A DNA stretch of 64,000 nucleotides from Acidicapsa acidisoli (GTDB lineage: Bacteria > Acidobacteriota > Terriglobia > Terriglobales > Acidobacteriaceae). The position numbers were made by a program, and so were the translations under genes. Below the pieces are notes generated by a model. The model ran no database searches. It was not told the DNA's origin and saw nothing but the letters and a program-made list of their open reading frames with translations. Location of the stretch: NCBI RefSeq assembly GCF_025685625.1, contig NZ_JAGSYI010000003.1, positions 1 to 64,000 of the forward strand, given 5' to 3'. Position 1 is the stretch's first letter, and every line of letters starts with the position of its first letter. This document shows, one piece after another, positions 1 through 64,000 of this stretch.

Positions 1-107
1 ACCAATTTCAGTGGCGGCGTATCCTCGGCAAATACGAAAGCTCGCGGCGCTGCCCCCGCGATAGCGAGTGCGGCAAACCAGAAGAAATACCGTTGGTACG
101 AACGCAT
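1..107 (-). CDS. Secreted protein, N-terminal part only
   Basis: The gene starts at an ATG at 105-107 on the minus strand and runs off the left edge. The first 35 residues read as a signal peptide: a basic and aromatic start (MRSYQRYFFW), an Ala/Ile-rich hydrophobic core and a likely cleavage site after AFVFA. A very strong ribosome binding site (GGGAGGG) sits about 5 bases upstream, which supports this start. Too little of the mature protein is visible to name a family. It is probably exported to the periplasm or beyond. Confidence 0.6.
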   Translation of the reverse strand, partial: MRSYQRYFFWFAALAIAGAAPRAFVFAEDTPPLKL

Positions 108-458
108 CAATCCCTCCCACCCTTCAAAACTCTGCAGATTTCAGTGTAACCAGAGGCAATGCCGCAGATGCGGCACCTGCTTCGATCAGTTCTCCTCGAT
201 CGAAGGCACGCCGCCACTTGAACAAATTGGTTGCCATTTACTCCGTGCTCGCGAAGGAGCCTTGGTTCACCTGACTCAGTGCGGGGATATCGGCATGCCA
301 TCGATGAGTTCGTCGCCTGGCATTGCTCTGAACGCTATATCGGTTGCAGGCAGCGTTTGAGACCAGCGGTCAACGACAAACTCGGTATTGAACTCGGGTG
401 AGGCTGTGACCGCACCGCCTGGACGTACAGGCGACTTTCCGGGCAGTTGATGAAAACG

Positions 459-833
459 CTATTTAAACCGCTTCGAAATGAAGGGTGGTCGGAAAGATAA
501 CGGGCCGTGGAGAGCTTCGCGCCGACTGCGCTCAACACTGTTTGAGTGAGAACTCTTGTGAGGCGCGTGTCCATTGTTTGCAACGATGGCTGTACAGTGA
601 GCCCCGTTGATTCTCGTGACTTCACCAACGAGCTTTCCATTTCCTTCATCCGCCACCATCAATCTGATCTCACGTGCTATGTAAAGACGATGATTAAGCG
701 GGTCCGCAATGATTTAGTCCCATCCGCCATTTCCGCCTAGCGGATAGGATTGGGTAACGCGATAAGCAGTCGATATCTGCGCCATTAGGCCGGAAGTGGT
801 TAGGAGTGCAAGAATAACCGCTTTGAGATACAT
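459..833 (-). pseudogene. Decayed YncE-like beta-propeller gene
   Basis: An ATG at 831-833 with a good AAGGAGC ribosome binding site opens a signal peptide followed by YRVTQSYPLGGNGGWD, which matches the mature N-terminus of the intact YncE-like protein at 7978-8988 (YKVQTRYSIGGSDGWD). A TAA stop at 714-716 interrupts codon 40. The same frame then continues with recognisable propeller sequence (ADPLNHRLYIAREIRLMVAD, then GNGKLVGEVTRINGAH) to about 550, where similarity fades. The rest of the propeller is missing. This is a dead paralogue with a nonsense mutation and a 3' truncation. The remaining sequence to 108 holds nothing I can name. Confidence 0.7.
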
Positions 834-1022
834 GATGCTCCTTGATGATGGTATGTCGGCACGCACTGGATCAGGGATGACGCACCTTTGGAGTGCCGGA
901 TATGTTGCGTCACATCGACACGAGCAACAATATTATTCATTCATTTACTAGAAACCCCAGAGAAAAAGTGTAATTCATCTAGTAGTACTAACGATTATGT
1001 TTCCCCAATTCGCAGAGATGAG

Positions 1023-1054
1023 AAGGGCCATCCCGAAGGTACGGACGGCCCTTT
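1023..1054 (-). terminator. Hairpin after the 172-aa secreted protein
   Basis: AAGGGCC at 1023-1029 pairs with GGCCCTT at 1047-1053 across a 17-base loop, 35 bases past the stop codon of the minus-strand gene at 1089. The tract after the stem on the minus strand is only moderately pyrimidine-rich, so this is a weak terminator candidate. Confidence 0.4.
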
Positions 1055-1088
1055 CAACTGGATGATCTTATGTCCATGAATCGAGCGA

Positions 1089-1607
1089 CTAACGATACAG
1101 GGCTTCCTTGCTCGGAATCTGTTTCTGAATGTCATCGCGAATCGCAACACCGATCTTGATTGCTTCATCCTCGCTGGACGCCTTTGTAAATGGAACTTCC
1201 ATCACTACAAATCCACCATCCATATCACGTCCCTTTGCATCAGTCAGAGGAATGAGTAGATCGAAAGTTTTGTCCTTGTCCAGTCGCCTGGCTACAGGTT
1301 TACCAGTGGCAAGATTCTTCATGTCGCCCTCAGATGACTTTTTGCCGATCTTCGAGGGGGTTATGTTGGCGATAATTACGTTGTCCGTCTCCCCAGGAGG
1401 AACGGCATGGATCCCAAGCTTTACAATCTCATCGCGGTGAGCGGCATTGACTTTGTTGACGAGATCTTGCGCAAACGGAGCACGAACATGCATATAGGTT
1501 GAAGGGTCCTGAGCTGGGGCTTTAGTCGGCTTGTCCTGAGCGAAAGCAGCGGCGGGCGCCAGGCTCAAGGCGACGGCGAAAAACATTCTTGCTGTGTAAA
1601 GCGACAT
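1089..1607 (-). CDS. Small secreted protein of unknown function
   Basis: This 172-residue protein starts with a clear signal peptide (basic start, hydrophobic stretch, Ala-rich cleavage region ending AAAFAQ). The mature part is hydrophilic, lysine-rich and lacks cysteines or membrane segments. I do not recognise the family. It contains a phrase on inheritance of small signals, VIIANITPSKIGKKSSEGD, and a terminal region rich in Glu and Lys. It is probably periplasmic. It stands alone, divergent from the response regulator at 1904, and the roughly 300-base spacer between them probably holds both promoters. Confidence 0.65.
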   Translation of the reverse strand: MSLYTARMFFAVALSLAPAAAFAQDKPTKAPAQDPSTYMHVRAPFAQDLVNKVNAAHRDEIVKLGIHAVPPGETDNVIIANITPSKIGKKSSEGDMKNLATGKPVARRLDKDKTFDLLIPLTDAKGRDMDGGFVVMEVPFTKASSEDEAIKIGVAIRDDIQKQIPSKEALYR

Positions 1608-1903
1608 AGATTGATGCTCCTAGATGAATTCGGTTGATTATTGCCTTTATGCATCCGGCCCTGACAAGCACATGTGCACTTGCCTACAGACTACCTCGCA
1701 CCTTGTGTCCCTAATGGTCGCGCGTTCCAACGCTCGGCTGTCTGGTCACAAGAGATGAATTAGCTATGCGTTTGATCGCATGAAGCCCCATGACCTGATT
1801 CGACAAGAGGTTTCTTAGATCAACCTTAGAAATCAGGCAGGTAACATTTATTTAATAGAGCTTGGATTCGTTTTTAACACTTCTCCGGTTTTAATGATTA
1901 GAC

Positions 1904-2578
1904 ATGAACATCCTCATCATCGAAGACAACAGAAGGATCGGCAATATCCTCCGCCAAGGACTCCTGGAAGAGGGACATCAAGTATCGATATCTGAGCGTG
2001 GAGATGAAGGCCGGGATTTGTTGTTGAATGTCCCATTCGATCTTGCCGTCCTTGACATTATGCTTCCTGGTCTCGATGGATTTGCCGTGCTCCAGCAGAT
2101 ACGTGCCAAGAGATGTGGCATTCCGGTGTTAATGCTGACGGCGCGCGATACGATGCCTGACATTGTGCACGGATTGAATCTTGGAGCCGACGATTATCTG
2201 ACCAAGCCATTTCAAATTCAGGTCTTTATTGCCAGGATTCGAGCCATCAGCAGGCGCCGGCCCATACTCGAGCCTGCCTGCTTGTATGCGGGTGACCTGA
2301 TGCTGGATACGACTAACCGAGTGGTTCTTCGAGACAGCGAGTCGATAGTCCTCTCAAGAAAACAATATGCTTTGCTCGAGTTGCTGATGAGGCGCAAGAA
2401 TCAAGTTGTCAGCAGAAATCTGGTTCGGGAAGTCGGCTGGTCCTACGATACGGATGTTAGCGACGGCAGCATCGACTTTTACATACACAGCCTGCGTGCG
2501 AAGATCGACTTGAAGGGCCAGGAGAGCCAAATCCGGACGGTTCGTGCGCTTGGTTATATGCTGGTCTCACCGAGATGA
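1904..2578 (+). CDS. OmpR/PhoB-family response regulator
   Basis: The 224-residue protein has an N-terminal receiver domain (about 1-115) with acidic residues near 7-8, the phospho-acceptor Asp51 (LDIMLPG), Thr79 and Lys101 (YLTKPF), followed by a winged-helix DNA-binding domain (about 128-222) ending in the usual RTVRALGYML hairpin. It would bind DNA as a dimer once phosphorylated by the histidine kinase encoded next to it. The two genes overlap by four bases (ATGA at 2575-2578), a sign of translational coupling. The target is not shown by the sequence. The minus-strand receptor and propeller cluster downstream is a candidate. Confidence 0.93.
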   Translation: MNILIIEDNRRIGNILRQGLLEEGHQVSISERGDEGRDLLLNVPFDLAVLDIMLPGLDGFAVLQQIRAKRCGIPVLMLTARDTMPDIVHGLNLGADDYLTKPFQIQVFIARIRAISRRRPILEPACLYAGDLMLDTTNRVVLRDSESIVLSRKQYALLELLMRRKNQVVSRNLVREVGWSYDTDVSDGSIDFYIHSLRAKIDLKGQESQIRTVRALGYMLVSPR

Positions 2579-4005
2579 GGATCAATCGGCGTTCTCTGCG
2601 CGTACGCGTCTGCATTCTCTACATTGTGTTCACTGTCGCGACGATGGTCGGGCTGGGCGGCTTCTCGTTTTGGTATTTGGATCGTGCTCTCGCCAGTTCG
2701 CGCAGGCGCACGATGGAAGCTCGCGAAGATCGCCTCGTGGAATTCGTAAATGCCTGGCCTAACTCGGGCTCTCCGGTTCCTTTGGTACGGAAGCTGCAAC
2801 AACTGACCCTCGCAATTGCATCGACCGACATCATCCAGATCTATGACCTGAACGGTAGGATCGTCTACTCTTCCCCGGGGCCCAGTGATCTGAAGGTACC
2901 GTGGCCAAACCAGGATTGCACAGAGCGGTGCTACGGCTTAGTGCGCCAAAATGCACATCGAATTAGGACCATCAATCATGTCATCACGCTTGATGGCCAA
3001 CGGTACCGTCTTTCTCTCTCCGGTAAGATCGACGAGCATTTTGATGTCCTCAACGCAATTCGCAACTCCTATTTTTTGGTATGTCCACTCATGTTGCTCC
3101 TGTCGGTAGGTGGCGGTTTTATTGTGAGTGGTCGTGCGCTCGAGCCAATCAGCCGAATCAACGTTGAAGCACAGAAAATTGGGATCCAGGAGTTGCAGCG
3201 GCGAATTCCTGTGCCAGAAACAGGCGACGAACTGCAGACTCTCACGGTGACCTGGAACCAGTTACTCGAACGATTGGAGATCGCAGTCGAAAGACTCACT
3301 CAATTCACAAGCGATATCTCTCATGATTTGAGTACGACCATCACAGTCATGATGACAACAGCAGGGTTAGCCCTTAGCAGAGACCGGTCTCCCGAGGAGT
3401 ATCGCATTGCTCTCCAGAATATCAACGTCGAATGCGAGGCGACGGCTGAGCTTCTCGACACCTTGCTCGCAATCGCGAGGGCTGATCTCGTTCATCAGAA
3501 GATCGAATGGAAGGCGATCAATCTTACGGACCTTGTCATCGAGGTCTCACAGCAGTTTCAACCGCGAGCAATCGTCAAAGGACAGACGATTACACTTCAG
3601 GTAGAGGATGAAATCTGGACAAACGGGGATTTGTCCCTGCTACGGCGAATGACCTCGATACTGCTCGACAACGCGATCAAATATACGCCGGAATCCGGAA
3701 TCGTGACGGTCTCACTTGCACGGCGACAGAACTCTCTTGAGCTGCGGGTGAGTGATACCGGCATTGGTATTCCGGAACATGCAATTCCAAGGATATTTGA
3801 TCGTTTTTACCGGGTTGAAGAGTCTAGAACCGAAAACGAGGAAAGTAACGGACTGGGGTTAGCGATCGCGAAGTGGGTGGTTGAAGCTCATCGGTCGACC
3901 ATTGATGTTGTCTCGAAGCCCGGACAAGGTAGCACCTTTACTGTATCCATACCCCAAGTAGCTCAGACGGAACACACTGATGCTGCTTACGCTCCACTGT
4001 CATAA
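2575..4005 (+). CDS. Membrane sensor histidine kinase
   Basis: This 476-residue kinase has a membrane segment near 10-35, a periplasmic region with a Cys pair (DCTERC), a second segment near 163-185, HAMP, HisKA, and HATPase_c with the N-box (LLDNAIKYTPESG), G1 (VSDTGIGIPE) and G2 (GLGLAIAK). The phospho-accepting His is about residue 250 in SDISHDLSTTITV. The family normally reads H-E/D-L-R-T-P-L there, so the conserved Arg and Pro are replaced by Ser and Thr. It overlaps the response regulator by four bases and is surely its partner. The heavy-metal/CusS-like arrangement suggests envelope sensing, but the ligand is unknown. Confidence 0.9.
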   Translation: MRINRRSLRVRVCILYIVFTVATMVGLGGFSFWYLDRALASSRRRTMEAREDRLVEFVNAWPNSGSPVPLVRKLQQLTLAIASTDIIQIYDLNGRIVYSSPGPSDLKVPWPNQDCTERCYGLVRQNAHRIRTINHVITLDGQRYRLSLSGKIDEHFDVLNAIRNSYFLVCPLMLLLSVGGGFIVSGRALEPISRINVEAQKIGIQELQRRIPVPETGDELQTLTVTWNQLLERLEIAVERLTQFTSDISHDLSTTITVMMTTAGLALSRDRSPEEYRIALQNINVECEATAELLDTLLAIARADLVHQKIEWKAINLTDLVIEVSQQFQPRAIVKGQTITLQVEDEIWTNGDLSLLRRMTSILLDNAIKYTPESGIVTVSLARRQNSLELRVSDTGIGIPEHAIPRIFDRFYRVEESRTENEESNGLGLAIAKWVVEAHRSTIDVVSKPGQGSTFTVSIPQVAQTEHTDAAYAPLS

Positions 4006-4194
4006 CCTGGAGGGCGATCTTCACATTCGGCACTGTTAGGGAAAACCCCGGAACCATCCAGGACTAGAATCATTAGAATCGGAATGACACACCTATACTT
4101 TGCCATGGATGTTAGTCATACGCTGTTGCGAGTCTCTTCGAGTAGAGCCTTTATCGGCCCGGACATCCCGACGCATTCGCTGCCGTTCTGTTGT

Positions 4195-4752
4195 TTAGAA
4201 CATTAGGAGAGCAATCGGCACAACCACCCCTGCTATCAAGGCTACCCAAGCCAAGCGCGGGTAGCCTCCATAAGAAAAAGACATGTATATCCCAAGGGCG
4301 GTCGTTACGATGAGGCCGCTCGACATAAGTACAACAAACCACTTCATGGGCAGCGCCGAATGATTTGGCGTTGCGCCTTTTTTGAGAGCAGGCGCATCGT
4401 CCAATTCGGGATCGACGGTGTCTGATTCTGCCTTCTTAGGCTTACCCTTTGTTCTCACGTTCATGTTTTGGCTCTTGTGTATTTGAGCGATCTCCTGGAT
4501 CCACATGGGCGGCGTATAACCTGTGCGTGCATCTGTCTTGTGCAGGTTAAAGGTCTGGAGCGCTCCACTGAAGGCGAAGAACAGAATCGCGGGAGAAAAA
4601 AAGAGTCCCATGTATCGATGCAGCAGCCGTACGGTCTTCAGCCAGCTGCCCCGACTCCGAGGCCTCGCTCTCTCCGTTCCGAGTTCGGATGATTCGAAGC
4701 TTTTATCCGTTGCCTCGGATATGGAGGATGGGATTGTAACGATTGCCTTCAT
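4195..4752 (-). CDS. PepSY-associated membrane protein
   Basis: The 185-residue protein shows the PepSY-TM pattern: a cytoplasmic N-terminus, then LLHRYMGLFFSPAILFFAFSG (about 45-65) with the His-Arg-Tyr motif at the membrane edge, a roughly 70-residue periplasmic loop rich in Lys, Asp and Pro, and two C-terminal membrane segments (about 138-158 and 165-185). Such proteins often accompany TonB receptors and are linked to metal reduction or uptake; that role is inferred from the family. It lies just downstream of the YncE/phosphoesterase gene on the same strand, 54 bases away, so the two are likely co-transcribed. Confidence 0.75.
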   Translation of the reverse strand: MKAIVTIPSSISEATDKSFESSELGTERARPRSRGSWLKTVRLLHRYMGLFFSPAILFFAFSGALQTFNLHKTDARTGYTPPMWIQEIAQIHKSQNMNVRTKGKPKKAESDTVDPELDDAPALKKGATPNHSALPMKWFVVLMSSGLIVTTALGIYMSFSYGGYPRLAWVALIAGVVVPIALLMF

Positions 4753-4806
4753 GCGGCTCCTATTTGCATATCTGCTGGATAACGGTGATATTGGGTTCGG
4801 TATGCT

Positions 4807-7527
4807 CTATCGAACAGGCCCGGGCTGCAATGCTGCCGAATGTTTCTTCCACACTGGGTATTCCGTTCCATTGCTATTGCGCCAGAGGATTGCATTCAGT
4901 TGCTCGGTAGGGACATCGTCGGGCTCTTTCCAATTCATCCTGCTTGATGCCATCGCGTCGATCTTTTGTTGACCGTTCAGGGCGTTAAGGTCTGGGTTGC
5001 GCTCGTAGATAGATTGTTTCGGTTCAACCGCCTGATACGGAGTGAGATCTGGCGTTGGCTGAAAGCTGGCTCTCATATCATTCGCAATCAGATCAAACAC
5101 GGACATAGGCCGCACACCGAAGATCGTCTCAATCGTCTTCACCATGCTGACCTGCGAATAAAATGTTGAATCGATCGAGGCGCGTTTCGTATATGGGCTG
5201 ACCGCGAGAGCCACCGTACGATGACCGTCTACATGATCCAGTCCGTCCTGGGCGTCATCCTCGACGATCAGAATCAGAGTTGACTTCCAAAACGCAGAAT
5301 GTGACACCCATTCAACAATCTGCCCTATAGCGAGATCATTGTCTGCAAGGCATGCCTTCGGTGTTGAGAATCCCGGCGTTGTCCCTTCTGTATGGTCGGA
5401 GGGCAACTGTACCATGACAAGATTCGGCATATTGCCTTCTCGCGCCCACTGCTTCAGATGACGAAGGAATATTCGAGCACGTGTCACATCCGGTACTTTG
5501 AGGCCGTAAGAGGGAAAGTCGGGAATCAGGTATTGATTCAGTTCCGCTATGGGCGCCTTCGTATGAAACTCACCTGAAAAATCACTGCCCTGCCTGTATT
5601 CGTCTAAGAGCTTCGCACGGAGATCGCCGTTTTTTCCGCCCATCTCTCCCACGTACTCTCCGAAATCGGCAAAGGTTTTGTGATTGGCAACCAAATGATC
5701 CCAGAGGAAACCGGACCCCACGAAGGCAAGCGGATCATCACCATTCTTGGGGTAACTGCGCCCGTTGTAACCAGGCCAGTAGGCGTAATCTGCTTCCGCT
5801 GCCTGAGTGAGCCACTGATGGCCGTCCGCGCTGTTGCCCCCGTTTGCAAAGAAGTTATCGAGAAGCACGAACTCCTTCGCAAGTTTTCTATGATTCGGAA
5901 TGACGTCATCCTGATACTGATTGAGACCGGGGTCGCCATTGCCTTTTCCCAGCGAGCCAAAATACTGATCGTAACTGCGGTTTTCTTTGATGATGTAGAT
6001 CACGTGATCGATTGTCGATGGTTCTCCGAGGCGCGCAGGAACGGGCTGCGGCGCAGCGTTTGGTCTCGCTTGAAGATTCGGCGTCAGTTCACCGGGCACA
6101 CCGAGATGATTGTCCTCAGCAACGGCGATGGTATAACATTCCAACTCGTCGTCGTCCGGTACGGGAATAATGTGAACCGTTCCACGATCCGCATGTACGT
6201 AGCGCCGATGAATATTGAGTTCGGGTTTCATGCCGTCACGCTTCTCGCGCGCTAACAGGTTGGAGCTGTTCCAACCGGTTCCGACACCGAGGAGAGTCGA
6301 GACTGCGAGAAACTTCCCGTCGGGACTTAAGACCACATCGTCGGGGTACCAGCCAGTGGGAATATAGCCAGCAACGCGAGGATGAACACCCTTCAGGTTC
6401 ACCACACCCACTGCATTGATGCCAGCGCAGGCAACGTAAAGAGTGGCCTGATCAGGAGCAAGTGCCACAGACTCAGGGGAAATGCCGGCAACTTTCCTGT
6501 TGAATGGTTGAAGCGTGATTGTTTCGATCAGATGATTCGTTCTTGTATCCACAACGGATACTGTGTCCGAGTTGCTGTTCGCCACATAGAGCCGTTGGTG
6601 TGCTTCGTCCCAGGCCATGCCCGAGGGATGCAGCCCGACCTCTACAGTAGCGATCACTTTGCCGGAGACAAGGTCGATCCGTGAGATCGTGCCGCTTGAG
6701 ACCAAACCATGCTCATCGACCAGTACCTGGTCCGCGTGCTCTTCCGGCCCGGTCGCAGCAGTCCTCTCTCCCTGCTTGGGAAATCGGCCGCCCCAGTTGC
6801 TCACAAAGGCTACGGAACTGTCGTGATTCACAACAGCACTGAAGGGAGCGATTCCTGTCCGAACATCTGTCACGATCTGCTTTGTATCAAGGTCGACGAT
6901 TGCCGCTTCATCGTTGAAGGTGAGGGCGACGACTGCCAGCCGTTGGCCTTGGCTGTTCCTCGTGCTGCCGATTCCAAGTCCCCCGCCCTGAAGATCCCCT
7001 AATTTACCTGCTATGACGGTGCTCTTGTTGTCCGCAAGCGAGATCATTTGTACTATTGAGTTCTTTCCCTTCGCACCTCCCGATAAACCGGTCATGATCG
7101 GCGTATGGCTACCGGCATCGTAAGCGAGACCCTGCATTCCAACGCTGATAGGCGAATCGACCACACTAACCATGCGGTTCGTCGCGAGATCAATCTGAAA
7201 GATGTGTGAAGAGTTCTGACCAAGCGTGGCCGCAAAGATGGATTTGCCATCGTCGCTGAAAGCGACGCCATTTACACGGCTCTCAAAAACACTCTGTAAT
7301 CCTGCTGGAGTGATGCCCTGGCGACTCGGAATGATACCCGGATCGACCACTGAGTTGACTGGGGCCACGGCCTTCGTCGGCCTAGCCTCCTCCTGGCCAA
7401 CGGGACCCATCTTCTGTGGCCCTTGCGTTGTCGGCTCCTGGGCTCGCCCAACTCCGCAGACATAGCAAATGAAGAGAGTTGAAGCAACGATGAGTTTCAC
7501 GTGATTTCTGAATCTACGCCATAGCAT
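4807..7527 (-). CDS. YncE beta-propeller / phosphoesterase fusion
   Basis: This 906-residue exported protein has a signal peptide (hydrophobic core, end VGRAQ), a seven-bladed YVTN/YncE-type propeller (about 60-480, with repeats such as LYVANSNSDTVSVVDT and LYVACAGINAVGVVNL) and a C-terminal phosphoesterase domain of the phospholipase C/acid phosphatase superfamily (about 520-850). The phosphoesterase start DHVIYIIKENRSYDQYFG carries the metal-binding Glu-Asn-Arg, and later GHQWLTQ and LILIVEDDAQDGLDHVDGHR supply further metal ligands. It should hydrolyse a phosphate ester in the periplasm, but the substrate is unknown. It belongs to the minus-strand cluster with the Oar receptor and the single YncE protein. 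Confidence 0.88.
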   Translation of the reverse strand: MLWRRFRNHVKLIVASTLFICYVCGVGRAQEPTTQGPQKMGPVGQEEARPTKAVAPVNSVVDPGIIPSRQGITPAGLQSVFESRVNGVAFSDDGKSIFAATLGQNSSHIFQIDLATNRMVSVVDSPISVGMQGLAYDAGSHTPIMTGLSGGAKGKNSIVQMISLADNKSTVIAGKLGDLQGGGLGIGSTRNSQGQRLAVVALTFNDEAAIVDLDTKQIVTDVRTGIAPFSAVVNHDSSVAFVSNWGGRFPKQGERTAATGPEEHADQVLVDEHGLVSSGTISRIDLVSGKVIATVEVGLHPSGMAWDEAHQRLYVANSNSDTVSVVDTRTNHLIETITLQPFNRKVAGISPESVALAPDQATLYVACAGINAVGVVNLKGVHPRVAGYIPTGWYPDDVVLSPDGKFLAVSTLLGVGTGWNSSNLLAREKRDGMKPELNIHRRYVHADRGTVHIIPVPDDDELECYTIAVAEDNHLGVPGELTPNLQARPNAAPQPVPARLGEPSTIDHVIYIIKENRSYDQYFGSLGKGNGDPGLNQYQDDVIPNHRKLAKEFVLLDNFFANGGNSADGHQWLTQAAEADYAYWPGYNGRSYPKNGDDPLAFVGSGFLWDHLVANHKTFADFGEYVGEMGGKNGDLRAKLLDEYRQGSDFSGEFHTKAPIAELNQYLIPDFPSYGLKVPDVTRARIFLRHLKQWAREGNMPNLVMVQLPSDHTEGTTPGFSTPKACLADNDLAIGQIVEWVSHSAFWKSTLILIVEDDAQDGLDHVDGHRTVALAVSPYTKRASIDSTFYSQVSMVKTIETIFGVRPMSVFDLIANDMRASFQPTPDLTPYQAVEPKQSIYERNPDLNALNGQQKIDAMASSRMNWKEPDDVPTEQLNAILWRNSNGTEYPVWKKHSAALQPGPVR

Positions 7528-7602
7528 ATGGGGATCTCTCCTTACCTTTCAACAAGACATGTAGGAAACATACTTCGCTGACTGGACAACCTGAATATCC
7601 GA

Positions 7603-7965
7603 TCAACTCTTTCCGTGGAGTACTGCCCGAGCAGCTTGCAGCGCCGGGATCGCTTCGATATTGAGAATGAGGTCCACGACTCGATTGCGCTGGGCGCTTG
7701 CCATGGACGACTGAGTCAAGTCCTGGAACTTCGTAATGACTTCTTCACGCGTCATAGGGTTCGCGACTGTTCCTCGCACAGAATCCACTCTCTGGCGGTA
7801 AATATGTCCTCCTCTAGTAGTGACTTCAACAATGGGCACTAACTTTGGAAGTTCTTTTTCAAGATCATGGTCAGGAATGAGCGTCGCAGCTGCCACTATG
7901 CCCGCGCGGTTCATGAATGCACACCTCGTTGAGATAGATGTCGTCATGTTGGTCACTGGGTACAA
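7603..7965 (-). pseudogene. C-terminal fragment of an MmgE/PrpD-family protein
   Basis: Residues about 35-118 match the C-terminal end of MmgE/PrpD proteins (2-methylcitrate dehydratase family): LVPIVEVTTRGG, then VDSVRGTVANPMTREEV and KFQDLTQSS, ending in a short helical tail. The family is about 450 residues long and the catalytic N-terminal domain is absent, so this 120-codon frame is almost certainly a remnant. It sits between the YncE gene, ending 13 bases upstream, and the phosphoesterase fusion, probably left by a rearrangement within the cluster. Confidence 0.7.
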
Positions 7966-7977
7966 GTGAGGTCCCTG

Positions 7978-8988
7978 CTACTTGCCCACAACAAGAACAC
8001 AGAATGTGCCATCAGTGATTGTCTTTTTCGGTTTTTGAGAGGCATCAGCCGCCGACGTTGTCACGACGATAGCTGCGGGAAGGAATATCTTCCCGGTTTT
8101 CTTGTCGAAGGCCATCGTTTTGGCACTTGCCTGCGTTACGACAGAATCGTGCGCAACGTATTCGTCCGGTCCCTTTTGTTCGATAACGCTGAGATTGCCT
8201 TCTCCGTTTGAAAAGAAGATCAGGTGGTCTTTTGCATCGAAACCCGCAGCGTCAGTTCCCGAACCCGTGGGTACAGTGGTTATTTGCTTGCCTGTAGTGG
8301 AGTCAAGCACTGCCATAATCTTGCTGTGACCACCGACGAAAATGCGTTTATTCTTGACATCGACTGCAAGGCCCGTCGGCGCTTTGATTCCATCGAGCGG
8401 GAAATGCTGTTTCACTTCGAACGTCATCGGATCGAACGCGGCTACTTCGTCTTTATCTTCGAGGGCCACATAGATAAGACCGTTTTTTCCAGGCGCAGCT
8501 CCCTCTCCGTTGCCTCCGACATTAACAGTCCCCACCACGTTGCCGGTCGCAGCATCGATGACGGTAATGTCATGTGATTTGTGATTGTTAGTGAAAACAC
8601 GTTGTGTATCAGGATCAAAATAGATCCCGTCCGGCCCTTTACCCACATCGATCTTCTTGATTACGGCGAGGCTTTCTGTATCAAACATCGTGACTTTGTC
8701 TTCTCTTCCATTGCTGGTGAAACCGTGCTTGAACTTCGGCGCCACCGCAATTCCATGCACGCCGGGAGTGTCTTCGATCGTTCCCACTGCAGCGCCAGTG
8801 TCGGCGTTGAGCACATTGACGCGAACGGAATGGGAGACATAGATACGCCGCCCTACGCTGTCAACCGTGATGTAGTCCCACCCATCGCTGCCGCCAATCG
8901 AGTAGCGGGTTTGTACCTTATAGTCCGATGCCTGTGCTGCGAGGCAACTTCCAAATACAAGCGCCACGATAATGATGATCTGCTTCAT
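7978..8988 (-). CDS. Periplasmic YncE-like beta-propeller protein
   Basis: The 336-residue protein has a signal peptide (MKQIIIIVALVFGSCLAAQA) and about seven YncE/YVTN blades, e.g. RRIYVSHSVRVNVLNADTG, RVFTNNHKSHDITVIDAATG and KRIFVGGHSKIMAVLDSTTG. Homologues bind DNA or act as scaffolds; here no catalytic site is visible. Its decayed paralogue is at 459-833. It follows the Oar-type receptor gene (126 bases between), so it may act with it in the periplasm. The spacer contains a perfect palindrome (9029-9057). Confidence 0.85.
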   Translation of the reverse strand: MKQIIIIVALVFGSCLAAQASDYKVQTRYSIGGSDGWDYITVDSVGRRIYVSHSVRVNVLNADTGAAVGTIEDTPGVHGIAVAPKFKHGFTSNGREDKVTMFDTESLAVIKKIDVGKGPDGIYFDPDTQRVFTNNHKSHDITVIDAATGNVVGTVNVGGNGEGAAPGKNGLIYVALEDKDEVAAFDPMTFEVKQHFPLDGIKAPTGLAVDVKNKRIFVGGHSKIMAVLDSTTGKQITTVPTGSGTDAAGFDAKDHLIFFSNGEGNLSVIEQKGPDEYVAHDSVVTQASAKTMAFDKKTGKIFLPAAIVVTTSAADASQKPKKTITDGTFCVLVVGK

Positions 8989-9028
8989 GTCTTCTTGGCC
9001 TCCTTAGCTGATTCTGGTTTGTCTCGGT

Positions 9029-9057
9029 CCGTGTACAGGTCTCAAATCTGTACACGG
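9029..9057. promoter_or_regulatory. Perfect 10-bp inverted repeat between receptor and YncE genes
   Basis: CCGTGTACAG at 9029-9038 is repeated inverted as CTGTACACGG at 9048-9057, with a nine-base spacer. It lies in the spacer between the receptor stop codon (9115) and the YncE start (8988) on the minus strand. No T-tract follows, so an operator or an RNA-processing hairpin is more likely than a terminator. Confidence 0.5.
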
Positions 9058-9114
9058 TAAACGAGAGGAACATTTGGTTAGAGCAAATGAAATTCCGCCT
9101 GAAGCGGACGTCTG

Positions 9115-12100
9115 TCAGAACTGCACCTTTACACCAAATTGCAGTTCGCGAGGCGTGCCCGTACCGGTGGGGTTGGTGTTATAAGAGTTGCTGATGAGGC
9201 CGTAGGAGTTTGGATTATCCGATACGCCAGGCTGTGGCGGTGCCCAGTTGGTGTTCGGCTGCCCGTACTGGGCAACGTTGAGGACGTTGAAGGCTTCTGC
9301 GCGAAAGGTGAGACCAACCCGCTCCGTGAGCGCAAAGCGCTTTTGAAGCGACGGATCGATCTGCCAGACGCCGGGCGCGCGAGCGGCGTTGCGCCCCAGA
9401 TCGCCGTAGGCTGAAACACCCGGCGGGACAACGCACACACTGGTGCCTGGACAGGTAAAAGGAACCGCGAAGGCCGCGGGATTCAGCCACAACGCAGTAG
9501 TTTTGTGCCTCGGGTAGAGCGGTACACCCGGCACGCGATCAGGGCGCTGAGCCTGAGCGATCCCGTCCGGGACATCCGTGGAGTTTCGGTTAAGCGTGAC
9601 ATTGAGCGGCATGCCGCTGCGCGCGTAACCCATCGCGCTCAACTGCCAGCCGCCAAGAATTTGGTCCAGATAGCCGGGAGCGCTTCCGAGGATAGTGTGT
9701 CCCCTGCCTACCGGAATCTGCCACACCGTACTCGCGGTAAAGTAGTGGCGCATGTCCTGATCGCTCGAAGCACGTTCGCAGCGCATGCAATCGGGGTTCT
9801 CCGGTGTATCGGACTCGCCCCCGCCAATACCTCCGTTATTGATTGAGTGGGACCACTCGTAATTAACAGAGAGTTGGAGTCCGGTCGAGTAGTCGCGCTT
9901 GAGACCTAGCTGGAGTGCGTTGGTACTGGCATGATTGGTAAATTCTTTGTACTCAAAGCCGATATCGTACGCTGGATAAATCCCGGTCCCTATCGGAGCG
10001 TTGGGGTCTTGGGGGTTCGTCACGGTATCGTTGAATACGTGCTCGACGTCGGTTCCGAAGTAGGCCACTTGGACGATGGTTCGAGGCGCAACCTGCTGCT
10101 GAATGGATAATGTCCACTCGTTGGCAGCAGTATCTTTACGGTGGATATCAGCTCCCGTGGGACTGAGATTGGTGCCGAGGCTTGCATTCTCGGGAATGGG
10201 ATAGCTTACGTTATACAGCGTGTAAGACGTGCTGATGTTGCCGATAGGATCGCCCAGGCTGCCGAACTGGCCGTTGCCGTAGTAGATCCCGAATCCGGCT
10301 CTGATCGAAGTCTTACCGTGCAGGGCGTCAGGAGCCCAAGCCATGCTGACTCGCGGCGACAAGTCCAAAAGGTTCGGGTAATACCAAGGGACCGATGATG
10401 GGCAAACTATGTTTGGACAGTGCACCGGATCGACATTGACACCGCGACCGAGAACCTCATGGTCCTGACCGAAGGATTCATACCGTAACCCTACATTCAT
10501 CGTCAGTGTTGGGCTGAATTTGTAATCATCCAGAACATACGCGTACGTCTCCTTCATGCGCGCGCCGGTCAGCGGATTCGCGCCGCGAAAGTAGTCCTGG
10601 TCTAGTTGATTATTGAGGAAATCCTGGGTGCTGTTATACGTAAGCTCCCAATCAGGGCTGTTCGGTGAAGCCTTGTTTTCCTGCATGGCGAGAAAGGTGA
10701 CGCCCGCCTTGATCGTATGCTTCCCCCGCAAAAACGTCGCGTCATCGATGAAGGAAAACGAGTTGTCGTTGCGTGTCGTTCCGCTCGATGTATCAAGCGT
10801 GGTGAATGGGGCGATATTCAGCAAGAAGGGAAGTTGAGTGCTCTGTCCTTCCAGCGAAACGGTCCTATTGAAACCGTACTTGAAGTCGTTCAGGAATCTC
10901 GGGGAAAAGGTGTTCTGAATATCGATGACCGCACTCGGCTCGCTCTCGTTGTGGAACGCGGTTAGCGGGTTAATTCCATCAGGTTTTGATTCCGTAAACG
11001 CATCGTCGTTGAAGCGTGCGAAGATGCTCATCTTGTCGTTGACATGCCAGTCCATTCGCGCCAGGCCCGAGTTCTCAGTTGTGGCCTGCGGCCCACTCCC
11101 AAACCACTGCATAGAGATTGCATCGATGGGAACCTGCCCTGCCGGAAATGCATTGATGAGAGGAGCCAGGACGGGCTGCTGGACTGCAACCTGTGCTTTG
11201 AATTGGGATGTCGGGACGATGCCGGTCAGAACCTGGTTGATAGTCTCTCGATTTCCTTCGTAATTGACGAAGAAGAAGACCTTCTTCTTCACAATCGGTC
11301 CACCCAAATTTCCGCCAAAATCGTTGTAGTGCAACCCGGGAAGTTGTCCGGCGGCGTCCCACGGAGAAGCATCGAAGACGCTGTTGCGAATGTACTCCCA
11401 CGCGGATCCTGAGAACTTGTCGCCGCCGGTCTTCGATACTTCCTCAATTTGCCCGCCAGGAGATCCGCCCTGGTCGGCACTATAGGCAACGCTGTTCGCC
11501 CGTAACTCAGCAATCGCCTCTGTTGAGACCTCCAGACGCATGTTGACATCGACAAACGGATTATTGATACCAGAGTTGTCCACGCCGTCCAAATGCCAGG
11601 TGTTGTCCTCGTCCGACATGCCGCCGAATCGTAGATCCTGTTGTTGACCTGTGCCCGAATCGATTGCTCCTGGAACCAGATCCAGCAGGCCGACAAAACT
11701 TCGGCCGTTGATGGGTAGATCGGCTGATTGCTTGCTGTTGATGACGCCTCCGATCTCGGCTGAAGACTTTGACAGGCCCGCATCAGGTTCCACGTCGATA
11801 CGAGTGACGACCCCGGCCACAGCCAGGCTCGCATTCAATGTACGAATCTGACCTACATCAAGGCTGACGGTGTCGAAGATCGACTTTGAAAAACCCCGCG
11901 CTTCCATAGTCACCTGATAATTTCCAGTTGCCAGAGAAGTCATCACATAGATGCCTGCGCCGTCCGTCTTCGTCGGGCGTTCCACATTCGTTGCAAGCGA
12001 CTTGATCACGATGTGTGCGCCCGAAATTACCCTGCCGGAGGAATCTGTAACAGTACCGGTGATTGTGCCTCGATCAGTCTGTGCAATCACAGACATAGTC

Positions 12101-12138
12101 GACAACACAAACAGTAGAACGTAAGATAGCTTTTTCAT
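9115..12138 (-). CDS. Oar-type TonB-dependent receptor with CarboxypepD_reg domain
   Basis: The 1007-residue outer-membrane protein begins with a signal peptide (MKKLSYVLLFVLSTMSVIAQ), then a carboxypeptidase regulatory-like beta-sandwich (about 24-105, GTITGTVTDSSGRVISGAHI), a plug domain (about 115-230, PINGRSFVGLLDLVPG) and a large beta-barrel ending in GVKVQF with the terminal aromatic residue expected for BamA-dependent insertion. These receptors are greatly expanded in Acidobacteria and are thought to take up large substrates. It heads the minus-strand cluster with the YncE proteins. A fragment of a related receptor is at 53681-54031. Confidence 0.92.
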   Translation of the reverse strand: MKKLSYVLLFVLSTMSVIAQTDRGTITGTVTDSSGRVISGAHIVIKSLATNVERPTKTDGAGIYVMTSLATGNYQVTMEARGFSKSIFDTVSLDVGQIRTLNASLAVAGVVTRIDVEPDAGLSKSSAEIGGVINSKQSADLPINGRSFVGLLDLVPGAIDSGTGQQQDLRFGGMSDEDNTWHLDGVDNSGINNPFVDVNMRLEVSTEAIAELRANSVAYSADQGGSPGGQIEEVSKTGGDKFSGSAWEYIRNSVFDASPWDAAGQLPGLHYNDFGGNLGGPIVKKKVFFFVNYEGNRETINQVLTGIVPTSQFKAQVAVQQPVLAPLINAFPAGQVPIDAISMQWFGSGPQATTENSGLARMDWHVNDKMSIFARFNDDAFTESKPDGINPLTAFHNESEPSAVIDIQNTFSPRFLNDFKYGFNRTVSLEGQSTQLPFLLNIAPFTTLDTSSGTTRNDNSFSFIDDATFLRGKHTIKAGVTFLAMQENKASPNSPDWELTYNSTQDFLNNQLDQDYFRGANPLTGARMKETYAYVLDDYKFSPTLTMNVGLRYESFGQDHEVLGRGVNVDPVHCPNIVCPSSVPWYYPNLLDLSPRVSMAWAPDALHGKTSIRAGFGIYYGNGQFGSLGDPIGNISTSYTLYNVSYPIPENASLGTNLSPTGADIHRKDTAANEWTLSIQQQVAPRTIVQVAYFGTDVEHVFNDTVTNPQDPNAPIGTGIYPAYDIGFEYKEFTNHASTNALQLGLKRDYSTGLQLSVNYEWSHSINNGGIGGGESDTPENPDCMRCERASSDQDMRHYFTASTVWQIPVGRGHTILGSAPGYLDQILGGWQLSAMGYARSGMPLNVTLNRNSTDVPDGIAQAQRPDRVPGVPLYPRHKTTALWLNPAAFAVPFTCPGTSVCVVPPGVSAYGDLGRNAARAPGVWQIDPSLQKRFALTERVGLTFRAEAFNVLNVAQYGQPNTNWAPPQPGVSDNPNSYGLISNSYNTNPTGTGTPRELQFGVKVQF

Positions 12139-12814
12139 GGCAGTTCCCCTCGTTTTCGTGGGCTATTGGTTAAGGTCCTGATTGATACATTGCGTCCTTG
12201 CTGGGAGTCTGAAGCAGAATCCAGCATCCGTCTCTGTTTGTTCGCCTGTGATCTAGAGGCAAAGAAGAAGAACTGTTTATCCATCGTTTGAGCTGTTCTC
12301 GTACATGTTTGTTCGTCTCGTTGATCATTGGCGGAGGCAGTTCCTCTCCCGCCTTGCGACGAATGCCCGAATCTTTCGGTAACTTAGAAGCAGGCCGCGA
12401 GGTGGGAGCGGTAGCAATAGCTCCATTCAAGCCAACAAATCTTAGTTGAGCCTTAGAAATATGCCGTGTCACCGACGATTCACAGTGTTCGGCATGACTT
12501 TTCACAATAAGTCGAAGTAGGACTTATTCCTGCCCATTCGTGGCATCGTCTGTAGCTCATCGATTTGTCGAATGGTCTTTAACCCCACCAAATGAGCCGT
12601 AGTATTGTCGACATCGCTACAGCATGACTGCCCGCACCCGCTCTACCACTTGTCGAGTGATGGAACGGCAGGGTTGCTGGTCTCAGCAGTCTCCAGTTTG
12701 CTATGAAAGGGGCCAGGGCCGCTCGCCGCGGCGGCGGAGCTTTGTATTTCGGACAAACAGAGCAGCCTTGGAAAAACATACTGAGCAGCAATACGCGCAG
12801 ACTGGCTGTGGTGG
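12139..12814. other. Stretch without a supportable gene
   Basis: This is the upstream region of the Oar receptor (promoter presumably within the first 200 bases) followed by sequence in which I found no frame with family similarity. The open frames present have unconvincing composition and no matching ribosome binding sites. Confidence 0.5.
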
Positions 12815-13270
12815 TTACGCGATGCTGATTTGGACAAGTTCTGGCTTGGCGACAATCTCGGCTTTCACATGCGCGTCCAGGTCGATCGTTTGATAGTAAC
12901 CTCGATAGAGGTCGAGATCGAATGCAGACAGCGGCATTGCACTCCGCATATGACTCTTGGCCTCGGCAGGGCGCTACGGCGTCTTAGGAGCGAACTCGGG
13001 ACCGTGTACCAGAACTAGCCTGATCCTTGCAATTTGGAGGCCTTTCGCCAGAGCCATGCTCTTCTCATCCAGCCTCTGCGAAGTACGCACAAAGCGATCG
13101 CCAGATTGTCTCAATTGCTCGACCAACACCTGCTGGCCCGCGGCGCTGAAGTTTTGAAAGCTGTTGACACCTACCAAGCATTTTGTACTCCGTGCGAGGC
13201 CCAGTTGAGATGTCAAAGCGACAATGATGGCGAAGGATAACAGAAAGGCTGGAAATCGACGGAACACCAT
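12815..13270 (-). pseudogene. Remnant of a cellulase-like glycosidase
   Basis: An intact signal peptide (MVFRRFPAFLLSFAIIVALTS) leads into VGVNSFQNFSAAGQQVLVEQ, then RFVRTSQRLDEKSMALAKGL and LVLVHGPEFAPKTP, resembling the first strands of clan-A (TIM-barrel) glycosidases. A TAG follows, but the sequence continues in a shifted frame with MPLSAFDLDLYRGYYQTIDL, again typical of the same family, before ending at 12815. The catalytic glutamates are absent. I infer a frameshifted, truncated gene. The family assignment rests on pattern only. Confidence 0.5.
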
Positions 13271-13400
13271 TTCTCTTTGCGGTTTTTCTCGATTAGCATC
13301 TTCGGCCCTGTCGACAAAACCCGGTCAGCGCCAACTTGTTGTTCTGCCATCGTCAGATGGCTACAATCGCGGTTTTCGATACTAATCCTCGGGGCAAAGC

Positions 13401-13661
13401 TCACAGAGCGCACTGCCCATTTATTCTTGGCTGAGAACTGGCAACTTGGTAAACACCTTCGATAGACGCATCCCGCGTAGGGAAATGGCGACACAGAGTA
13501 CCAGCTCCAACGCCGGCCTGCTTCGCGATTTCGTCCAGGCGTCGCCGGGCGATGCGCAGGCAGGCTTCGGCGAAGCAGTGGTGATGATTGCGGAGTGGAA
13601 CAGAAGGCGCACTATTTAGCGATGGACCTGCGCCACTCGGACGATTGTTTTGTGGTCCCAT
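13401..13661 (-). pseudogene. TetR-family regulator, N-terminal remnant
   Basis: The middle of this 86-codon frame, RRLDEIAKQAGVGAGTLCRHFPTRDASIEGVYQ in two adjoining blocks (RRLDEIAKQAGVGAG and TLCRHFPTRDASIEGVYQ), is a TetR helix-turn-helix with the usual Tyr of LYRHFP replaced by Cys. The flanking residues match no TetR sequence and the ligand-binding domain is gone. It is a decayed regulator fragment. Confidence 0.65.
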
Positions 13662-13690
13662 GAGAAGACTTTCTCAGATGCTCATTCAAC

Positions 13691-14121
13691 GTGTACCGAC
13701 TTCCCATTCTATGGAGCAACGTCGTGAAAAATTCTCACTCTAGTCCGGTTTCTGGCACTCTGCGCAAGAGGCGTACACGCTCGGAGGTATCATTCAGCTT
13801 CCCAGTGCAATCAGAGGATGTAGAGAGCGCGCCAATCGAATTCAAAGACATGTCGCCCAATCCTGAGCAACTTTATTCTAGACGTCAGCACTTCGTAAGA
13901 CTTCTGAGCGCGATTGACAATCTGGCACCTAATCTGCGGGTGGTGGCACGCGCCCGAGTGTTACAGGAACGCTCTGTGTCTGAGACTGCTGAGCTTCTTG
14001 ATATCTCTGAAGCCGCAATAAAATCTCGCACCCTCCGGGCGCGCGTACGACTTGCTAGCAAGCTCACGCCAGGCGCTAAGTCTCTCAATGAAGTGTTCGA
14101 CACATCCCCAATATATAGTGA
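13691..14121 (+). pseudogene. ECF sigma factor, C-terminal remnant
   Basis: The frame contains a sigma-70 region 4: LLSAIDNLAPNLRVVARARV, then VSETAELLDISEAAIKSRTL and RARVRLASKL. A short upstream piece, LRKRRTRSEVSF, matches the region after region 2 of ECF factors such as the intact one at 30236 (LRKKRVRPES). Region 2 itself is missing. After about 14105 the coding similarity jumps to a PAS domain in another frame, so the continuing open frame to 14254 is fortuitous. Confidence 0.6.
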
Positions 14122-15183
14122 GACGGCTCTGGTACATCGCGCCGGTCTTTACGTCACGATCAATGCTTTGGATACACCAGCCCGATTCCTGAAGCAGATT
14201 GGGGCTTCGATGAATTCATTCAGCACGTTCATCCGGAAGATCGTGCACGCGTAAAAGGGGATTTCCTTCAGGCCGCGAGTGAACTACAAAATTTGCACCA
14301 TGAGTTCCGCGTAGTGTGGCCAGACGGGAGCGTGCATTGGCTGGCGAGCCGCGGAAGCGTCTATCGGAAGAGCGAAGGGAAAGCGACGCGGATTCTCGGC
14401 ATTGTGATGGATATTACCAGGCGCAAGCAAGCGGAAGAAACTCTGCGTGCCACCAAGGCCGCGCTGGAGTTTGCACTGGAGTCGGCGAAAATTGGTGACT
14501 GGGATCTCGACTTGAACAGTGATACGTCATGCCGCTCACTGCGCCATGATCAATGTTTCGTGTACAACACGCCCATCCCGGAGGCAGAATGGGGCATTGA
14601 GGTATTCAGTCGGCACCTCCATCCGAAGGACCGTGCGCGTGTGGTTGACAGCTTACGCAAAGCGGCACAAGAGTTGGTGGACTGGGGTTCCGAGTTTCGA
14701 GTGATATGGCCAGATGGAAGCCTCCATTGGCTTAAGGCCCGCGGAAGCATCTATCGGACGAGCGAAGGAAAAGCCACTCGGATGCTCGGTATTGTGACGG
14801 ATATAACGGACCGAAAGCAGGCGGAGGAAACCCTCAGATCCTCGGAGACACTGGCGCGGCGCCAGGTCGAAGCACTTAAGGGTGCGCTCGACGCATTGGC
14901 TATGGAGTCGGATCCAGACCGCTTGGTTGGGCATATTTTGCGCACTCTCACAGAGCAATTCTGGGCGCACAGCAGCAGCGTGTGGCGACGGAACGAACCC
15001 AGCGAATTGGTCAGTTTTGAATTTGCATTTGGAGCGAGGGAGAGGGCAGAGGTCTGGAACCGCATTAACGCCAAGGCACGATTCGAGAGAGCTATCGATG
15101 CTGATATGTCAACCAGTGCGCCGATCTGCTTGGACTTGGACCTGGTCCCTGGGTTGAGGCCAGCGGGCCAGCGCTCTCGTTGA
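14122..15183 (+). pseudogene. Truncated tandem-PAS sensor protein
   Basis: Open sequence begins right after TAG-TGA (14116-14121) in the middle of a PAS_3 domain: RSLRHDQCFGYTSPIPEADW, then the PAC-like FRVVWPDGSVHWLASRGSVY and GKATRILGIVMDITRRKQAE. A second, very similar PAS/PAC unit follows (RSLRHDQCFVYNTPIPEAEW, then FRVIWPDGSLHWLKARGSIY). After a GAF-like stretch (ALAMESDPDRLVGHILRTL) it stops at 15183 without a kinase domain. The N-terminus is replaced by the sigma remnant and the kinase part is lost. The two PAS copies are an internal duplication. Confidence 0.7.
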
Positions 15184-15213
15184 GGTGAACCTCGGCTTAG
15201 ACAGAGGTCTACA

Positions 15214-15317
15214 GGGCAGAGGTCGGAGGTCCGATAAGGGTCCAATAAGGGTTATCGCTGTTACCTCAAAACGCCAAAAGAAGCCATCCGTGCCGCTTAG
15301 TTTCAATAAGTTACGCC
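15214..15317 (+). repeat. Dispersed repeat, copy 1
   Basis: This segment matches 49276-49377 in the same orientation. Shared blocks include GGGCAGAGGTCG, GGTCCGATAAGGGTCCAATAA (first 20 bases GGTCCGATAAGGGTCCAATA), AGCCATCCG and AAGTTACGC. It lies just past the truncation point of the PAS protein. The spacer to the fic start at 15491 holds no gene. Confidence 0.6.
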
Positions 15318-15490
15318 AAAATGCTGGACTTGCTGTTCATCTTCCGCACTGTCTTCCCCACTGCCACGCGTAGACCACCCCGTGTCGAGCTCAAGGATTG
15401 CCCGCTTGAGAAATGAGCTTAACCGCAATTTATCGGTATAATAACGGCATAGAAACTGCCCTATATCGGCATGACGCGCATGGAGGCCCG

Positions 15491-16603
15491 ATGGTAACGC
15501 GAAAGCAAACGACCTTTAAGCCGATCTTTACCATTACACCGGCTGTTGCCGGCAATCTCATGCGTATCGAGGCCGTGAGGCAGGCGATTCAATCACTGCC
15601 CATCACGCCGCGAGTGCTGGCGAGCCTGCGGGAAACGGCACGCCTATTTTCAACCCACTATTCGACCATGATTGAGGGCAATCGACTGACGCAGGAGCAG
15701 GTCGTCCAAGTGATCGGCCAGGAGCAGCATTTTCCGGGGCGCGAGCGTGATGAGGGAGAGGTCAAGGGCTATTACGCGGCGCTCGACGAAGTGGAGAGGG
15801 CCGCGCAGCAGCGGGAGGCGGTGACTGAGACCGCAGTGCAAAGACTTCATGCTCTGGTGATGGGCGGAGGGAAGACGCGCGTGCGGCCCACGCCGTACCG
15901 CGACGGGCAGAACGTCATTCGCGATAGCCGCTCCAGCGGTATTGTCTACATGCCGCCCGAGGCAAAAGATGTTTCGCCCCTAATGAAGCAACTCGTCGCG
16001 TGGCTCAACCGGCAGGATGATTTGCCCGTTCCGATCCGGGCCGGCGTCGCGCACTATCAATTTGCCACGATCCATCCCTACTACGACGGCAATGGCCGGA
16101 CCGCCCGCCTGCTGACAACGCTCATCCTGCACCTCGGAGGATACGACCTCAAGGGGCTATATGCATTGGAGGAGTATTATGCGCGTGCCCTCAAGGACTA
16201 CTACGAGGCCTTGACCGTCGGCCCATCGCACAACTACTACGTGGGACGCGCCGAGGCAGACATCACGGGATGGGTCTCCTACTTCATTGAGGGTATGGCG
16301 GTTTCATTTGAGAAAGTGCGCAACCAGGCCGAGAGCGAATCCGGCAGAGGCGGCAAGGATCAAACGAAACTACTGCGGAATCTCGATGCCCGGCAGAGGA
16401 AAGCGCTTGCGCTCTTCCGGCGCTCACGTGAGGCCACTGCAAAGGAGATCGGTGCGATTTTCGGTTTCCAGCCGCGGACAGCGGCTCACTTGTGTCAGCG
16501 GTGGGTCGAGAGTGGTTTTCTCGAAGTGACCGACCCGGCCAAGAAATCACGGCGTTACCGGCTCAACGAAGTGTACGAGGCCATGCTCAACAATGAAAAA
16601 TGA
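15491..16603 (+). CDS. fic: Fic-family AMP-transferase, class II
   Basis: From the ATG at 15491 (GGAGG-like ribosome binding site just upstream) the protein has 370 residues. The Fic core has the catalytic loop HPYYDGNGRTAR, with the catalytic His and the Gly-Asn-Gly-Arg phosphate-binding residues intact. Near residue 60 is STMIEGNR, the (S/T)xxxE(G/N) inhibitory helix of class II Fic proteins, whose Glu blocks ATP binding, so the enzyme is probably self-inhibited. A C-terminal winged helix (about 300-368) probably binds DNA. Fic proteins adenylylate protein side chains; the target is unknown. An upstream in-frame start at 15413 exists but lacks a ribosome binding site. The next frame overlaps its end by 11 bases. 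Confidence 0.9.
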   Translation: MVTRKQTTFKPIFTITPAVAGNLMRIEAVRQAIQSLPITPRVLASLRETARLFSTHYSTMIEGNRLTQEQVVQVIGQEQHFPGRERDEGEVKGYYAALDEVERAAQQREAVTETAVQRLHALVMGGGKTRVRPTPYRDGQNVIRDSRSSGIVYMPPEAKDVSPLMKQLVAWLNRQDDLPVPIRAGVAHYQFATIHPYYDGNGRTARLLTTLILHLGGYDLKGLYALEEYYARALKDYYEALTVGPSHNYYVGRAEADITGWVSYFIEGMAVSFEKVRNQAESESGRGGKDQTKLLRNLDARQRKALALFRRSREATAKEIGAIFGFQPRTAAHLCQRWVESGFLEVTDPAKKSRRYRLNEVYEAMLNNEK

Positions 16604-16943
16604 AACTGAAGAATATGCCAAGGACTGTTGGGCGTGGTCGCTTGGCGATTGTGGAGATGGTATAAGCCGCGAACACTATATCTCGCGGTCTGTGTTTCCG
16701 AACCAGTCAATTTTCGTGAATAGGGCCATTGAAAACGCGTGTCCGGGCATTCTTACTTTTGGTGGGGCCAGTCTTCGATGCAAGCGCGACAACGCCACAC
16801 CTACCATCCTGCTGGGCTGCGGCCTACGTCAGGCGGCGTTAACTGCGTTGCAAACTTGGTTCGCATATTCCAGTCGCCATGCCGACTTGCCGTTCTTAAT
16901 CGCCACGTGGTTCCGCCGAAACCCGGCCACTCGGGTACCCTAG
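16593..16943 (+). pseudogene. Broken HNH-like protein overlapping fic
   Basis: The start overlaps the fic stop (ATG at 16593), suggesting coupling. The N-terminus GDCGDGISREHYISRSVF carries a Cys followed by the Ser-Arg-Glu-His-x-Ile-Ser pattern of HNH-like zinc proteins, and CKRDN near residue 83 resembles the second Cys of such proteins. After this the family-like sequence (a Leu-Asp then Gly-rich stretch) appears in another frame, so a frameshift is likely. No known role; a nuclease-like partner of Fic is only a guess. Confidence 0.45.
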
Positions 16944-16954
16944 GGCACCCGAGT
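16929..16954. other. Strong palindrome after the fic region
   Basis: ACTCGGGT (16929-16936) pairs with ACCCGAGT (16947-16954), and the loop itself contains CCCTAGGG. There is no T-tract. It may be a transcription stop structure or an operator for the following decayed gene. Confidence 0.4.
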
Positions 16955-17078
16955 AGGTCCTCGACCGTCAGCTCTCGTGAATGGTTGGTGGAAGCTCCGG
17001 GAGTTGCTCCGTGGGTCTTTTGGCCCTGCCATTTGAATACGATAGATCGATCCTAAAACTGATAATCAAGGACAAAGA

Positions 17079-17449
17079 ATGACGACATTGGTGCTTGGGT
17101 TTCCGCAGACTCCCGCCGACCATCCGCTTGCTACTTTATAAGCGATAGTCGGATCTCTTGGTCCCAAGGGAGTTCGTGGGACTCCGGCCAAAAGCTGTTC
17201 GCATCGACGAGGTTTCCCGACATTTTCGGGTATTGCGGAGACGTGCAGTTTCCCACACTTGCCCTCCGGCAGGTTCTCGAAAAGGCGGATAGAGGTGTTC
17301 TCTTTCCAATCGGAACGCCTGCGTCCGATCGCAATAGGATGATAGCTGGGGCGCTTGCAACTGCTTCACACGGCTACCCTGCGCACGCTTCAGACGTACC
17401 GTTCTCAGTCTTCTTCCCTGACGAAGAGCGCGCGATTCTGCCTACTTGA
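17079..17449 (+). pseudogene. Frameshifted conserved protein of unknown function
   Basis: An ATG at 17079 opens MTTLVLGFPQTPADHPLATL and then a stop. The reading continues one frame over from 17132 with YFISDSRISWSQGSSWDSGQ, FPDIFGYCGDVQFPTLALRQ and VLEKADRGVLFPIG up to 17449. The Asp-Ser-Arg near a new N-terminus and Gly-Tyr-Cys-Gly-Asp strand resemble Ntn-hydrolase/proteasome-like folds, but I cannot name the family. The distance between the two frames (53 bases) proves the shift. Confidence 0.5.
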
Positions 17450-17653
17450 ATCAAGTTTGCTGGCATTTGCGCACCACTGCTGAAGCCGCTCCCATTTGCC
17501 GGGGTCGTTCAGGTCACCGAGATGCGGAGATTTGAGATAGCGCGGCCATGCTGTCGCGGAGGCGTCCGGCGGCCGCGAATGCAGCTCGAGCATCCTGTGC
17601 CGATGATCAGTATCGATGCTACCAAATGCGTGCAACTGCAGCTTAGTGTCCAT
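17405..17653 (-). CDS. Small soluble protein after cydB, uncertain
   Basis: The ATG lies inside the last codons of cydB, an 11-base overlap of the type used for coupled translation. The 82-residue product is polar, with a Trp-containing stretch (LNDPGKWERLQQWCANASKL) and no membrane helix, so it is not a CydX-type subunit. It is also antisense to the end of the broken gene at 17079-17449. I do not recognise it and it may be a chance frame. Confidence 0.35.
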   Translation of the reverse strand: MDTKLQLHAFGSIDTDHRHRMLELHSRPPDASATAWPRYLKSPHLGDLNDPGKWERLQQWCANASKLDSSRQNRALFVREED

Positions 17654-18689
17654 GGCCCTCCGAGTGCTGCGAGACCTTGCCGCGAAACAGCCAGTACATG
17701 ATGGAGAAGTACATCAGCGCAAGCAGCATGCCGATCGTCCACCACACCATCCCGATGTGCAGCGTGTGCGGACTGGCAATAGCGCGGGCCACAGTCAGGT
17801 CCTGTCCGGCGCCGCCCACCGAGGGCAGCAGCACAGGATACAGACCCGCCGCCGCGCCCGACAGCATCGCTGCCAGGTACACGCACGATCCCAGGAAACC
17901 GCGCAACGCCTTGCCTGCACGAATCGCACTCCGAATCACACCCAGGCTGAGCACCACCATCAGCGGCGCGAGGAAGTCCAGCGGATGGGTGCGGTAGTTC
18001 ACCAGCGAGTTGGGTCGCGCCAGCACTGTCGCCGGAAGGCTGATTGCCGTCACCAGCAACACCGCAGGCCACAGCTTGCCGGCCCACCGGAAGGCATGCT
18101 GTTCCAGGTCACCCTCGGTCTTCAGGGCCAGGTACAGCGATCCGTGCATGGCCAGAGCAAGCACCGCCAGCACGCCGCCGATGACGGTGTACCAGTCGAG
18201 AATGCCCGGCTGTGCGCCGGTGCGCCAGTTGGTCCAAAGCGGTAGGAAGAAGTAGTTGTCCGGCCCGAGGGGCACGCCGCGCACCACGTTGGCCAGAGCC
18301 GCTCCGAAAAATAGCGCCAGCAGGAGGCTGGCAAATGCGAAGACGGCGTCAAAGAACGACCGCCCCATCGCATCGTGCGCATGACTGCGCATTTCGATGC
18401 CGATGGCGCGCAGGATGAGCAGCCAGATCACCATCATCAGCGGCAGATAGAAGCCGCTGAAGGCCGAGGCATACAGCAGTGGGAAGGCGAAGAACAGGGT
18501 GCCGCCAGCTGCCAACAGCCAGACCTCATTGCCATCCCACACCGGGCCGATCGACCGCAAGGCAAGCTGGCGATTCTGCTCGGTCTTCGCCACGAAGAGA
18601 TATACGATACCGACGCCCAGATCGAAACCATCCAGGACAACATACGCCGCCAGCATCAGTGCTATGATCCAGAACCACAGTGTTCCCAT
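17643..18689 (-). CDS. cydB: Cytochrome bd-type quinol oxidase, subunit II
   Basis: The 348-residue membrane protein has the start MGTLWFWIIALMLAAYVVLD and the signature GFDLGVG of subunit II, followed by VWDGNEVWLLAAGG, in which Asp and Glu line the quinol-side cavity. Eight or nine membrane helices are visible. It supports the haem-bearing subunit I in a terminal oxidase that oxidises quinol and reduces O2 to water at low O2. A strong AGGAGG ribosome binding site precedes it and only eight bases separate it from the cydA stop, so the two form an operon. Confidence 0.95.
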   Translation of the reverse strand: MGTLWFWIIALMLAAYVVLDGFDLGVGIVYLFVAKTEQNRQLALRSIGPVWDGNEVWLLAAGGTLFFAFPLLYASAFSGFYLPLMMVIWLLILRAIGIEMRSHAHDAMGRSFFDAVFAFASLLLALFFGAALANVVRGVPLGPDNYFFLPLWTNWRTGAQPGILDWYTVIGGVLAVLALAMHGSLYLALKTEGDLEQHAFRWAGKLWPAVLLVTAISLPATVLARPNSLVNYRTHPLDFLAPLMVVLSLGVIRSAIRAGKALRGFLGSCVYLAAMLSGAAAGLYPVLLPSVGGAGQDLTVARAIASPHTLHIGMVWWTIGMLLALMYFSIMYWLFRGKVSQHSEGHGH

Positions 18690-18697
18690 TGCTCCTC

Positions 18698-20053
18698 CTA
18701 AGCCGCCGTCAGGCTATGGCCAGCAGTTTCATGCGAGAGTGACCGCGGTCCGGATTGAATGAAGTTATAGAGCATCACGATCCAGAGAATGGACAGCAAC
18801 GAGTACATACCCAGGAAGCCCAGCAGGGTAAAGAGGCTGGTGCCGGCACCGATGTGCGTTGAGTAGCCCGCCGAGGTGCGCACCAGGCCATACACGACCC
18901 AGGGTTGGCGACCGATTTCCGCACACATCCAGCCCGCAGTGTTGGCGATGTAGGGCAGCGGGAAGCTGAGGAGGATGGGCCACAGGATCCAGCGTGACCT
19001 ATACAGCTGACCGCGCCACAGCAGCAGGCCCGCCAGACCCATCAGTCCGACGAAGTAGGTCCCGAGGCCTGCCATGATGTGGTAGGCGTAGAACAGCAGC
19101 GGTAGCGTCGTTGGCCACTGGTCGCGAGGCGTCTGGTCCAGACCCTGTACCTCGGACGAGAAGGTGCCGTAGATCAGGAAGCTGAGCACCTTGTTGAATG
19201 CGATGGGATTGTCGATCTTCTCATGTTCGAAGTCCGGCTGTCCCAGCACCACCATGGCCGCCCCCTTCTCGGAGTGAAACAGGCCTTCCATACCGGCGAT
19301 TGCGGCCGGCTGGTGCTTGGCCAAGTACTTACCATGCAGGTCGCCGGTGGGGAAGATCTGGGTGGCGCATGAGATCAGGCCGGCGACCACACCCACCTTC
19401 AAGAAGGTGCGTCCATATTCGACATCGCGCCCCTGCAGCAGGTAGAGCGCGCCCACCGAGGACATCACGAAGGCGCCGGTAATGACCGCGCCCGACATGT
19501 TGTGCGCGTACTCCAGCCAGGCCCACGGATTCATCATCAGTGCCCAGAAGCTGTCGACCTCAAACAGGCCGTTCGGCAATATGTGATATGCGACCGGATG
19601 TTGCATCCAGGCGTTGGCGACGATGATGAAGAAGCCGGAGATCCAGGAGCCGCAAAACACCAGGAAGGCCGAGGCCCAATGGGCCTTGGGCGAAAGCCGC
19701 TTCTCGCCAAACAGGAAGAGACCGAGAAACGCCGATTCGAGGAAGAAGGAGAAGATGCCTTCCATCGCGACCGGCATGCCGATCACGCCTCCGGTGCGGC
19801 GCGAGAACTCGGACCAGTTGGTCCCGAACTGAAACTCCATCGGGATGCCCGTCACGACGCCCAGCAAGAAGTTGACCGCGAAGATCCGCGCCCAGAAGCG
19901 GGCGGAAGCGGCATAATGTTCGTCTCCCGTCCGCAGGGCCAGGGTCTTGAGCACGACGATGAGCAGAGCCAACCCCATGGTCAGTTGCGGGAAGAGGTAG
20001 TGGAAGGTGATGGTGAAGGCAAACTGAAGTCGGTGGAGAGCTAGCGCGTCCAT
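18698..20053 (-). CDS. cydA: Cytochrome bd-type quinol oxidase, subunit I
   Basis: From the ATG at 20053 (GGAGA at good spacing) the protein has 451 residues. His18 in FTITFHYLFPQLTMG is the high-spin haem b595 ligand, and the His in WLEYAHNMSGAVITG and the Met in GWMCAEIGRQP are the b558 ligands. GIPMEFQFGTNW holds the conserved Glu of the proton path. At 451 residues against about 520 in E. coli it has the short Q-loop of the cyanide-insensitive (CioA-like) group. A 22-codon longer start reaching 20119 has no ribosome binding site and overlaps a leader ORF. The oxidase sits in the inner membrane and helps respiration at low O2 or under quinone/oxidative stress. Confidence 0.95.
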   Translation of the reverse strand: MDALALHRLQFAFTITFHYLFPQLTMGLALLIVVLKTLALRTGDEHYAASARFWARIFAVNFLLGVVTGIPMEFQFGTNWSEFSRRTGGVIGMPVAMEGIFSFFLESAFLGLFLFGEKRLSPKAHWASAFLVFCGSWISGFFIIVANAWMQHPVAYHILPNGLFEVDSFWALMMNPWAWLEYAHNMSGAVITGAFVMSSVGALYLLQGRDVEYGRTFLKVGVVAGLISCATQIFPTGDLHGKYLAKHQPAAIAGMEGLFHSEKGAAMVVLGQPDFEHEKIDNPIAFNKVLSFLIYGTFSSEVQGLDQTPRDQWPTTLPLLFYAYHIMAGLGTYFVGLMGLAGLLLWRGQLYRSRWILWPILLSFPLPYIANTAGWMCAEIGRQPWVVYGLVRTSAGYSTHIGAGTSLFTLLGFLGMYSLLSILWIVMLYNFIQSGPRSLSHETAGHSLTAA

Positions 20054-20087
20054 TTTGTTCTCCTGTCGGGATAGTGCCGGTTGTTCG

Positions 20088-20135
20088 TCATTGAATCTTC
20101 TCCCGGTTATCCGGTACAACTAGTAAGGTTTTCAT
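20088..20135 (-). CDS. Possible 15-codon leader ORF upstream of cydA
   Basis: An AAGGAGAATAG ribosome binding site sits just before ATG, which opens MKTLLVVPDNREKIQ and a stop, 35 bases before the cydA start. The site is stronger than many in the window. It could be a leader peptide tuning cydAB, or the remains of a lost gene start. Confidence 0.35.
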   Translation of the reverse strand: MKTLLVVPDNREKIQ

Positions 20136-20153
20136 GCCTATTCTCCTTGTTTC

Positions 20154-20810
20154 TTAACATGTCCTTAAATGCTTGTTTCCCAACCCCCGGAACAACGTCG
20201 TGACGACTGCAGCCGCGGTTTCAGGTTCAAAAACGGTTCGATGAGTGATCAGACGGTAGATTGCGGAGCCGAAAATCAGATCCAGCACAAGTTCTCGGTC
20301 TAAGCCGACGGAGATTTCGCCTCGATTCACGGCGCGATCAAGAATGATTCCGACCCATTCCCGTCTGGGTTCAAGGAAGCACTCGTGGGACAGCAAAACA
20401 AGTTCGCCATCGCTTTGACCTTCTGCGACATACTGCACTAATATGCGCGTTGCCGGGCTCGCGTAGAACCTCGACATCGCGGAGAGATACTCTTTGAGAT
20501 CTCTCTCTGCGCACGCGCTATCGCGGATGGAAACCGTTCGATTCACCCTCTCGGCAAATGCATTCGCGGCAACATAAGCCTTGCGCGGCCACCATTTGTA
20601 GATTCTGGTCTTGCCGACGCCCGCTCTGCGCGCGATGGCTTCGACTGTGATGTCGGGCAGCGGCATCTCTTTGGCCAGTTCCAGGACCGCAGACAAGATG
20701 GCTTGCTTTGAGTCCTCGCTGCATCGATGGCCCTGATTTTTCGGCTTGGCCATTTGCACGGAAGCGGCTTGAGAGAGTGTGTGTGTTTGAGCCATGTCTT
20801 CCAACTCCAT
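20154..20810 (-). CDS. TetR-family transcriptional regulator
   Basis: I start the protein at the ATG at 20810 (MELEDMAQTH); the frame extends further upstream but through an unrelated efflux-gene remnant. An internal start at 20795 is almost as good. The helix-turn-helix is LPDITVEAIARRAGVGKTRI followed by YKWWPRKAYV. The C-terminal domain (about 90-215) is all-helical, with the TetR_C-like end TVFEPETAAAVVTTLFRGLG. It sits between the efflux/oxidoreductase cluster and cydAB on the same strand and probably controls one of them; which one is not visible. Confidence 0.88.
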   Translation of the reverse strand: MELEDMAQTHTLSQAASVQMAKPKNQGHRCSEDSKQAILSAVLELAKEMPLPDITVEAIARRAGVGKTRIYKWWPRKAYVAANAFAERVNRTVSIRDSACAERDLKEYLSAMSRFYASPATRILVQYVAEGQSDGELVLLSHECFLEPRREWVGIILDRAVNRGEISVGLDRELVLDLIFGSAIYRLITHRTVFEPETAAAVVTTLFRGLGNKHLRTC

Positions 20811-20829
20811 TTGAAATTTGCAGCCTTTA

Positions 20830-20964
20830 CTACCACCCACCGCCAAGCGCCTTATAGAACTGCACCGGGCTTTGGTGTTCGTTGTTTCGCGACTGTTCAA
20901 AGGTGAGTTCGACATTGAACCTGGACCGCTTGCTATCGAGGACGTCAATGTATGAAGCCGTCCT
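20830..20964 (-). pseudogene. C-terminal scrap of a NodT-type outer-membrane efflux protein
   Basis: YIDVLDSKRSRFNVELTFEQ then HQSPVQFYKALGGGW is the standard end of RND outer-membrane factors (VLDAQRS, LVQLYKALGGGW). The rest of the roughly 480-residue protein is absent. The intact factor at 22789 ends similarly (LLVKAVGGGW), so this is the scar of a second pump. Confidence 0.75.
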
Positions 20965-21174
20965 TGTCTGGCAGTACATCGCCAATGTGTCCTGTGTGGC
21001 GATAGGCTTGATTAAATGTTGTCGCGCGATCGCCAATGAAGTCTCTATGCCAACGACAGCCTGTGGTGCATGTGACGGAATGCTTGCCGACCGGAAATTG
21101 GTGCCTTCTACCAGAGCGATAACAAGAGCGGCGGCAATCTTTATGATCACAACTCATCAAGTTCAACATTGCCG

Positions 21175-22083
21175 TCAGAAGACCTTCTCGATTCGTAGAA
21201 CAAGCTTCGGGCCAGTCGGTCGATTTTCTGCTCCTATCTCCTGATAGAAGTTGGCATAGTAGTACCAGTGCCCGACGTTCCAGACCATTCCCGGCCCTAC
21301 CGCTCCCACCTGCTCAGGTGAGTTAGAGAGCGGGATCCCATTGATACGCCCATCTGTGATTTGTTTTAAGTAGTAACCATTGGCGCCGATCCAAAGGCCC
21401 TTGTACACGTTGTAGGCTGCGGTTGCGTTGAAATGAATGGCTTGTCCCGCCTGCGTGGATTGCGCCCCTGTGTTGATAGGAGGGGCATTGTTTGTTGCGT
21501 TCCAGAGATAGTGAAACCGCCAGCTCGTCTCAATTCGTTTCTTGGGAAATGCTGTGATCACATAGTAAGGTTGAACGTTGAAGGCGTTGCTGCTGAGATT
21601 GACATTAGATGTCGGCGAATATTTCCCCACAGGAACGCCGAAATCCACATCAAAACGTTGGTCGATTCGTATCCCGAAGACTCCCTTTTCAGGCCATTGC
21701 AGGATGAACGGACTTACCGTTAGGTCCCCGAATCCTCCTCTGTGTCCCTGACTTCCCGCGTCTACATAAGCTTCTACGCCGACAACTTCCATGCCGTACC
21801 AGCCTCCGAGAATCCGCCGATGGGCGAGCCACGCAACGTGGCTCAAACCGCTGGCGCTGTTGACGGAGCCGGAACCTCGCACCGTTTGTCCCGATGAATT
21901 CGTGATCCTGCCGTCATGCTGAAAATCATTCATCTGCTCAGTGAGGAAACCTGGTCCGCCAACCCCATCGAGAAAGCTGCTGTCGCCAAGATTGACAGCA
22001 GGCTCTGCAACATGGCTCTGGCCTAGCACCGTCATGCCGCTGTGTATCATCAATATCGCGATGAAGAAGGTTCGTTTCGGCAT
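21175..22083 (-). CDS. Phenol-degradation (MetA-pathway) type outer-membrane protein
   Basis: The ATG at 22083 gives a signal peptide (MPKRTFFIAILMIHSGMTVLGQ) and a 302-residue protein; the frame extends upstream to 22242 only through the reductase gene. The mature part alternates beta strands (YYVITAFPKKRIETSWRFHY, then YNVYKGLWIGANGYYLKQIT) and ends FYQEIGAENRP, then LVLRIEKVF, as in the SphA/MetA family of outer-membrane beta-barrels often found beside aromatic-compound genes. It likely allows entry of hydrophobic substrates. It follows the FMN reductase by 10 bases, so they are co-transcribed. Confidence 0.8.
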   Translation of the reverse strand: MPKRTFFIAILMIHSGMTVLGQSHVAEPAVNLGDSSFLDGVGGPGFLTEQMNDFQHDGRITNSSGQTVRGSGSVNSASGLSHVAWLAHRRILGGWYGMEVVGVEAYVDAGSQGHRGGFGDLTVSPFILQWPEKGVFGIRIDQRFDVDFGVPVGKYSPTSNVNLSSNAFNVQPYYVITAFPKKRIETSWRFHYLWNATNNAPPINTGAQSTQAGQAIHFNATAAYNVYKGLWIGANGYYLKQITDGRINGIPLSNSPEQVGAVGPGMVWNVGHWYYYANFYQEIGAENRPTGPKLVLRIEKVF

Positions 22084-22093
22084 GAGAAACCAC

Positions 22094-22672
22094 CTAAACC
22101 GCGTGAAGGCTCCGCCCAATGATTTCATCCCGCAATCTGCCGAGAGACTTGAGCATGAACTCGAGACCTTTCTCGTCGGTGTACGCGGCGTCAGCCAGAC
22201 TCGTATGAATGCCACCGACAACCACCTCAGGCCCCATGACAAGATGGGCGTGCATCGAGATCAGTGTTTCCCGTAACTGATACTGGGCGCGCACTCCACC
22301 TGTGAACGCCAGAGACGAACTGATAATCGATGCCGGCTTGTATTTAAAGCAGGATTCGAAAACAGGACGGGAGGCCCAATCAAGCGCGTTTTTAAGAACG
22401 CCTGGGATTCCGTGGTTATACTCCGGAGTAGCTATCAACACGCCATCACTCTCCGCGATGATCCTCTTGAACGCGGCCACTGCCGGAATCTCAGGTTCAC
22501 CGTCGAGATCCGCGTTGTATAGCGGGATATCTTCAAGAGTAACGACCCGAATCTCGATCGCTGGCAGCGCCTTCTCAGCGAGAATCTTCAGTAGCGCTGT
22601 GCTGAACGAGCCTTGACGTAGACTACCTGAGATGCCAACTATCTTCACCGTTTCATTTGTTGTGTTCTGCAT
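22094..22672 (-). CDS. NADPH-dependent FMN reductase (ArsH/ChrR-like)
   Basis: The start at 22672 is chosen for its AAGGTGG ribosome binding site; an upstream ATG at 22723 has none. The 192-residue flavodoxin fold has the FMN phosphate loop GISGSLRQGSFSTALL, the ring-binding TPEYNHGIPGVLKNALDWAS and a C-terminal helix. Members reduce quinones, azo dyes or metals with NAD(P)H. Here it would act in the cytosol, next to a phenol-type porin and an RND pump, which suggests detoxification of quinones or phenolics. The substrate is inferred. Confidence 0.88.
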   Translation of the reverse strand: MQNTTNETVKIVGISGSLRQGSFSTALLKILAEKALPAIEIRVVTLEDIPLYNADLDGEPEIPAVAAFKRIIAESDGVLIATPEYNHGIPGVLKNALDWASRPVFESCFKYKPASIISSSLAFTGGVRAQYQLRETLISMHAHLVMGPEVVVGGIHTSLADAAYTDEKGLEFMLKSLGRLRDEIIGRSLHAV

Positions 22673-22788
22673 GTCCACCTTCTCGATTTCACTTGTTATT
22701 TCCCGCATATTCAATTTCTCCATGTATCCATCTGCCGCAGTCGCAGTTATTCAAGAGGCTAGGCCCAGCATAACCAGTACCTTGCTCC

Positions 22789-24246
22789 TTAGAGCTTTGG
22801 TAATTGCTTCGTATCCCATCCACCGCCAACGGCCTTGACGAGGAGGACGCTTGCATCCATGCGTCGCCGCTGGATATCGATATCATTGCGCTCGTTTGCC
22901 AGAAGCACGGTTTGCCCTATGATGACCTGGAGATAGTTGTCAACGCCGCCCTTATAGCGGTTGGTAAAGAGCTGAAGCGCCTCCGAGGCGGATGCCGTGG
23001 CCTCGTGCTGTTGTTGCGCTTCGTGTTCCAGGATGCGCAACGCGGAGAGATTGTCTTCCACCTGCTGGAAAGCGGTGAGTGTTGTTTGCCGATAGGAGGC
23101 CACTGTGCCATCGTAGTTTGCAGTCGCCGACACTACGACAGAGCGACGCCGTCCTGCGTCGTAGATCGTTTCCGACATTTGTGGTCCGACCGCCCAGATG
23201 CGGCTTGCCCAGCTGAACAGATTGGTGATCGTATTTCCTTGAAGTCCGGCCGCTGCGTCGAGGGTCAAAGAAGGATAATAGGCAGCCGTAGCGATGCCGA
23301 TCTGCTCATTCGCTTCTGCCATGCGACGTTCTCCGGCGGCGATATCGGGTCTGCGCTCAAGAAGGGCGGTGGGCAAACCCACCGGGATGACGGGAAGCCG
23401 GAGCGGGGTTCTTGGTGCGAACGATATGCTCAACTGGGCGGGCGGTTTGCCGATTAAGGTTGCGATGGCGTGCTCATAGTCCGCTCGCATCACAGTAACG
23501 TCGGTGTCCTCAACCCGCGCTCCATCGAGCTGTGTTTTCGCCTGGGCCACATCCGATTTAGGAGCGGCCCCGCCCACAAAGAGATTCTGCGTAAGTTGCA
23601 ACGCATCGGTATAAGCCTTCACAGTATCGTCGAGAAGTTGCTTCTGCGCGTCGGCGCTGCGCAACTCGAAGTAGTCGAGGGCAAGTTCGGCATGCAGGCT
23701 TAGGCTGGCAGTCTGAACATCGGCGGCGCTGGCCTGTGCCTCCTCGCGCGATGCATTCACTGTACGGCGGATCTTTCCCCATAAGTCGACTTCATACGAG
23801 AGATCGAAGGGTAAGGTGAAGTCGCCCGTGCTATTGTTCGCGTAAGCGCGGTTGAAGTAGGGTTGGTTCGGAGAAAGCCGTTCGTTGAAGATGCTTGGCG
23901 ATGTGGAGATGGTCGGAAACTCCTGGGACCGGTTGAAGCGAATCATCGCGCGCGCCTGCCGGAACCGGGCCTCTGACACCTTCAGGTTCTGGTTGGAGAC
24001 GGTCAGTTCTTCTTCCAGTGTATTGAGCTGCGGGTCGTCGAAGATCTCCCACCACTTGCCACGAAGCGTCTGATCACCTGGCTGGGCTGGCTTCCAGCCA
24101 TCAACTTCCTTGAAAGATTCTGGTGGCTGCTCCTTGAATGCTGGCGCCATGGGGGTTGTTGGCTTCGAGTACTTCGGACCAACCATGCATCCGTTGGCAA
24201 ATAGACCGATCGCACATACGGCGGCGAAAGCGAGACTCTGTTTCAC
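22789..24246 (-). CDS. RND outer-membrane efflux lipoprotein (NodT family)
   Basis: The 485-residue protein starts with a lipoprotein signal peptide (MKQSLAFAAVCAIGLFANGC, Cys20 followed by MVGPKYSKP). Two OEP (TolC-like) repeats follow with typical helices (AELALDYFELRSADAQKQLL) and the end LVKAVGGGW. It forms the trimeric exit duct of the pump in the outer membrane. Its start overlaps the adaptor stop by four bases. Confidence 0.93.
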   Translation of the reverse strand: MKQSLAFAAVCAIGLFANGCMVGPKYSKPTTPMAPAFKEQPPESFKEVDGWKPAQPGDQTLRGKWWEIFDDPQLNTLEEELTVSNQNLKVSEARFRQARAMIRFNRSQEFPTISTSPSIFNERLSPNQPYFNRAYANNSTGDFTLPFDLSYEVDLWGKIRRTVNASREEAQASAADVQTASLSLHAELALDYFELRSADAQKQLLDDTVKAYTDALQLTQNLFVGGAAPKSDVAQAKTQLDGARVEDTDVTVMRADYEHAIATLIGKPPAQLSISFAPRTPLRLPVIPVGLPTALLERRPDIAAGERRMAEANEQIGIATAAYYPSLTLDAAAGLQGNTITNLFSWASRIWAVGPQMSETIYDAGRRRSVVVSATANYDGTVASYRQTTLTAFQQVEDNLSALRILEHEAQQQHEATASASEALQLFTNRYKGGVDNYLQVIIGQTVLLANERNDIDIQRRRMDASVLLVKAVGGGWDTKQLPKL

Positions 24247-25490
24247 TTCGAACCTCCTGCCTGCGGCGCACTCACCTGAACCGGACTTCCGCTGGTCAGG
24301 GAATCGGACGGATTAACAATCACCTGATCCGTTGGCTTGAGCCCGTTGATCACCTCGACGGTCGCGCCATAGTCACGTCCGATCGTTATCGGCATCAGTT
24401 CAGCATGATTACCCCGAACAACTCCGACCTGAAGTCCTTCCGACCTGAACAGCAGAGTATTTGCAGGAATGATCAATGAATGGGTTGCTTTCATTGAATT
24501 ATCGGGAAGCTTGAGATGCACGAAAACATACGCGCCTGGCTTGAGGCGCCCATCGCGATTGTCGATATCAACTTCCACGTTCAATGTTCGTGAGTTGAGA
24601 TCGATCGCGTCAGAATTGCGCACAATGGTTCCCTGAAATGTTTCTCCAGGGAATTCATCCAGCGTCAACGGTACCTTGGCGCCATTCTGCGCTGCGTCGG
24701 AGTCAACTTCTGGTACAGAGACAAAAATACGCAGGCGATTCACAGCGGCCATATGAAACAGTTCCTGCAACACCACCGACTGCCCCTGGGAACCGCCGGC
24801 CCCTTCGTTAATGAGTGCGCCGATGTCCGTATTTCTCGCCGTGATCACGCCTGAAAAGGGAGCGTATACCTTCTCATAGGACTGCAATTGTTCCAAACGT
24901 TGAACATCGGCCGTCATCGACTCTACAGTCGCTTGTTTTGCGCTCAGATCCTGGACTGCCACGTCGGTCGACTGTTTGGAGACACTGTCAGTTGTGAGCA
25001 AGCCCTGCCAGCGTGTCGCCGTGATCTCAGCGAGCCGCTCGTTTGCCTGTGCGGTTTTCAGATTTGCCCGCGCCTGCCCCAACTGCTGATCCAGTTCGGG
25101 AGTTTCGATCACGGCGAGCAGTTGCCCCTGCTCCACATGTGCGCCGATGTCGAAGTACCACTTTTTCAGATAGCCATTGGTACGAGCAAAGATTGGAGTG
25201 TCGATGAACGCTTGCGTGGTGCCCGGTAGAACAATCTCCTCGAGGGAGGCTCCAGATTTGGGCTCTGCCACATTTACCGTCGCAATGGCAGCGCGTTCCG
25301 TTACAGCTCCAAGATTGCTTGCCGCCATCGCACGCTGGTGAATGCCTAAGTAGATCACTCCGGCGAGCAGCAGTGCTGCAACGCCCAATCCGACGAACAG
25401 AGAGCGGGAGAGCGGTTGCTTACCGGTTTCGGAGCGCTGGTCGGAATTGTCTTGCGAAGCTTGATTCAAATTGGTTTCAGTGTTGCTCAT
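24243..25490 (-). CDS. RND periplasmic adaptor (membrane-fusion protein)
   Basis: The 415-residue protein has a cytoplasmic start, a membrane anchor (LFVGLGVAALLLAGVIYLG), a HlyD/biotinyl-lipoyl domain (TNGYLKKWYFDIGAHVEQGQ, then VITARNTDIGALINEG), a coiled hairpin with Gln/Ala-rich helices (about 120-205), and beta-barrel and membrane-proximal domains to the C-terminus. It bridges pump and outer-membrane duct. An AAGGAGG ribosome binding site precedes it and the permease gene ends 27 bases upstream. Confidence 0.93.
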   Translation of the reverse strand: MSNTETNLNQASQDNSDQRSETGKQPLSRSLFVGLGVAALLLAGVIYLGIHQRAMAASNLGAVTERAAIATVNVAEPKSGASLEEIVLPGTTQAFIDTPIFARTNGYLKKWYFDIGAHVEQGQLLAVIETPELDQQLGQARANLKTAQANERLAEITATRWQGLLTTDSVSKQSTDVAVQDLSAKQATVESMTADVQRLEQLQSYEKVYAPFSGVITARNTDIGALINEGAGGSQGQSVVLQELFHMAAVNRLRIFVSVPEVDSDAAQNGAKVPLTLDEFPGETFQGTIVRNSDAIDLNSRTLNVEVDIDNRDGRLKPGAYVFVHLKLPDNSMKATHSLIIPANTLLFRSEGLQVGVVRGNHAELMPITIGRDYGATVEVINGLKPTDQVIVNPSDSLTSGSPVQVSAPQAGGSK

Positions 25491-25517
25491 CGCTTGCCTC
25501 CTTGGCTGTGGACACGA

Positions 25518-28500
25518 CTACGCGTGAAGTGGTTCATCTTCTGCTGCCCCGGTTAGCTGCGAATCCGTATGTCGAGACCGGCCGTGCAGGAGCGCAAAAA
25601 CACAAGGTACGAAAACTAGAGTGGCGACGGTCGCGCAAAGGAGTCCGCCGATTACAGCTCTTCCCAGAGGTGCATTCTGTTCGCCACCGTCGCCCAGGCC
25701 CAGTGCCATGGGAATCATGCCGATGATCATCGCCAACGCCGTCATGATGACCGGCCGGAAACGGGTTGCACCGGCCTCAAGCGCAGCGGTCACGGCGTTG
25801 CCATGATGTTGCAGTCGGTCTTTGGCAAAGGCAACAACCAGGATGCTGTTAGCCGTTGCTACGCCCATGCACATAATGGCTCCCATCAATGCAGGGACGC
25901 TGAGCGTCGTATGCGTGAAGAAAAGGAACAGGATGATTCCGGCAAGGGCCGCGGGCAACGCGGTGATGATGATGAATGGGTCGAGCCACGATTGGAAATT
26001 TACGACGATCAGCAAATACACCAGGACGATCGCAAAACCCAGACCGCCAATCAGTCCTATATAGGAGGTCCGCATCGTACCGTATTGACCGCGAAGGGTG
26101 ACGAAGCTGCCGCGTGGAAGCAGTTTGCGGTTAGCGTCGACGATGTTGTTCACCTCACGTCCTACCGCACCTAAATCCCTGCCCTGGACTGACGCATAGA
26201 TATCGACTACACGCTGGATGTTGTAGTGGTTGATAGAGACCGGTTCACTGGTCCGCTGGATCGACGCGACGTTGGCAAGAATCCCAGGCTGCTTTTGATT
26301 GGCGCCGGTTAACGGAATATTCTGGAGATCCTGGCTGGACTTAAGGTCGTACTGAGGCGTCTGCGCGATCAGGTAATATTCCACGCCGCTCTTCGGGTTG
26401 AGATAGAACATAGGCGTGACCTGGAAACTCCCGCTCAACGAGACCAGCATGCTATTGGCTACATCGGTCTCCGTATATCCGGCTTGCAGGGCCTTTGTGC
26501 GGTCGACATCAATATGAAGTTTTGGGTAGTCACCCTGCTGTTGAATACGCAGATCGGCGATGCCGCGGACATGGCTGAGCTCTTTGAGCATCTTGTCGGC
26601 AACGCGGGCATTCGCAGCGACGTCCGCACCCTCGATCTGGACATCGATGGGGGCCGGCAGCCCGAAGTTCAAAGTCTGGGTGGCAATGTCGGCCGGCAGA
26701 AAGTAGAACGTGACGCCCGGATAGTCACGCGGCAACCTATCACGGAGAGTACGCACATAATCCGCCGTCGGATGATGCTTCTCTTTGAGTGAAACCAGGA
26801 TGTCAGTGTCCGCTGCGCCGGTTGTTCCCGAGCGGTTATACATGTAGTTGATGTTGCTGTAGGGAAGGCCAATCGTATCGAGGATATTATCCAGTTCGGA
26901 GGAAGGAACCGTTTGGCGAATACTGGTCTCAACCAGATCCGTCAAACGCGCTGTTTCTTCGATACGGGTTCCTGTCTTCGCGCGCACATGCAAAATAAAC
27001 TGGCCGCTGTCGGTGTCCGGGAAAAAATTCTGGCCAAGAAACGGAATCAGAGCGGACGCCAGGAGGCAAACAACAACAAAGCATGGAACGAAGGCGAGAC
27101 GAACCGAAACAAGCTGCGCCAGCAGAGAGGAGTAGGACGAGCGAATCTTCTCAAAGAGCCGCTCAAATCCTCTTTGAAAACGGGCAAAGACACTTCGAGA
27201 AGGCACGTCGCCGTGCTTGTGAGCCTTTAACAAGTACATTGCCAGGGTAGGCACCAGCGTGCGGGACAAAATATAGGAAGCGATCATGGCGAAGATAACC
27301 GCTTCGGCAAGTGGAGCAAAGAGGTATCCCGCGACACCGCTCAGAAAGAACATCGGCAAAAAGACGATGCAGATGCACAACGTCGAGACAAGAGCAGGAG
27401 TGGCAATTTGCGCCGCGCCCTCCAGGATGCCGTCGTACAGCGCAGCACCCTCTTCAAGATGGCGCTCGATGTTTTCGATAGTGACGGTTGCGTCGTCGAC
27501 AAGAATGCCGACGGCGAGCGCCAGTCCTCCCAGCGTCATAGTGTTGATGGTTTGGTGCAGAAGGCTCAATACGATAACAGATGTCAGAATGGCTAACGGT
27601 ATGGAGACAGCAATGAGCAACGTGCTGCGCCAGCTTCCCAGGAAGATGAGAATCATCAGAGCGGTAAGCGCGGCGGCGATAACAGCCTCACGAATCACCC
27701 CATTGATTGCTCCGCGCACGAAGACGGATTGATCGGCAAGAGGCTGAATCCTGAGCTCCGGAGGAAGGGTTTGAGCGATTCTTGGAAGCAGCTGCCGCAC
27801 ACCTTTGACGACAGCAAGCGTGGATGCATCTCCGGCCTTGTAGACTGTTACCAGCACGCCACGTTTACTATCCTGCCGAACGATATTCGTCTGCGGTGAA
27901 AAACCGTCGCCTACCGTGGCTACATCGCGGAGATAGATGATGGTATTACCCACCTTCTTGATGGGAAGATTGTTAAACTCCGGTATCGTAGTCAGGTCTA
28001 CGTTGGCGTCAACGTCATACTCGAACTGCCCTATCTTGGCTGTGCCGCCCGGCAAGATGAGTTGCTGACTGTTGAGCGCATTCAACACATCATTCGGGGA
28101 CAGACCCTTGGACTGCAGCAGGCCCGGGTTGAGAGTGACCATGACGTGACGAAATTTGCCACCATAAGGATATGGAACCGCAGCGCCAGGAACAGTGACC
28201 AGTTGTGTGCGAAGAAAGTTCAGCGCAATGTCGTTCAACTGAGGTTCGGTCAGACCATTCCCGGAAAGGCCGAGCTGCAGAATAGGAACCGTGGACGCGT
28301 TGTAATCGACGATCAGCGGAGGGAGCGATCCGGGAGGTAATTGTTTGAGGATGCTTTGCGAAATGGCAGTAATCTGCGCATTCCCGCGGTCAATACTGGC
28401 ACTCGGCTGAAGATAAACCTTCACAATCGCAGTCCCGTTTACGGTCGTGGACTCGATGTGCTCGATGTTGTCGACGGTCGTTGTGAGCGCCCGCTCAAAA

Positions 28501-28697
28501 ACGGTTGTGAATCGCCCTTCCATCTCATCAGGGTTGAGGCCGCTATAGGTCCAGGCCACGGCAACCACAGGAATATTGATGCTGGGAAAGATATCGGTCG
28601 GCGTGCGCAGAATCACAACCGGGCTCAGAATAAGTATGAGCAATGCCATTACGATGAAGGTATAGGGCCGGTTTAGCGCTAGTTTGACAATCCACAT
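25518..28697 (-). CDS. RND efflux permease (HAE1 family)
   Basis: The 1059-residue permease has the full AcrB-like plan: first membrane helix with FIVMALLILILSPVV, two large periplasmic porter/docking loops, and twelve helices. LALAVGILVDDATVTIENIE in TM4 holds the Asp-Asp proton relay. The first loop shows RGNAQITAISQ, the second FGLPAPIDVQIEG. It exports small toxic molecules from the periplasm using proton flow. It is the first gene of a permease-adaptor-duct operon and probably extends to the FMN reductase and phenol-type porin. The gap to the MFS stop upstream is 74 bases. Confidence 0.94.
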   Translation of the reverse strand: MWIVKLALNRPYTFIVMALLILILSPVVILRTPTDIFPSINIPVVAVAWTYSGLNPDEMEGRFTTVFERALTTTVDNIEHIESTTVNGTAIVKVYLQPSASIDRGNAQITAISQSILKQLPPGSLPPLIVDYNASTVPILQLGLSGNGLTEPQLNDIALNFLRTQLVTVPGAAVPYPYGGKFRHVMVTLNPGLLQSKGLSPNDVLNALNSQQLILPGGTAKIGQFEYDVDANVDLTTIPEFNNLPIKKVGNTIIYLRDVATVGDGFSPQTNIVRQDSKRGVLVTVYKAGDASTLAVVKGVRQLLPRIAQTLPPELRIQPLADQSVFVRGAINGVIREAVIAAALTALMILIFLGSWRSTLLIAVSIPLAILTSVIVLSLLHQTINTMTLGGLALAVGILVDDATVTIENIERHLEEGAALYDGILEGAAQIATPALVSTLCICIVFLPMFFLSGVAGYLFAPLAEAVIFAMIASYILSRTLVPTLAMYLLKAHKHGDVPSRSVFARFQRGFERLFEKIRSSYSSLLAQLVSVRLAFVPCFVVVCLLASALIPFLGQNFFPDTDSGQFILHVRAKTGTRIEETARLTDLVETSIRQTVPSSELDNILDTIGLPYSNINYMYNRSGTTGAADTDILVSLKEKHHPTADYVRTLRDRLPRDYPGVTFYFLPADIATQTLNFGLPAPIDVQIEGADVAANARVADKMLKELSHVRGIADLRIQQQGDYPKLHIDVDRTKALQAGYTETDVANSMLVSLSGSFQVTPMFYLNPKSGVEYYLIAQTPQYDLKSSQDLQNIPLTGANQKQPGILANVASIQRTSEPVSINHYNIQRVVDIYASVQGRDLGAVGREVNNIVDANRKLLPRGSFVTLRGQYGTMRTSYIGLIGGLGFAIVLVYLLIVVNFQSWLDPFIIITALPAALAGIILFLFFTHTTLSVPALMGAIMCMGVATANSILVVAFAKDRLQHHGNAVTAALEAGATRFRPVIMTALAMIIGMIPMALGLGDGGEQNAPLGRAVIGGLLCATVATLVFVPCVFALLHGRSRHTDSQLTGAAEDEPLHA

Positions 28698-28771
28698 TTC
28701 AGTTTCCTCAATCTCTGGTGTTTCTTAACCTTTTCCCTCAGGGGCGTACCGCGTATTCCATCCACGGCGAT

Positions 28772-30028
28772 TTAATCGCCCGAAGAGACCATCTGAACAG
28801 TGTGTAATTGATCGCCCACCGAGGAATCTTCGCCGCTGAAAAGCGGTATAGCAAGGAATCCAAGACAAAGTTGAGCGGCAGCAAAGACAGCAAGCGATAT
28901 AGTGAAGCCACTTCTCAGGACTACCTCGAAGATCAATGTGCCTAAGCCGAAGCCGCTGAACAATACGAACGCATTCATGCCCATCGCGAGTCCGCGTCGT
29001 GCTGGATTCACGGACGTGATGATTCCGGTCAGTAACGGATGACTCATGTCATAGCCGAGGGACAGAGCCGCTATGATGAGGGGTCGCACAAGTAAAGGTG
29101 AACGAGGAATGAGCGCAGCAGCGGAGACAGCGGCGACGACAATTCCAAGTGGGATGATGCGCTTCCTTCCGTACCGATCTGCAACATGTCCGATTATTGG
29201 TCCCAGCAGCATCCCTGGAATGCCGTAGCCTAGCAGGGCCAGTCCGATACCTTCATCGCCGAGGTGATACCGCTGCGAGAAGTACAGACCAAGCCACGAG
29301 AAAACTCCGGAATGGAAGATCCCATTAAGAAGGACGTAGATGTATCCCTTTGCAGCACGGGGATCAGAGAACAGATTCATATACCCGGAGATCAGTGCGC
29401 CGGCGCTTAGGGGATGCTGAGGGAGTTTGCTTTCAAAGCTGTGGCGGAGGCGGACGGCGAATGCAAGCGTGATCCCGCTAAGAAAGGCGGTTATCAGGAA
29501 CTCTTTCCGCCAGCCGATGATTGGATTCAAGAACGCGCCAACGGAAGATCCGAACGCCATTCCACCAGCCATTGCTCCGAACATCCATCCGATCGGTCGG
29601 CCCCGCTCGGCGTAAGGAAAAAGATCGCCTAAAAGCGCCAGTGCAATCGGTACGATTCCACCCGTCGCAACGCCACCTAGTATCCGCCAGGCCAGCATCT
29701 GATGAACGGTGCCAGCTGTCGCCACTCCGACGGTGGTCACAACCATCATTACCAGCAGCGTCAGAATGACCGGTTTCCGTCCAACTCTATCCGAAAGCGG
29801 ACCGTAGAACAGGGTCGATATGCCATACGGCAGCATGTACGCCGGTACGAGCATTCCCAGGAGATTTGTAGACGCGTGGAACTCGACCGCAAGTGCTGGG
29901 ATTAGTGGAGCGACAAGGTAAGTCTGGAAGAAGACCAGAAAGGCTGCTGCGGAGAGAATTCGCAACAAAGCTTCGCGCTGTGTGCTCGGATCACGAGAGA
30001 CCGTGAGATCTGTGTATGTTTGTGCCAT
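28772..30028 (-). CDS. MFS transporter (DHA1-like)
   Basis: The start at 30028 has a GGAGGAG ribosome binding site; the frame is open further upstream, but that is promoter sequence. The 418-residue protein has about twelve helices and the MFS motif A in the loop after helix 2 (GPLSDRVGRKPVILT), with a second form between the halves (IGHVADRYGRKRIIP). Substrates are unknown. Its control region (30050-30155) is repeated upstream of oxdC and the formate dehydrogenase, so I infer a carboxylate such as oxalate or formate, or a compound met along with oxalate. Confidence 0.88.
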   Translation of the reverse strand: MAQTYTDLTVSRDPSTQREALLRILSAAAFLVFFQTYLVAPLIPALAVEFHASTNLLGMLVPAYMLPYGISTLFYGPLSDRVGRKPVILTLLVMMVVTTVGVATAGTVHQMLAWRILGGVATGGIVPIALALLGDLFPYAERGRPIGWMFGAMAGGMAFGSSVGAFLNPIIGWRKEFLITAFLSGITLAFAVRLRHSFESKLPQHPLSAGALISGYMNLFSDPRAAKGYIYVLLNGIFHSGVFSWLGLYFSQRYHLGDEGIGLALLGYGIPGMLLGPIIGHVADRYGRKRIIPLGIVVAAVSAAALIPRSPLLVRPLIIAALSLGYDMSHPLLTGIITSVNPARRGLAMGMNAFVLFSGFGLGTLIFEVVLRSGFTISLAVFAAAQLCLGFLAIPLFSGEDSSVGDQLHTVQMVSSGD

Positions 30029-30049
30029 TGGTCTAGTTCTCCTCCCTTG

Positions 30050-30155
30050 ACTCCACGATTTCGATGCTCTCATCAGGTGAATTCCAATGTCTTTGGGCGC
30101 AGAATTCAGAAGTCTGAAACTTACTGAAATTGGAATGACTCGCCCACTCTGGTCA
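30050..30155 (-). promoter_or_regulatory. Shared control element, copy A (MFS)
   Basis: The element contains GAATTCCAATGTCT (30079-30092) and GAATTCAGAAGTCT (30102-30115), a direct repeat with 23-base spacing, preceded by ACTCCACGATTTCGATGCTC. It lies just upstream of the MFS ribosome binding site. Near-copies are at 34812-34912 and 42560-42680. Confidence 0.7.
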
Positions 30156-30235
30156 GAGCACGAATAGGCCCGAAGCGCGATAAGGCTTTTGTCTGGATTG
30201 CGGCCGGGATTCAGTCCGTTGACCAACCTTGACAA

Positions 30236-30883
30236 TTACGCGCAGTGTCTCGTTTCAGGCTTGGACATACTCCGATGGAACACTGCGTCTTTACCGAGCG
30301 CACGGAAAAGTGACTTTCTTGCTCTTACTAAACGTGATTTGGTGGCACCAAGTGAGGTGTGTGTTCGTTCGGCGACTTCGGACAAAGTGGATTCCTGGGA
30401 ATAGCAAATCTCGGTGGCCTCTCGGAGTAACCGCGGCAGTTGTTGTACAGCCCTACGGACCGCAAGTTGTCTCTCTTGCCGGAGAAAACAGAGTTCCGGA
30501 TTTAATGCTGGGTCGGACAATTGCAATTCGGGCCAAGTATCATCGTCGATCGGACTCTCTGGACGAACCCGCTTTTTTCGGAGAAGCATCAGCGCAGAGT
30601 TGATCGCAATTCGTCTTAGCCAAGTAGAAAAAGTAGATCTTCCATCAAACCTGCTGAGGTGAAGGTATGCATTCAGCAGGCAATCCTGCATTGCATCCTC
30701 TGCATCCTCTTTGTTCCGAGTGATGCGGTGAACTGCACGCATTGTGCTAGCGGAGTGACGCCTGCAAAGTTCAGCGTACGCTAGATTATTTCCCGCTTTG
30801 GCTGAGACGATGAGTGCCTCGTCGGTTGCCTTTGTTAAGACATTTTCCTTTGGACATTCTGGTCCCTTGTCAAACTGGTTCAT
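30236..30883 (-). CDS. ECF-type RNA polymerase sigma factor
   Basis: The ATG at 30883 has GGAGA six bases upstream; the slightly longer start at 30895 does not. The 215-residue protein has region 2 (YAELCRRHSASTMRAVHRIT, then KEDAEDAMQDCLLNAYLHLS and FSTWLRRIAINSALM) and region 4 (AVRRAVQQLPRLLREATEIC, then LSEVAERTHTSLGATKSRLV). No anti-sigma gene adjoins it, so its control is open. It may serve the nearby oxalate module or porin gene. A decayed relative is at 13691-14121. Confidence 0.9.
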   Translation of the reverse strand: MNQFDKGPECPKENVLTKATDEALIVSAKAGNNLAYAELCRRHSASTMRAVHRITRNKEDAEDAMQDCLLNAYLHLSRFDGRSTFSTWLRRIAINSALMLLRKKRVRPESPIDDDTWPELQLSDPALNPELCFLRQERQLAVRRAVQQLPRLLREATEICYSQESTLSEVAERTHTSLGATKSRLVRARKSLFRALGKDAVFHRSMSKPETRHCA

Positions 30884-31066
30884 CGGTTTCTCCATTGCGT
30901 TGATCTGTGCGTAGGTTCCGTTGAAGTGAACAGCCTGTTCGGCCTGTTCGCTGATGCTGCTTCTGCTCTAAGTGTTCTTCCAGAAGAACCACGCCGCCAT
31001 GCCGAAGTCTATGGCTATGAGGCGATAGCGCTGTTTCATAACTCGACCTTAATAAGACCTCATTTA

Positions 31067-32533
31067 TCACTTACCCACTCTGAAACGGTAGGTAATGCTG
31101 AAAAAGGAATATGTAAGGGGCGCGCCATGATCATTGGCCGACATCAGGCTCCCAGGGAAGAAGTGCCCAACTCCGGCATTTACGGCCCAGTAATCATGGA
31201 ACACATACTTCGCTGACGCATCAAAGCCATCACCAATGCTGTTGGTCCCAAAGCCATGGGCTGGAGCTTGCACCGTAACTCCCCCTCCGCTGTTATAGAC
31301 ACCGTCAAACCGTGAAGCAACGCCGAGCGCTTCGCCCTGGAACAACAGCGTGAGGTTCTTCGTCGGCCCAAGGTCGAGATTGACTCTTCGCTCCTTGATG
31401 TTCTGGAACCCAAAGAGATCAAAGAGTCCAAAAGCGTTGTGGTCGCTGGGATATTGCTGATCGTAGGTGCTGATGCGGTTGGGATCCCGATGTGGGTTGC
31501 CGGTTGCGTAGTCATACTCTCCGCCAAGCCGCGGCCTCCACGGAAGAGAATCGAACCTACGGGCAACCTTTACAACACCTGCGCCGGCATGAATAGAGTC
31601 GTTCGAGTAGCTGCCCCGCTGCAAATCTCCTACAACGTCGTAGTCAAACCCGGCAGGGAGACGGCCCTCCATTTCAGCTCCGAACGTCGTCTCTACCTCC
31701 GAGCCGTAGATCCCCTGCTGGCTCTTTACACGCGGCAAGGCTTTGACCAGAACAAACGGCTGGAGCAGGGTATTTGGGATCCATGAACCGATGGTCCCAT
31801 AGGCGCCATGAAAGGTCAGTCCTGCCCCGTGCGTGTCCAGCGAAGTGGGATTAATTTTCACCACCGAGGTGCTGAAGAGATCGACACTGTTCTTGTCGGT
31901 CGAGTCACCAAAATGCCCAAATAATCCATCAAAAGTTCTACTGACATTGGTCCAGTCGCTGATGCCAACGACACGTTCATTGCCGAACCGCAACTCCTTT
32001 CGTCCTGCGTACAGCCGAATATTATTGTCTTCGTTGTGATATTCAAGATAGCCCTGGCGCAGATCGAAGGTGTCGCGCATATTTCCTGCAACACTGTTCA
32101 CGGGCAGCCCTAAAGCGTGCGCGTCCATGAACTGCATATAGCCGGTGAGGAAGGAAGTCGGGCGGACTGTGAGTCCGCCATAAACGCGGGTTAGCTCGTA
32201 GATCCGGTCATTGCCTGGGTTGTCGTCATAGGATGTAAAGTCCTCGGTACGGAGCCTGATCTGTCCATCCAGACTTAGCCACGAAGGAAGGTCTTCCACT
32301 TTCCATGGCTCAACCTTGCCCCGGGTTTGTGGGTACTCCGCGTAGACTTGCGTCTGGCCATATGACATCAAGCATGGCGCCATGCACACGCCCAACGATG
32401 CAAGCATACAGAGTCGCTTACAGAAATTCGGCCTGGCCGGAGTTGAAACGTGATGAGAAGGAGATGACTCTGCCCCTTCGGTGGCGGCATTGCCGTCATT
32501 TGTCGAGACAGTGAATTTCGGGAAGTTCAACAT
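31067..32533 (-). CDS. Alginate_exp-type outer-membrane porin
   Basis: The 488-residue protein starts at 32533 with an AAAGGAAGAG ribosome binding site. An unusually long polar leader (about 40 residues) precedes the hydrophobic signal (LCMLASLGVCMAPCLMSYGQ). The mature protein is beta-rich with the Alginate_exp pattern: LSLDGQIRLRTEDFTSYDDN, then FDLRQGYLEYHNEDNNIRLY, AGRKELRFGNERVVG and the end FFSITYRFRVGK. Such porins pass acidic sugars or small carboxylates through the outer membrane. Neighbours point to oxalate or a related acid, but that is inference. Confidence 0.85.
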   Translation of the reverse strand: MLNFPKFTVSTNDGNAATEGAESSPSHHVSTPARPNFCKRLCMLASLGVCMAPCLMSYGQTQVYAEYPQTRGKVEPWKVEDLPSWLSLDGQIRLRTEDFTSYDDNPGNDRIYELTRVYGGLTVRPTSFLTGYMQFMDAHALGLPVNSVAGNMRDTFDLRQGYLEYHNEDNNIRLYAGRKELRFGNERVVGISDWTNVSRTFDGLFGHFGDSTDKNSVDLFSTSVVKINPTSLDTHGAGLTFHGAYGTIGSWIPNTLLQPFVLVKALPRVKSQQGIYGSEVETTFGAEMEGRLPAGFDYDVVGDLQRGSYSNDSIHAGAGVVKVARRFDSLPWRPRLGGEYDYATGNPHRDPNRISTYDQQYPSDHNAFGLFDLFGFQNIKERRVNLDLGPTKNLTLLFQGEALGVASRFDGVYNSGGGVTVQAPAHGFGTNSIGDGFDASAKYVFHDYWAVNAGVGHFFPGSLMSANDHGAPLTYSFFSITYRFRVGK

Positions 32534-32751
32534 ACTCTTCCTTTCAGTGGATTAGTAAACGTAAGGCGATTGTCTTCACCACTACCACTGCCATTGAGAC
32601 AGGCGAAATCCTCTTCCTCGGAGAACTCCGGCGGACCAGCAGGGCCCTGATGAAGAGTGGCGTAAACCCCTCCCTGCTCTCTTTGTCCCAGGCACGCATC
32701 TACTTCGGATAGGCACTACGTCATTGACAGAGATAACTGCGCTGCACTCGC

Positions 32752-33351
32752 CTAAATCCAGACTTTGGCGCCCAATGCCAGATTTACAGTTATCGCGTAC
32801 GTGCAGTACATCAGCCAGACGCCGGTAAGAAATTGAAACAGCCCTATAATGCGAGTACCAAATTCCCAGGACAATAAGCGGGTGGGAACTTCGGTGGCAT
32901 AGATCAAGGTTAGGCCGACAAAGATGATCATCACGGGGATGTCTCCGGCCCGCCAAAAGACGTCAACGCCAAGAATGCTGAGAAACAGGAATGCTATGGC
33001 CATCCAACCATCCAGCTGGGCGCTGGAATCGATATATCGTCGATGGGCCATCGCGAACCAGTGAATGCCGTAAGCCGTGAATGCGAGGCCTGCCATATAC
33101 AAAGGAGCCGCATTGCGGAAGACATTAAACCACGTCAATCCGGTCAGCAGGTAAATGCCGGTGAGGAACTGCATAAAGCCCGGCATCCAGAAACCCCATA
33201 ACCCTAGAGATCGGTTGACCTCGGGACTGGTCTTAGGAAACCCAAACAGGGCCTGACCACCCCATATAAAGTAGCCGGTACCCAAGCCAAAGAAACCAAT
33301 GGCGACCGGCACAAAGGGAGAACTTGCAAACGTGATTATTTGCGTTTCCAT
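32752..33351 (-). CDS. Six-helix membrane protein, distantly AceTr/SatP-like
   Basis: The 199-residue protein has about six membrane helices. The spacing of WMPGFMQFLTGIYLLTGLTW and YMAGLAFTAYGIHWFAMAHR recalls the helix 2-3 region of the acetate/succinate family (GPR1/FUN34/SatP: a Gly-Gly-x-x-Gln then a Gly-Asn-Thr-Phe and a Phe-x-Ser-Tyr-Gly), but the family's Asn-Pro-Ala-Pro-Leu signature is missing. A small-carboxylate channel fits its place between the porin and oxdC. This is a tentative call. Confidence 0.5.
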   Translation of the reverse strand: METQIITFASSPFVPVAIGFFGLGTGYFIWGGQALFGFPKTSPEVNRSLGLWGFWMPGFMQFLTGIYLLTGLTWFNVFRNAAPLYMAGLAFTAYGIHWFAMAHRRYIDSSAQLDGWMAIAFLFLSILGVDVFWRAGDIPVMIIFVGLTLIYATEVPTRLLSWEFGTRIIGLFQFLTGVWLMYCTYAITVNLALGAKVWI

Positions 33352-33451
33352 TCTGAATGCCCTCTCAAGAGTTGTGCGTTAATAGTTGTGTCGATAACTG
33401 CGGTGCAGAATGACTACTGTGAATCCTTCAGCACCGCCATAAGGTGGACGG

Positions 33452-34723
33452 CTATCCTGCGATCACAACCCGCTTTTCTGCAGAGATCTTCCGGATAGTT
33501 GCCTCATCGATGTTTAGGTGTGCAGTCACCATTTCCCGAGGGAGACGTCTGATCCAATTGTTCATGGAGAAGTCCAGGTATTGGTGTGCCTTGAACATTT
33601 CGAGAAAGACCAGATCGGTATTGCCCGTATTCTCGATGTAGTGACCGGCAACCGGTGGAACGTAGCCAACATCGTTGGCATTGAAGTCCATCGTGCGAGC
33701 TCTCGTCGGGGGCATAAATACAGTCATCCGCCCCTTGCCTGCGAGGTAAAACTGCCACTCGGAAGCATTTGGATGCCAATGCAACTCGCGGATACCGCCA
33801 GGCTTAAGCGTGACCAGTGCGGCGGCGATGCTGTTCGAGGCCGGGAAATTGTGCGAGTCTACGATGCGAACTTCGCCTCCGGCTGTTTTCACAGTGGGGG
33901 CCATCGACGACATCTTGAATGTGTACTGGATCGATGACTCTACACTCTTCCCGCCAACGGCTGCCTTGTCCTGAGCCAAAGAACCAGGAAGGTCGCCAGG
34001 AAAGATATAAAGCTCATCTTTCGGTAACCTTGCAATGGCGCGCCGATCGAGATTGGAGTTCTTTGTCAATATCTCAGGCGGCGTATGAGCAACCCACGCG
34101 GAGATGAGGAAAGTGTTGTCTTCCGAGAACATGCCTTCATCAAAAACAAGCAGGAACTCGCAACCGTCCCCTGGCCCCAGGCCTTGAATGGAATGCGGAT
34201 AGCCGGCAGGGAAGAACCAGAGGTCACCCTTGCTCACATCGTCGATGAATATCGTTCCATCGGGATTCAGAACCGTGACGCGAGCATTGCCGTTGAGCAT
34301 AATGGCCCATTCATCTGCCGTGTGCCAATGCAATTCACGGAAGCTGCCACTGGTGAGCCGCATGCAGACGCCCGAGAGATCTTTTGAGGGAGGTAGTTCG
34401 CGCTGAGTTACCTGGTGCGCCCAGCCACCTTCCTGCATGCGGTTGCGCGCCAGATCAAAGGAATACCAGATTGGGCCTACGTCTCCATGATCCGTCGGAG
34501 GAGGTGTGTTTGAATTCGGGTTCTCGGCCAGAAGAGGCGCATTCTCCGGCCCTGGATCGCTCGAAGAGTGATCGCTTTCAGCCTTCCGTGTGTCCTCGCG
34601 CTGTTGTGCGTTCGCCGTCAGTCCAGCGAATGTTGCCACGGCGAGTGCGGCGGAACCGACTTCCAGGAAACTCCGTCGTGATGGATTCTCTACCAGTTCA
34701 CTCTGGTTCTCTTTATCAATCAT
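33452..34723 (-). CDS. oxdC: Oxalate decarboxylase, Tat-exported bicupin
   Basis: The 423-residue protein starts with a Tat-like signal (SRRSFLEVGSAALAVATFAG) and has two cupin domains. Mn ligands are His132, His134, Glu138 and His177 in the first (FRELHWHTADEWA, then PAGYPHS) and His315, His317, Glu322 and His361 in the second (IRELHWHPNASEWQFY). The lid over the N-terminal site reads SEDNT (200-204); its Glu201 matches the Glu162 proton donor in Bacillus OxdC (SENST), which marks decarboxylase rather than oxidase. It converts oxalate to formate and CO2, here outside the cytosol. The gene is divergent from the regulator at 35021, with control element copy B between them. Confidence 0.93.
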   Translation of the reverse strand: MIDKENQSELVENPSRRSFLEVGSAALAVATFAGLTANAQQREDTRKAESDHSSSDPGPENAPLLAENPNSNTPPPTDHGDVGPIWYSFDLARNRMQEGGWAHQVTQRELPPSKDLSGVCMRLTSGSFRELHWHTADEWAIMLNGNARVTVLNPDGTIFIDDVSKGDLWFFPAGYPHSIQGLGPGDGCEFLLVFDEGMFSEDNTFLISAWVAHTPPEILTKNSNLDRRAIARLPKDELYIFPGDLPGSLAQDKAAVGGKSVESSIQYTFKMSSMAPTVKTAGGEVRIVDSHNFPASNSIAAALVTLKPGGIRELHWHPNASEWQFYLAGKGRMTVFMPPTRARTMDFNANDVGYVPPVAGHYIENTGNTDLVFLEMFKAHQYLDFSMNNWIRRLPREMVTAHLNIDEATIRKISAEKRVVIAG

Positions 34724-34811
34724 TGGTCTTCTCTCCTGTTCTTGATCCGGCGACTCACCCCCAGGGCAAGCTCTCTGAGGTTACGGGGGATCCATATGAA
34801 GTTGGCTGTTG

Positions 34812-34912
34812 TAACTCCACGATCTCGATGCTCGCATGGGGTGAATTCCAGAGTCTTTGGGCGCGGAATTCAGGAGTCTGAAATCGCAAAACTTCTTATT
34901 TGTCGCCCACAT
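34812..34912. promoter_or_regulatory. Shared control element, copy B (oxdC/regulator)
   Basis: GAATTCCAGAGTCT (34843-34856) and GAATTCAGGAGTCT (34866-34879), 23 bases apart, follow ACTCCACGATCTCGATGCTC (34814-34833). The element lies between oxdC (minus, start 34723) and the regulator (plus, start 35021) and could serve both. Confidence 0.7.
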
Positions 34913-35020
34913 ACGGGCCCCACCTTGGTATCGCAAGACGCGTATCATTATGTCAGTGGCGGTCCGGGAGAAGGCGCAAAGAAGTTGGCCTCTCCTGGGC
35001 AGCGTAGGAGACCCGCTCCG

Positions 35021-37906
35021 ATGGATTTCCCCAGCCGAAACAATCCGGACCGTATTATGCGAGTGGATTCTCGCGACGACGAAGGGGTTGTGTTTGGGAA
35101 CTACCGTATCTTTCCCGAACTCAAGATTCTTCTGAAGAACGGGAACAAAGTTGACCTTACCGCTCGCGCCTTCGATGTTCTGTGGGTACTGGTCAAAGCT
35201 CGCGGAGAAGTCGTAACCAAAGATGAACTGATCGAACAGGTTTGGGCTGGCTCCATCGTTGAAGAGAACAATCTTCAGACTCACATCTCGGCGATCCGAA
35301 GGGCGCTCAAACAAGACCGTAGTTTTATCTCCACGGATTTCGGACGAGGCTATCGACTGACGTTGCCCGCTCCAGCCAGAACGAATCTAATTCCAGCGAA
35401 GGAGAAGATCGAATCGCCGAACCTACCAAACCCACTTACTACGCTTTTGGGGCGGGACAGCGAATTGCGTGATCTCCAACAGCTAATCACCGCAAACCGG
35501 CTCACGACGATCACGGGACCCGGCGGAATCGGTAAGACACGCCTGGCTATTGAGGCCGCGCGGCGTCTCCAGCTTTCCTTCTCAGGAAGAGTTCATTTTG
35601 TAGAGATGGGCATGATTGGAGAGAGCGATAATATCTGGCCAGCCATAGCCAGAGCCCTCGGCATGGAAGCAACCAATATGGGCCTTACGGCCGAATCGCG
35701 TATCGCACTCCGGAACCAGCGTCTTCTACTCATCATCGATAACTGCGAACATCTCACCGAAGCTATCACCCGGGTGGTCGAGACCATTCTTCAGATCGGA
35801 GGGGAATTACATATTTGTATTACGAGCCAAGAGCCTTTTGGCGCCCAGGGGGAACAGATCTACCGGATACGCCCGCTGGCAGTTCCTCCGGCAGACGCTT
35901 CGACCATGGATGTGGTGCTGCCCCATGCGGCGGCTCAATTGTTTGTCGAGCGATCCCTGTCCTATACCCGTGATTCCCAGTTTGACGATGCTACGGCCCG
36001 CGAGATTGCCACGATCTGCCGCCAACTCGACGGGGTGCCACTGGCTCTCGAACTTGCAGCGGCACGGGTGCCGACCCTCGGCGTTCGCGGCATACTCGAT
36101 GGTTTGTCCGACAGGTTCAGGCTTCTGACCGCAGGCCAGCGCAGTGCGTTGCCCCGGCACAGAACACTAAGGGCGACTGTGGAGTGGAGTCACCGCCTTC
36201 TAGACGAGACTGAGCGTACACTCTTCCGCCGATTGGCGGTCTTTCCTGCCGGATTTACAGTGCAGGCGGCCCATTGCGTTAGCGGCCCGGACATTGAGGA
36301 TCAGTGGCAAATCATTGACCTGCTGGGAAACCTTGTTGGCAAATCGCTTCTTCATCTGGATGTGTCCGCCTCGGCGCCGCGCTATCGCTTTCTCGAAACA
36401 ATTCGCCTCTATGCGTTGGAAGAGCTTGCTGATAGTGGCGAAACAGACCTCACGGCCCGACGTCACGCTTCCTATTTTCAGAGGATCAGCGAGCAGGCCG
36501 TCATCGATTGGAAACGTCAAGCTACTGAGGATTGGCGCCAAGTCTACCGTGGATATGTCGATGATATGCGTGCCGCTCTCCAATGGGCCTTCTCCGAAAA
36601 CGGAGATCAAGAGATGGGGGTACGGACGCTACAGAATTCCATTCCGTTTTGGGTAGAGTTCTTTCTGCTCGACGAATGTCGTCGCTGGGTCTCCCTTGCC
36701 CTTGATAAGCATGGAGTCACAGAAACAACCGGCACGCGTGACGAAATGGCTTTGCGTGGGGCGCTCGGCAGATCACTGACTTGGGTGCGAGGCCCCGTGG
36801 CAGAAACGGGAGCTGCGTGGTCTCGGGCCTTGGAGCTCGCACAGGAACTCGGCGACACTGAGATTAAACTTCAGGCTCAATATGGCCTCTGGCTCTTCAG
36901 CTTACGAAGGGGCCATTACTCCGAGGCGCTGCGTTTCGCCACGGAGATGATGACGCTGGCCACAGAGGTAAAGGATGATGACGCATTCGCTACTGCGCAG
37001 CGGATCGCAGGAGTGTCCCGTCATTCCCTGGGCGGCCACGCAGAGGGGCGCACCCTTATTGAGAGGTCGCTCATGTGGTTTGAGCAGAATCGGCCGCAGT
37101 CGGCATTTCGATTCGGTCTCGATCAGCACGCGGCTGGCCTTGCGTTTCTTGCTCGCATCCAATGGGTTCAAGGCCATACAACCGATGCTGTCAAGACCGC
37201 TAATCTAGGGGTCGAACGCGCCGTCGCACTCGATCACGCCCCTACTCTATGTATCGCGTTAGCCGAGGGACTATGTATGGTATCCGCTTTGAACCAAGAC
37301 CTCGACTCACTGGCGACGGCAGCACAGACTCTAACTCATATGGCCTCCCTTCACGGCCTGCAATTTTGGAAAGCATATGGTGATCTCTTCGAGGTATGGG
37401 CGATGATACAGCACAAAGAGAAACCGGCGCCGGGGCGTTTCACCTCGGTCATACGAGTACTGAACGAAATGCAGTTCGACCTTTGGTACACGCCCTTTGT
37501 CGCTGACGTTCTTCGTTCGTGCGCATCACCAGTGGATTCGATAAGGACTTCGTTTCGTCCACCTGCGGACTGTGAGGACAACCACTGGGCGATGCCTGAG
37601 CTCCTCCGGATCGAAGCGGAGTTCGATTTAGAGCACAACGATGGACGGCTTAAATCGACAGTTGAACATCGCCTGGAAAGTGCGCTCGCGCTCGCTCACG
37701 AATGCGGTGCTCGCTCTTGGGAATTGAAAGTCGCTGCCACCCTCGCGCGTCTGTTGATCAGCGATAACCGCCGTGATAAAGCGCAGACCCTGCTCCGCAG
37801 CACGATTTCTTCCTTTCCCAGCGGCAACGAATCCCACGGCCTGCGAACGGCGAACGCCATCTTGAACGAATTACAGCATTTGCCATCACACGAACCGTCG
37901 GTATAA
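35021..37906 (+). CDS. Winged-helix / NB-type ATPase / TPR transcriptional regulator
   Basis: I start at the ATG at 35021 (GTAGGAG ten bases upstream), giving 961 residues; the frame is open back to 34742 only because it crosses the control element. Domains: an OmpR/CadC-type winged helix (about 12-110; LTARAFDVLWVLVKARGEVV, then NNLQTHISAIRRALKQ), an NB-ARC-like ATPase with Walker A (TGPGGIGKTRLA), Walker B (LLLIIDNCEHL) and a downstream LPLALELAAARV sensor motif, then a TPR-rich C-terminal half. Such regulators switch on ATP and a ligand or partner. Its position and the direct-repeat operators make it the best candidate regulator of the module. Confidence 0.88.
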   Translation: MDFPSRNNPDRIMRVDSRDDEGVVFGNYRIFPELKILLKNGNKVDLTARAFDVLWVLVKARGEVVTKDELIEQVWAGSIVEENNLQTHISAIRRALKQDRSFISTDFGRGYRLTLPAPARTNLIPAKEKIESPNLPNPLTTLLGRDSELRDLQQLITANRLTTITGPGGIGKTRLAIEAARRLQLSFSGRVHFVEMGMIGESDNIWPAIARALGMEATNMGLTAESRIALRNQRLLLIIDNCEHLTEAITRVVETILQIGGELHICITSQEPFGAQGEQIYRIRPLAVPPADASTMDVVLPHAAAQLFVERSLSYTRDSQFDDATAREIATICRQLDGVPLALELAAARVPTLGVRGILDGLSDRFRLLTAGQRSALPRHRTLRATVEWSHRLLDETERTLFRRLAVFPAGFTVQAAHCVSGPDIEDQWQIIDLLGNLVGKSLLHLDVSASAPRYRFLETIRLYALEELADSGETDLTARRHASYFQRISEQAVIDWKRQATEDWRQVYRGYVDDMRAALQWAFSENGDQEMGVRTLQNSIPFWVEFFLLDECRRWVSLALDKHGVTETTGTRDEMALRGALGRSLTWVRGPVAETGAAWSRALELAQELGDTEIKLQAQYGLWLFSLRRGHYSEALRFATEMMTLATEVKDDDAFATAQRIAGVSRHSLGGHAEGRTLIERSLMWFEQNRPQSAFRFGLDQHAAGLAFLARIQWVQGHTTDAVKTANLGVERAVALDHAPTLCIALAEGLCMVSALNQDLDSLATAAQTLTHMASLHGLQFWKAYGDLFEVWAMIQHKEKPAPGRFTSVIRVLNEMQFDLWYTPFVADVLRSCASPVDSIRTSFRPPADCEDNHWAMPELLRIEAEFDLEHNDGRLKSTVEHRLESALALAHECGARSWELKVAATLARLLISDNRRDKAQTLLRSTISSFPSGNESHGLRTANAILNELQHLPSHEPSV

Positions 37907-38041
37907 CTTCGTGAACGCTGGAGTGCGTTTCAAGCCCGCCGGGTGTCCCTCCTTGCGCGTCTCGTTGACCATCAACAACCACATTATCGTCTTCTTACGC
38001 CCAAATACGTATGCTCCGGCTTGAAGTGCTATAGGATTCAC

Positions 38042-38167
38042 TTAGCGGCGCATTCCAAAGCGACGTGCGAGTCGGGTAACCATAGGCGAGGGCAGGCAGG
38101 ATGCTCCTAAAACGAAAACTCCGATTAACGCTATAAAACCGCCCGCAACAAAGATAAGGATGTTCAT
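38042..38167 (-). CDS. 41-residue single-pass membrane peptide
   Basis: MNILIFVAGGFIALIGVFVL opens one membrane helix followed by a basic tail ending RLARRFGMRR. A GGAAAG ribosome binding site precedes the ATG at 38167. It lies downstream of the DUF1641 gene on the same strand, so it could be a small partner of the formate dehydrogenase. Found from the raw sequence; no family recognised. Confidence 0.5.
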   Translation of the reverse strand: MNILIFVAGGFIALIGVFVLGASCLPSPMVTRLARRFGMRR

Positions 38168-38346
38168 CAGCTTTCCTTCTCTGGCCCGATAGGCCTGATT
38201 GCTATATTACTTCCAGTCTGAAGGCGTTAACTCCAGCGAAGTCAAGCATCTCGTTCAGTCGAATATAGAACGGATGACCCGAACCCGCAGCTATACCCGT
38301 GTTTGCCACACACAAAGCCTCCCCCTGCTCCTTCGGCATCTGTCAC

Positions 38347-38802
38347 CTATTCAAGCTTCCGCGGTTTCGACTTCTCGAGTGCCTCGCCGAAGGCGGTTAG
38401 TAACCCCAGCCCGACCGCCATCGCGCTTCGCGCCTCCTTCGAAGTCACCTGCTTACCCATCGACAGCAGCGAGGGCGGCTCCTTGCTACCTGCCGCCAAC
38501 GCTGTGCTGATCTTGTCCGCATCGATAGAACCCAACATATTGACCATCATCAGCCCCAGCCGGGTGGCGGTAACCGCCTGTGGAGAGCTGATGATGCCCA
38601 CGGCATGATTCACAACGGCCTCGCCCGCCGTCAGAAGGCCGGTGAGCAGTTCCAGAATGCCCTTCTCATGGAGCTGCCGGAGCAGCTCATACGCCGCCAA
38701 GACCGCCTCGGCATGCTCCGCTGGAGCACCCTCGAGTTTCTTGATCAGGTCGACGCGCGCATCGACCGGTGTGAAATTCCTGAAATCAACTGCAGTTGCC
38801 AC
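38347..38802 (-). CDS. DUF1641 protein, partner of the formate dehydrogenase
   Basis: No ATG begins the conserved part; the GTG at 38802 with GAAAGG upstream gives 151 residues starting TAVDFRNFTPVDARVDLIKK after the initiator. The helix-rich sequence (LYELLRQLHEKG-like, then GLMMVNMLGSIDADKISTAL) is DUF1641, as in Bacillus YjgD/YrhD, encoded beside YjgC/YrhE and reported there as the subunit that links formate oxidation to menaquinone. The same pairing here supports a membrane-linked dehydrogenase. A frameshifted second dehydrogenase end lies just upstream. Confidence 0.8.
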   Translation of the reverse strand: MATAVDFRNFTPVDARVDLIKKLEGAPAEHAEAVLAAYELLRQLHEKGILELLTGLLTAGEAVVNHAVGIISSPQAVTATRLGLMMVNMLGSIDADKISTALAAGSKEPPSLLSMGKQVTSKEARSAMAVGLGLLTAFGEALEKSKPRKLE

Positions 38803-38824
38803 GGTAACGCCTTTCTTCTCTGTG

Positions 38825-39263
38825 CTACTGGATTTGAACGAGCTTCGGAGTACCCGGCACACGGAAGTCCTTCCGCGCCCACTTGCGCTCCATTTCGACA
38901 CCGTTCTGCGGCGTCAGCTTGCCCGGGTAGCGCGCGTTGATCGGCTAGAGCAGATTGCGCCCTTCTCCGAAAGCACTTCGATCTTGATCGCGGTCTCCTT
39001 GTACGCCGATGTATTCGTCGCGTTGTCCCGTGAGAACCGGTCAGGATATTGGTCGGCCCTCGGTCGGCGAGAACAGCACTAGGTACACCTGCTTGCCGAA
39101 CACCTGCTTGGTGACCAACACCTTGATCTTCAGCGATCCGTAACGGCTGGTGCTATGCACCCACCGACCCGACTGGAGATTCAGCTCCTGCGCCAGATCT
39201 TCCGAGATCTCGAGGTACCGCTCCGGTGCGTGCTCGCGGATACCAGGCGCTACATAAGGTCGG
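38825..39263 (-). pseudogene. Frameshifted second copy of the formate dehydrogenase C-terminus
   Basis: Three frames read in turn match the last ~135 residues of the intact enzyme: APERYLEISEDLAQELNLQS and GRWVHSTSRYGSLKIKVLV, then DNATNTSAYKETAIKIEVLS, then NGVEMERKWARKDFRVPGTP before a stop at 38825. A stop after NLL and at least two frameshifts break it. Nothing of the molybdenum-binding part remains. It lies between the DUF1641 gene and the intact enzyme, the trace of a tandem duplication or of an older replaced enzyme. Confidence 0.88.
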
Positions 39264-39335
39264 GGAGCCAGTTCTTGGAACAGGAGTTACGACAAATCTA
39301 CGTCGATATCGCCACGGATTCCGTCTCACTTCCAA

Positions 39336-42300
39336 TTACTTAAGCAGCTGGATGTTGACCAGCTTGGTTGTGCCGGGCAACTGATAGTCCTTCCGCTTCC
39401 ACTTGCGTTCAACCTCGACGCCCATCTGTGGCGTGGGTTTGGCGTTATAGCGGAAATTGAGAGGCATCAGCGGGTTGGAACCCTTGTCCTTAAGCAACTC
39501 CATCCTCACGGCTGTCTCTTTATAGGCAGGGGTGTTGGTGGCATCGTCGGCATGCGAACCGGTCAGCACATTGACCGGCCCCTCCCGCGAGAACAGCGGG
39601 ACGTAGATCTGATTCCCTTTCACGCGAGAGGTGACCAGAGCCTTGATTTTGATCGATCCGTACCGGCTGGTGATTCGGACCCAGCGGCCAGACTCGACAC
39701 CGCGTTCCTGGGCGAGCTCCGGAGAGATTTCGATGTAGCGCTCAGGAGTCTCTTCACGAATGCCGTTGACGCGATAAGTCATATTGCCTTCGTGGAAGTG
39801 CTCCAACTGGCGACCGTTATTCAGGAACAGATCAAATTCAGAGTCGGGCTGCTCGAAAGGTTCAGTGAAGATGACGGGATGGAACCTGGCCTTTTTGTCG
39901 GGGAAGGGGAAGCCATCCAGGTACAAGACAGGCTCATCGGTGCCGTCCGCAGCGACGGGCCACTGAAGGGTGTTGTAGTCTTCGAGGCGCGTGTAGCTTG
40001 CGCCCGCATGAATTGGGCTGAGGGTAGCCAGCTCGTCCATGATCTCGGAGGGGTGCAGGTAGTTCCAGTCGGCACCCATGCGGCGGGCGATTTCCTGGGT
40101 GATCTTCCAATCAGCGCGGGAGTCGCCGATCTCAGGCAAAGCCTGATAGAGGCGCTGGATGCGGCGTTCAGTGCTGGTGAAAGTGCCGTCCTTTTCGAGA
40201 GCCGGAGAGGCGGGCAGCACGACATCGGCATAACGGCATGTTTCGCTGAAGAAGATATCTTGCACGACCATGAAGTCGAGCCGCTCGAAGGCACCGGCGA
40301 CGTGGTTGGCATTGGAGTCGGCGGAGATCATATCTTCGCCGGCGATATACATGGCGCGTAGCTTGCCTTCGTAAGCGGCATCCACCATCTGGTGGTTATC
40401 CATTCCGCGCTCCGGCGGCAGAGTGACCCTCCAGCTCTTTTCAAACTTAGCGCGGACAGCGGGATCGTTGACCGCCTGATAGCCGGGGTAGTAGTTCGGC
40501 GCTGCGCCCATGTCGCCGGCGCCCTGTACGTTGTTATGGCCGCGGAGCGGGTATGCACCGCCGCCCCGGTGCATGTAGTTGCCGGTGGTCAGCAGGAAAT
40601 TGGAGATGGCGGTCGACACGTCAGAGCCGCGAATGTGCTGGGTAACGCCCATGGCCCAGCAGATGGCGATGGTCTCGGAGGCAGCCAGCTCCTGCGCGAG
40701 CTTCTCCAGGGTCTCGCGCGGAATTTCGCAGACCTTGGACGCGTACTCCATGGTGTAGGGCTCGAGGCTCTTCTTGTACTCCTCGATGTTATTGACCCAC
40801 TGATTGAGGAAGTCGAGCTTGGCATAGCCGTGGTCGAACATGTAGCGGCTCATGGCCGAGAGCCAGACGAGATCAGTTCCTGGGCGGGGACGGAAGTGGA
40901 GGTCGGCACGGCGGGCCAGTTCGTTTTCGCGCGGATCTGCGACGATCAGCTTGGAGCCGAAGAGCTTTTGGGCGCGCTTCATGCGGGCGGCCAGCACGGG
41001 ATGAGCCTCGGCGGAATTCGCGCCGACGATGACGATCGCCTTGGAGTACACGAGGTCCTCGAAGGAGCCGGAGTCGCCGCCGTGGCCAACGGTACGGAAG
41101 AGGCCGGTGGTGGCCGGAGACTGGCAGTAGCGGGAACAGTTATCGATATTCTGGGTGCCGATGACCTGTCGGCCGAACTTCTGCATTAGGAAGATCTCTT
41201 CGTTGGTGGTCTTCGAAGAGGCGATGACGGCGATGGAGTCAGGGCCGTACTGGGCTTTGATCTGGGAGAGCCTGGAGGAGACCAAGTCGAGGGCCTCTTC
41301 CCAGCTGGCTTCGCGGAAGCCGTCGCCTTCACGGATGAGGGGACTTTGGAGGCGCTCTTCGTGGTTGACGAAGTCCCAGCCAAACTTGCCCTTGACGCAG
41401 GTGGAGATCTCGTTAGCGTCGCCCTTTCCGGGAACGATCTTGAGTATCTTACGGTCCTTGGTCCAGACGTCATAGCTGCAGCCCACTGAGCAATAGGTGC
41501 AGACGGTCTTGGTCTTCTTGATGCGTGCTTCGCGCATGTGCGCTTCGGTTTCGGAGACTTTCATGATCGCGCCGTAGCCCATTTCGGGTTCGATCGCCTT
41601 GACGACGTCGATCATCTTGTTGAGAGCATTCTTGGGCATGCCGCTCATATAGCCGGCTTCACCGAGCATGGACTTTTCCATGAGGGCGTTGCAAGGACAT
41701 ACTGTGACGCACTGGCCGCAGGAGACACAACTGGAGCCGCCGATCTGCATACCGCCGTCCCAGAGGACTCGAGGCCGATCCAGTTCCCAGCCGATCGAGA
41801 GCGTTTCATTGACCTGAACGGTCTGACAGGCTTGGACGCACTGGCCGCAGAGAATGCACTCGCTGGGATCGTAGCGATAGAAGGGATTCGACATATCCAC
41901 TTCGTATGGCTTGGGGGTAAAGGGAGTCTCCTGGTGCTCAATGTTGAGCGCCATGGCCGTGTTGTGGACCCGGCAGTTCTCGTTGTTGTTATCGCAGACC
42001 GTACAGTAGAGCAGGTGGTTGCCGAGGATTGTGTCGAAGGCCTCGGCGCGCGCATCGGTGGCACGCTTGGATTCTGTGACCACCTTCATGCCAGCGGTGA
42101 CGTTCGTGCCGCAGGAGCGGACCAGCTTGCCGTCGACTTCGACCATGCAGGTGTCGCAGGTCTGGATGGGACCCATCAGAGGGGAATGGTAGCAGATGTG
42201 CGGAATTTCCCTCTCGCGAAGGACCGCTTCGACCAATAACTCGCCTTCGGTAGCGCGCAGATATTTTCCATCAACGGAGATCTCAACCTCTCTGGGCAGC

Positions 42301-42407
42301 TCGGAAGGAGCCGGCCGGAACGCCGAATACTTCTGCGCGGGGAACTTATGCTGACTGGATCCCTGCTGATCAGGTATGGATTGGTGTTTGACTTCTAGAA
42401 TGCTCAT
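39336..42407 (-). CDS. Formate dehydrogenase alpha subunit, YjgC/YrhE type
   Basis: The 1023-residue protein has a NuoG-like start: 2Fe-2S Cys72/84/87/99, a His-Cys cluster near 131-145 (CTVCDNNNENC), two 4Fe-4S ferredoxin motifs (Cys184/187/190/194 and Cys227/230/233/237), then the fourth cluster at Cys303/306/310/337 heading the Mo-bisMGD domain and the C-terminal guanine-dinucleotide domain. The Mo ligand is Cys428 (NCSRYCQSP), not selenocysteine, and is followed by Gln instead of the His usual in formate dehydrogenases; as far as I recall, the Bacillus YjgC group shares this. It oxidises formate to CO2, completing oxalate breakdown. GAGGA precedes the start. Electron acceptor: NAD or quinone via DUF1641. 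Confidence 0.9.
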   Translation of the reverse strand: MSILEVKHQSIPDQQGSSQHKFPAQKYSAFRPAPSELPREVEISVDGKYLRATEGELLVEAVLREREIPHICYHSPLMGPIQTCDTCMVEVDGKLVRSCGTNVTAGMKVVTESKRATDARAEAFDTILGNHLLYCTVCDNNNENCRVHNTAMALNIEHQETPFTPKPYEVDMSNPFYRYDPSECILCGQCVQACQTVQVNETLSIGWELDRPRVLWDGGMQIGGSSCVSCGQCVTVCPCNALMEKSMLGEAGYMSGMPKNALNKMIDVVKAIEPEMGYGAIMKVSETEAHMREARIKKTKTVCTYCSVGCSYDVWTKDRKILKIVPGKGDANEISTCVKGKFGWDFVNHEERLQSPLIREGDGFREASWEEALDLVSSRLSQIKAQYGPDSIAVIASSKTTNEEIFLMQKFGRQVIGTQNIDNCSRYCQSPATTGLFRTVGHGGDSGSFEDLVYSKAIVIVGANSAEAHPVLAARMKRAQKLFGSKLIVADPRENELARRADLHFRPRPGTDLVWLSAMSRYMFDHGYAKLDFLNQWVNNIEEYKKSLEPYTMEYASKVCEIPRETLEKLAQELAASETIAICWAMGVTQHIRGSDVSTAISNFLLTTGNYMHRGGGAYPLRGHNNVQGAGDMGAAPNYYPGYQAVNDPAVRAKFEKSWRVTLPPERGMDNHQMVDAAYEGKLRAMYIAGEDMISADSNANHVAGAFERLDFMVVQDIFFSETCRYADVVLPASPALEKDGTFTSTERRIQRLYQALPEIGDSRADWKITQEIARRMGADWNYLHPSEIMDELATLSPIHAGASYTRLEDYNTLQWPVAADGTDEPVLYLDGFPFPDKKARFHPVIFTEPFEQPDSEFDLFLNNGRQLEHFHEGNMTYRVNGIREETPERYIEISPELAQERGVESGRWVRITSRYGSIKIKALVTSRVKGNQIYVPLFSREGPVNVLTGSHADDATNTPAYKETAVRMELLKDKGSNPLMPLNFRYNAKPTPQMGVEVERKWKRKDYQLPGTTKLVNIQLLK

Positions 42408-42440
42408 AGGTTCCTCAATGATGGACCGGAGAACCAGTCC

Positions 42441-42551
42441 CTACTGCTTGTACAGATCACACGGACGGCGGACCGAAGCCGCGCGCAGTAAAGCTTTGCG
42501 CCGTAAGCTGTGATCACGAGAATAAGGGAAGGCTGTGCATGTTTGTGCCAT
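42441..42551 (-). pseudogene. N-terminal stump of a second MFS transporter
   Basis: The frame from ATG 42551 reads MAQTCTAFPYSRDHSLRRKA, then LLRAASV, and ends DLYKQ. It matches the start of the MFS protein at 30028 (MAQTYTDLTVSRDPSTQREA, then LLRILSA), including the same GGAGGAG ribosome binding site. The rest of the transporter is gone. The stump lies between control element copy C and the formate dehydrogenase start. Confidence 0.8.
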
Positions 42552-42559
42552 TGGCCTAA

Positions 42560-42680
42560 TTCTCCTCCCGTGACTCCACGATCTCGATCCTCTCATCTGG
42601 TGAATTTCAGAGTCTTTGGGCACGGAATTCAGGAGTCTGAAATTTGCTCAAATTTGCATCGCTCGCCCATTCTAAAGACA
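42560..42680 (-). promoter_or_regulatory. Shared control element, copy C (formate dehydrogenase)
   Basis: GAATTTCAGAGTCT (42602-42615) and GAATTCAGGAGTCT (42625-42638), 23 bases apart, follow ACTCCACGATCTCGATCCTC. Similarity to copy A continues on both sides through the MFS ribosome binding site and codons. It probably now drives the formate dehydrogenase from about 150-270 bases upstream. Confidence 0.7.
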
Positions 42681-42985
42681 TCATTAGAGTGCAGAAGCGG
42701 GTTTACCCCACTAGCGTAAATCGAGGAGACCTCATCCACGGCCCTATAAGAAAGCAGTGGGAAAGCGTAGGAGCGTCGAAGAGTATGTCACCGCCAGCTT
42801 AGGCTTTCGCATCCGTCGGGTACTTCCGCTGCGGCGCGGAATATCTGCCGAATGTCAGATTGTGGTCTGGAAACTGGAATGGCGCGGAGGAATGAGGAAT
42901 AAGGACGGAATTATATGATTCACGATTGCACCGATAAACTAGCAACAGCTACGTGGCTTTCTGCGCTGATCAATGGGCCTCGCTA
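42681..42985. other. Spacer without a supportable gene
   Basis: Between control element copy C and the stop codon of the sensor kinase I see no gene-like frame and no clear hairpin. Confidence 0.5.
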
Positions 42986-44878
42986 TTAAGCTGCCGTGAC
43001 GCTCGTCGTATGCGTGGTCTGGGTCGGTAGAGTGAAATAAAACGTTGCTCCTCGCCCATCGTTTGCGCTCGCCCAGAGACGGCCTCCGTGGGCTTCAACG
43101 ATGGAGCGGCTGATGCGAAGCCCCATGCCGGTTCCGTGAGGCTTAGTGGTAAAGAAGGCATTGAATATCTGCTCAGTCTGCTGGGAGGGAAGGCCTATGC
43201 CGGTATCGCTGACGGACACGATCAGGTGCTCGTTTTCCGGCCGCCGCGACTTGATGATCAATTCCCGCAGCCCATCCACACCCTTCATTGCATCGATGCT
43301 GTTCATGATCAGGTTCATCGCGACCTGCTGCAATTGCACGCGATCTCCGATGATCTGAGGGAGGTCATCGGCCAGTTCTACCCGGATTGAGATGTTGTGT
43401 CGCATTACCTCGCTCCGCAGGAGGGCAATCATCTCTCGAATGACTTCGTTCACATCAACCGCCTCCCGCTTCACGGCGGTCTTCTCGAACTGCGACCGGA
43501 TTCGGGTGATGAGTTCGCCAGCTAGCTTTCCGTTTCCCACAATTCTCGTGGCGGCCGCGCGAGCCTCTTCGAGATCGGGCTGTTTGCGTCCGAGCCATTG
43601 CAAGCAGGTGTAGGCATTGACAACGGCGGCGGCAATTGGCTGATTCAATTCATGCGCCAGGGAGGCAGTCAGTTCTCCCATCGTGGTCACCCGAGCCACA
43701 CGCGCGAGATTCGCCTGAGCCTCGCGCAGCGCTTCCTCGGCACGCTTGCGTTCGGTGAGGTCAAGCACGAAGGCAACACCTTGGTTCGCGCTTTCTTCGA
43801 AACTCGCGCTACCGATAAGGACGGGCACGCGGCTACCGTCTTTTCGCAAATATTCTTTCTCCATCGGTTGCATGCGCCCAGTCATCTTGAGCTCGGCGAC
43901 CCATTGTTGGGCGTCGCGTTCACGCCATTCCGGTGGCGTCAGGTCCGTCCAGCGCAGGCGGCCTGAGACGAGATCCCCTCGATCGTATCCGACCATCAGC
44001 AGGAACGCGTCATTGGCTTCGAAAATCAGACCCTCAATATCCCATAAGAAAATCCCGATGATGTCAGCATCGATGAGGCGGCGGATCCGAGCTTCCCGCT
44101 CCCGCAGGACTGCCTCTGTCTGGCGGCGGGCCGCTACGTCTCGACTAAGCTGCTCGTTGATGTCATTAAGACTGCGATAGGCGGCCTGCAGATTGTCAGA
44201 CAAGATATTAAAGGCTGTGACTACCCGCTGCAGCTCGTCCTCGTGCCGGCGAGTGGGACGACGCAACTGCAACGGCGGAGATGGGTCGCTAATCCGATAG
44301 CTGGCAGCGAAGGTTGCAATTGCGAATAAATGACGCGTTATCTGTTTGTGGAAGATATATACGATAAACAGCGAAACTAGGAATATCTCCGCCGCCTGGT
44401 TTAAAAAAATAGTCCATCCCGTATGAACAAGCCTTCGACGCAGGTCGACAAGCGTGGCCTGGACATAGAGCGTGCCGATCCTAGTGTTCTGCCCCTGCGC
44501 ATTGTATAGAAGTGGGTATTCCCGCGTGATTGTTGATGATGCGGATCTCTCACCAAGCCTTATGACCAGCGGATTGCCTGTGTTGCTAGCCTCACGTACC
44601 TCAACGGCGCGCATATCAGGGAGCCGAAGAATTCCCGTGAGCTGTAGCCGCAACTGGTTTTCATCGAGGGCCCAGAGCCGCTCAGCCAAGCTGTCCAGAT
44701 TGGTCTTGCCAATCTGGTCGAGTCGCAACTCGAGATCCGAGACGTCGTGCCGGTACTCAAGGTAAAGCTGAACCACGGTCAAGATGAGCGTGACGCAGAC
44801 ACTGAAGAGCAGAACGCTACTCAACAGGCGCACGGTTAGACTGTGGAAAGCAATCCTGGGAGTAGAGGGGAAGAGCAT
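42986..44878 (-). CDS. PAS-containing sensor histidine kinase
   Basis: The 630-residue kinase has a membrane segment (about 20-40), a periplasmic domain (about 45-165, LRLDQIGKTNLDSLAERLWA), a second segment, a HAMP-like linker with coiled coil, one PAS/PAC domain (about 265-385), HisKA with the His in SLAHELNQPIAAAVVNAY, and HATPase_c with N-box NLIMNSIDAM and G1 VSDTGIGLPS. The HisKA resembles FixL/DctB-type kinases. It follows a periplasmic binding protein by 11 bases, so the two likely sense one solute together. No response regulator adjoins. Confidence 0.9.
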   Translation of the reverse strand: MLFPSTPRIAFHSLTVRLLSSVLLFSVCVTLILTVVQLYLEYRHDVSDLELRLDQIGKTNLDSLAERLWALDENQLRLQLTGILRLPDMRAVEVREASNTGNPLVIRLGERSASSTITREYPLLYNAQGQNTRIGTLYVQATLVDLRRRLVHTGWTIFLNQAAEIFLVSLFIVYIFHKQITRHLFAIATFAASYRISDPSPPLQLRRPTRRHEDELQRVVTAFNILSDNLQAAYRSLNDINEQLSRDVAARRQTEAVLREREARIRRLIDADIIGIFLWDIEGLIFEANDAFLLMVGYDRGDLVSGRLRWTDLTPPEWRERDAQQWVAELKMTGRMQPMEKEYLRKDGSRVPVLIGSASFEESANQGVAFVLDLTERKRAEEALREAQANLARVARVTTMGELTASLAHELNQPIAAAVVNAYTCLQWLGRKQPDLEEARAAATRIVGNGKLAGELITRIRSQFEKTAVKREAVDVNEVIREMIALLRSEVMRHNISIRVELADDLPQIIGDRVQLQQVAMNLIMNSIDAMKGVDGLRELIIKSRRPENEHLIVSVSDTGIGLPSQQTEQIFNAFFTTKPHGTGMGLRISRSIVEAHGGRLWASANDGRGATFYFTLPTQTTHTTSVTAA

Positions 44879-44889
44879 GATACCCCACT

Positions 44890-45774
44890 CTAAGGCAGTC
44901 GGGCCGGATCGAACCAGAGCTCTTTGCGCTTGACTGGCACCCAGGCCGGCAAGTACGGATTCTCCAGCTCAATTACGACCCGTTGGCGAAGATTGAGATC
45001 AGCTAGAAGCTTGCCGAAATGCCTGGCAAAAAAGGCGTCGAAGCTGCCGTCCGCGACCATGCGCTCAAGCCCGGCCGTGATGCGACTGGCCAGGCGGGGG
45101 GCGGACCGGCTGACGTAGAAGGCCTCGAAGAAGGGGTAGTGAAGTAGGAGGTGCCGCTCGACCGCTAAATCTGGGTAGCGTGTACCATACTCCGCGAGCT
45201 CCGGAGCAACCTCCCACAGCCCGCGGGGAAACAGATCAAACCGGCCGTGCAGGAGCATCGATACCAGCGACTCATAGTCGTATGTGGTCTCGACCGGGAT
45301 TCGCTCGTGCTCGTAGATGCGCACATCACCCCATCCGCTCCCCTGGCCGACACGTAGCTGGCGCAGATCCTCGATGCCATGGACGCGCGAGAGCCGGTCT
45401 TCGCTGCGCCGGTTGATGAAAGCGACGCGGTAGCCGAGCAGCCCCTTGTCAATTGGGAACGCGACCGGGATCATATCCCGCTCAGGAGACGGGGCCGTCT
45501 GGCCGACGCCTGCCGACAATACGTTGACCAATCGGCCCTCAGTTGCCAGTTCGATGGCGCGCCCAAAAGAGACGTCTTCAGTAAATGGGTGCACCTCATA
45601 GTCGCCGTAGTCGCGCCGTGTCCGCTCCAGCGCCTCATGCAAGAGCGCGAGATCATAGGAGTTGATGGCACCAGGCCGAAGCCGGGGAAACGTAACCAGC
45701 TTCACCACATCATCGGCGGCCGCCCAATACGGCAGGATGGCCAGCATCAACAAACCAATCAGCAACCTTCGCAT
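44890..45774 (-). CDS. Periplasmic solute-binding-like protein, sensory partner
   Basis: The 294-residue protein has a signal peptide (MRRLLIGLLMLAILPYWAAA) and a type 2 periplasmic-binding (SBP_bac_3-like) fold: an N-terminal FTEDVSFGRAIELATEGRLV lobe, a DLRQLRVGQGSGWGDVRIYE hinge region and a C-terminal lobe ending in GLERMVADGSFDAFFARHFG. No permease or ATPase genes adjoin; instead a membrane histidine kinase follows directly. I infer it presents a ligand to that kinase. High-GC codon use and the pairing suggest acquisition from proteobacteria, but that needs a tree. Confidence 0.78.
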   Translation of the reverse strand: MRRLLIGLLMLAILPYWAAADDVVKLVTFPRLRPGAINSYDLALLHEALERTRRDYGDYEVHPFTEDVSFGRAIELATEGRLVNVLSAGVGQTAPSPERDMIPVAFPIDKGLLGYRVAFINRRSEDRLSRVHGIEDLRQLRVGQGSGWGDVRIYEHERIPVETTYDYESLVSMLLHGRFDLFPRGLWEVAPELAEYGTRYPDLAVERHLLLHYPFFEAFYVSRSAPRLASRITAGLERMVADGSFDAFFARHFGKLLADLNLRQRVVIELENPYLPAWVPVKRKELWFDPARLP

Positions 45775-46270
45775 TCAGGAATTATTGCACCGATACGCGC
45801 ACAGGTGCGCTCGGGCGCGAGAGCTGTCTTTGCGTAGGGTAAAATTCGGATTACTTCCGCTTAGCCGACCTTCCCCAATCAATCCTCTCGCAATCATGTC
45901 AATGACTGCGTTGGCCTGCCACCGCCAATCGAATGATGCGCAATCCGATCGGCAGACACCGGCCGACATATCGGTACGAATCGTCGTCGGTGAGTGCCTC
46001 GGCGATTCGGCATCAATCCAGAGTCATTCCCGGCGCAAAGCGCGTTAGACGGCACCAGCCAATCGCCCGGCTAAGTGGCGCTGAGCGAATCGTAGGGACC
46101 GGCAAGCTTGCTTGCTTGTATCCGCTTCAGCTGCAAGTTAGGCGCGCAATGAAAGAGCGGGCAGCGCCGATTCGATGGAACGCTGACGGATCTGCAATGG
46201 CGGCGCCGGACGGCGAATGGCAGAAGTACATCTACTGCTAGGAATGGCAGTTCGTTTACTCAAGTTGGAA
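45775..46270. other. Gene-free spacer with one flank of a direct repeat
   Basis: No gene is supportable. A block at about 45999-46045, GGCGATTCGGCATCAATCCA with AGCGCGTT at its end, recurs at about 46887-46933 on the far side of the DUF1801 gene. A 30-codon frame (46149-46241, start MKERAAPIRWN) is too short to call. Confidence 0.5.
45999..46045 (+). repeat. Direct repeat flanking the DUF1801 gene, left copy
   Basis: GGCGATTCGGCATCAATCCA, then AGAGTCATTCCCGG and AGCGCGTT. It matches the right copy at 46887-46933 (GGCGATTCGGCGTCATCCCA, AGAGTTAGTTCGGG, AGCGCGTT) in the same orientation with a few small gaps. Confidence 0.5.
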
Positions 46271-46705
46271 TCAATGTTGAATGCTTGTCCGTCCAATTCC
46301 ATATTGTATTGCTGCTTTAAGTACGTCGACTTTTATATCTGCTAGTGTTTTGAATTTAATGCAATATCCTGTGACGCTTGCTTTGCCGAGTTCGTGCCCA
46401 AATGTCTGGGTTAGGTGCTTCTTGTCATCTATTCCCATAATGTAGACGGAAATGCCTGTTGTATTCGCACTTACACCGATTTGATAGAATTCCTTGGTTT
46501 TTCCATTGGCATATTTAATGATTTTGGATCCATATCCAATGTTTGGGTTGGAAACGGTTTTTCCTTTCTCGTCTTTTCCATCTAAGAACCACAATTTACA
46601 TGTTGGCATCAACGCCAAAATAATGTCATGTAACTCTTGCATTTCACTACGTTTTGATTCCGGTTGAGTGGCAATATACTCCGTGATTTGTTTCTGCATG
46701 TTCAT
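46271..46705 (-). CDS. DUF1801-family protein, low-GC
   Basis: The 144-residue protein matches the DUF1801 (YdhG-like) fold: ITEYIATQPESKRSEMQELH at the start, then GKTKEFYQIGVSANTTGISV and FGHELGKASVTGYCIKFKTL. The fold resembles frataxin/iron-binding-like alpha-beta proteins; the function is unknown. AAGGAGA precedes the ATG. The gene is clearly richer in A and T than all neighbours and uses Lys/Ile/Asn codons typical of Bacteroidota-like genomes, so horizontal gain is likely. Imperfect direct repeats flank it. Confidence 0.85.
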   Translation of the reverse strand: MNMQKQITEYIATQPESKRSEMQELHDIILALMPTCKLWFLDGKDEKGKTVSNPNIGYGSKIIKYANGKTKEFYQIGVSANTTGISVYIMGIDDKKHLTQTFGHELGKASVTGYCIKFKTLADIKVDVLKAAIQYGIGRTSIQH

Positions 46706-46886
46706 GTGAATCTCCTTGGCTTAGCGGTAATCCAGTGCTCATGGAACCAGCGGATTGGAGTCGGTTTGCTCGGCAGCGTAAATCGATGAAAATGATATCG
46801 GATTATGTTTACTCGTTGCTACCGCTCTGAAATCTCGGCTGGCGGCCATACCGCGTTTCCAGAACTGAGTTTCCTCGAATCAAGCA

Positions 46887-46933
46887 TTGGCGATTCGGCG
46901 TCATCCCAGAGTTAGTTCGGGACTCTAGCGCGT
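46887..46933 (+). repeat. Direct repeat flanking the DUF1801 gene, right copy
   Basis: See the left copy at 45999-46045. The copies are 888 bases apart and bracket the single low-GC gene. The rest of 46706-47042 holds no gene. Confidence 0.5.
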
Positions 46934-47042
46934 TCCTGAATCTTAATTTTCACATCACAGGCAGAGGAGGCGGCGCACCTAAGCGTCTGTCACCGTTAGG
47001 ATGTCTTTGTTGTCTGGACATTCAGCTATATTGTCCGCTCCC

Positions 47043-48136
47043 TCAGGAGAGCCTCAATTTTGGAAGGCGTGCGAAGCGCGGTTCGAGCTTGCCAAAGACC
47101 GTGTCGTCGTAAACGGCGGCCACCTCTGAGTTGATCAGATAGGGTTCGTTTAGTCGCCTCGTGCCCGGCGCTTTGAGATCTACTCCCTCCAAGATGTTCC
47201 AAGGGATCGGAGGAGTCAGCGTGAACCGTTTTTTGAGCTGGCCACAGTGCCCGGAGGAGGAGTCAGTCCGAACCGGGAAAACATAATTGATCGCAAGGCG
47301 GGGTGCCTCTGCAGTTTGATGCACTCGCATGGAAAAATAGCGGATTCCATCGATCTGAAAGGCCTCGTCCCGAAGCCATTGGAGAAGTAGCTGAGGCACG
47401 ATGTACTCCTCGATGAAGGTACTGCTAGTGCCACGATGTTGAACTTCCATGCTGCAGGCGGCAAGAAGCGGCCAGCATATGAGGTAGCTGGTCATGTACT
47501 CAGGTGTAAAAAAGCTGATCTCTTTTTCGTCGGGCTGATGTAGGTCGGCGATCACCGTTGGACGATAACCAAAATCCAGAACTGTCATCGTTTTTTCAGC
47601 ATCGAAGTTCGCGACGGCGAGCTTGTGAAATGCCGGTCGGCCGACCTCTTCCCAACAAACCATTAAGGAAGCCCCAAATAGAGCGAAGGCCAACCAGAAA
47701 TACTGTATCGCTGGGTTGTTACGCGGTGCCGTAGTTCGAATGGCACATGAAAGATGTCTTTTCGCTGAGCATTTGCGAGAGTATCGATCTCCCTGACCCG
47801 AAAAAGGTCGGTGAGCTCTTGGCGGGAGGCGATCAGTTTCTCAAGGTGCGGCCGAAGAAGTTCAAGGCCCGCTCGTAGTTCCGTAGCTGCCTTGAAAGGA
47901 GAACCATTTAGGTATTCGGCCGACGCTGACACAACTTGCCGCCCGGCTTTCCTTATAACCTTGCTCTGCGAGAGTGCCGCCTGTCCACTTGTCTCATTGA
48001 GATCGATGTTCCTAAGCCCTTTCAAGAAGGCATTGTGCATCTTCGTCAATTGCGTCGCGAGTGAAAGTTTGGGGTCTCTTGGGCGCGGCAGATCACAGAC
48101 ATCGGATTTCAGAAATTCACGTAGGGTTTGCGGCAT
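47043..48136 (-). pseudogene. RES-domain protein split by a single-base frameshift
   Basis: The first part (48136 to about 47680) has a helical N-terminus and then FRVREIDTLANAQRKDIFHV, PFELRHRVTTQRYSISGWPS and LYLG, the start of a RES domain. The second part (frame 47693-47043) resumes with SLMVCWEEVGRPAFHKLAVA and TVLDFGYRP, the rest of the domain. Joining the parts needs one extra G in the GGGG run near 47675. RES domains are NAD-degrading toxins when paired with an Xre antitoxin; no such partner adjoins, and this is the long stand-alone type (about 360 residues). The shift may be a real mutation or a sequence error. Confidence 0.8.
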
Positions 48137-48404
48137 TATTCAATGATAGTTCAGGAACCGACAGCTACCGGCTGCCAAGGGTTGTGCGCAAATCACTTAC
48201 AGGCACGTGACCCTTGGGTCGGAATGATTCTCCTTCATCTCGCGGGCAGAAGCAAAGGATCGACACTGTGAATTGAGCTTGTGTCTGCCGACGCCGCCGG
48301 TCGTGCTGGATTGGCGACACCAGGGCTTACCGTAAACCGACAGCTGTCCCCACATACTTTTTCTGCAACCGTTATCATCAAAGCTGATGCTTCAGATCTG
48401 ACGT

Positions 48405-48905
48405 ATGAGAGGATCGCTGGTGCCAGTTTCTGCTAATCGTGTTTGGCGACAATTACCAAATGAGATCCGAGTCGCCGTCTGCCAGATTTTCTGGGCTGAG
48501 TCAAAGGGCGCAGAGAAACAGTTTCTCTTTGCCTCTCTTGCAAAAGCAAAAAACCTGCGTGAGGTCTTTGTCCGCAAAAGCCCGACTGAGCGGCTGGTCA
48601 ACTGGACGGCGGCAACCCTGTCACTTCCTGACCCGATCGTGGATGACCTGCTGAAGAAATATCTTCTCCACGAGCATCGTGCCGTTATTGTCTGCTTTCT
48701 TGACTTGCTCAACATTCCCCACTCCGAGGGAATGATCGAGGAGAACTTTGACTACGCCACCCTGACAAATGAACGCGTTCAGGAGGCTGCCCGTAGTCTG
48801 CTCGTATCGGCAGATCGCATAGGCTCCGAACTTTACCTGAAGTACCTCGTGCTGCAAGGTGGACCCTGGGCTGGGATTGAAGAAGTCTTGCCAGCCGGAG
48901 AGTAA
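48405..48905 (+). CDS. Conserved helical protein of unknown function
   Basis: The 166-residue product is alpha-helical and soluble: LPNEIRVAVCQIFWAESKGA, then FASLAKAKNLREVFVRKSPT, and ends GGPWAGIEEVLPAGE. Composition and codon use are gene-like along the full length, and no hydrophobic or metal motif is visible. I do not recognise the family. It stands alone on the plus strand among broken genes. Confidence 0.6.
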   Translation: MRGSLVPVSANRVWRQLPNEIRVAVCQIFWAESKGAEKQFLFASLAKAKNLREVFVRKSPTERLVNWTAATLSLPDPIVDDLLKKYLLHEHRAVIVCFLDLLNIPHSEGMIEENFDYATLTNERVQEAARSLLVSADRIGSELYLKYLVLQGGPWAGIEEVLPAGE

Positions 48906-49154
48906 AAGCCGCTGGCAAGTTGTCCACTTCATCTTCTGTGGCACCGGCGTGCTCTGGGACTGAGAGTATGGCAACAATGACGTTTCCGACTAGTCTGTCC
49001 TGAGTTCGGTGCCCTGATTGTTGGTGGATTCTCGAATGAAGCCAACAGGGCGATGAACTCATTGAGAATCGTTTCCGTAACAAAGGCAGGATCGGCATCA
49101 GCGTATCGGCAAACGGCCTTCGCAGAAGTGGCGGCAGGTGCATCGCAGAGAAAC

Positions 49155-49377
49155 GTGGGTCAAAAAGCAGAGGTCGGAAGGGCAAAAGTCGTGGGTCCGC
49201 AAGTGGGCAATACTTCAGGCTTTGCCGATTCAGTTTTGAACTGTTTTGACTGGCGTGGGTCAAAAGGCAAAGGTCGGGCAGAGGTCGCGGGTCCGATAAG
49301 GGTCCAATAACCGTTGCCATGGGGGTTTCAGGGCGCTCAGGGAGCCATCCGCCACGCCTGGTATCAACAAGTTACGC
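49155..49377 (+). repeat. Dispersed repeat, copy 2, with an internal 100-base tandem
   Basis: The block at 49276-49377 matches 15214-15317 in the same orientation (GGTCCGATAAGGGTCCAATA, AGCCATCCG, AAGTTACGC). Just before it GTGGGTCAAAA starts at 49155 and again at 49255, exactly 100 bases later, with shared GTCG-TGGGTCCG-like pieces between. The rest of 48906-49685 holds no gene. Confidence 0.6.
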
Positions 49378-49685
49378 GTTTCCGGTTAGCTGTCACGGCA
49401 GAGGTCAACACTCCATGTAGACGTAAAGTCGGCTCTCGGAAAAGTAACGAAAAAACTGATGCGGCTGGCCGACCTATTTAGTAAACGATAAACCGGATTA
49501 TCACTGGTGTAAGAGGTGACTTCGTATGGGGCTAGTTTCTTCGTATCGGTTTGCCCGAAGGTTTCTGCGAGCTTGAATGGCTTGAGTGCCGCTCCGCTCG
49601 CAGTTCGCTCATTTCCGGTCGCAACTTCTCTACGACATCCATGTAAGTCAAAGTCAAGCAAAAAGCACGAGCTTTCTGGGCGCGC

Positions 49686-49908
49686 TTAGGAGAGCGCGCA
49701 TTTGATCGGATCCCGGATCTCCGTCGAAGCCATATGACACTCCGGCAGGAAATCGCATCGCAGACAGTCAGCGATCTTGCCGGCATCTATTTTGTCGTTC
49801 TTCTTCTTGGCCGCCGCGATCGCCCTCAGCATCACTGGATGCGCGACCTTCACCTTCTCCGCATGAGGAAGCAGGTAGTCATAAATCCGCGCCTCGCTCA
49901 GTTCTGGG
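49686..49908 (-). mobile_element. IS110-family transposase, N-terminal remnant
   Basis: IYDYLLPHAEKVKVAHPVML, then RAIAAAKKKNDKIDAGKIAD and CLRCDFLPECHMASTEIRD match the DEDD-type N-terminal domain of IS110 transposases (a catalytic Asp in KNDKIDA). It ends at a stop at 49686 instead of continuing. No element ends are visible. Only this fragment remains. Confidence 0.75.
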
Positions 49909-49918
49909 CTACTTCACA

Positions 49919-50150
49919 TTGGCAACTTCGAGCGTGCCCCGCGATCTCTTGCCGAAAAAGCATGTTCGGGGTCTGCCTCCATACGATCTCCCGTTGATCT
50001 TGCTTGCACGATTGGCAATCGATCATCGTTTTGGGGGCAAGGGTCTGGGCCACGCACTCATTGCGGAGGCGTTCAAAATTACTCTCCGGGTTGCAGACGA
50101 AGTTGGCTGCCGCTGCATTATCACGGATGCATATCGCGATTTCTTAGGTA
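49919..50150 (+). pseudogene. GNAT acetyltransferase fragment
   Basis: LPLILLARLAIDHRFGGKGL and GHALIAEAFKITLRVADEVG with CRCIITDAYRD form the acetyl-CoA-binding core (R/Q-x-x-G-x-G/A as RFGGKGLG) of a GNAT of the type found in TacT-like toxins. The start and the final strands are missing; the frame continues to 50242 into unrelated sequence. Confidence 0.65.
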
Positions 50151-50222
50151 CGTCACGGCAGACAGTCGAGGAAACACGAGTTCGAGCTCTAAAGTATATC
50201 GCCGACGCCGAGCGGATGACCG

Positions 50223-51220
50223 CTGCGCCGATGGGTACATAGAAACATTGCGGCATTTGCCGGTGACCCAAAATGCGTGACTATCGCCGGTCAATCCTCC
50301 GGGTCTATTTCGGTTAACATTCTCATGGCCTCGCCACTTGCGAAGGGCTTGTTCCAGCGTGCCATCGGAGAGAGCGGAGGATTGTTTGAGCCGCTCCAAC
50401 TCGGACCTCAGTTCCTTCTGGCCAATGCAGAACGCGACGGGGAGAAGTACGCTGTTTCGCTGGGGGCGCCATCGGTCATGGAGCTGCGCCGGCTGCCTGC
50501 GAGCCACTTCACGGGCAACGCCGGAGGCATCGTTCACGCGGTGATCGAGCCGTATGTGCTTCCCGCCTCTCCATACGAGACGTTCGCTGCGGGGCAGCAA
50601 AACGATGTCCCGTTGCTGATCGGTTCGAACAGCGACGAGGCACGTGCGATGGTAGATGTCTCCCACGAGACGGCAGGCAGCTTCTCAAGCGATCTGGAGC
50701 GCAGCGTTGGCGAACTTTCCCCTGCGCTAATCGCAGCATATCCCCACGCGACCGACGAAGAGGCGAGGCGGGCGCAGCTCGGCCTCGAGCGCGATCTTCG
50801 TTTCGGCTGGGACATGTGGGCCTGGGCGAGGTTGCAGGCCGGAATCGGCAAGTATCCTGTCTTTTACTACTCTTTTCGACAGCAGCCGCCCTTCCCCATC
50901 GGCTCCATTTACGCGGGTTGGGGCGCGAGCCACTTCGCCGAGCTCTGGTATGTTTTCGACCACCTGGACCAGTCGCCATGGAACTGGACTGCGGGAGACA
51001 GGAAGTTGGCTGACGAGATGTCCAGCTACTGGGTAAACTTCGCGAGGTCGGGCAATCCAAACGGCCCCGACCTTCCTCTGTGGCCTGCGTTCACCAACGC
51101 CGGTGCCAAAGTCCAATATTTCGCCGATCACAGTGGGGGGGCGTTGCGAATATCAACGGCCTGACTGTCTTCGATTCGGTCTATGCCACGGTGCGCGGCA
51201 AGCCGTTTGCCACTCAGTAA
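50223..51220 (+). pseudogene. Type B carboxylesterase, C-terminal part with frameshift
   Basis: The frame opens with RWVHRNIAAFAGDPKCVTIA and the nucleophile elbow GQSSGS, then the typical alpha/beta-hydrolase middle (PLAKGLFQRAIGESGGLFEP) and SYWVNFARSGNPNGPDLPLW near the end. The N-terminal ~200 residues with the oxyanion hole are missing. At the run of seven G at about 51135-51141 the frame breaks; adding one G restores VANINGLTVFDSVYATVRGK and a normal end at 51220. It lacks a start and is dead by both criteria. Confidence 0.75.
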
Positions 51221-51647
51221 CATGCCACTGGGATTTCGCAATTCGGGTGCGGAATGACAATCTTCCGTCACAGTTCGGTTTGACTACATCCCCAAAAGAC
51301 GAGAAAGTGCAGGTGCCACGGATACGGGCAATCCTACAGGTATGGTCACGGTGAGAAGCGCCCTTCGAGAATAGCGAGGCATTGGACTTGCCCGGTTTAC
51401 GGATATGCTGTACGACAAGGTCTGGACAGAATGGCCATGCGCTTCCTCCCTGGTATCGATCACGAGTTTCCAGTCGGGAGGCCGATTTTTAGATTCGGAT
51501 GACTGGTTATGGCGAGTCGCTGGCTGAGCATGCGACTTCGAGAAACGTACAGGGGCGGTTCAGCGTATGATGGTCGCTCGGTATCTGCGGACGAAATCTC
51601 TAACCGATCGGGAATCAGTCTGGGCGGCAGCTATTCAGAGGAGATCC
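51221..51647. other. Spacer without a supportable gene
   Basis: I see no family similarity. The last 20 bases contain the GAGGAGA ribosome binding site of the next gene. Confidence 0.5.
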
Positions 51648-52028
51648 ATGAATCGTGAATTGGCATTGAAGATCGTACTGGCGGTGGTGGGATTGCTCTT
51701 TATCGCCTTGGGCTACCCCATGGTGGTGTTTATTCGACAAGCGCCTGCGCTTTCTATGCAGTTCAGCTTGTACGTCACACTCGGCGTCTTTCTACTTTTA
51801 GCAATCCGCAATCCGTCTGCAAGTCGCAGCGTGATTGCCTTCACAGCATGGTCAAGTTTCGCTCATGGCGCGCTCATGGGCACCCAGGCATGTCTCAACA
51901 TGGTCGCACGTGGAGAACTGATCGGGGTGGCTGTTCTTGTGATCATCGGCGCCGTCTTAGTCGCGCTCGCGCCATCGAAGCAGCTTCTGGAGTCACCGTC
52001 ACAACCGGGCCAATTCCACTCATACTGA
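51648..52028 (+). CDS. Small four-helix membrane protein
   Basis: The start at 51648 has GAGGAG at ideal spacing; an upstream start at 51567 does not. The 126-residue protein has four membrane helices (LALKIVLAVVGLLFIALGYP; MQFSLYVTLGVFLLLAI; SFAHGALMGTQACLNMV; GVAVLVIIGAVLVAL). It resembles DUF6632-type small membrane proteins of soil bacteria; the function is unknown. A second small membrane protein follows. Confidence 0.72.
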   Translation: MNRELALKIVLAVVGLLFIALGYPMVVFIRQAPALSMQFSLYVTLGVFLLLAIRNPSASRSVIAFTAWSSFAHGALMGTQACLNMVARGELIGVAVLVIIGAVLVALAPSKQLLESPSQPGQFHSY

Positions 52029-52120
52029 CGAATAGTCGGCTTCTCTTCCCTAATCGGGTTCCTTCCGGATTGTTCGTGATCCGGAGTAATCGAGACCACA
52101 AAGGTGCTAAGAGGACGGGA

Positions 52121-52597
52121 ATGACACAGCAGCATTTCCCGGCAAACCGCGAAATTGAGATGGTTGTGCTCGCACTCCAAGTGTTTCAGGTCCTTTTTCT
52201 CTGGGTTCACGACTGGATTCCCCTTGGACGTCTCAACGATGTCGCAGCGGTACGCAGCCAGGATACGACACGCCGTCTCGTCACTGTAACTCTCATTCAA
52301 GGCGTACCGTGGACCATCGGGCTGTGCTTTAGCCTGTTGCACTTTAGACAACCTTATCCGGACTGGCTTTACGACTGGCTCGTGATTAGCTATGGCCTGC
52401 TCTTGATTGGGCAAATCCGCGCCTGGTGGATACCTTATCTTTTCCGACCGGAACCGAAGCGAGCCGCTCGTTATCAAATCATGTTCGGCAAAACGTATTC
52501 CTTCTTGCCGCCGCGCAATAGAATGGTCCCAAACACTGCGCATATACTGCTTCATCTCGCGACCGTCGCCACGTTGATCTTTCTTCTCATGAAGTGA
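52121..52597 (+). CDS. Small membrane protein of unknown function
   Basis: The start at 52121 (MTQQHFPANREIEMVVLALQ) has GAGGACGGG upstream; the frame is open back to 51848 only as an overlap with the previous gene. The 158-residue product has four membrane segments (MVVLALQVFQVLFLWVH; GVPWTIGLCFSLLHF; DWLVISYGLLLIGQI; AHILLHLATVATLIFLLM). An internal Arg-rich loop follows (FRPEPKRAARYQIMF). No family recognised. Confidence 0.68.
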   Translation: MTQQHFPANREIEMVVLALQVFQVLFLWVHDWIPLGRLNDVAAVRSQDTTRRLVTVTLIQGVPWTIGLCFSLLHFRQPYPDWLYDWLVISYGLLLIGQIRAWWIPYLFRPEPKRAARYQIMFGKTYSFLPPRNRMVPNTAHILLHLATVATLIFLLMK

Positions 52598-52945
52598 GGA
52601 CGGCAATCAGTTCAGGATCGAAGCTCCCGGTTGGTCGGCAGCTCGGAGGTTGGCAACTGGAGGAGTCGCCTTGTCGGAAAGGTGGTCGTTCGGCGCTGAC
52701 GCCCAGTTCCCGTGAAACGGGGTTTGCGGTAACTCGTCCGGCCCTGACCCCTCCGGCTGGGGAACCGATAAGCCGACTTTGAAGGCATTACGCGAATCAC
52801 TTCGTGCAAATCGAGGAGGAATTCACATACAGCGGAACCACGAAGACACCTTATCTCCCAACCTTAAAGCACTGGCGAGATCCTGAAGAAAAAACACTTT
52901 ATCTCCTGCTATGGGCCTACCCTAGGTGTAGCGGGGAAAGACTAC
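52598..52945. other. Spacer without a supportable gene
   Basis: It contains no convincing frame. It ends at the start of the truncated CNB gene. Confidence 0.5.
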
Positions 52946-53395
52946 ATGATCACTGCTGCAGAACTGGCGCCCATTCCTCTCTTCGCCGTCCTGGATGAAC
53001 CCGCGCGCCAAAGACTCGCACAAAAGGCTGCGGATATCCGCGTTGAAGACGGTGATCGGGTCATACGCGAAGGCGAGGATCCTCGTTTTTTTGTCGTTCT
53101 CGAGGGCTCACTCCAGGTAGTGAAAGATATTGTGGGACAACGCCGGGAGCTTGAGCAACTCAAGGCGGGCGAGTTTTTTGGCGAGATTCCAATCCTCCTG
53201 GGCACCGCAAATATCGTCTCCGTGCTAGCCGTAACTCGCTGCCGCCTGGCGCGTTTCGACCGACAGCAACTTCAGGAGTTGATTCGAGATTCCGCCTCGA
53301 GCGGCACCGCCATTTTTCAGACGATGACGGACCGACTCTCAATGGCGCCACAGTACGTAAAGGAGACCCCCTCCTCACGAGTTCTTTTGGTGGGG
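52946..53395 (+). pseudogene. CNB-domain thioredoxin-reductase-like protein, truncated
   Basis: A cyclic-nucleotide-binding fold (about 10-130; FFVVLEGSLQVVKDIVGQRR, then AGEFFGEIPILLGTANIVSV) is followed by the linker VKETPSSRVLLVGS that in this family leads to an FAD/NAD(P) oxidoreductase of about 400 more residues. Instead the sequence runs into a prolyl oligopeptidase fragment at about 53381-53395 and stops at 53416. The CNB part is intact, the enzyme part lost. Confidence 0.7.
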
Positions 53396-53681
53396 TCCTG
53401 CTGGTGGGGGCAGTAGTGACGCAACACCCTGAACTTTTCGTGCAGGGATTTGCATTGCTCCTCTGCTCGACATGGTCCGGTATGAACTTTTCGACCGGGC
53501 AGCCCGGTGGCGAGGTGAGTACAGTTCAACAGCCAATCCCAACGAATTTCAGGCTCTTTACGGCTACTCTCCTTACCACCGAGTCAAGAGTGACGTGAAC
53601 TATCCCGCGATGCTCTTTGTGACTGGTGATCAGGACGACAGGTGCAATCCAGCGTATGTTCGCAAGATGGCTGCGCGGCTT
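53381..53681 (+). pseudogene. Prolyl oligopeptidase fragment
   Basis: FGGVLLVGAVVTQHPELF in one frame, then LLDMVRYELFDRAARWRGEY, YGYSPYHRVKSDVNYPAMLF and VTGDQDDRCNPAYVRKMAAR in another match the C-terminal catalytic domain of S9A peptidases, with the Asp of the triad in DQDDR. The catalytic Ser region is largely lost, and a frameshift separates the two blocks. The end fuses to an Oar-receptor fragment. Confidence 0.65.
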
Positions 53682-54031
53682 GGTTTAACAATCACTACGG
53701 CGCATCGCAAGCAGCGCTCCGCCAGAGCGATTTTGGTGGAACGGCGGGAGGTCCGCTGCGCCCACACTGTGTCAACCGGGACGCCTGCAGGTCGTTCTTC
53801 TTCGCCTCGTATGAAGGACTGCAACTAACTCAGCCGCAGGCTGCATCCGCTCAGCTTGTACCCGATGTGTACTTGCGAGAGTAAGCGCCTGCGCTCCTGC
53901 AGCCGATCTTGAATGCTTTCCCGCTGCCTTCTTCAGGAGGGAACGACTACGGCACTGCCGATAACTCGGCATCCTCTGCCTCCGGAAGCGTACTTGGATC
54001 GTATATCGCGGCTTCTGAACTCATCTCACTT
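53681..54031 (+). pseudogene. Oar-type TonB receptor fragment
   Basis: WFNNHYGASQAALRQSDFGG, TAGGPLRPHCVNRDAC, SFFFASYEGLQLTQPQAASA and, after an in-frame TAA at 53882, APALLQPILNAFPLPSSGGN match the plug/barrel start of CarboxypepD_reg receptors (compare the intact one at 9115-12138, NLGGPIVKKKVFFFVNYEGN). The gene is truncated on both sides. Confidence 0.65.
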
Positions 54032-54176
54032 CCTCCGAAATTTGGAGGTCCCCATTTTGCCTACTGCACGTTGCTGCTTGTCTCGTGCAACGCATAGTTC
54101 CACTCAGCGCTTTACGCCATATTTTATGAACTTAGAGATCATGTTACTTGACGGTTAAATTCTGGACACTTGTTGA

Positions 54177-54419
54177 GTGTCCAGACTGCAGGCCAAGCTC
54201 GGATCGAGAATACGCGAACTACGAGACTTGGCGGGCGTCAGCCGAGAAGAATATGCCGCTAAAGTGCGGCTCAGTTCCCGGCGGATCGCCTCGATCGAAC
54301 TCGGTAAGGGATGGCCGAGGCCAGACGCATTAGAACGAATTGCTAAATCGTTCGGATTGGAAGTGAGGGACTTGTTTGATTTCTCGGCACCTCGAATTCT
54401 TCCCCGCAAAAGTCTCTAG
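54177..54419 (+). CDS. XRE-family DNA-binding protein
   Basis: The GTG at 54177 opens an 80-residue protein that is essentially one lambda-repressor-like HTH: LGSRIRELRDLAGVSREEYA, then LSSRRIASIELGKGWPRPDA and LERIAKSFGLEVRDLFDFSA. It has no clear ribosome binding site. It may be the antitoxin or repressor of a lost system or act with the TA pair at 54798. Confidence 0.75.
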   Translation: MSRLQAKLGSRIRELRDLAGVSREEYAAKVRLSSRRIASIELGKGWPRPDALERIAKSFGLEVRDLFDFSAPRILPRKSL

Positions 54420-54591
54420 CAAAAATCTTGAACGTTCTGAACGAAACTCGAGTTCGCGTACGACAAGCGCGTACCATGAAGTCTAACTTCATGCCAAAAG
54501 GTCGCTGAATCTCGCCTTGGAACCTGTGAAGCCGACTGAATCGGATCAAATTGCTCTACATTGCGTGATCGGACTCGATGTCCGGGAGTGT

Positions 54592-54717
54592 TCAGCCCTT
54601 TTGTTTTGCCCAGCGACGTTTCACTGCCGCAGCAATGCGAGCCCGGCCCTCTGCAGAGAGATTTCGCTTCTTCTTGGCCGGTTGAACCGGTATAGATGAA
54701 TCCTGCATGTGGCTCAT
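54592..54717 (-). CDS. 41-residue basic peptide
   Basis: MSHMQDSSIPVQPAKKKRNL then SAEGRARIAAAVKRRWAKQK is a Lys/Arg-rich helix of a type often found as a short basic tail in Acidobacteria and related genomes (SAEGRARIAAAxRxRWAK). AAGG lies at suitable spacing before the ATG at 54717. DNA or RNA binding is possible. It was too short for routine gene calling. Confidence 0.45.
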   Translation of the reverse strand: MSHMQDSSIPVQPAKKKRNLSAEGRARIAAAVKRRWAKQKG

Positions 54718-54797
54718 AGAGTGCGACCTTGCTTGAAAAGTTTGGGCGACATGCACCCGAGTTGATAATTCTTCCCTATAGAGAGTAGGATTATTCT

Positions 54798-55415
54798 ATG
54801 AACGACGCAGTCTACACCCCCGCACAAGCTTCCGCAGTTGCCGATCTGCCGCTGAAGGCCGTGCACAAACTAATCGACGGCCGGTTGATCCGTCCTCGAC
54901 GGAGGAGAGTAGGCCGGGAGACTCAACGGTTTCTCTCGCAGAACCAGTTGGTGTATCTCCGGCTGGAAGCCGAAGGAGTGAAGCTGTTGCCGCTAGCCAC
55001 CCGCCGCGAAGTCGCGAAGGCCGTAGCGAACTCGCCCGAAATCGACATGGTCCACCTGTCCGAAGGTTCGGCTGTCACGATTCAGGTAAAGCATGTGCGC
55101 CAGGAAATCGAACAGCAGTTGATGCGGCTCACTAAGGCCCAACAGATGACGACCTCCGATCCAGAGATTTTGCGCGGCACGCCCGTCTACAGGGGAACAC
55201 GCATTCCCGTCGAACTCATCGCGGAGATGCTGGCCGATGGCGCCAGCGTTGAGGAAATCCTCGAAGGATATCCGGCTCTGGACCGAACCAAGGTGGAACT
55301 GGCGACGCTCTACGTGCGCGCCTTTCCGCGGCGTGGCCGTCCGTCGCAACGCCCCTGGACGGCTGCAAAGAAACCTGCCGGCGCGCTCTTACGCGCAAAG
55401 GCTCTGGCAGAGTAA
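54798..55415 (+). CDS. DUF433 antitoxin with N-terminal HTH
   Basis: The 205-residue protein has an N-terminal MerR-like winged helix (about 1-60, YTPAQASAVADLPLKAVHKL, then LSQNQLVYLRLEAEG) and a C-terminal DUF433 domain (about 115-175, EILRGTPVYRGTRIPVELIA and DGASVEEILEGYPALDRTKV). DUF433 proteins are the usual partners of DUF5615 PIN-like toxins, and the next gene is exactly that, three bases downstream. The HTH may autoregulate the pair. Confidence 0.88.
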   Translation: MNDAVYTPAQASAVADLPLKAVHKLIDGRLIRPRRRRVGRETQRFLSQNQLVYLRLEAEGVKLLPLATRREVAKAVANSPEIDMVHLSEGSAVTIQVKHVRQEIEQQLMRLTKAQQMTTSDPEILRGTPVYRGTRIPVELIAEMLADGASVEEILEGYPALDRTKVELATLYVRAFPRRGRPSQRPWTAAKKPAGALLRAKALAE

Positions 55416-55418
55416 CGC

Positions 55419-55796
55419 GTGAAGTGGTTGATAGATGAATGCCTCCACACCTCTCTGGTTGAACTAGCCCATAGCCGCGGACAGGTCGCCGACCATGTGA
55501 ACTACCTGGGTCAGGGAAGTTCCAAAGACTGGGAACTGATGGAGATAGTAGTCGAGCATGACTACACATTCGTCACCAACAATCGATTCGATTTCCTCGC
55601 GCTTTACAAGAAGGAGATGTTCCACGCCGGTTTGGTGGTTATCGTGCCAAATGTGACACCCAAGCGGCAGCGGGAACTCTTCAGCGCGGTACTGGATCAT
55701 GCTGGCCCACGGGAACTGATCAACACTGTCATTGAGGTCAACTTCGTTCGACAACAGATTGAATGCGTGGAATACCCCTATCCGAAGGACGAATAG
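55419..55796 (+). CDS. DUF5615 PIN-like toxin
   Basis: The GTG start gives 125 residues. MKWLIDECLHTSLVELAHSR has the first acidic site of the PIN-like fold (Asp-Glu), and DYTFVTNNRFDFLALYKKEM with the following HAGLVVIVPN matches the DUF5615 core. Most members have Asp where Asn lies in TNNRFDF, but Asp-Phe remains. The family are Mg-dependent ribonuclease-like toxins. It forms a TA operon with the DUF433 gene. Confidence 0.85.
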   Translation: MKWLIDECLHTSLVELAHSRGQVADHVNYLGQGSSKDWELMEIVVEHDYTFVTNNRFDFLALYKKEMFHAGLVVIVPNVTPKRQRELFSAVLDHAGPRELINTVIEVNFVRQQIECVEYPYPKDE

Positions 55797-56271
55797 ACCG
55801 GGCAAGAATCTGGAAAACCTGCGTATCGATTGAATCTTCTGCTTTCCGTCGCGACGCTCTGCCCGTCGGGTTCTATAAAAGGGGATGTCGAGTAAAAGCA
55901 CTTCTCCTCAGCCGCGAGGAGGGGATGTTTTTCGGATATCCAGCCCAGCTCGCAGCTCCACGAACTCTTTCCGGAGCACAGCTCGCCTCACCGAATGCAT
56001 CGAACATTTGTGAGATCATGTTTTTTGCGTTCTTTCGCGCGGCCTCATTGCGCCATTAAGCAGCGTGATGGCAATTGCCAACCATGGTTCTATTTGAGAC
56101 TCGTGGCCTATGGCTTTGTTGGGTTGTCCGAGGGGGCATAGGGTGAGCCTGAAACTTTGCCTTTTGATGGCGTGGCTTATCCCGACGGAAGATACTCACC
56201 CTCGAACCCGAGCGCTCAGTGCCGGCGAATCGCGCATTTGCTAATCTCGCATTCCGACGGGCGTTGTGCAC
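55797..56271. other. Spacer between TA pair and IS110 remnant
   Basis: No supportable gene. I see no tRNA gene that could be an integration target. Confidence 0.5.
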
Positions 56272-56622
56272 TCAAGCTGCTTGTGACTTCAGATGCTCAG
56301 CGTCGAACGATTCTCCTTTCTTCCAAATCTTCAGGGCAATGGCAGCGATCTTGCGGGCCAAGGTCAACCCTGCCATCTCCGGCCGCATTCCCTTCTTGAG
56401 CAGTCCGAGGTAAAACTTGCGAAAGTCTCCCTGGCCAACGCTGGCCGCATTGGCTGCGCCCTTGAACACATTCTTCAATTCGTGGTTGTAATTCCAGTTC
56501 AGCCCGCGAATCAGTGCCGGTCTTTTCTTGCGCTCCAATTGTCCGTCGATCACGCGGTACTCGGCGCTGTCGCGGGTCTCCTCAGCGCTCGGTAGTATCT
56601 CTTCTGTGTAGAGCGAAGTCAT
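56272..56622 (-). mobile_element. IS110-family transposase, C-terminal remnant
   Basis: The 116-codon frame matches the C-terminal transposase_20 region: ALIRGLNWNYNHELKNVFKG, then FYLGLLKKGMRPEMAGLTLA and RKIAAIALKIWKKGESFD. The catalytic N-terminal part and the Ser-loop of the C-terminal domain are missing. It cannot be the other half of the fragment at 49686 because the order on this strand is wrong for that. Confidence 0.75.
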
Positions 56623-56722
56623 GGGCCGATCTGAATATTATCCTTCAGAATTCGACTTAACTCCGGTTTAACGCTCAGAAATTCAATGCCTGGCTCAGTA
56701 TTTCCATAGTGAGGTTAACGCC

Positions 56723-57034
56723 ATGGAGTATCCCGGAATGAATAGTCAAGCAGCCACAACCCAACCACCGACGCCGTCTACAGGCATCCAGAACCTTCCC
56801 TCCCAGGTGAAGGCGCAAGCCGTTGAAGCGGCCCATCCCGCTTCTTCGTTGATGGATAAAGCAACACAGCACAGAACCCAATCGCACGAAAGCGGATCGA
56901 ATCAGGCCGATGGCAAGGAAGCCCTTCGCCATAACCAGAGCAGCATCAATATATCCCAGAAAGCCCTCAGCCCAACCGACAGCCATAAGGGCAATACCAA
57001 CACTCAGAACCGCAGCCGCGGAATGGAGAGGTGA
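56723..57034 (+). CDS. Mobilisation-region protein, small and polar
   Basis: The 103-residue product is rich in Gln, Ser, His and Asn (MNSQAATTQPPTPSTGIQNL, then QSHESGSNQADGKEALRHNQ), probably disordered. GAGG lies eight bases before the ATG. It begins the plus-strand run that leads to the relaxase and stops three bases before the next gene. Role unknown, likely an accessory. Confidence 0.55.
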   Translation: MEYPGMNSQAATTQPPTPSTGIQNLPSQVKAQAVEAAHPASSLMDKATQHRTQSHESGSNQADGKEALRHNQSSINISQKALSPTDSHKGNTNTQNRSRGMER

Positions 57035-57037
57035 GCC

Positions 57038-57280
57038 ATGCGAACAGCCGAACGTCTATTGCAAAGTTTTCGCTCTGAAAACGATGCAGCAAATCACAGC
57101 CCGCAGGTGCAGAAGCTTCTCACCGAATGGGAGCAGGATCGTGTTATGGCGCGCGAGCGCAACGAGACTGGTAAAGAGCCTGAAAATCGTCCGCTCGAAT
57201 TGAGAAATACGACCTCACGGAGCGCCAAGAGAAAACAACCTAAGAAGGAACAGTCGAAGGGTGTCGACATACCGTTCTGA
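57038..57280 (+). CDS. Small basic protein before the relaxase
   Basis: The 80-residue product is charged and helical (TAERLLQSFRSENDAANHSP, then LLTEWEQDRVMARERNETGK) with a basic tail. GAGGTGAG precedes the ATG. A DNA-binding accessory of the relaxosome is plausible given its place directly before the candidate oriT; there is no direct motif for it. Confidence 0.55.
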   Translation: MRTAERLLQSFRSENDAANHSPQVQKLLTEWEQDRVMARERNETGKEPENRPLELRNTTSRSAKRKQPKKEQSKGVDIPF

Positions 57281-57333
57281 AAAGCGCGTAAGCGTCCTAA
57301 GCTCTGCTTAGGGGACTCGTCTATACGCTTTTC
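57279..57333. other. Nested inverted repeats before the relaxase, candidate oriT
   Basis: CCTAAGC (57296-57302) and GCTTAGG (57306-57312) form a perfect inner hairpin. An outer pair GAAAAGCG (57279-57286) and CGCTTTTC (57326-57333) encloses it. The structure starts at the stop codon of the preceding gene and ends 84 bases before the relaxase ATG. It could be oriT, or a terminator/attenuator since the outer arm ends in TTTT. Confidence 0.45.
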
Positions 57334-57416
57334 TGAACCATCCATCAGGTTGATTTTTACTATTGCCGCTCTATCGTATCGGTTGTATTGCAGAGGCAAT
57401 TCACTCGGTGAGGCCG

Positions 57417-60299
57417 ATGGTTTTCATGAATCACATCAAGGGAGCTAAGGCAGCGAAGGATTACTATTCGCAGCATGTCGCGCCCGGCGATTACTACACG
57501 CACGACTCTGTAGAGATGCCGGGCGAATGGGGTGGCAAGGGAGCGAAAAGGCTTAGCCTGTCCGGTGAAGTTAAGAAGGAAGATTTTTTCGCCCTGTGCA
57601 AGAACCGCAATCCCCACACGGGGGAGCAAATAACGCCCCGCATGAAGGACGACAGGCGCGTTCTCACGGATATCACTTTCAATGCGCCGAAAGCGGTTTC
57701 TGGGGCGTATGAACTCGGTGGGGATGAACGCGTATATACCGTCCATCTAAATGCAGTCCGGGCAACAATGACGGAGATGGAAGAGGATGCAAAGGCCAGA
57801 GTCAGAAAAGGGGGCGCTGACCATGATGAGCTGACGGGCGAAATGGTCTACGCGCTTAACAGCCATCGAACGGCGAGGCAGGTTAATGGGAGGATCGATT
57901 TCCACCTGCATACTCACGCGACCGTACAGAATATGACCTTCAGTCAGTCGGAGCAGGACTGGCGGGCGATTCAGCTTGGGGATATCGTTAGAGACAAGGG
58001 CTACTACCAAGCAGCGTATCTTTCCCGACTAGCAAATGGAATGAAGGAACTAGGATACGGGGTTGAGAAAGACGGCAATAGCTTTACCCTGGCCGGTATC
58101 TCCCGTCAAACTATCGAGAAATTCTCGCAACGTACTGCCGTTATCGAAGCCGAAGCCGAAAGGCGAGGCATTACGAGTGCGGAAGAAAAAGGCAAACTCG
58201 GCCGCAAAACACGAGAGAAGAAATCTGCGCAACCAGCTAGCATGTCGGAACTGCGCAAGGAATGGACAGCGCGCGCCACACCAGAAGAACTGCTTGCATT
58301 GCAAACAGCACGCCATGGATGGAGCAAAGGCGACGCAGCGATAACGCCCGAGCGGGCCAAAGAATACGCGCTGGAGCACTCGTTTCAGAAAGCATCGACT
58401 GTCTCAGAAAAACGCCTGAAACAGGAAGCGCTTGCCTATGGCGTTGGCTCCGTGTTGCCACAAAATGTTGCCGATATAACACAACATCCGGAAGTCATTG
58501 CCCAAAAGCGCGACGGCCAGGTGATGACGACAACGAAGGCCGTGCTACGTGATGAAATGGCGATGCTGCAATTCGCAATAGATGGACAGAGGAAATTCAG
58601 TGCCTTAGTCGGTACGGAGCGATTAAGCAAAGCGGACTTGTCTTATTTTTCGAATAAGCAGAGCAAGCAAGAGCCGTTCACCGGATCAAGAGGCGATTTA
58701 AAGGGCAACTCTACGGAAAGTCCGCAAAAATCGCTTTCAAACCCATCCCTCGATCCTCTTGGCGGGCTTTCCGATGAACAGAAAAAGACTGCCCTGCATG
58801 TGCTCAATAGCCGGGATACGGTCACAGGAATACGCGGCGGTCCCGGCACAGGCAAAACGCACATGCTGCAGACGGTGAACGGCGTGATTTCCGCGATTGA
58901 AAGTCGATCAGGTGATTACAACACGGTATACGCATTCGCCCAATCAACCACGGCCTCACGCGGTGAATTGCGGAAGGTCGGCTTTAAGGATGCCGAAACG
59001 CTCGCCACACTCTTTAAAAACGAGGAAATGCAAGCCCGCCTTCACAAACAATGGATTTTGCTCGATGAGGCCGGCCAGGCTTCTACGAAAGAGATGAAAC
59101 AGCTGTTCCAAATCGCAAAGGAACAGAAGGCGCGGGTGCTGCTTGTAGGAGATTATTTTCAGCATTCAAGTGTGGAAGCAGGCGATGCTTTCCGGCTCAT
59201 CGAAAGGGAGGGCGGCATAAAGTACGCCGTTATGAAGGATATTCGACGCCAGACGACTCCGGAATACAAGAGAGCCGTAGAGCATATCAACACCGGCACG
59301 GCAAAAGGCGCACAGAAGGGATTTGATGCATTAGACAAGCTTGGCTGGGTCGAAGAAGTTTCCGGGCCAGAAAGACATCAGAGGCTCGTTTCCGACTACC
59401 TGAAAGCCGTCGATGATGGGAAGACTGCCCTGATTGTGGCTCCAACGCATCGGGAGGGGAAAAAGCTGACGGAAGAATTGCGCGAAAGGCTTAGAGAGCG
59501 CGGCGCTATCACCGATGAGCGTGCTACAAAAGTCCGCGATAAGACCGGCTGGTCCGATGCCCAAAAGGGCGATGCCCGTAATTACGAGCCGCGCATGATT
59601 CTTGAGTTTCATCAAAATGCCAAAGGTTTTACTCGGGGAGACCAGGGTGTTGTCGCCGAGGACAAAGATAGGGCGTTCCTGCAGATGACAAATGGTTCCC
59701 GCGTCCCACTCCCAGTAAAGGAAGCAAATCGTTTTGAAGTCTATCGTGTGCGCGAGGAAGCGGTGGGCATCGGCGACCGGATACGAATCACAAAGAACGG
59801 CAAACTGAAGGTAGCAGGACAGGCAAAGGGAACGAGCGTCAATAATGGCGACCTGTATACAGTTGAGGGATATACGAAGCAGGGTGATTATCGTCTTTCC
59901 GGGGGCAAGCTTATGCCCAGAGATTTCGGCCATGTGGAGCTTGCCTATTACGACACCAGCTACAAATCCCAGAGCAAAACCGTGGACAGAATCTTCGTGG
60001 CGGAGGGGAAGGAGTCGTTAGGCGCGGCGAATCAGCAGCAATGGCTGGTGAGTACCACCCGTGGCCGGGAACAAGCAAAGATATACGTCGATTCCAAAGA
60101 GGACGTGCGCAACGCCATTGCGCGCACTGGACAGCGCCTGTCCGCAGTGGAGCTGACACGCACGAAATTAAGGCCAACCTGGCGCGAACGCTTCTCACAG
60201 ACGTTCGAGCGCAACCGTGTGAGCCGTTTCATACGGCAGCGTGCCGACGTAATCGCCGACTACTGGCGCTCGAAGCGGGAGGGCGTAACGTATGCCTGA
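57417..60299 (+). CDS. MobF-type conjugative relaxase with helicase domain
   Basis: From 57417 (GAGG upstream) the protein has 960 residues. The TrwC-like relaxase domain comes first: active-site Tyr pair in AKAAKDYYSQ with a second pair in GDYYTHDSVEMPGEWGGKGA, and the metal-binding three-His motif in DFHLHTHATVQNMTF. A RecD-like helicase follows with Walker A GIRGGPGTGKTHML, Walker B WILLDEAGQAS and a C-terminal WLVSTTRGREQAKIYV motif. It would nick oriT, stay bound to the 5' end and unwind the strand for transfer. It marks a mobilisable or conjugative element. Confidence 0.93.
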   Translation: MVFMNHIKGAKAAKDYYSQHVAPGDYYTHDSVEMPGEWGGKGAKRLSLSGEVKKEDFFALCKNRNPHTGEQITPRMKDDRRVLTDITFNAPKAVSGAYELGGDERVYTVHLNAVRATMTEMEEDAKARVRKGGADHDELTGEMVYALNSHRTARQVNGRIDFHLHTHATVQNMTFSQSEQDWRAIQLGDIVRDKGYYQAAYLSRLANGMKELGYGVEKDGNSFTLAGISRQTIEKFSQRTAVIEAEAERRGITSAEEKGKLGRKTREKKSAQPASMSELRKEWTARATPEELLALQTARHGWSKGDAAITPERAKEYALEHSFQKASTVSEKRLKQEALAYGVGSVLPQNVADITQHPEVIAQKRDGQVMTTTKAVLRDEMAMLQFAIDGQRKFSALVGTERLSKADLSYFSNKQSKQEPFTGSRGDLKGNSTESPQKSLSNPSLDPLGGLSDEQKKTALHVLNSRDTVTGIRGGPGTGKTHMLQTVNGVISAIESRSGDYNTVYAFAQSTTASRGELRKVGFKDAETLATLFKNEEMQARLHKQWILLDEAGQASTKEMKQLFQIAKEQKARVLLVGDYFQHSSVEAGDAFRLIEREGGIKYAVMKDIRRQTTPEYKRAVEHINTGTAKGAQKGFDALDKLGWVEEVSGPERHQRLVSDYLKAVDDGKTALIVAPTHREGKKLTEELRERLRERGAITDERATKVRDKTGWSDAQKGDARNYEPRMILEFHQNAKGFTRGDQGVVAEDKDRAFLQMTNGSRVPLPVKEANRFEVYRVREEAVGIGDRIRITKNGKLKVAGQAKGTSVNNGDLYTVEGYTKQGDYRLSGGKLMPRDFGHVELAYYDTSYKSQSKTVDRIFVAEGKESLGAANQQQWLVSTTRGREQAKIYVDSKEDVRNAIARTGQRLSAVELTRTKLRPTWRERFSQTFERNRVSRFIRQRADVIADYWRSKREGVTYA

Positions 60300-60759
60300 T
60301 ACGCAGAGCAAGTTCCTGAAGAACATCATTAAGCAGAACGAGACGATAGAAGAAAAGACCTACACCAGCGAGCGCCAGCATACCGCACAGGCCTTTACCC
60401 TGCATGTGGATTACCGCGACGGCAGGCAATCGGAAGGCTTCGCCTGGGCTCACTATGCGGGTTACCGATGGTCCGACAACAGCGACTCCGAAAGGCTACT
60501 GCTTATCTTCGGACCGCGCGCGGTGGAGATTGAAGGGCATAACCTGGGCGTGCTGGTGGCCGAGATCCGCGACGGCCAACTCAACAGCATCAGGGAGCTT
60601 CCATCAGGCCAGCAAATGCTCCTGCGGCAGTCCAATCCCGACAACCAGCCCATCATTGCCGCCGTGCGCTCGTACCCGGATATGGAATCGATTCTCAAGG
60701 AGATAAAGGGGGAAGATGACAATGATCAAAGCAGACATGTTCGACGGCTTCAACGATGA
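60292..60759 (+). CDS. Relaxase-linked protein of unknown function
   Basis: The 155-residue protein overlaps the relaxase end by eight bases, so it is translated with it. A helical start (FLKNIIKQNETIEEKTYTSE) leads to a beta-rich centre (FTLHVDYRDGRQSEGFAWAH, then LLLIFGPRAVEIEGHNLGVL) and a C-terminal region ESILKEIKGEDDN. I do not recognise the family. It may regulate transfer. Confidence 0.65.
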   Translation: MPDTQSKFLKNIIKQNETIEEKTYTSERQHTAQAFTLHVDYRDGRQSEGFAWAHYAGYRWSDNSDSERLLLIFGPRAVEIEGHNLGVLVAEIRDGQLNSIRELPSGQQMLLRQSNPDNQPIIAAVRSYPDMESILKEIKGEDDNDQSRHVRRLQR

Positions 60760-61051
60760 CGACTTGCGAGAGGTCAAGACGCTGGCGGATAAGCTTCTGA
60801 AAAACCGTGACGATAATCGCAAAGACAAGGCTCTCGAACAGGCGCGTGCTACCCTCGCCGCCGTAGGCTTAACCTTGAAAGACCTTGGTAAAGCCAAAAC
60901 GAAGGCCGCCAAGGGGCCTCAATATAAGGGCGGGCATGTGTACCAGCACCCGACCAACAAAACGCTTGTATGGAAGGCTAAGGGGCAAAAGCCCGGATGG
61001 CTGCGCGAGCTGGAGTCAGAGGACAAGAAGGCGGTGGAAATTGGACTATGA
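60716..61051 (+). CDS. H-NS-like nucleoid protein
   Basis: The 111-residue protein has an N-terminal helical oligomerisation region (DDDLREVKTLADKLLKNRDD) and a C-terminal H-NS-type DNA-binding loop: YQHPTNKTLVWKAKGQKPGW, in which the usual Gly-Arg-Gly/Gln-Gly-Arg hook appears as Lys-Gly-Gln-Lys-Pro. It probably silences the element in a new host ('stealth' function), as with plasmid H-NS homologues. It overlaps both neighbours in this tight operon. Confidence 0.82.
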   Translation: MTMIKADMFDGFNDDDLREVKTLADKLLKNRDDNRKDKALEQARATLAAVGLTLKDLGKAKTKAAKGPQYKGGHVYQHPTNKTLVWKAKGQKPGWLRELESEDKKAVEIGL

Positions 61052-61415
61052 AGAGACGAGTGCGGAATACCTCTCAAGAATAAAGACGGGTTTGAAGGAT
61101 GATGTGGCGTACGAGGTCTTCGTGGAGTCTATCGACCTTATCCGTAGCCTGGTCGATCAGGCCAAGGCGCACGGTTGCAGGTATTACTACGGGCGCGAAA
61201 AGCCAAAGACATTTGAGCTGCAGATGATTTTCGCAGGCGACAATGGTGAGGAATTTCGTGTTCGGGTGAGATTTGGGGCGAAGTATCAGGAGAGAGCTAA
61301 GCATCCCATTGGCTATGAGACACGGTTTGTATTTTCTACGGCAATCCTGAATCTTGTGCTCAACACCCCCGGCATAGAACCGATGAGGTACACCCCTCGC
61401 GGGAAGCTGATTTGA
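61041..61415 (+). CDS. Unknown protein in the relaxase operon
   Basis: The TTG at 61041, overlapping the H-NS stop and preceded by GGTGGAAA, gives 124 residues (LDYEETSAEYLSRIKTGLKD, then GREKPKTFELQMIFAGDNGE and ETRFVFSTAILNLVLNTPGI). The start rests on that overlap; the frame is open upstream but in sequence belonging to the H-NS gene. No family recognised. Confidence 0.55.
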   Translation: MDYEETSAEYLSRIKTGLKDDVAYEVFVESIDLIRSLVDQAKAHGCRYYYGREKPKTFELQMIFAGDNGEEFRVRVRFGAKYQERAKHPIGYETRFVFSTAILNLVLNTPGIEPMRYTPRGKLI

Positions 61416-61530
61416 CGGAAGAGTCTGAGTTTCTACGTCCAAGTGACGCGTTTCGGATCATAGTTGATAAACACCCAAGTGCTACATGTAGAAACTTATG
61501 CGCTATCATTTGCCCAGCGGGAGGCAAGGT

Positions 61531-62622
61531 ATGCATTCTCTTCGCGCACGTCTCTCAACAAATCCAATTGCTTTTCAGCGTGGCTTGAAAGTCGCCAGTC
61601 TTTCATTGCTCTTTTGCGTTGCTTCCACAGCAAACAGCCAAGCGCCCGCAGATGGCACAGCAAAGACTCCGACCGCGTTCGCAGTGGTAGCGCCTACGCT
61701 ATCTTGGACCACAGGCACGCAAACACAAACGATTGCCGGCGGAAGCGCAATCCTTTCAGGTGTACATTCCAACTCGTATTGCGATGCTCATATGCGTCAG
61801 ATCGGGATCGCAGCGAACGCATCCGACACTGCTACCACGAAGCTAGGCGCATCGACCGTCAACCTGGACAATAACGAATTAAAGGGTGACGCTACGATGG
61901 GCGTGTTCGGTCGCGCCGACACGAAGGACAAGACCGAGATAACAAATATCTATTTAGGGCTGGATGCTGATTTTTTCGGAAACAATTCTCTCGGACTTGG
62001 ACTCCAGCAAACCTACGCAATAGAAGGGCAGTTCTACCTGAGAGGTTGTAGTGACAATAAAGATCCGCATGAAACGCCGCACCCCGTCTTTGCATCGTTT
62101 GGAATTGGGGCTGGCTATATGAACCAGAGGCTCTATTCGACTGCCAACAAGGTCGAGTTTGCCGTCTTGCCCGTCTCTGGGCAGTTTTCATATTTGCTTG
62201 GTGAAGCACCCGGAAAACCCCCGAAGCTGATTTTCTATGCTCTGGCAGGGTTCGTGCCGACGCTGAACGACATGCACGGGTACCAGATCAGCGGTATCGC
62301 AGGGCTATCGATTCCAACCCGGTATCCGTGGCTGACGTTCTCACTCAGCGACAGCGATCTTTACATGAACAACGCCCCAACAAAGTTCAAACGGAACTAC
62401 CAGAACGGCACGGTTTCAGCAGTTCTAACTTTCCCTGCGAATCCACCGAAGACGCCGAATCCGACAGTGAAGCCCAACGATAAGGGAGCTTGCTATGGCG
62501 GTGACAAGCTTGCGAGACTCTATTGTTTTGATCGGGTCACGGTTGATGATTGCCAGGCTCCGAACATCTTCCGCCGGGCGCAGCGATGCTCCTCGTCCGG
62601 CATTGTTCCGGCGGTTGAGTAG
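61531..62622 (+). CDS. Outer-membrane beta-barrel protein
   Basis: The ATG at 61531 has AAGG three bases upstream and a GGGAGG before it. A signal peptide (VASLSLLFCVASTANSQAPA) precedes an alternating beta-rich chain (ITNIYLGLDADFFGNNSLGL, then KLIFYALAGFVPTLNDMHGY and TVSAVLTFPANPPK). A Cys-containing C-terminal tail follows (GACYGGDKLARLYCFDRV). The tail is unusual for a barrel and may be exposed. It could be a surface protein of the mobile element. Family unknown. Confidence 0.65.
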   Translation: MHSLRARLSTNPIAFQRGLKVASLSLLFCVASTANSQAPADGTAKTPTAFAVVAPTLSWTTGTQTQTIAGGSAILSGVHSNSYCDAHMRQIGIAANASDTATTKLGASTVNLDNNELKGDATMGVFGRADTKDKTEITNIYLGLDADFFGNNSLGLGLQQTYAIEGQFYLRGCSDNKDPHETPHPVFASFGIGAGYMNQRLYSTANKVEFAVLPVSGQFSYLLGEAPGKPPKLIFYALAGFVPTLNDMHGYQISGIAGLSIPTRYPWLTFSLSDSDLYMNNAPTKFKRNYQNGTVSAVLTFPANPPKTPNPTVKPNDKGACYGGDKLARLYCFDRVTVDDCQAPNIFRRAQRCSSSGIVPAVE

Positions 62623-62670
62623 CCGTTCGGATCACAGCGCATTTCTTACGTTGGCTGCTAAAATCAGCGC

Positions 62671-63342
62671 GTGAAATATTACATCTACATCTCGGACGCC
62701 AAGGTGGACATGCTGTTCCCGCAGGTTCCCCACGACATCAAGAAGAAGGTCGCGCTCGAATTCAAAATGGACCTGAAGCTGCTTTCGGCGTCCAGAAAGA
62801 CCGAAACCGAGAGCGAGGACAATCGGATAGCGCGGCTTGAAACGGTTGTGGACTTCATTCGGGAATATGGCGACATCGGCACGGCTGATCGGCCGGGCGA
62901 ATACATTGAGGACACGCTTTCAATGCGCTGGGGCTATTACGGTTTTCAACGCGATGATAATCCGGTCGTATATTTCGGCGGCGAAACTGAACGCACTATT
63001 CTCGGATTAGGCGGATCAACAAAACATCTCATAGGCAATGCCGGAACATCTTCTGCTCATTCGCATTCAGCCACGCCATTTTTGTTGGATTTTCTTTCTA
63101 AGGAGCTCGGCCTACATAGCGAGAACCCAGACTTAGAATGGGCTCGCCAGCACGGCCAAGATTTCAGTCCCATAACTGCGGTCGAACTGGCTACGACCCA
63201 GATGAGAGGACCAGAACAAAGAATCGACTTTGTTGCGAAGAGGCTAGCCTATGGGCCAGTGGAGAGATTCAACGACAACCCCTTACTAAAGGATAAACAC
63301 GTCCTCCTGGCAACGCCTCTCTATGTCGCAATGGCCGATTGA
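62671..63342 (+). CDS. DUF7019-like protein, possible conflict-system component
   Basis: The 223-residue protein begins MKYYIYISDAKVDMLFPQVP, then has RWGYYGFQRDDNPVVYFGGE, TILGLGGSTKHLIGNAGTSS followed by AHSHSATPFLLDFL, and ends KHVLLATPLYVAMAD. The YISDAKVDML start and closing LLATPLYVA fit my memory of the DUF7019 family, which I cannot verify. An association with prokaryotic conflict systems is only a suggestion. It lies on the mobilisable element, convergent with the XRE-HNH operon. Confidence 0.55.
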   Translation: MKYYIYISDAKVDMLFPQVPHDIKKKVALEFKMDLKLLSASRKTETESEDNRIARLETVVDFIREYGDIGTADRPGEYIEDTLSMRWGYYGFQRDDNPVVYFGGETERTILGLGGSTKHLIGNAGTSSAHSHSATPFLLDFLSKELGLHSENPDLEWARQHGQDFSPITAVELATTQMRGPEQRIDFVAKRLAYGPVERFNDNPLLKDKHVLLATPLYVAMAD

Positions 63343-63482
63343 GCCAACTCCCTTGCCACATCCCTCAGTGCTCGCTTCAAATACGGCGGCGGTCTGCACA
63401 CCCCCGCCTCCCACCGCTGTATCGTTGTTTCGTCAACCTCAGGCTTTTGTCCCGAGGTGAGCGTTTCTCCTACCTTGTTCAC
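63321..63482 (-). CDS. Short XRE-like protein, last gene of the right-end operon
   Basis: I start it at the GTG at 63482 (53 residues), though the frame is open to 63569. VDETTIQRWEAGVCRPPPYL and KRALRDVARELA match the second half of an HTH_3/XRE domain and the tail of the upstream paralogue at the window edge (IEEIEQGIYAPRPYLKRALG). It overlaps the HNH-like gene. The first helices are weak, so it may be a degenerate copy. Confidence 0.5.
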   Translation of the reverse strand: MNKVGETLTSGQKPEVDETTIQRWEAGVCRPPPYLKRALRDVARELAQSAIAT

Positions 63483-63888
63483 GGCTTTGTGAGTGTCGAG
63501 TGGCAATTCGCTTGAGCGCTTCTTTGAGGAGCCGCTTATCACGGTGATAATGTGTTCTCGCCCTACCAATTAGTGGCGACCCCATCGATAAGATCGCCAT
63601 CGCAAGAATATGGCTAGGGTATTTCGCTTTGTTGGATCTGTGCCACTCTGAATGGTGTTTCGCACATAACCAGCGGACTGTGCTCGGTTTCGCATAATCA
63701 TCATGGTGCGCTTGTGCCTGAGGATTCCCGCAACGCTGACAAGCCGCCCGTCGAATTTGCCCCGACTTGACAGCAACCAGTACTTGGCGATTTGCCGAAC
63801 CCCGGATTCTGCAGCGGGCCTGATGCAATGAGAGCATGTGCCTTTCAAGAAGGGTTCTAATTTCAGTGAATGTGGATGCCGGAATCAT
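63439..63888 (-). CDS. HNH-like zinc-finger protein
   Basis: The 149-residue protein carries CQRCGNPQAQAHHDDYAKPS then VRWLCAKHHSEWHR, i.e. two Cys pairs with the His-His/Asp of an HNH-type zinc fold, common on phages and mobile elements. A basic C-terminus follows. Its ATG overlaps the stop of the preceding XRE gene (ATGA). Nuclease activity is possible but not shown by the sequence. Confidence 0.65.
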   Translation of the reverse strand: MIPASTFTEIRTLLERHMLSLHQARCRIRGSANRQVLVAVKSGQIRRAACQRCGNPQAQAHHDDYAKPSTVRWLCAKHHSEWHRSNKAKYPSHILAMAILSMGSPLIGRARTHYHRDKRLLKEALKRIATRHSQSREQGRRNAHLGTKA

Positions 63889-64000
63889 TGCGAATCGGGA
63901 AACGGAGGTTTGTTCAACTCAGCAGCCAGATCCCCAAGGGCCCGCTTCAAATAGGGGCGAGGCGCATAGATACCCTGTTCGATTTCCTCTATGTCTCGCA
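63885..64000 (-). CDS. XRE-like protein, C-terminal part only
   Basis: The visible end reads RDIEEIEQGIYAPRPYLKRA, then LGDLAAELNKPPFPDSQ and a TGA that overlaps the next start. The rest lies beyond the right edge. It matches the small gene at 63321-63482, so the operon holds two XRE paralogues around an HNH-like gene. Confidence 0.6.
   Translation of the reverse strand, partial: RDIEEIEQGIYAPRPYLKRALGDLAAELNKPPFPDSQ

Follow-up and report, generated by a model that had tools for sequence, protein, structure and literature searches.

A putative two-step oxalate disposal island with shared upstream DNA in Acidicapsa acidisoli

Do an oxalate decarboxylase and a formate dehydrogenase (FDH) encoded close together in an acidobacterium belong to one pathway from oxalate via formate to CO2? 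This question is raised by a stretch of 64,000 nucleotides (the window) covering positions 1-64,000 of contig NZ_JAGSYI010000003.1 of Acidicapsa acidisoli (GCF_025685625.1; own genome of 7.1 Mb, G000). Soils and litter, where acidobacteria are common, are rich in oxalate. Our comparison sample comprised 120 genomes of relatives, the own genome being included in the oxdC count, and 84 oxdC loci. The favored reading, which we consider reasonably probable, is a two-step oxalate disposal island in which OxdC is followed by the dehydrogenase pair ForCE and the transcription units share a leader. The following features are relevant:

28772-30028, reverse strand: MFS transporter (PF07690, 174 bits), starting at the ATG after the shared leader
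30236-30895, reverse strand: ECF-type sigma factor (Sigma70_r2 and r4_2; TIGR02937, 78 bits, cut-off 43)
31067-32533, reverse strand: Alginate_exp-type outer-membrane porin (PF13372, 133 bits)
32752-33351, reverse strand: oam (name coined here), small hydrophobic protein of 199 aa without a Pfam family, adjoining oxdC or forC
33452-34723, reverse strand: oxdC, predicted bicupin oxalate decarboxylase with a twin-arginine motif
35021-37906 (start uncertain), forward strand: winged-helix/AAA regulator, divergent from oxdC (Trans_reg_C, 66 bits; AAA_22 match)
38347-38850 (start uncertain), reverse strand: ForE-type (DUF1641) partner subunit
39336-42407, reverse strand: forC, ForC-type formate dehydrogenase
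29961-30150, reverse strand: leader copy 1, with a 74-nt core (30047-30120), the Shine-Dalgarno region and the first 22 MFS codons
34811-34884, reverse strand: leader copy 2, consisting of the core alone, in the gap that separates oxdC from the regulator gene (DNA repeat comparison)
42484-42673, reverse strand: leader copy 3, ahead of forC and including a remnant of the start of the MFS gene (DNA repeat comparison)
31028-34749, reverse strand: oxdC-oam-porin block, duplicated in the genome (second copy G000 C3:972118-975834, 85%)

All island genes are present among the open reading frames of the region. The original prediction had confined the gene set to 30050-42680; its genes are real, but the MFS gene lies just left of that start and the label 'AceTr-like' for the membrane protein has to be dropped. 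The ECF sigma factor and the repeated leader were absent from that first list.

By sequence, the window OxdC belongs to the bicupin oxalate decarboxylases, and this activity is predicted for it. It scored 498 bits against TIGR03404, above the curated cut-off of 254, and its closest solved structures were those of B. subtilis OxdC (5vg3/1j58). In the alignment with 1j58 all eight metal ligands are present (H132/H134/E138/H177 and H315/H317/E322/H361), as are the lid residue E201 and the further residues R129, R312, E375 and Y382, which bears out the expectation of a complete set of Mn ligands and lid Glu201. We take the roles of these residues to be those of their B. subtilis counterparts (eight metal ligands, lid Glu, Arg92/Arg270). 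Both metal sites, the lid Glu and both conserved Arg are thus shared with the B. subtilis enzyme, whereas a twin-arginine motif (SRRSFLE, identified at residue 15 by visual inspection) and a downstream membrane-protein gene followed by a porin gene distinguish the window version. The own genome holds four oxdC copies. The second oxdC-oam-porin block is 85% identical over 3.7 kb, the match stopping 26 nt before the oxdC ATG. In one relative (locus L099 of G064) OxdC lacks about 63 residues, the lid among them.

The predicted FDH with a DUF1641 partner was likewise confirmed as a ForC/ForE (YjgC/YjgD) pair, for which menaquinone reduction is predicted from sequence. ForC reached 810 bits against TIGR01591 (cut-off 666), and YjgC (9gzq/8rqz) provided the top PDB matches. 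The active-site motif CQ...RGH, taken from passages of the ForCE paper (PMC8808070), is found at C428-Q429 and R622-G-H624. The window ForE partner alone had no Pfam match at E<=10; DUF1641 was matched at E<=1 by 11 of 14 ForE family members (best 3.9e-7), and a profile of the family recovered ForE1 (8rqz) at 3.7e-23. Sequence, motif and the adjoining DUF1641-family partner are thus common to the window pair and to B. subtilis ForCE as described in those passages. The difference is the location near oxdC, with a leader common to both; the main text of the ForCE paper makes no mention of 'oxalate'.

In the proposed route oxalate would enter the periplasm via the Alginate_exp porin, and OxdC, presumably exported by Tat in view of its motif, would convert oxalate and one proton to CO2 and formate, as is the chemistry of its family. 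This layout would put OxdC in the periplasm and ForC in the cytoplasm and so requires a carrier step; formate or formic acid may reach the cytoplasm via Oam, the MFS protein or diffusion. ForC would then oxidize formate to CO2 and, together with ForE, pass electrons to menaquinone, by analogy with B. subtilis ForCE. The conversions of oxalate to formate and of formate to CO2 also appear in the type V and type III routes, respectively, as outlined in PMC10192776, which also treats OxlT exchange. In contrast to these, the island has neither CoA steps nor an identified OxlT-type carrier, and decarboxylation is probably extracytoplasmic. No Oxc above cut-off was found in the own genome. The island is an assembly of known parts in a new arrangement.

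The porin and MFS identities were as anticipated. A porin homologue was found in 8 of the 84 oxdC loci. MFS relatives with 46-52% identity occurred in 3 other genomes, and the OFA/OxlT models TIGR00890 and TIGR04259 were not among the best 25 of 82 NCBIfam matches. For the regulator, the winged helix and an AAA_22 match stood, while the TPR part came down to a partial NCBIfam match below cut-off. That it is the island's own regulator is not supported: at E<=1e-100, with up to seven best candidates considered per genome, only two matches were obtained outside the own genome, both at 31-32% in G004, on a contig (C2) other than those carrying oxdC (C1 and C3). Furthermore, 17 of the 84 oxdC loci contain a LysR gene.

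Oam had been called AceTr-like. Both have about 200 aa and six helices, the latter in an AlphaFold model of low confidence (pLDDT 50) for Oam. However, none of 7 Oam members matched Pfam at E<=10, PF01184 (AceTr/SatP) included, hhalign against 3 AceTr proteins gave no significant similarity (P 0.13 and 0.17, shallow profiles), the best local alignment bringing 53 N-terminal columns into register, likewise without significance, and the motif NPAPLGL, which we take to be that of AceTr/SatP, is absent from Oam and present in L185. Because of the low pLDDT the fold search was set aside as not meaningful; AceTr was absent among its matches, which proves nothing. Oam is rare, and its members are 79-92% conserved. 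When oxdC was not used as bait, oam came to light in six places; in five of these it lies beside oxdC or forC, two of the five being broken remnants. Both own-genome copies are 0.1 kb from oxdC, and G064 carries oam, oxdC and forC on one contig. A broken copy precedes forC by about 30 nt in G734, and a 25-aa remnant does so by 0.2 kb in G103; around oam of G730 neither oxdC nor forC was found within about 9.6 kb. There was no match on plasmids at E<=1 and none in viral contigs. Oam is a candidate carrier of formate (or oxalate).

The original prediction had named missing oxdC-FDH linkage in relatives as evidence against it; this did not occur. Of the 84 oxdC loci, 6 have forC no more than 9 kb from oxdC, against an expectation of 0.10-0.31 if kinship is ignored. 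forC is divergent from oxdC at 0.2-0.4 kb in L035 and L038 and lies 8.2 and 8.8 kb away in L040 and L084; the gap from oxdC to forE is 3.6 kb in the window and 3.9 kb in L099. In a seventh locus, L042, oam and oxdC flank an FdnG-FdnH-NrfD set of the selenocysteine type. Its alpha subunit scored 830 bits against TIGR01553 (cut-off 814), NrfD is also there, and the beta subunit remained below cut-off (TIGR01582, 191 versus 335 bits). An in-frame TGA at 2901 presumably marks the position of selenocysteine in FDH-N. L123, which combines oxdC with an FdhF/YdeP-type protein, was left out of the FDH count. That FDHs of two kinds accompany oxdC, in 7 of the 84 loci altogether, suggests that electrons or formate matter.

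The coupling is not general. oxdC occurs in 15 of 120 relatives; with up to six best candidates considered per genome, ForC (at least 59% identity) was not found in 9 of these 15, so that detoxification or acid defense rivals growth on oxalate. Two of the 15 have both genes on one stretch, a figure from draft contigs in which pairs on different contigs cannot be judged. The other three own-genome oxdC loci had no FDH within 8-10 kb on either side. On the oxdC tree neither the FDH label (6 changes; mean over shuffles 6.8, with 85 of 500 no higher than observed) nor the Oam label (5 changes, mean 5.8, 71 of 500) clustered beyond chance; the changes may be losses. In ForC trees the window copy clusters with own-genome paralogues on C6 and C2, neither near oxdC, and the remaining oxdC-linked copies fall into another starred clade. 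To judge from these trees, the window pairing thus probably arose independently of that in other acidobacteria. ForC also serves other purposes, since of 14 same-genus relatives 13 yielded an FDH match at E<=1e-100 and 12 of these 13 lack oxdC. The claim that oxalotrophy would be notable for this group is partly right: oxdC is present in the 15 genomes mentioned and has been named for Granulicella (PMC7315648), but among the papers listed by open-access PMC searches none joined oxdC to an FDH in Acidobacteria, judged by title, abstract start or passages.

MFS, oxdC and forC share a leader of 74-190 nt, of which the 7.1-Mb genome contains three copies, all in the island (non-self matches 7e-45 and 1e-22). 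The upstream DNA is 81-91% alike although the genes are non-homologous, every copy faces an island gene start (3/3), and copies 1 and 3 reach past the donor gene's start codon into its first codons. The second oxdC-oam-porin block has its own, different copied leader. We found no repeats of at least 40 nt upstream of the corresponding genes in L099, L040, L042 and L035, and in the compared loci outside G000 no leader beyond two short matches (22 and 27 nt, E 0.007-0.009), the only ones in 120 relatives. With three copies in the genome and these two matches, a mobile element was rejected. A structured RNA element is not favored either, because the window had no Rfam match and the core folded no better than shuffles (z 0.3, -1.1, -1.0). 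A direct repeat, GACTC..GAATTC, occurs twice only in the oxdC copy. The three units, MFS, oxdC-oam-porin and forC-forE, are probably switched on together through this common DNA, if it acts as a promoter. Putative mobile promoters, in which genes without homology are preceded by highly similar DNA, were reportedly described by Matus-Garcia et al. in 2012. Similar stretches before unrelated genes are common to both; the present case differs in that it is local, its three copies precede members of a single proposed pathway, and two of them include donor start codons.

Because oxdC is linked to FDHs in other acidobacteria, one of a different enzyme type, and shares its leader, the predicted joint oxalate-formate-CO2 pathway is supported. 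A serious competitor, which we rate somewhat short of an even chance, is acid and oxalate defense without growth on oxalate: OxdC would use up periplasmic protons and destroy fungal or plant oxalate, and ForCE would clear formic acid. In B. subtilis, external acid induces oxdC, and acid and benzoate induce yjgCD/yrhEFG (passages of PMC2788229). Defense also agrees with the many oxdC genomes in which ForC was not found and with the failure to find an Oxc above cut-off in the own genome, but fits less well with the FDH genes of two kinds beside oxdC and with four oxdC copies in one genome. That oxdC-oam-porin and forC-forE are chance neighbors, the latter serving separately in general formate respiration, we regard as quite improbable. 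The observed 6 loci, the FDH set of L042 and the leader common to oxdC and forC outweigh the wide distribution of forC in the genus independent of oxdC, the opposite-strand regulator gene between the units and the unclustered FDH and Oam labels.

The leaders themselves might be no more than scars left by local duplication, with no role in regulation and no co-regulation of the three units. This is possible, although we lean against it. All three copies aim at island gene starts, the core is 85-91% alike versus 75% for the relic MFS codons (significance not computed), and both oxdC-oam-porin blocks carry a copied leader: in a scan of 1.0 of 7.1 Mb of G000, such leaders preceded 2 of 4 oxdC pieces versus 2 of 46 others. 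The latter two (L191, L223) rather speak for scars, as do the dead MFS gene start brought along to forC, the missing RNA structure signal and the absence of a sigma-70-like site from the cores in a consensus scan for this type only. Returning to the disposal island, a bolder version is tentative and rather unlikely: Oam would represent a new carrier family for formate (or oxalate/formate) that links periplasmic OxdC to different FDH kinds, and the lineage would build an oxalate regulon by copying a neighbor gene's promoter and first codons onto promoterless oxdC operon copies.

The copied leaders offer a case where regulon assembly by promoter duplication is readable from sequence. For a genome in which no FocA-family gene (PF01226, FocA/NirC) was found, Oam is a concrete formate-carrier candidate. 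If real, this periplasmic and CoA-free path from oxalate to CO2, in which electrons are captured, would be an added way to close the oxalate cycle.

The island, which the original prediction had read as an oxalate-to-formate-to-CO2 pathway, consists of the following genes.

Genes of the island in the window (coordinates, strand, description)
42407-39336, minus strand, forC, ForC-type formate dehydrogenase, rightmost of the island's minus-strand genes
38850-38347, minus strand, forE, ForE-type partner of ForC
35021-37906, plus strand, winged-helix regulator, between oxdC and forE
34723-33452, minus strand, oxdC, bicupin oxalate decarboxylase
33351-32752, minus strand, oam, small membrane-protein gene originally described as AceTr-like
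32533-31067, minus strand, Alginate_exp porin
30895-30236, minus strand, ECF sigma factor
30028-28772, minus strand, MFS transporter

Both enzyme assignments were upheld. In the bicupin OxdC every ligand and the lid Glu201 are present. The dehydrogenase has B. subtilis YjgC as its best solved relative and carries the C-Q and R-G-H motif, which the available text of PMC8808070 gives for menaquinone-linked ForCE enzymes. The window forE alone yielded no Pfam match, while an alignment of 14 forE homologues, all adjoining a ForC gene, found ForE1 of PDB 8rqz (3.7e-23). Just upstream of forC (42986-45774) lie genes for a CHASE5/PAS histidine kinase and for a protein that weakly matches solute-binding proteins (E 0.14).

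The pool of oxdC loci comprised 79 named loci and 15 others from the G-numbered genomes (L112 aside); 84 were kept, namely 68 named loci (L030-L099 minus two from Staphylococcus), the 15 genome loci and the window. Many are short contigs, and some genomes contributed several loci. The Staphylococcus and alphaproteobacterial loci L094, L095 and L100-L108 stayed outside the count, and no formate dehydrogenase (FDH) matches were found in them. The search of Acidobacteriota genomes bore out a linkage of oxdC to FDH genes: forC was located at most 9 kb from oxdC in 6 of the 84 loci (L035, L038, L040, L084, L099 and the window). ForC copies of at least 59% identity numbered 30, in 27 of 120 relatives by hand count (0.25 per genome), and a Poisson estimate ignoring kinship gives 0.10 expected linked loci at 0.31 copies per 4.3 Mb or 0.31 expected linked loci at one copy per 4.3 Mb. 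In L099, from relative G064, OxdC lacks about 63 residues, the lid among them. At L042 the stretch between oam and oxdC encodes an FdnG-type alpha subunit, whose gene has an in-frame TGA at the site of the FDH-N selenocysteine, together with an FdnH-like beta subunit and NrfD; by its sequence this FDH is a different enzyme from ForC. L123, a locus of relative G018 that was left out of the FDH-linked count, carries at 12612-18174 an oxdC of another, distant subfamily beside an FdhF/YdeP-type oxidoreductase gene and an MFS gene, the product of the latter scoring as a lactate transporter and, as OFA, below the cut-off.

By genome, oxdC was present in 15 of the 120 relatives (own genome included); ForC of at least 59% identity was found in 6 of these 15 among the candidates scored and was linked in 2. 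That oxdC genomes are mostly without a detected or linked ForC counts against the pathway reading, as do the L099 OxdC lacking its lid and the other oxdC copies of the own genome. The 7.1-Mb genome of the organism itself contains four oxdC copies, two on contig C3 and one each on C2 and C4, and no FDH gene was found within 8-10 kb on either side of the three copies outside the island. The two C3 copies are located near opposite ends of the contig, between which no exact overlap of at least 20 nt exists. Among the oxdC loci, one on a Verrucomicrobiota MAG contig (L069) falls inside the acidobacterial tree, by transfer or misbinning. An RND pump gene is found near oxdC in 11 of the 84 loci, including the window (25518-28697), and a TauE-like gene in 5 (L030, L033, L050, L061 and L110; PF01925 in L030), whose product is possibly another anion carrier.

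In the ForC trees the window copy groups with own-genome paralogues on C6 and C2, near which no oxdC was found within the pieces examined, and the other oxdC-linked copies sit in another starred clade. Given this placement, the window pairing of oxdC and forC probably arose independently of the others. On starred branches of the oxdC tree the FDH label changes at least five times and the Oam label at least three times, changes that can be losses, and neither label clustered beyond shuffles.

The upstream regions of the MFS gene and forC have 190 nt in common (81%), made up of a 74-nt core, the Shine-Dalgarno region and MFS codons 1 to 22. In front of forC there is thus a dead MFS start, with differences spread evenly across codon positions (6, 6 and 5). 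Between oxdC and the regulator the core alone is found (85-91%), with sharp edges (flanks 23-27% alike). Searching the 7.1-Mb genome at E<=0.001 recovered these three copies of the leader and no others, and the 120 relatives yielded nothing beyond two short matches (E 0.007-0.009). The core lies 19 nt from the start codon of the MFS gene, 88 nt from that of oxdC, 163 nt from that of forC and 137 nt from the presumed start of the regulator. Neither a sigma-70-like promoter nor a stable RNA fold was found in the core, whose function is putative.

A second oxdC-oam-porin block in the same genome matches at 85% over 3,726 nt, from 26 nt before the oxdC ATG to 39 nt after the porin gene. A different 121-nt leader (89%) is found there before oxdC and before a sigma-factor gene (L109 6833-6953 and 10873-10993; C3, about 971.8 and 975.9 kb). 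Near the end of both copies ATGAAACAC forms the start of a short leader frame. Since the match stops before the ATG and a different leader stands there, the operon body seems to have been duplicated without its promoter, each copy now having a leader that recurs ahead of a further gene in the same locus. As a control, 50 own-genome pieces (1.0 Mb) were scanned for repeat pairs of which each member lies upstream of a same-direction gene, with 'upstream' assigned by manual judgement. Such pairs occurred in 2 of the 46 pieces lacking oxdC versus 2 of the 4 that have it (Fisher about 0.03, by hand). Thus, leaders were also copied elsewhere, perhaps as a general feature of this genome. By eye, the copies in the two non-oxdC pieces precede an RND-type gene and, further on, a small open frame (L191, 1586-1681 and 7885-7979) and an outer-membrane-efflux-like and a dehydrogenase-like gene (L223, 4992-5181 and 6513-6705).

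Oam has 199 residues, 8.5% of them charged, and six helices in a low-confidence model. None of seven family members matched Pfam at E<=10, and profile comparison with three genuine AceTr proteins from relatives was not significant (P 0.13 and 0.17); a search with one of these three retrieved SatP structures. The name AceTr-like is unproven. In the overlapping samples searched, Oam is rare: own genome (two copies) and one other among 120 relatives, own genome only among 396 genomes of the phylum, and own genome plus three among 399 of the class. Six other full-length members align at 79-92% identity to the window protein. Six oam places came from genome searches without oxdC as bait; three further members (L040, L042 and L043) were met through oxdC, and a fragment at a contig edge in G734 (C60) was left out of the count. 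Both own-genome copies follow oxdC by 0.1 kb. In G064 oam is on the same contig as oxdC (4.5 kb away) and forC (10 kb away); in G730 neither gene lies within about 9.6 kb. On a 17.8-kb contig of G734, oam is disrupted by a frameshift plus a stop codon and terminates about 30 nt ahead of forC; in G103 a 25-residue remnant (E 5e-5), within a longer open frame of another reading frame, is located 0.2 kb before forC. Because at these two places oam adjoins forC with no oxdC seen nearby, formate is the likelier candidate cargo. In both, a CtaG-like frame (by eye), the decaying oam, forC and forE stand in a row (L166, 5674-11128, in G734; L167, 9094-14430, in G103), with cytochrome-type genes upstream and, in G103, an FdhD-like frame (by eye). 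No PF01226 (FocA/NirC) or PF01184 (AceTr) members were found in the own genome.

OxdC, ForCE and promoter propagation are already known. The available text of PMC7315648 describes a Granulicella OxdD up with Mn, and that of PMC10192776 maps oxdC among bacteria, naming Acidobacteria in one gene tree. Among the open-access papers that our searches listed, none was seen to describe an oxdC-FDH island or leaders common to oxdC and FDH genes.

Gene order, enzyme identities, the oxdC-FDH linkage and the likeness of the leaders are what the sequences establish. In the proposed pathway OxdC would be exported, as its twin-arginine motif suggests, oxalate would enter through the porin and formate by Oam, the MFS transporter or diffusion, and electrons would pass to menaquinone, the units of the island being presumably under joint control. 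Control by the divergent winged-helix regulator is possible; comparison lent no support to the original view of it as the island's own regulator. In 17 of the 84 oxdC loci a LysR gene lies at some point within the locus. According to the available text of PMC2788229, acid induces oxdC as well as both ForCE pairs in B. subtilis, so that defence against acid and oxalate is a serious rival to feeding as the role of this island.
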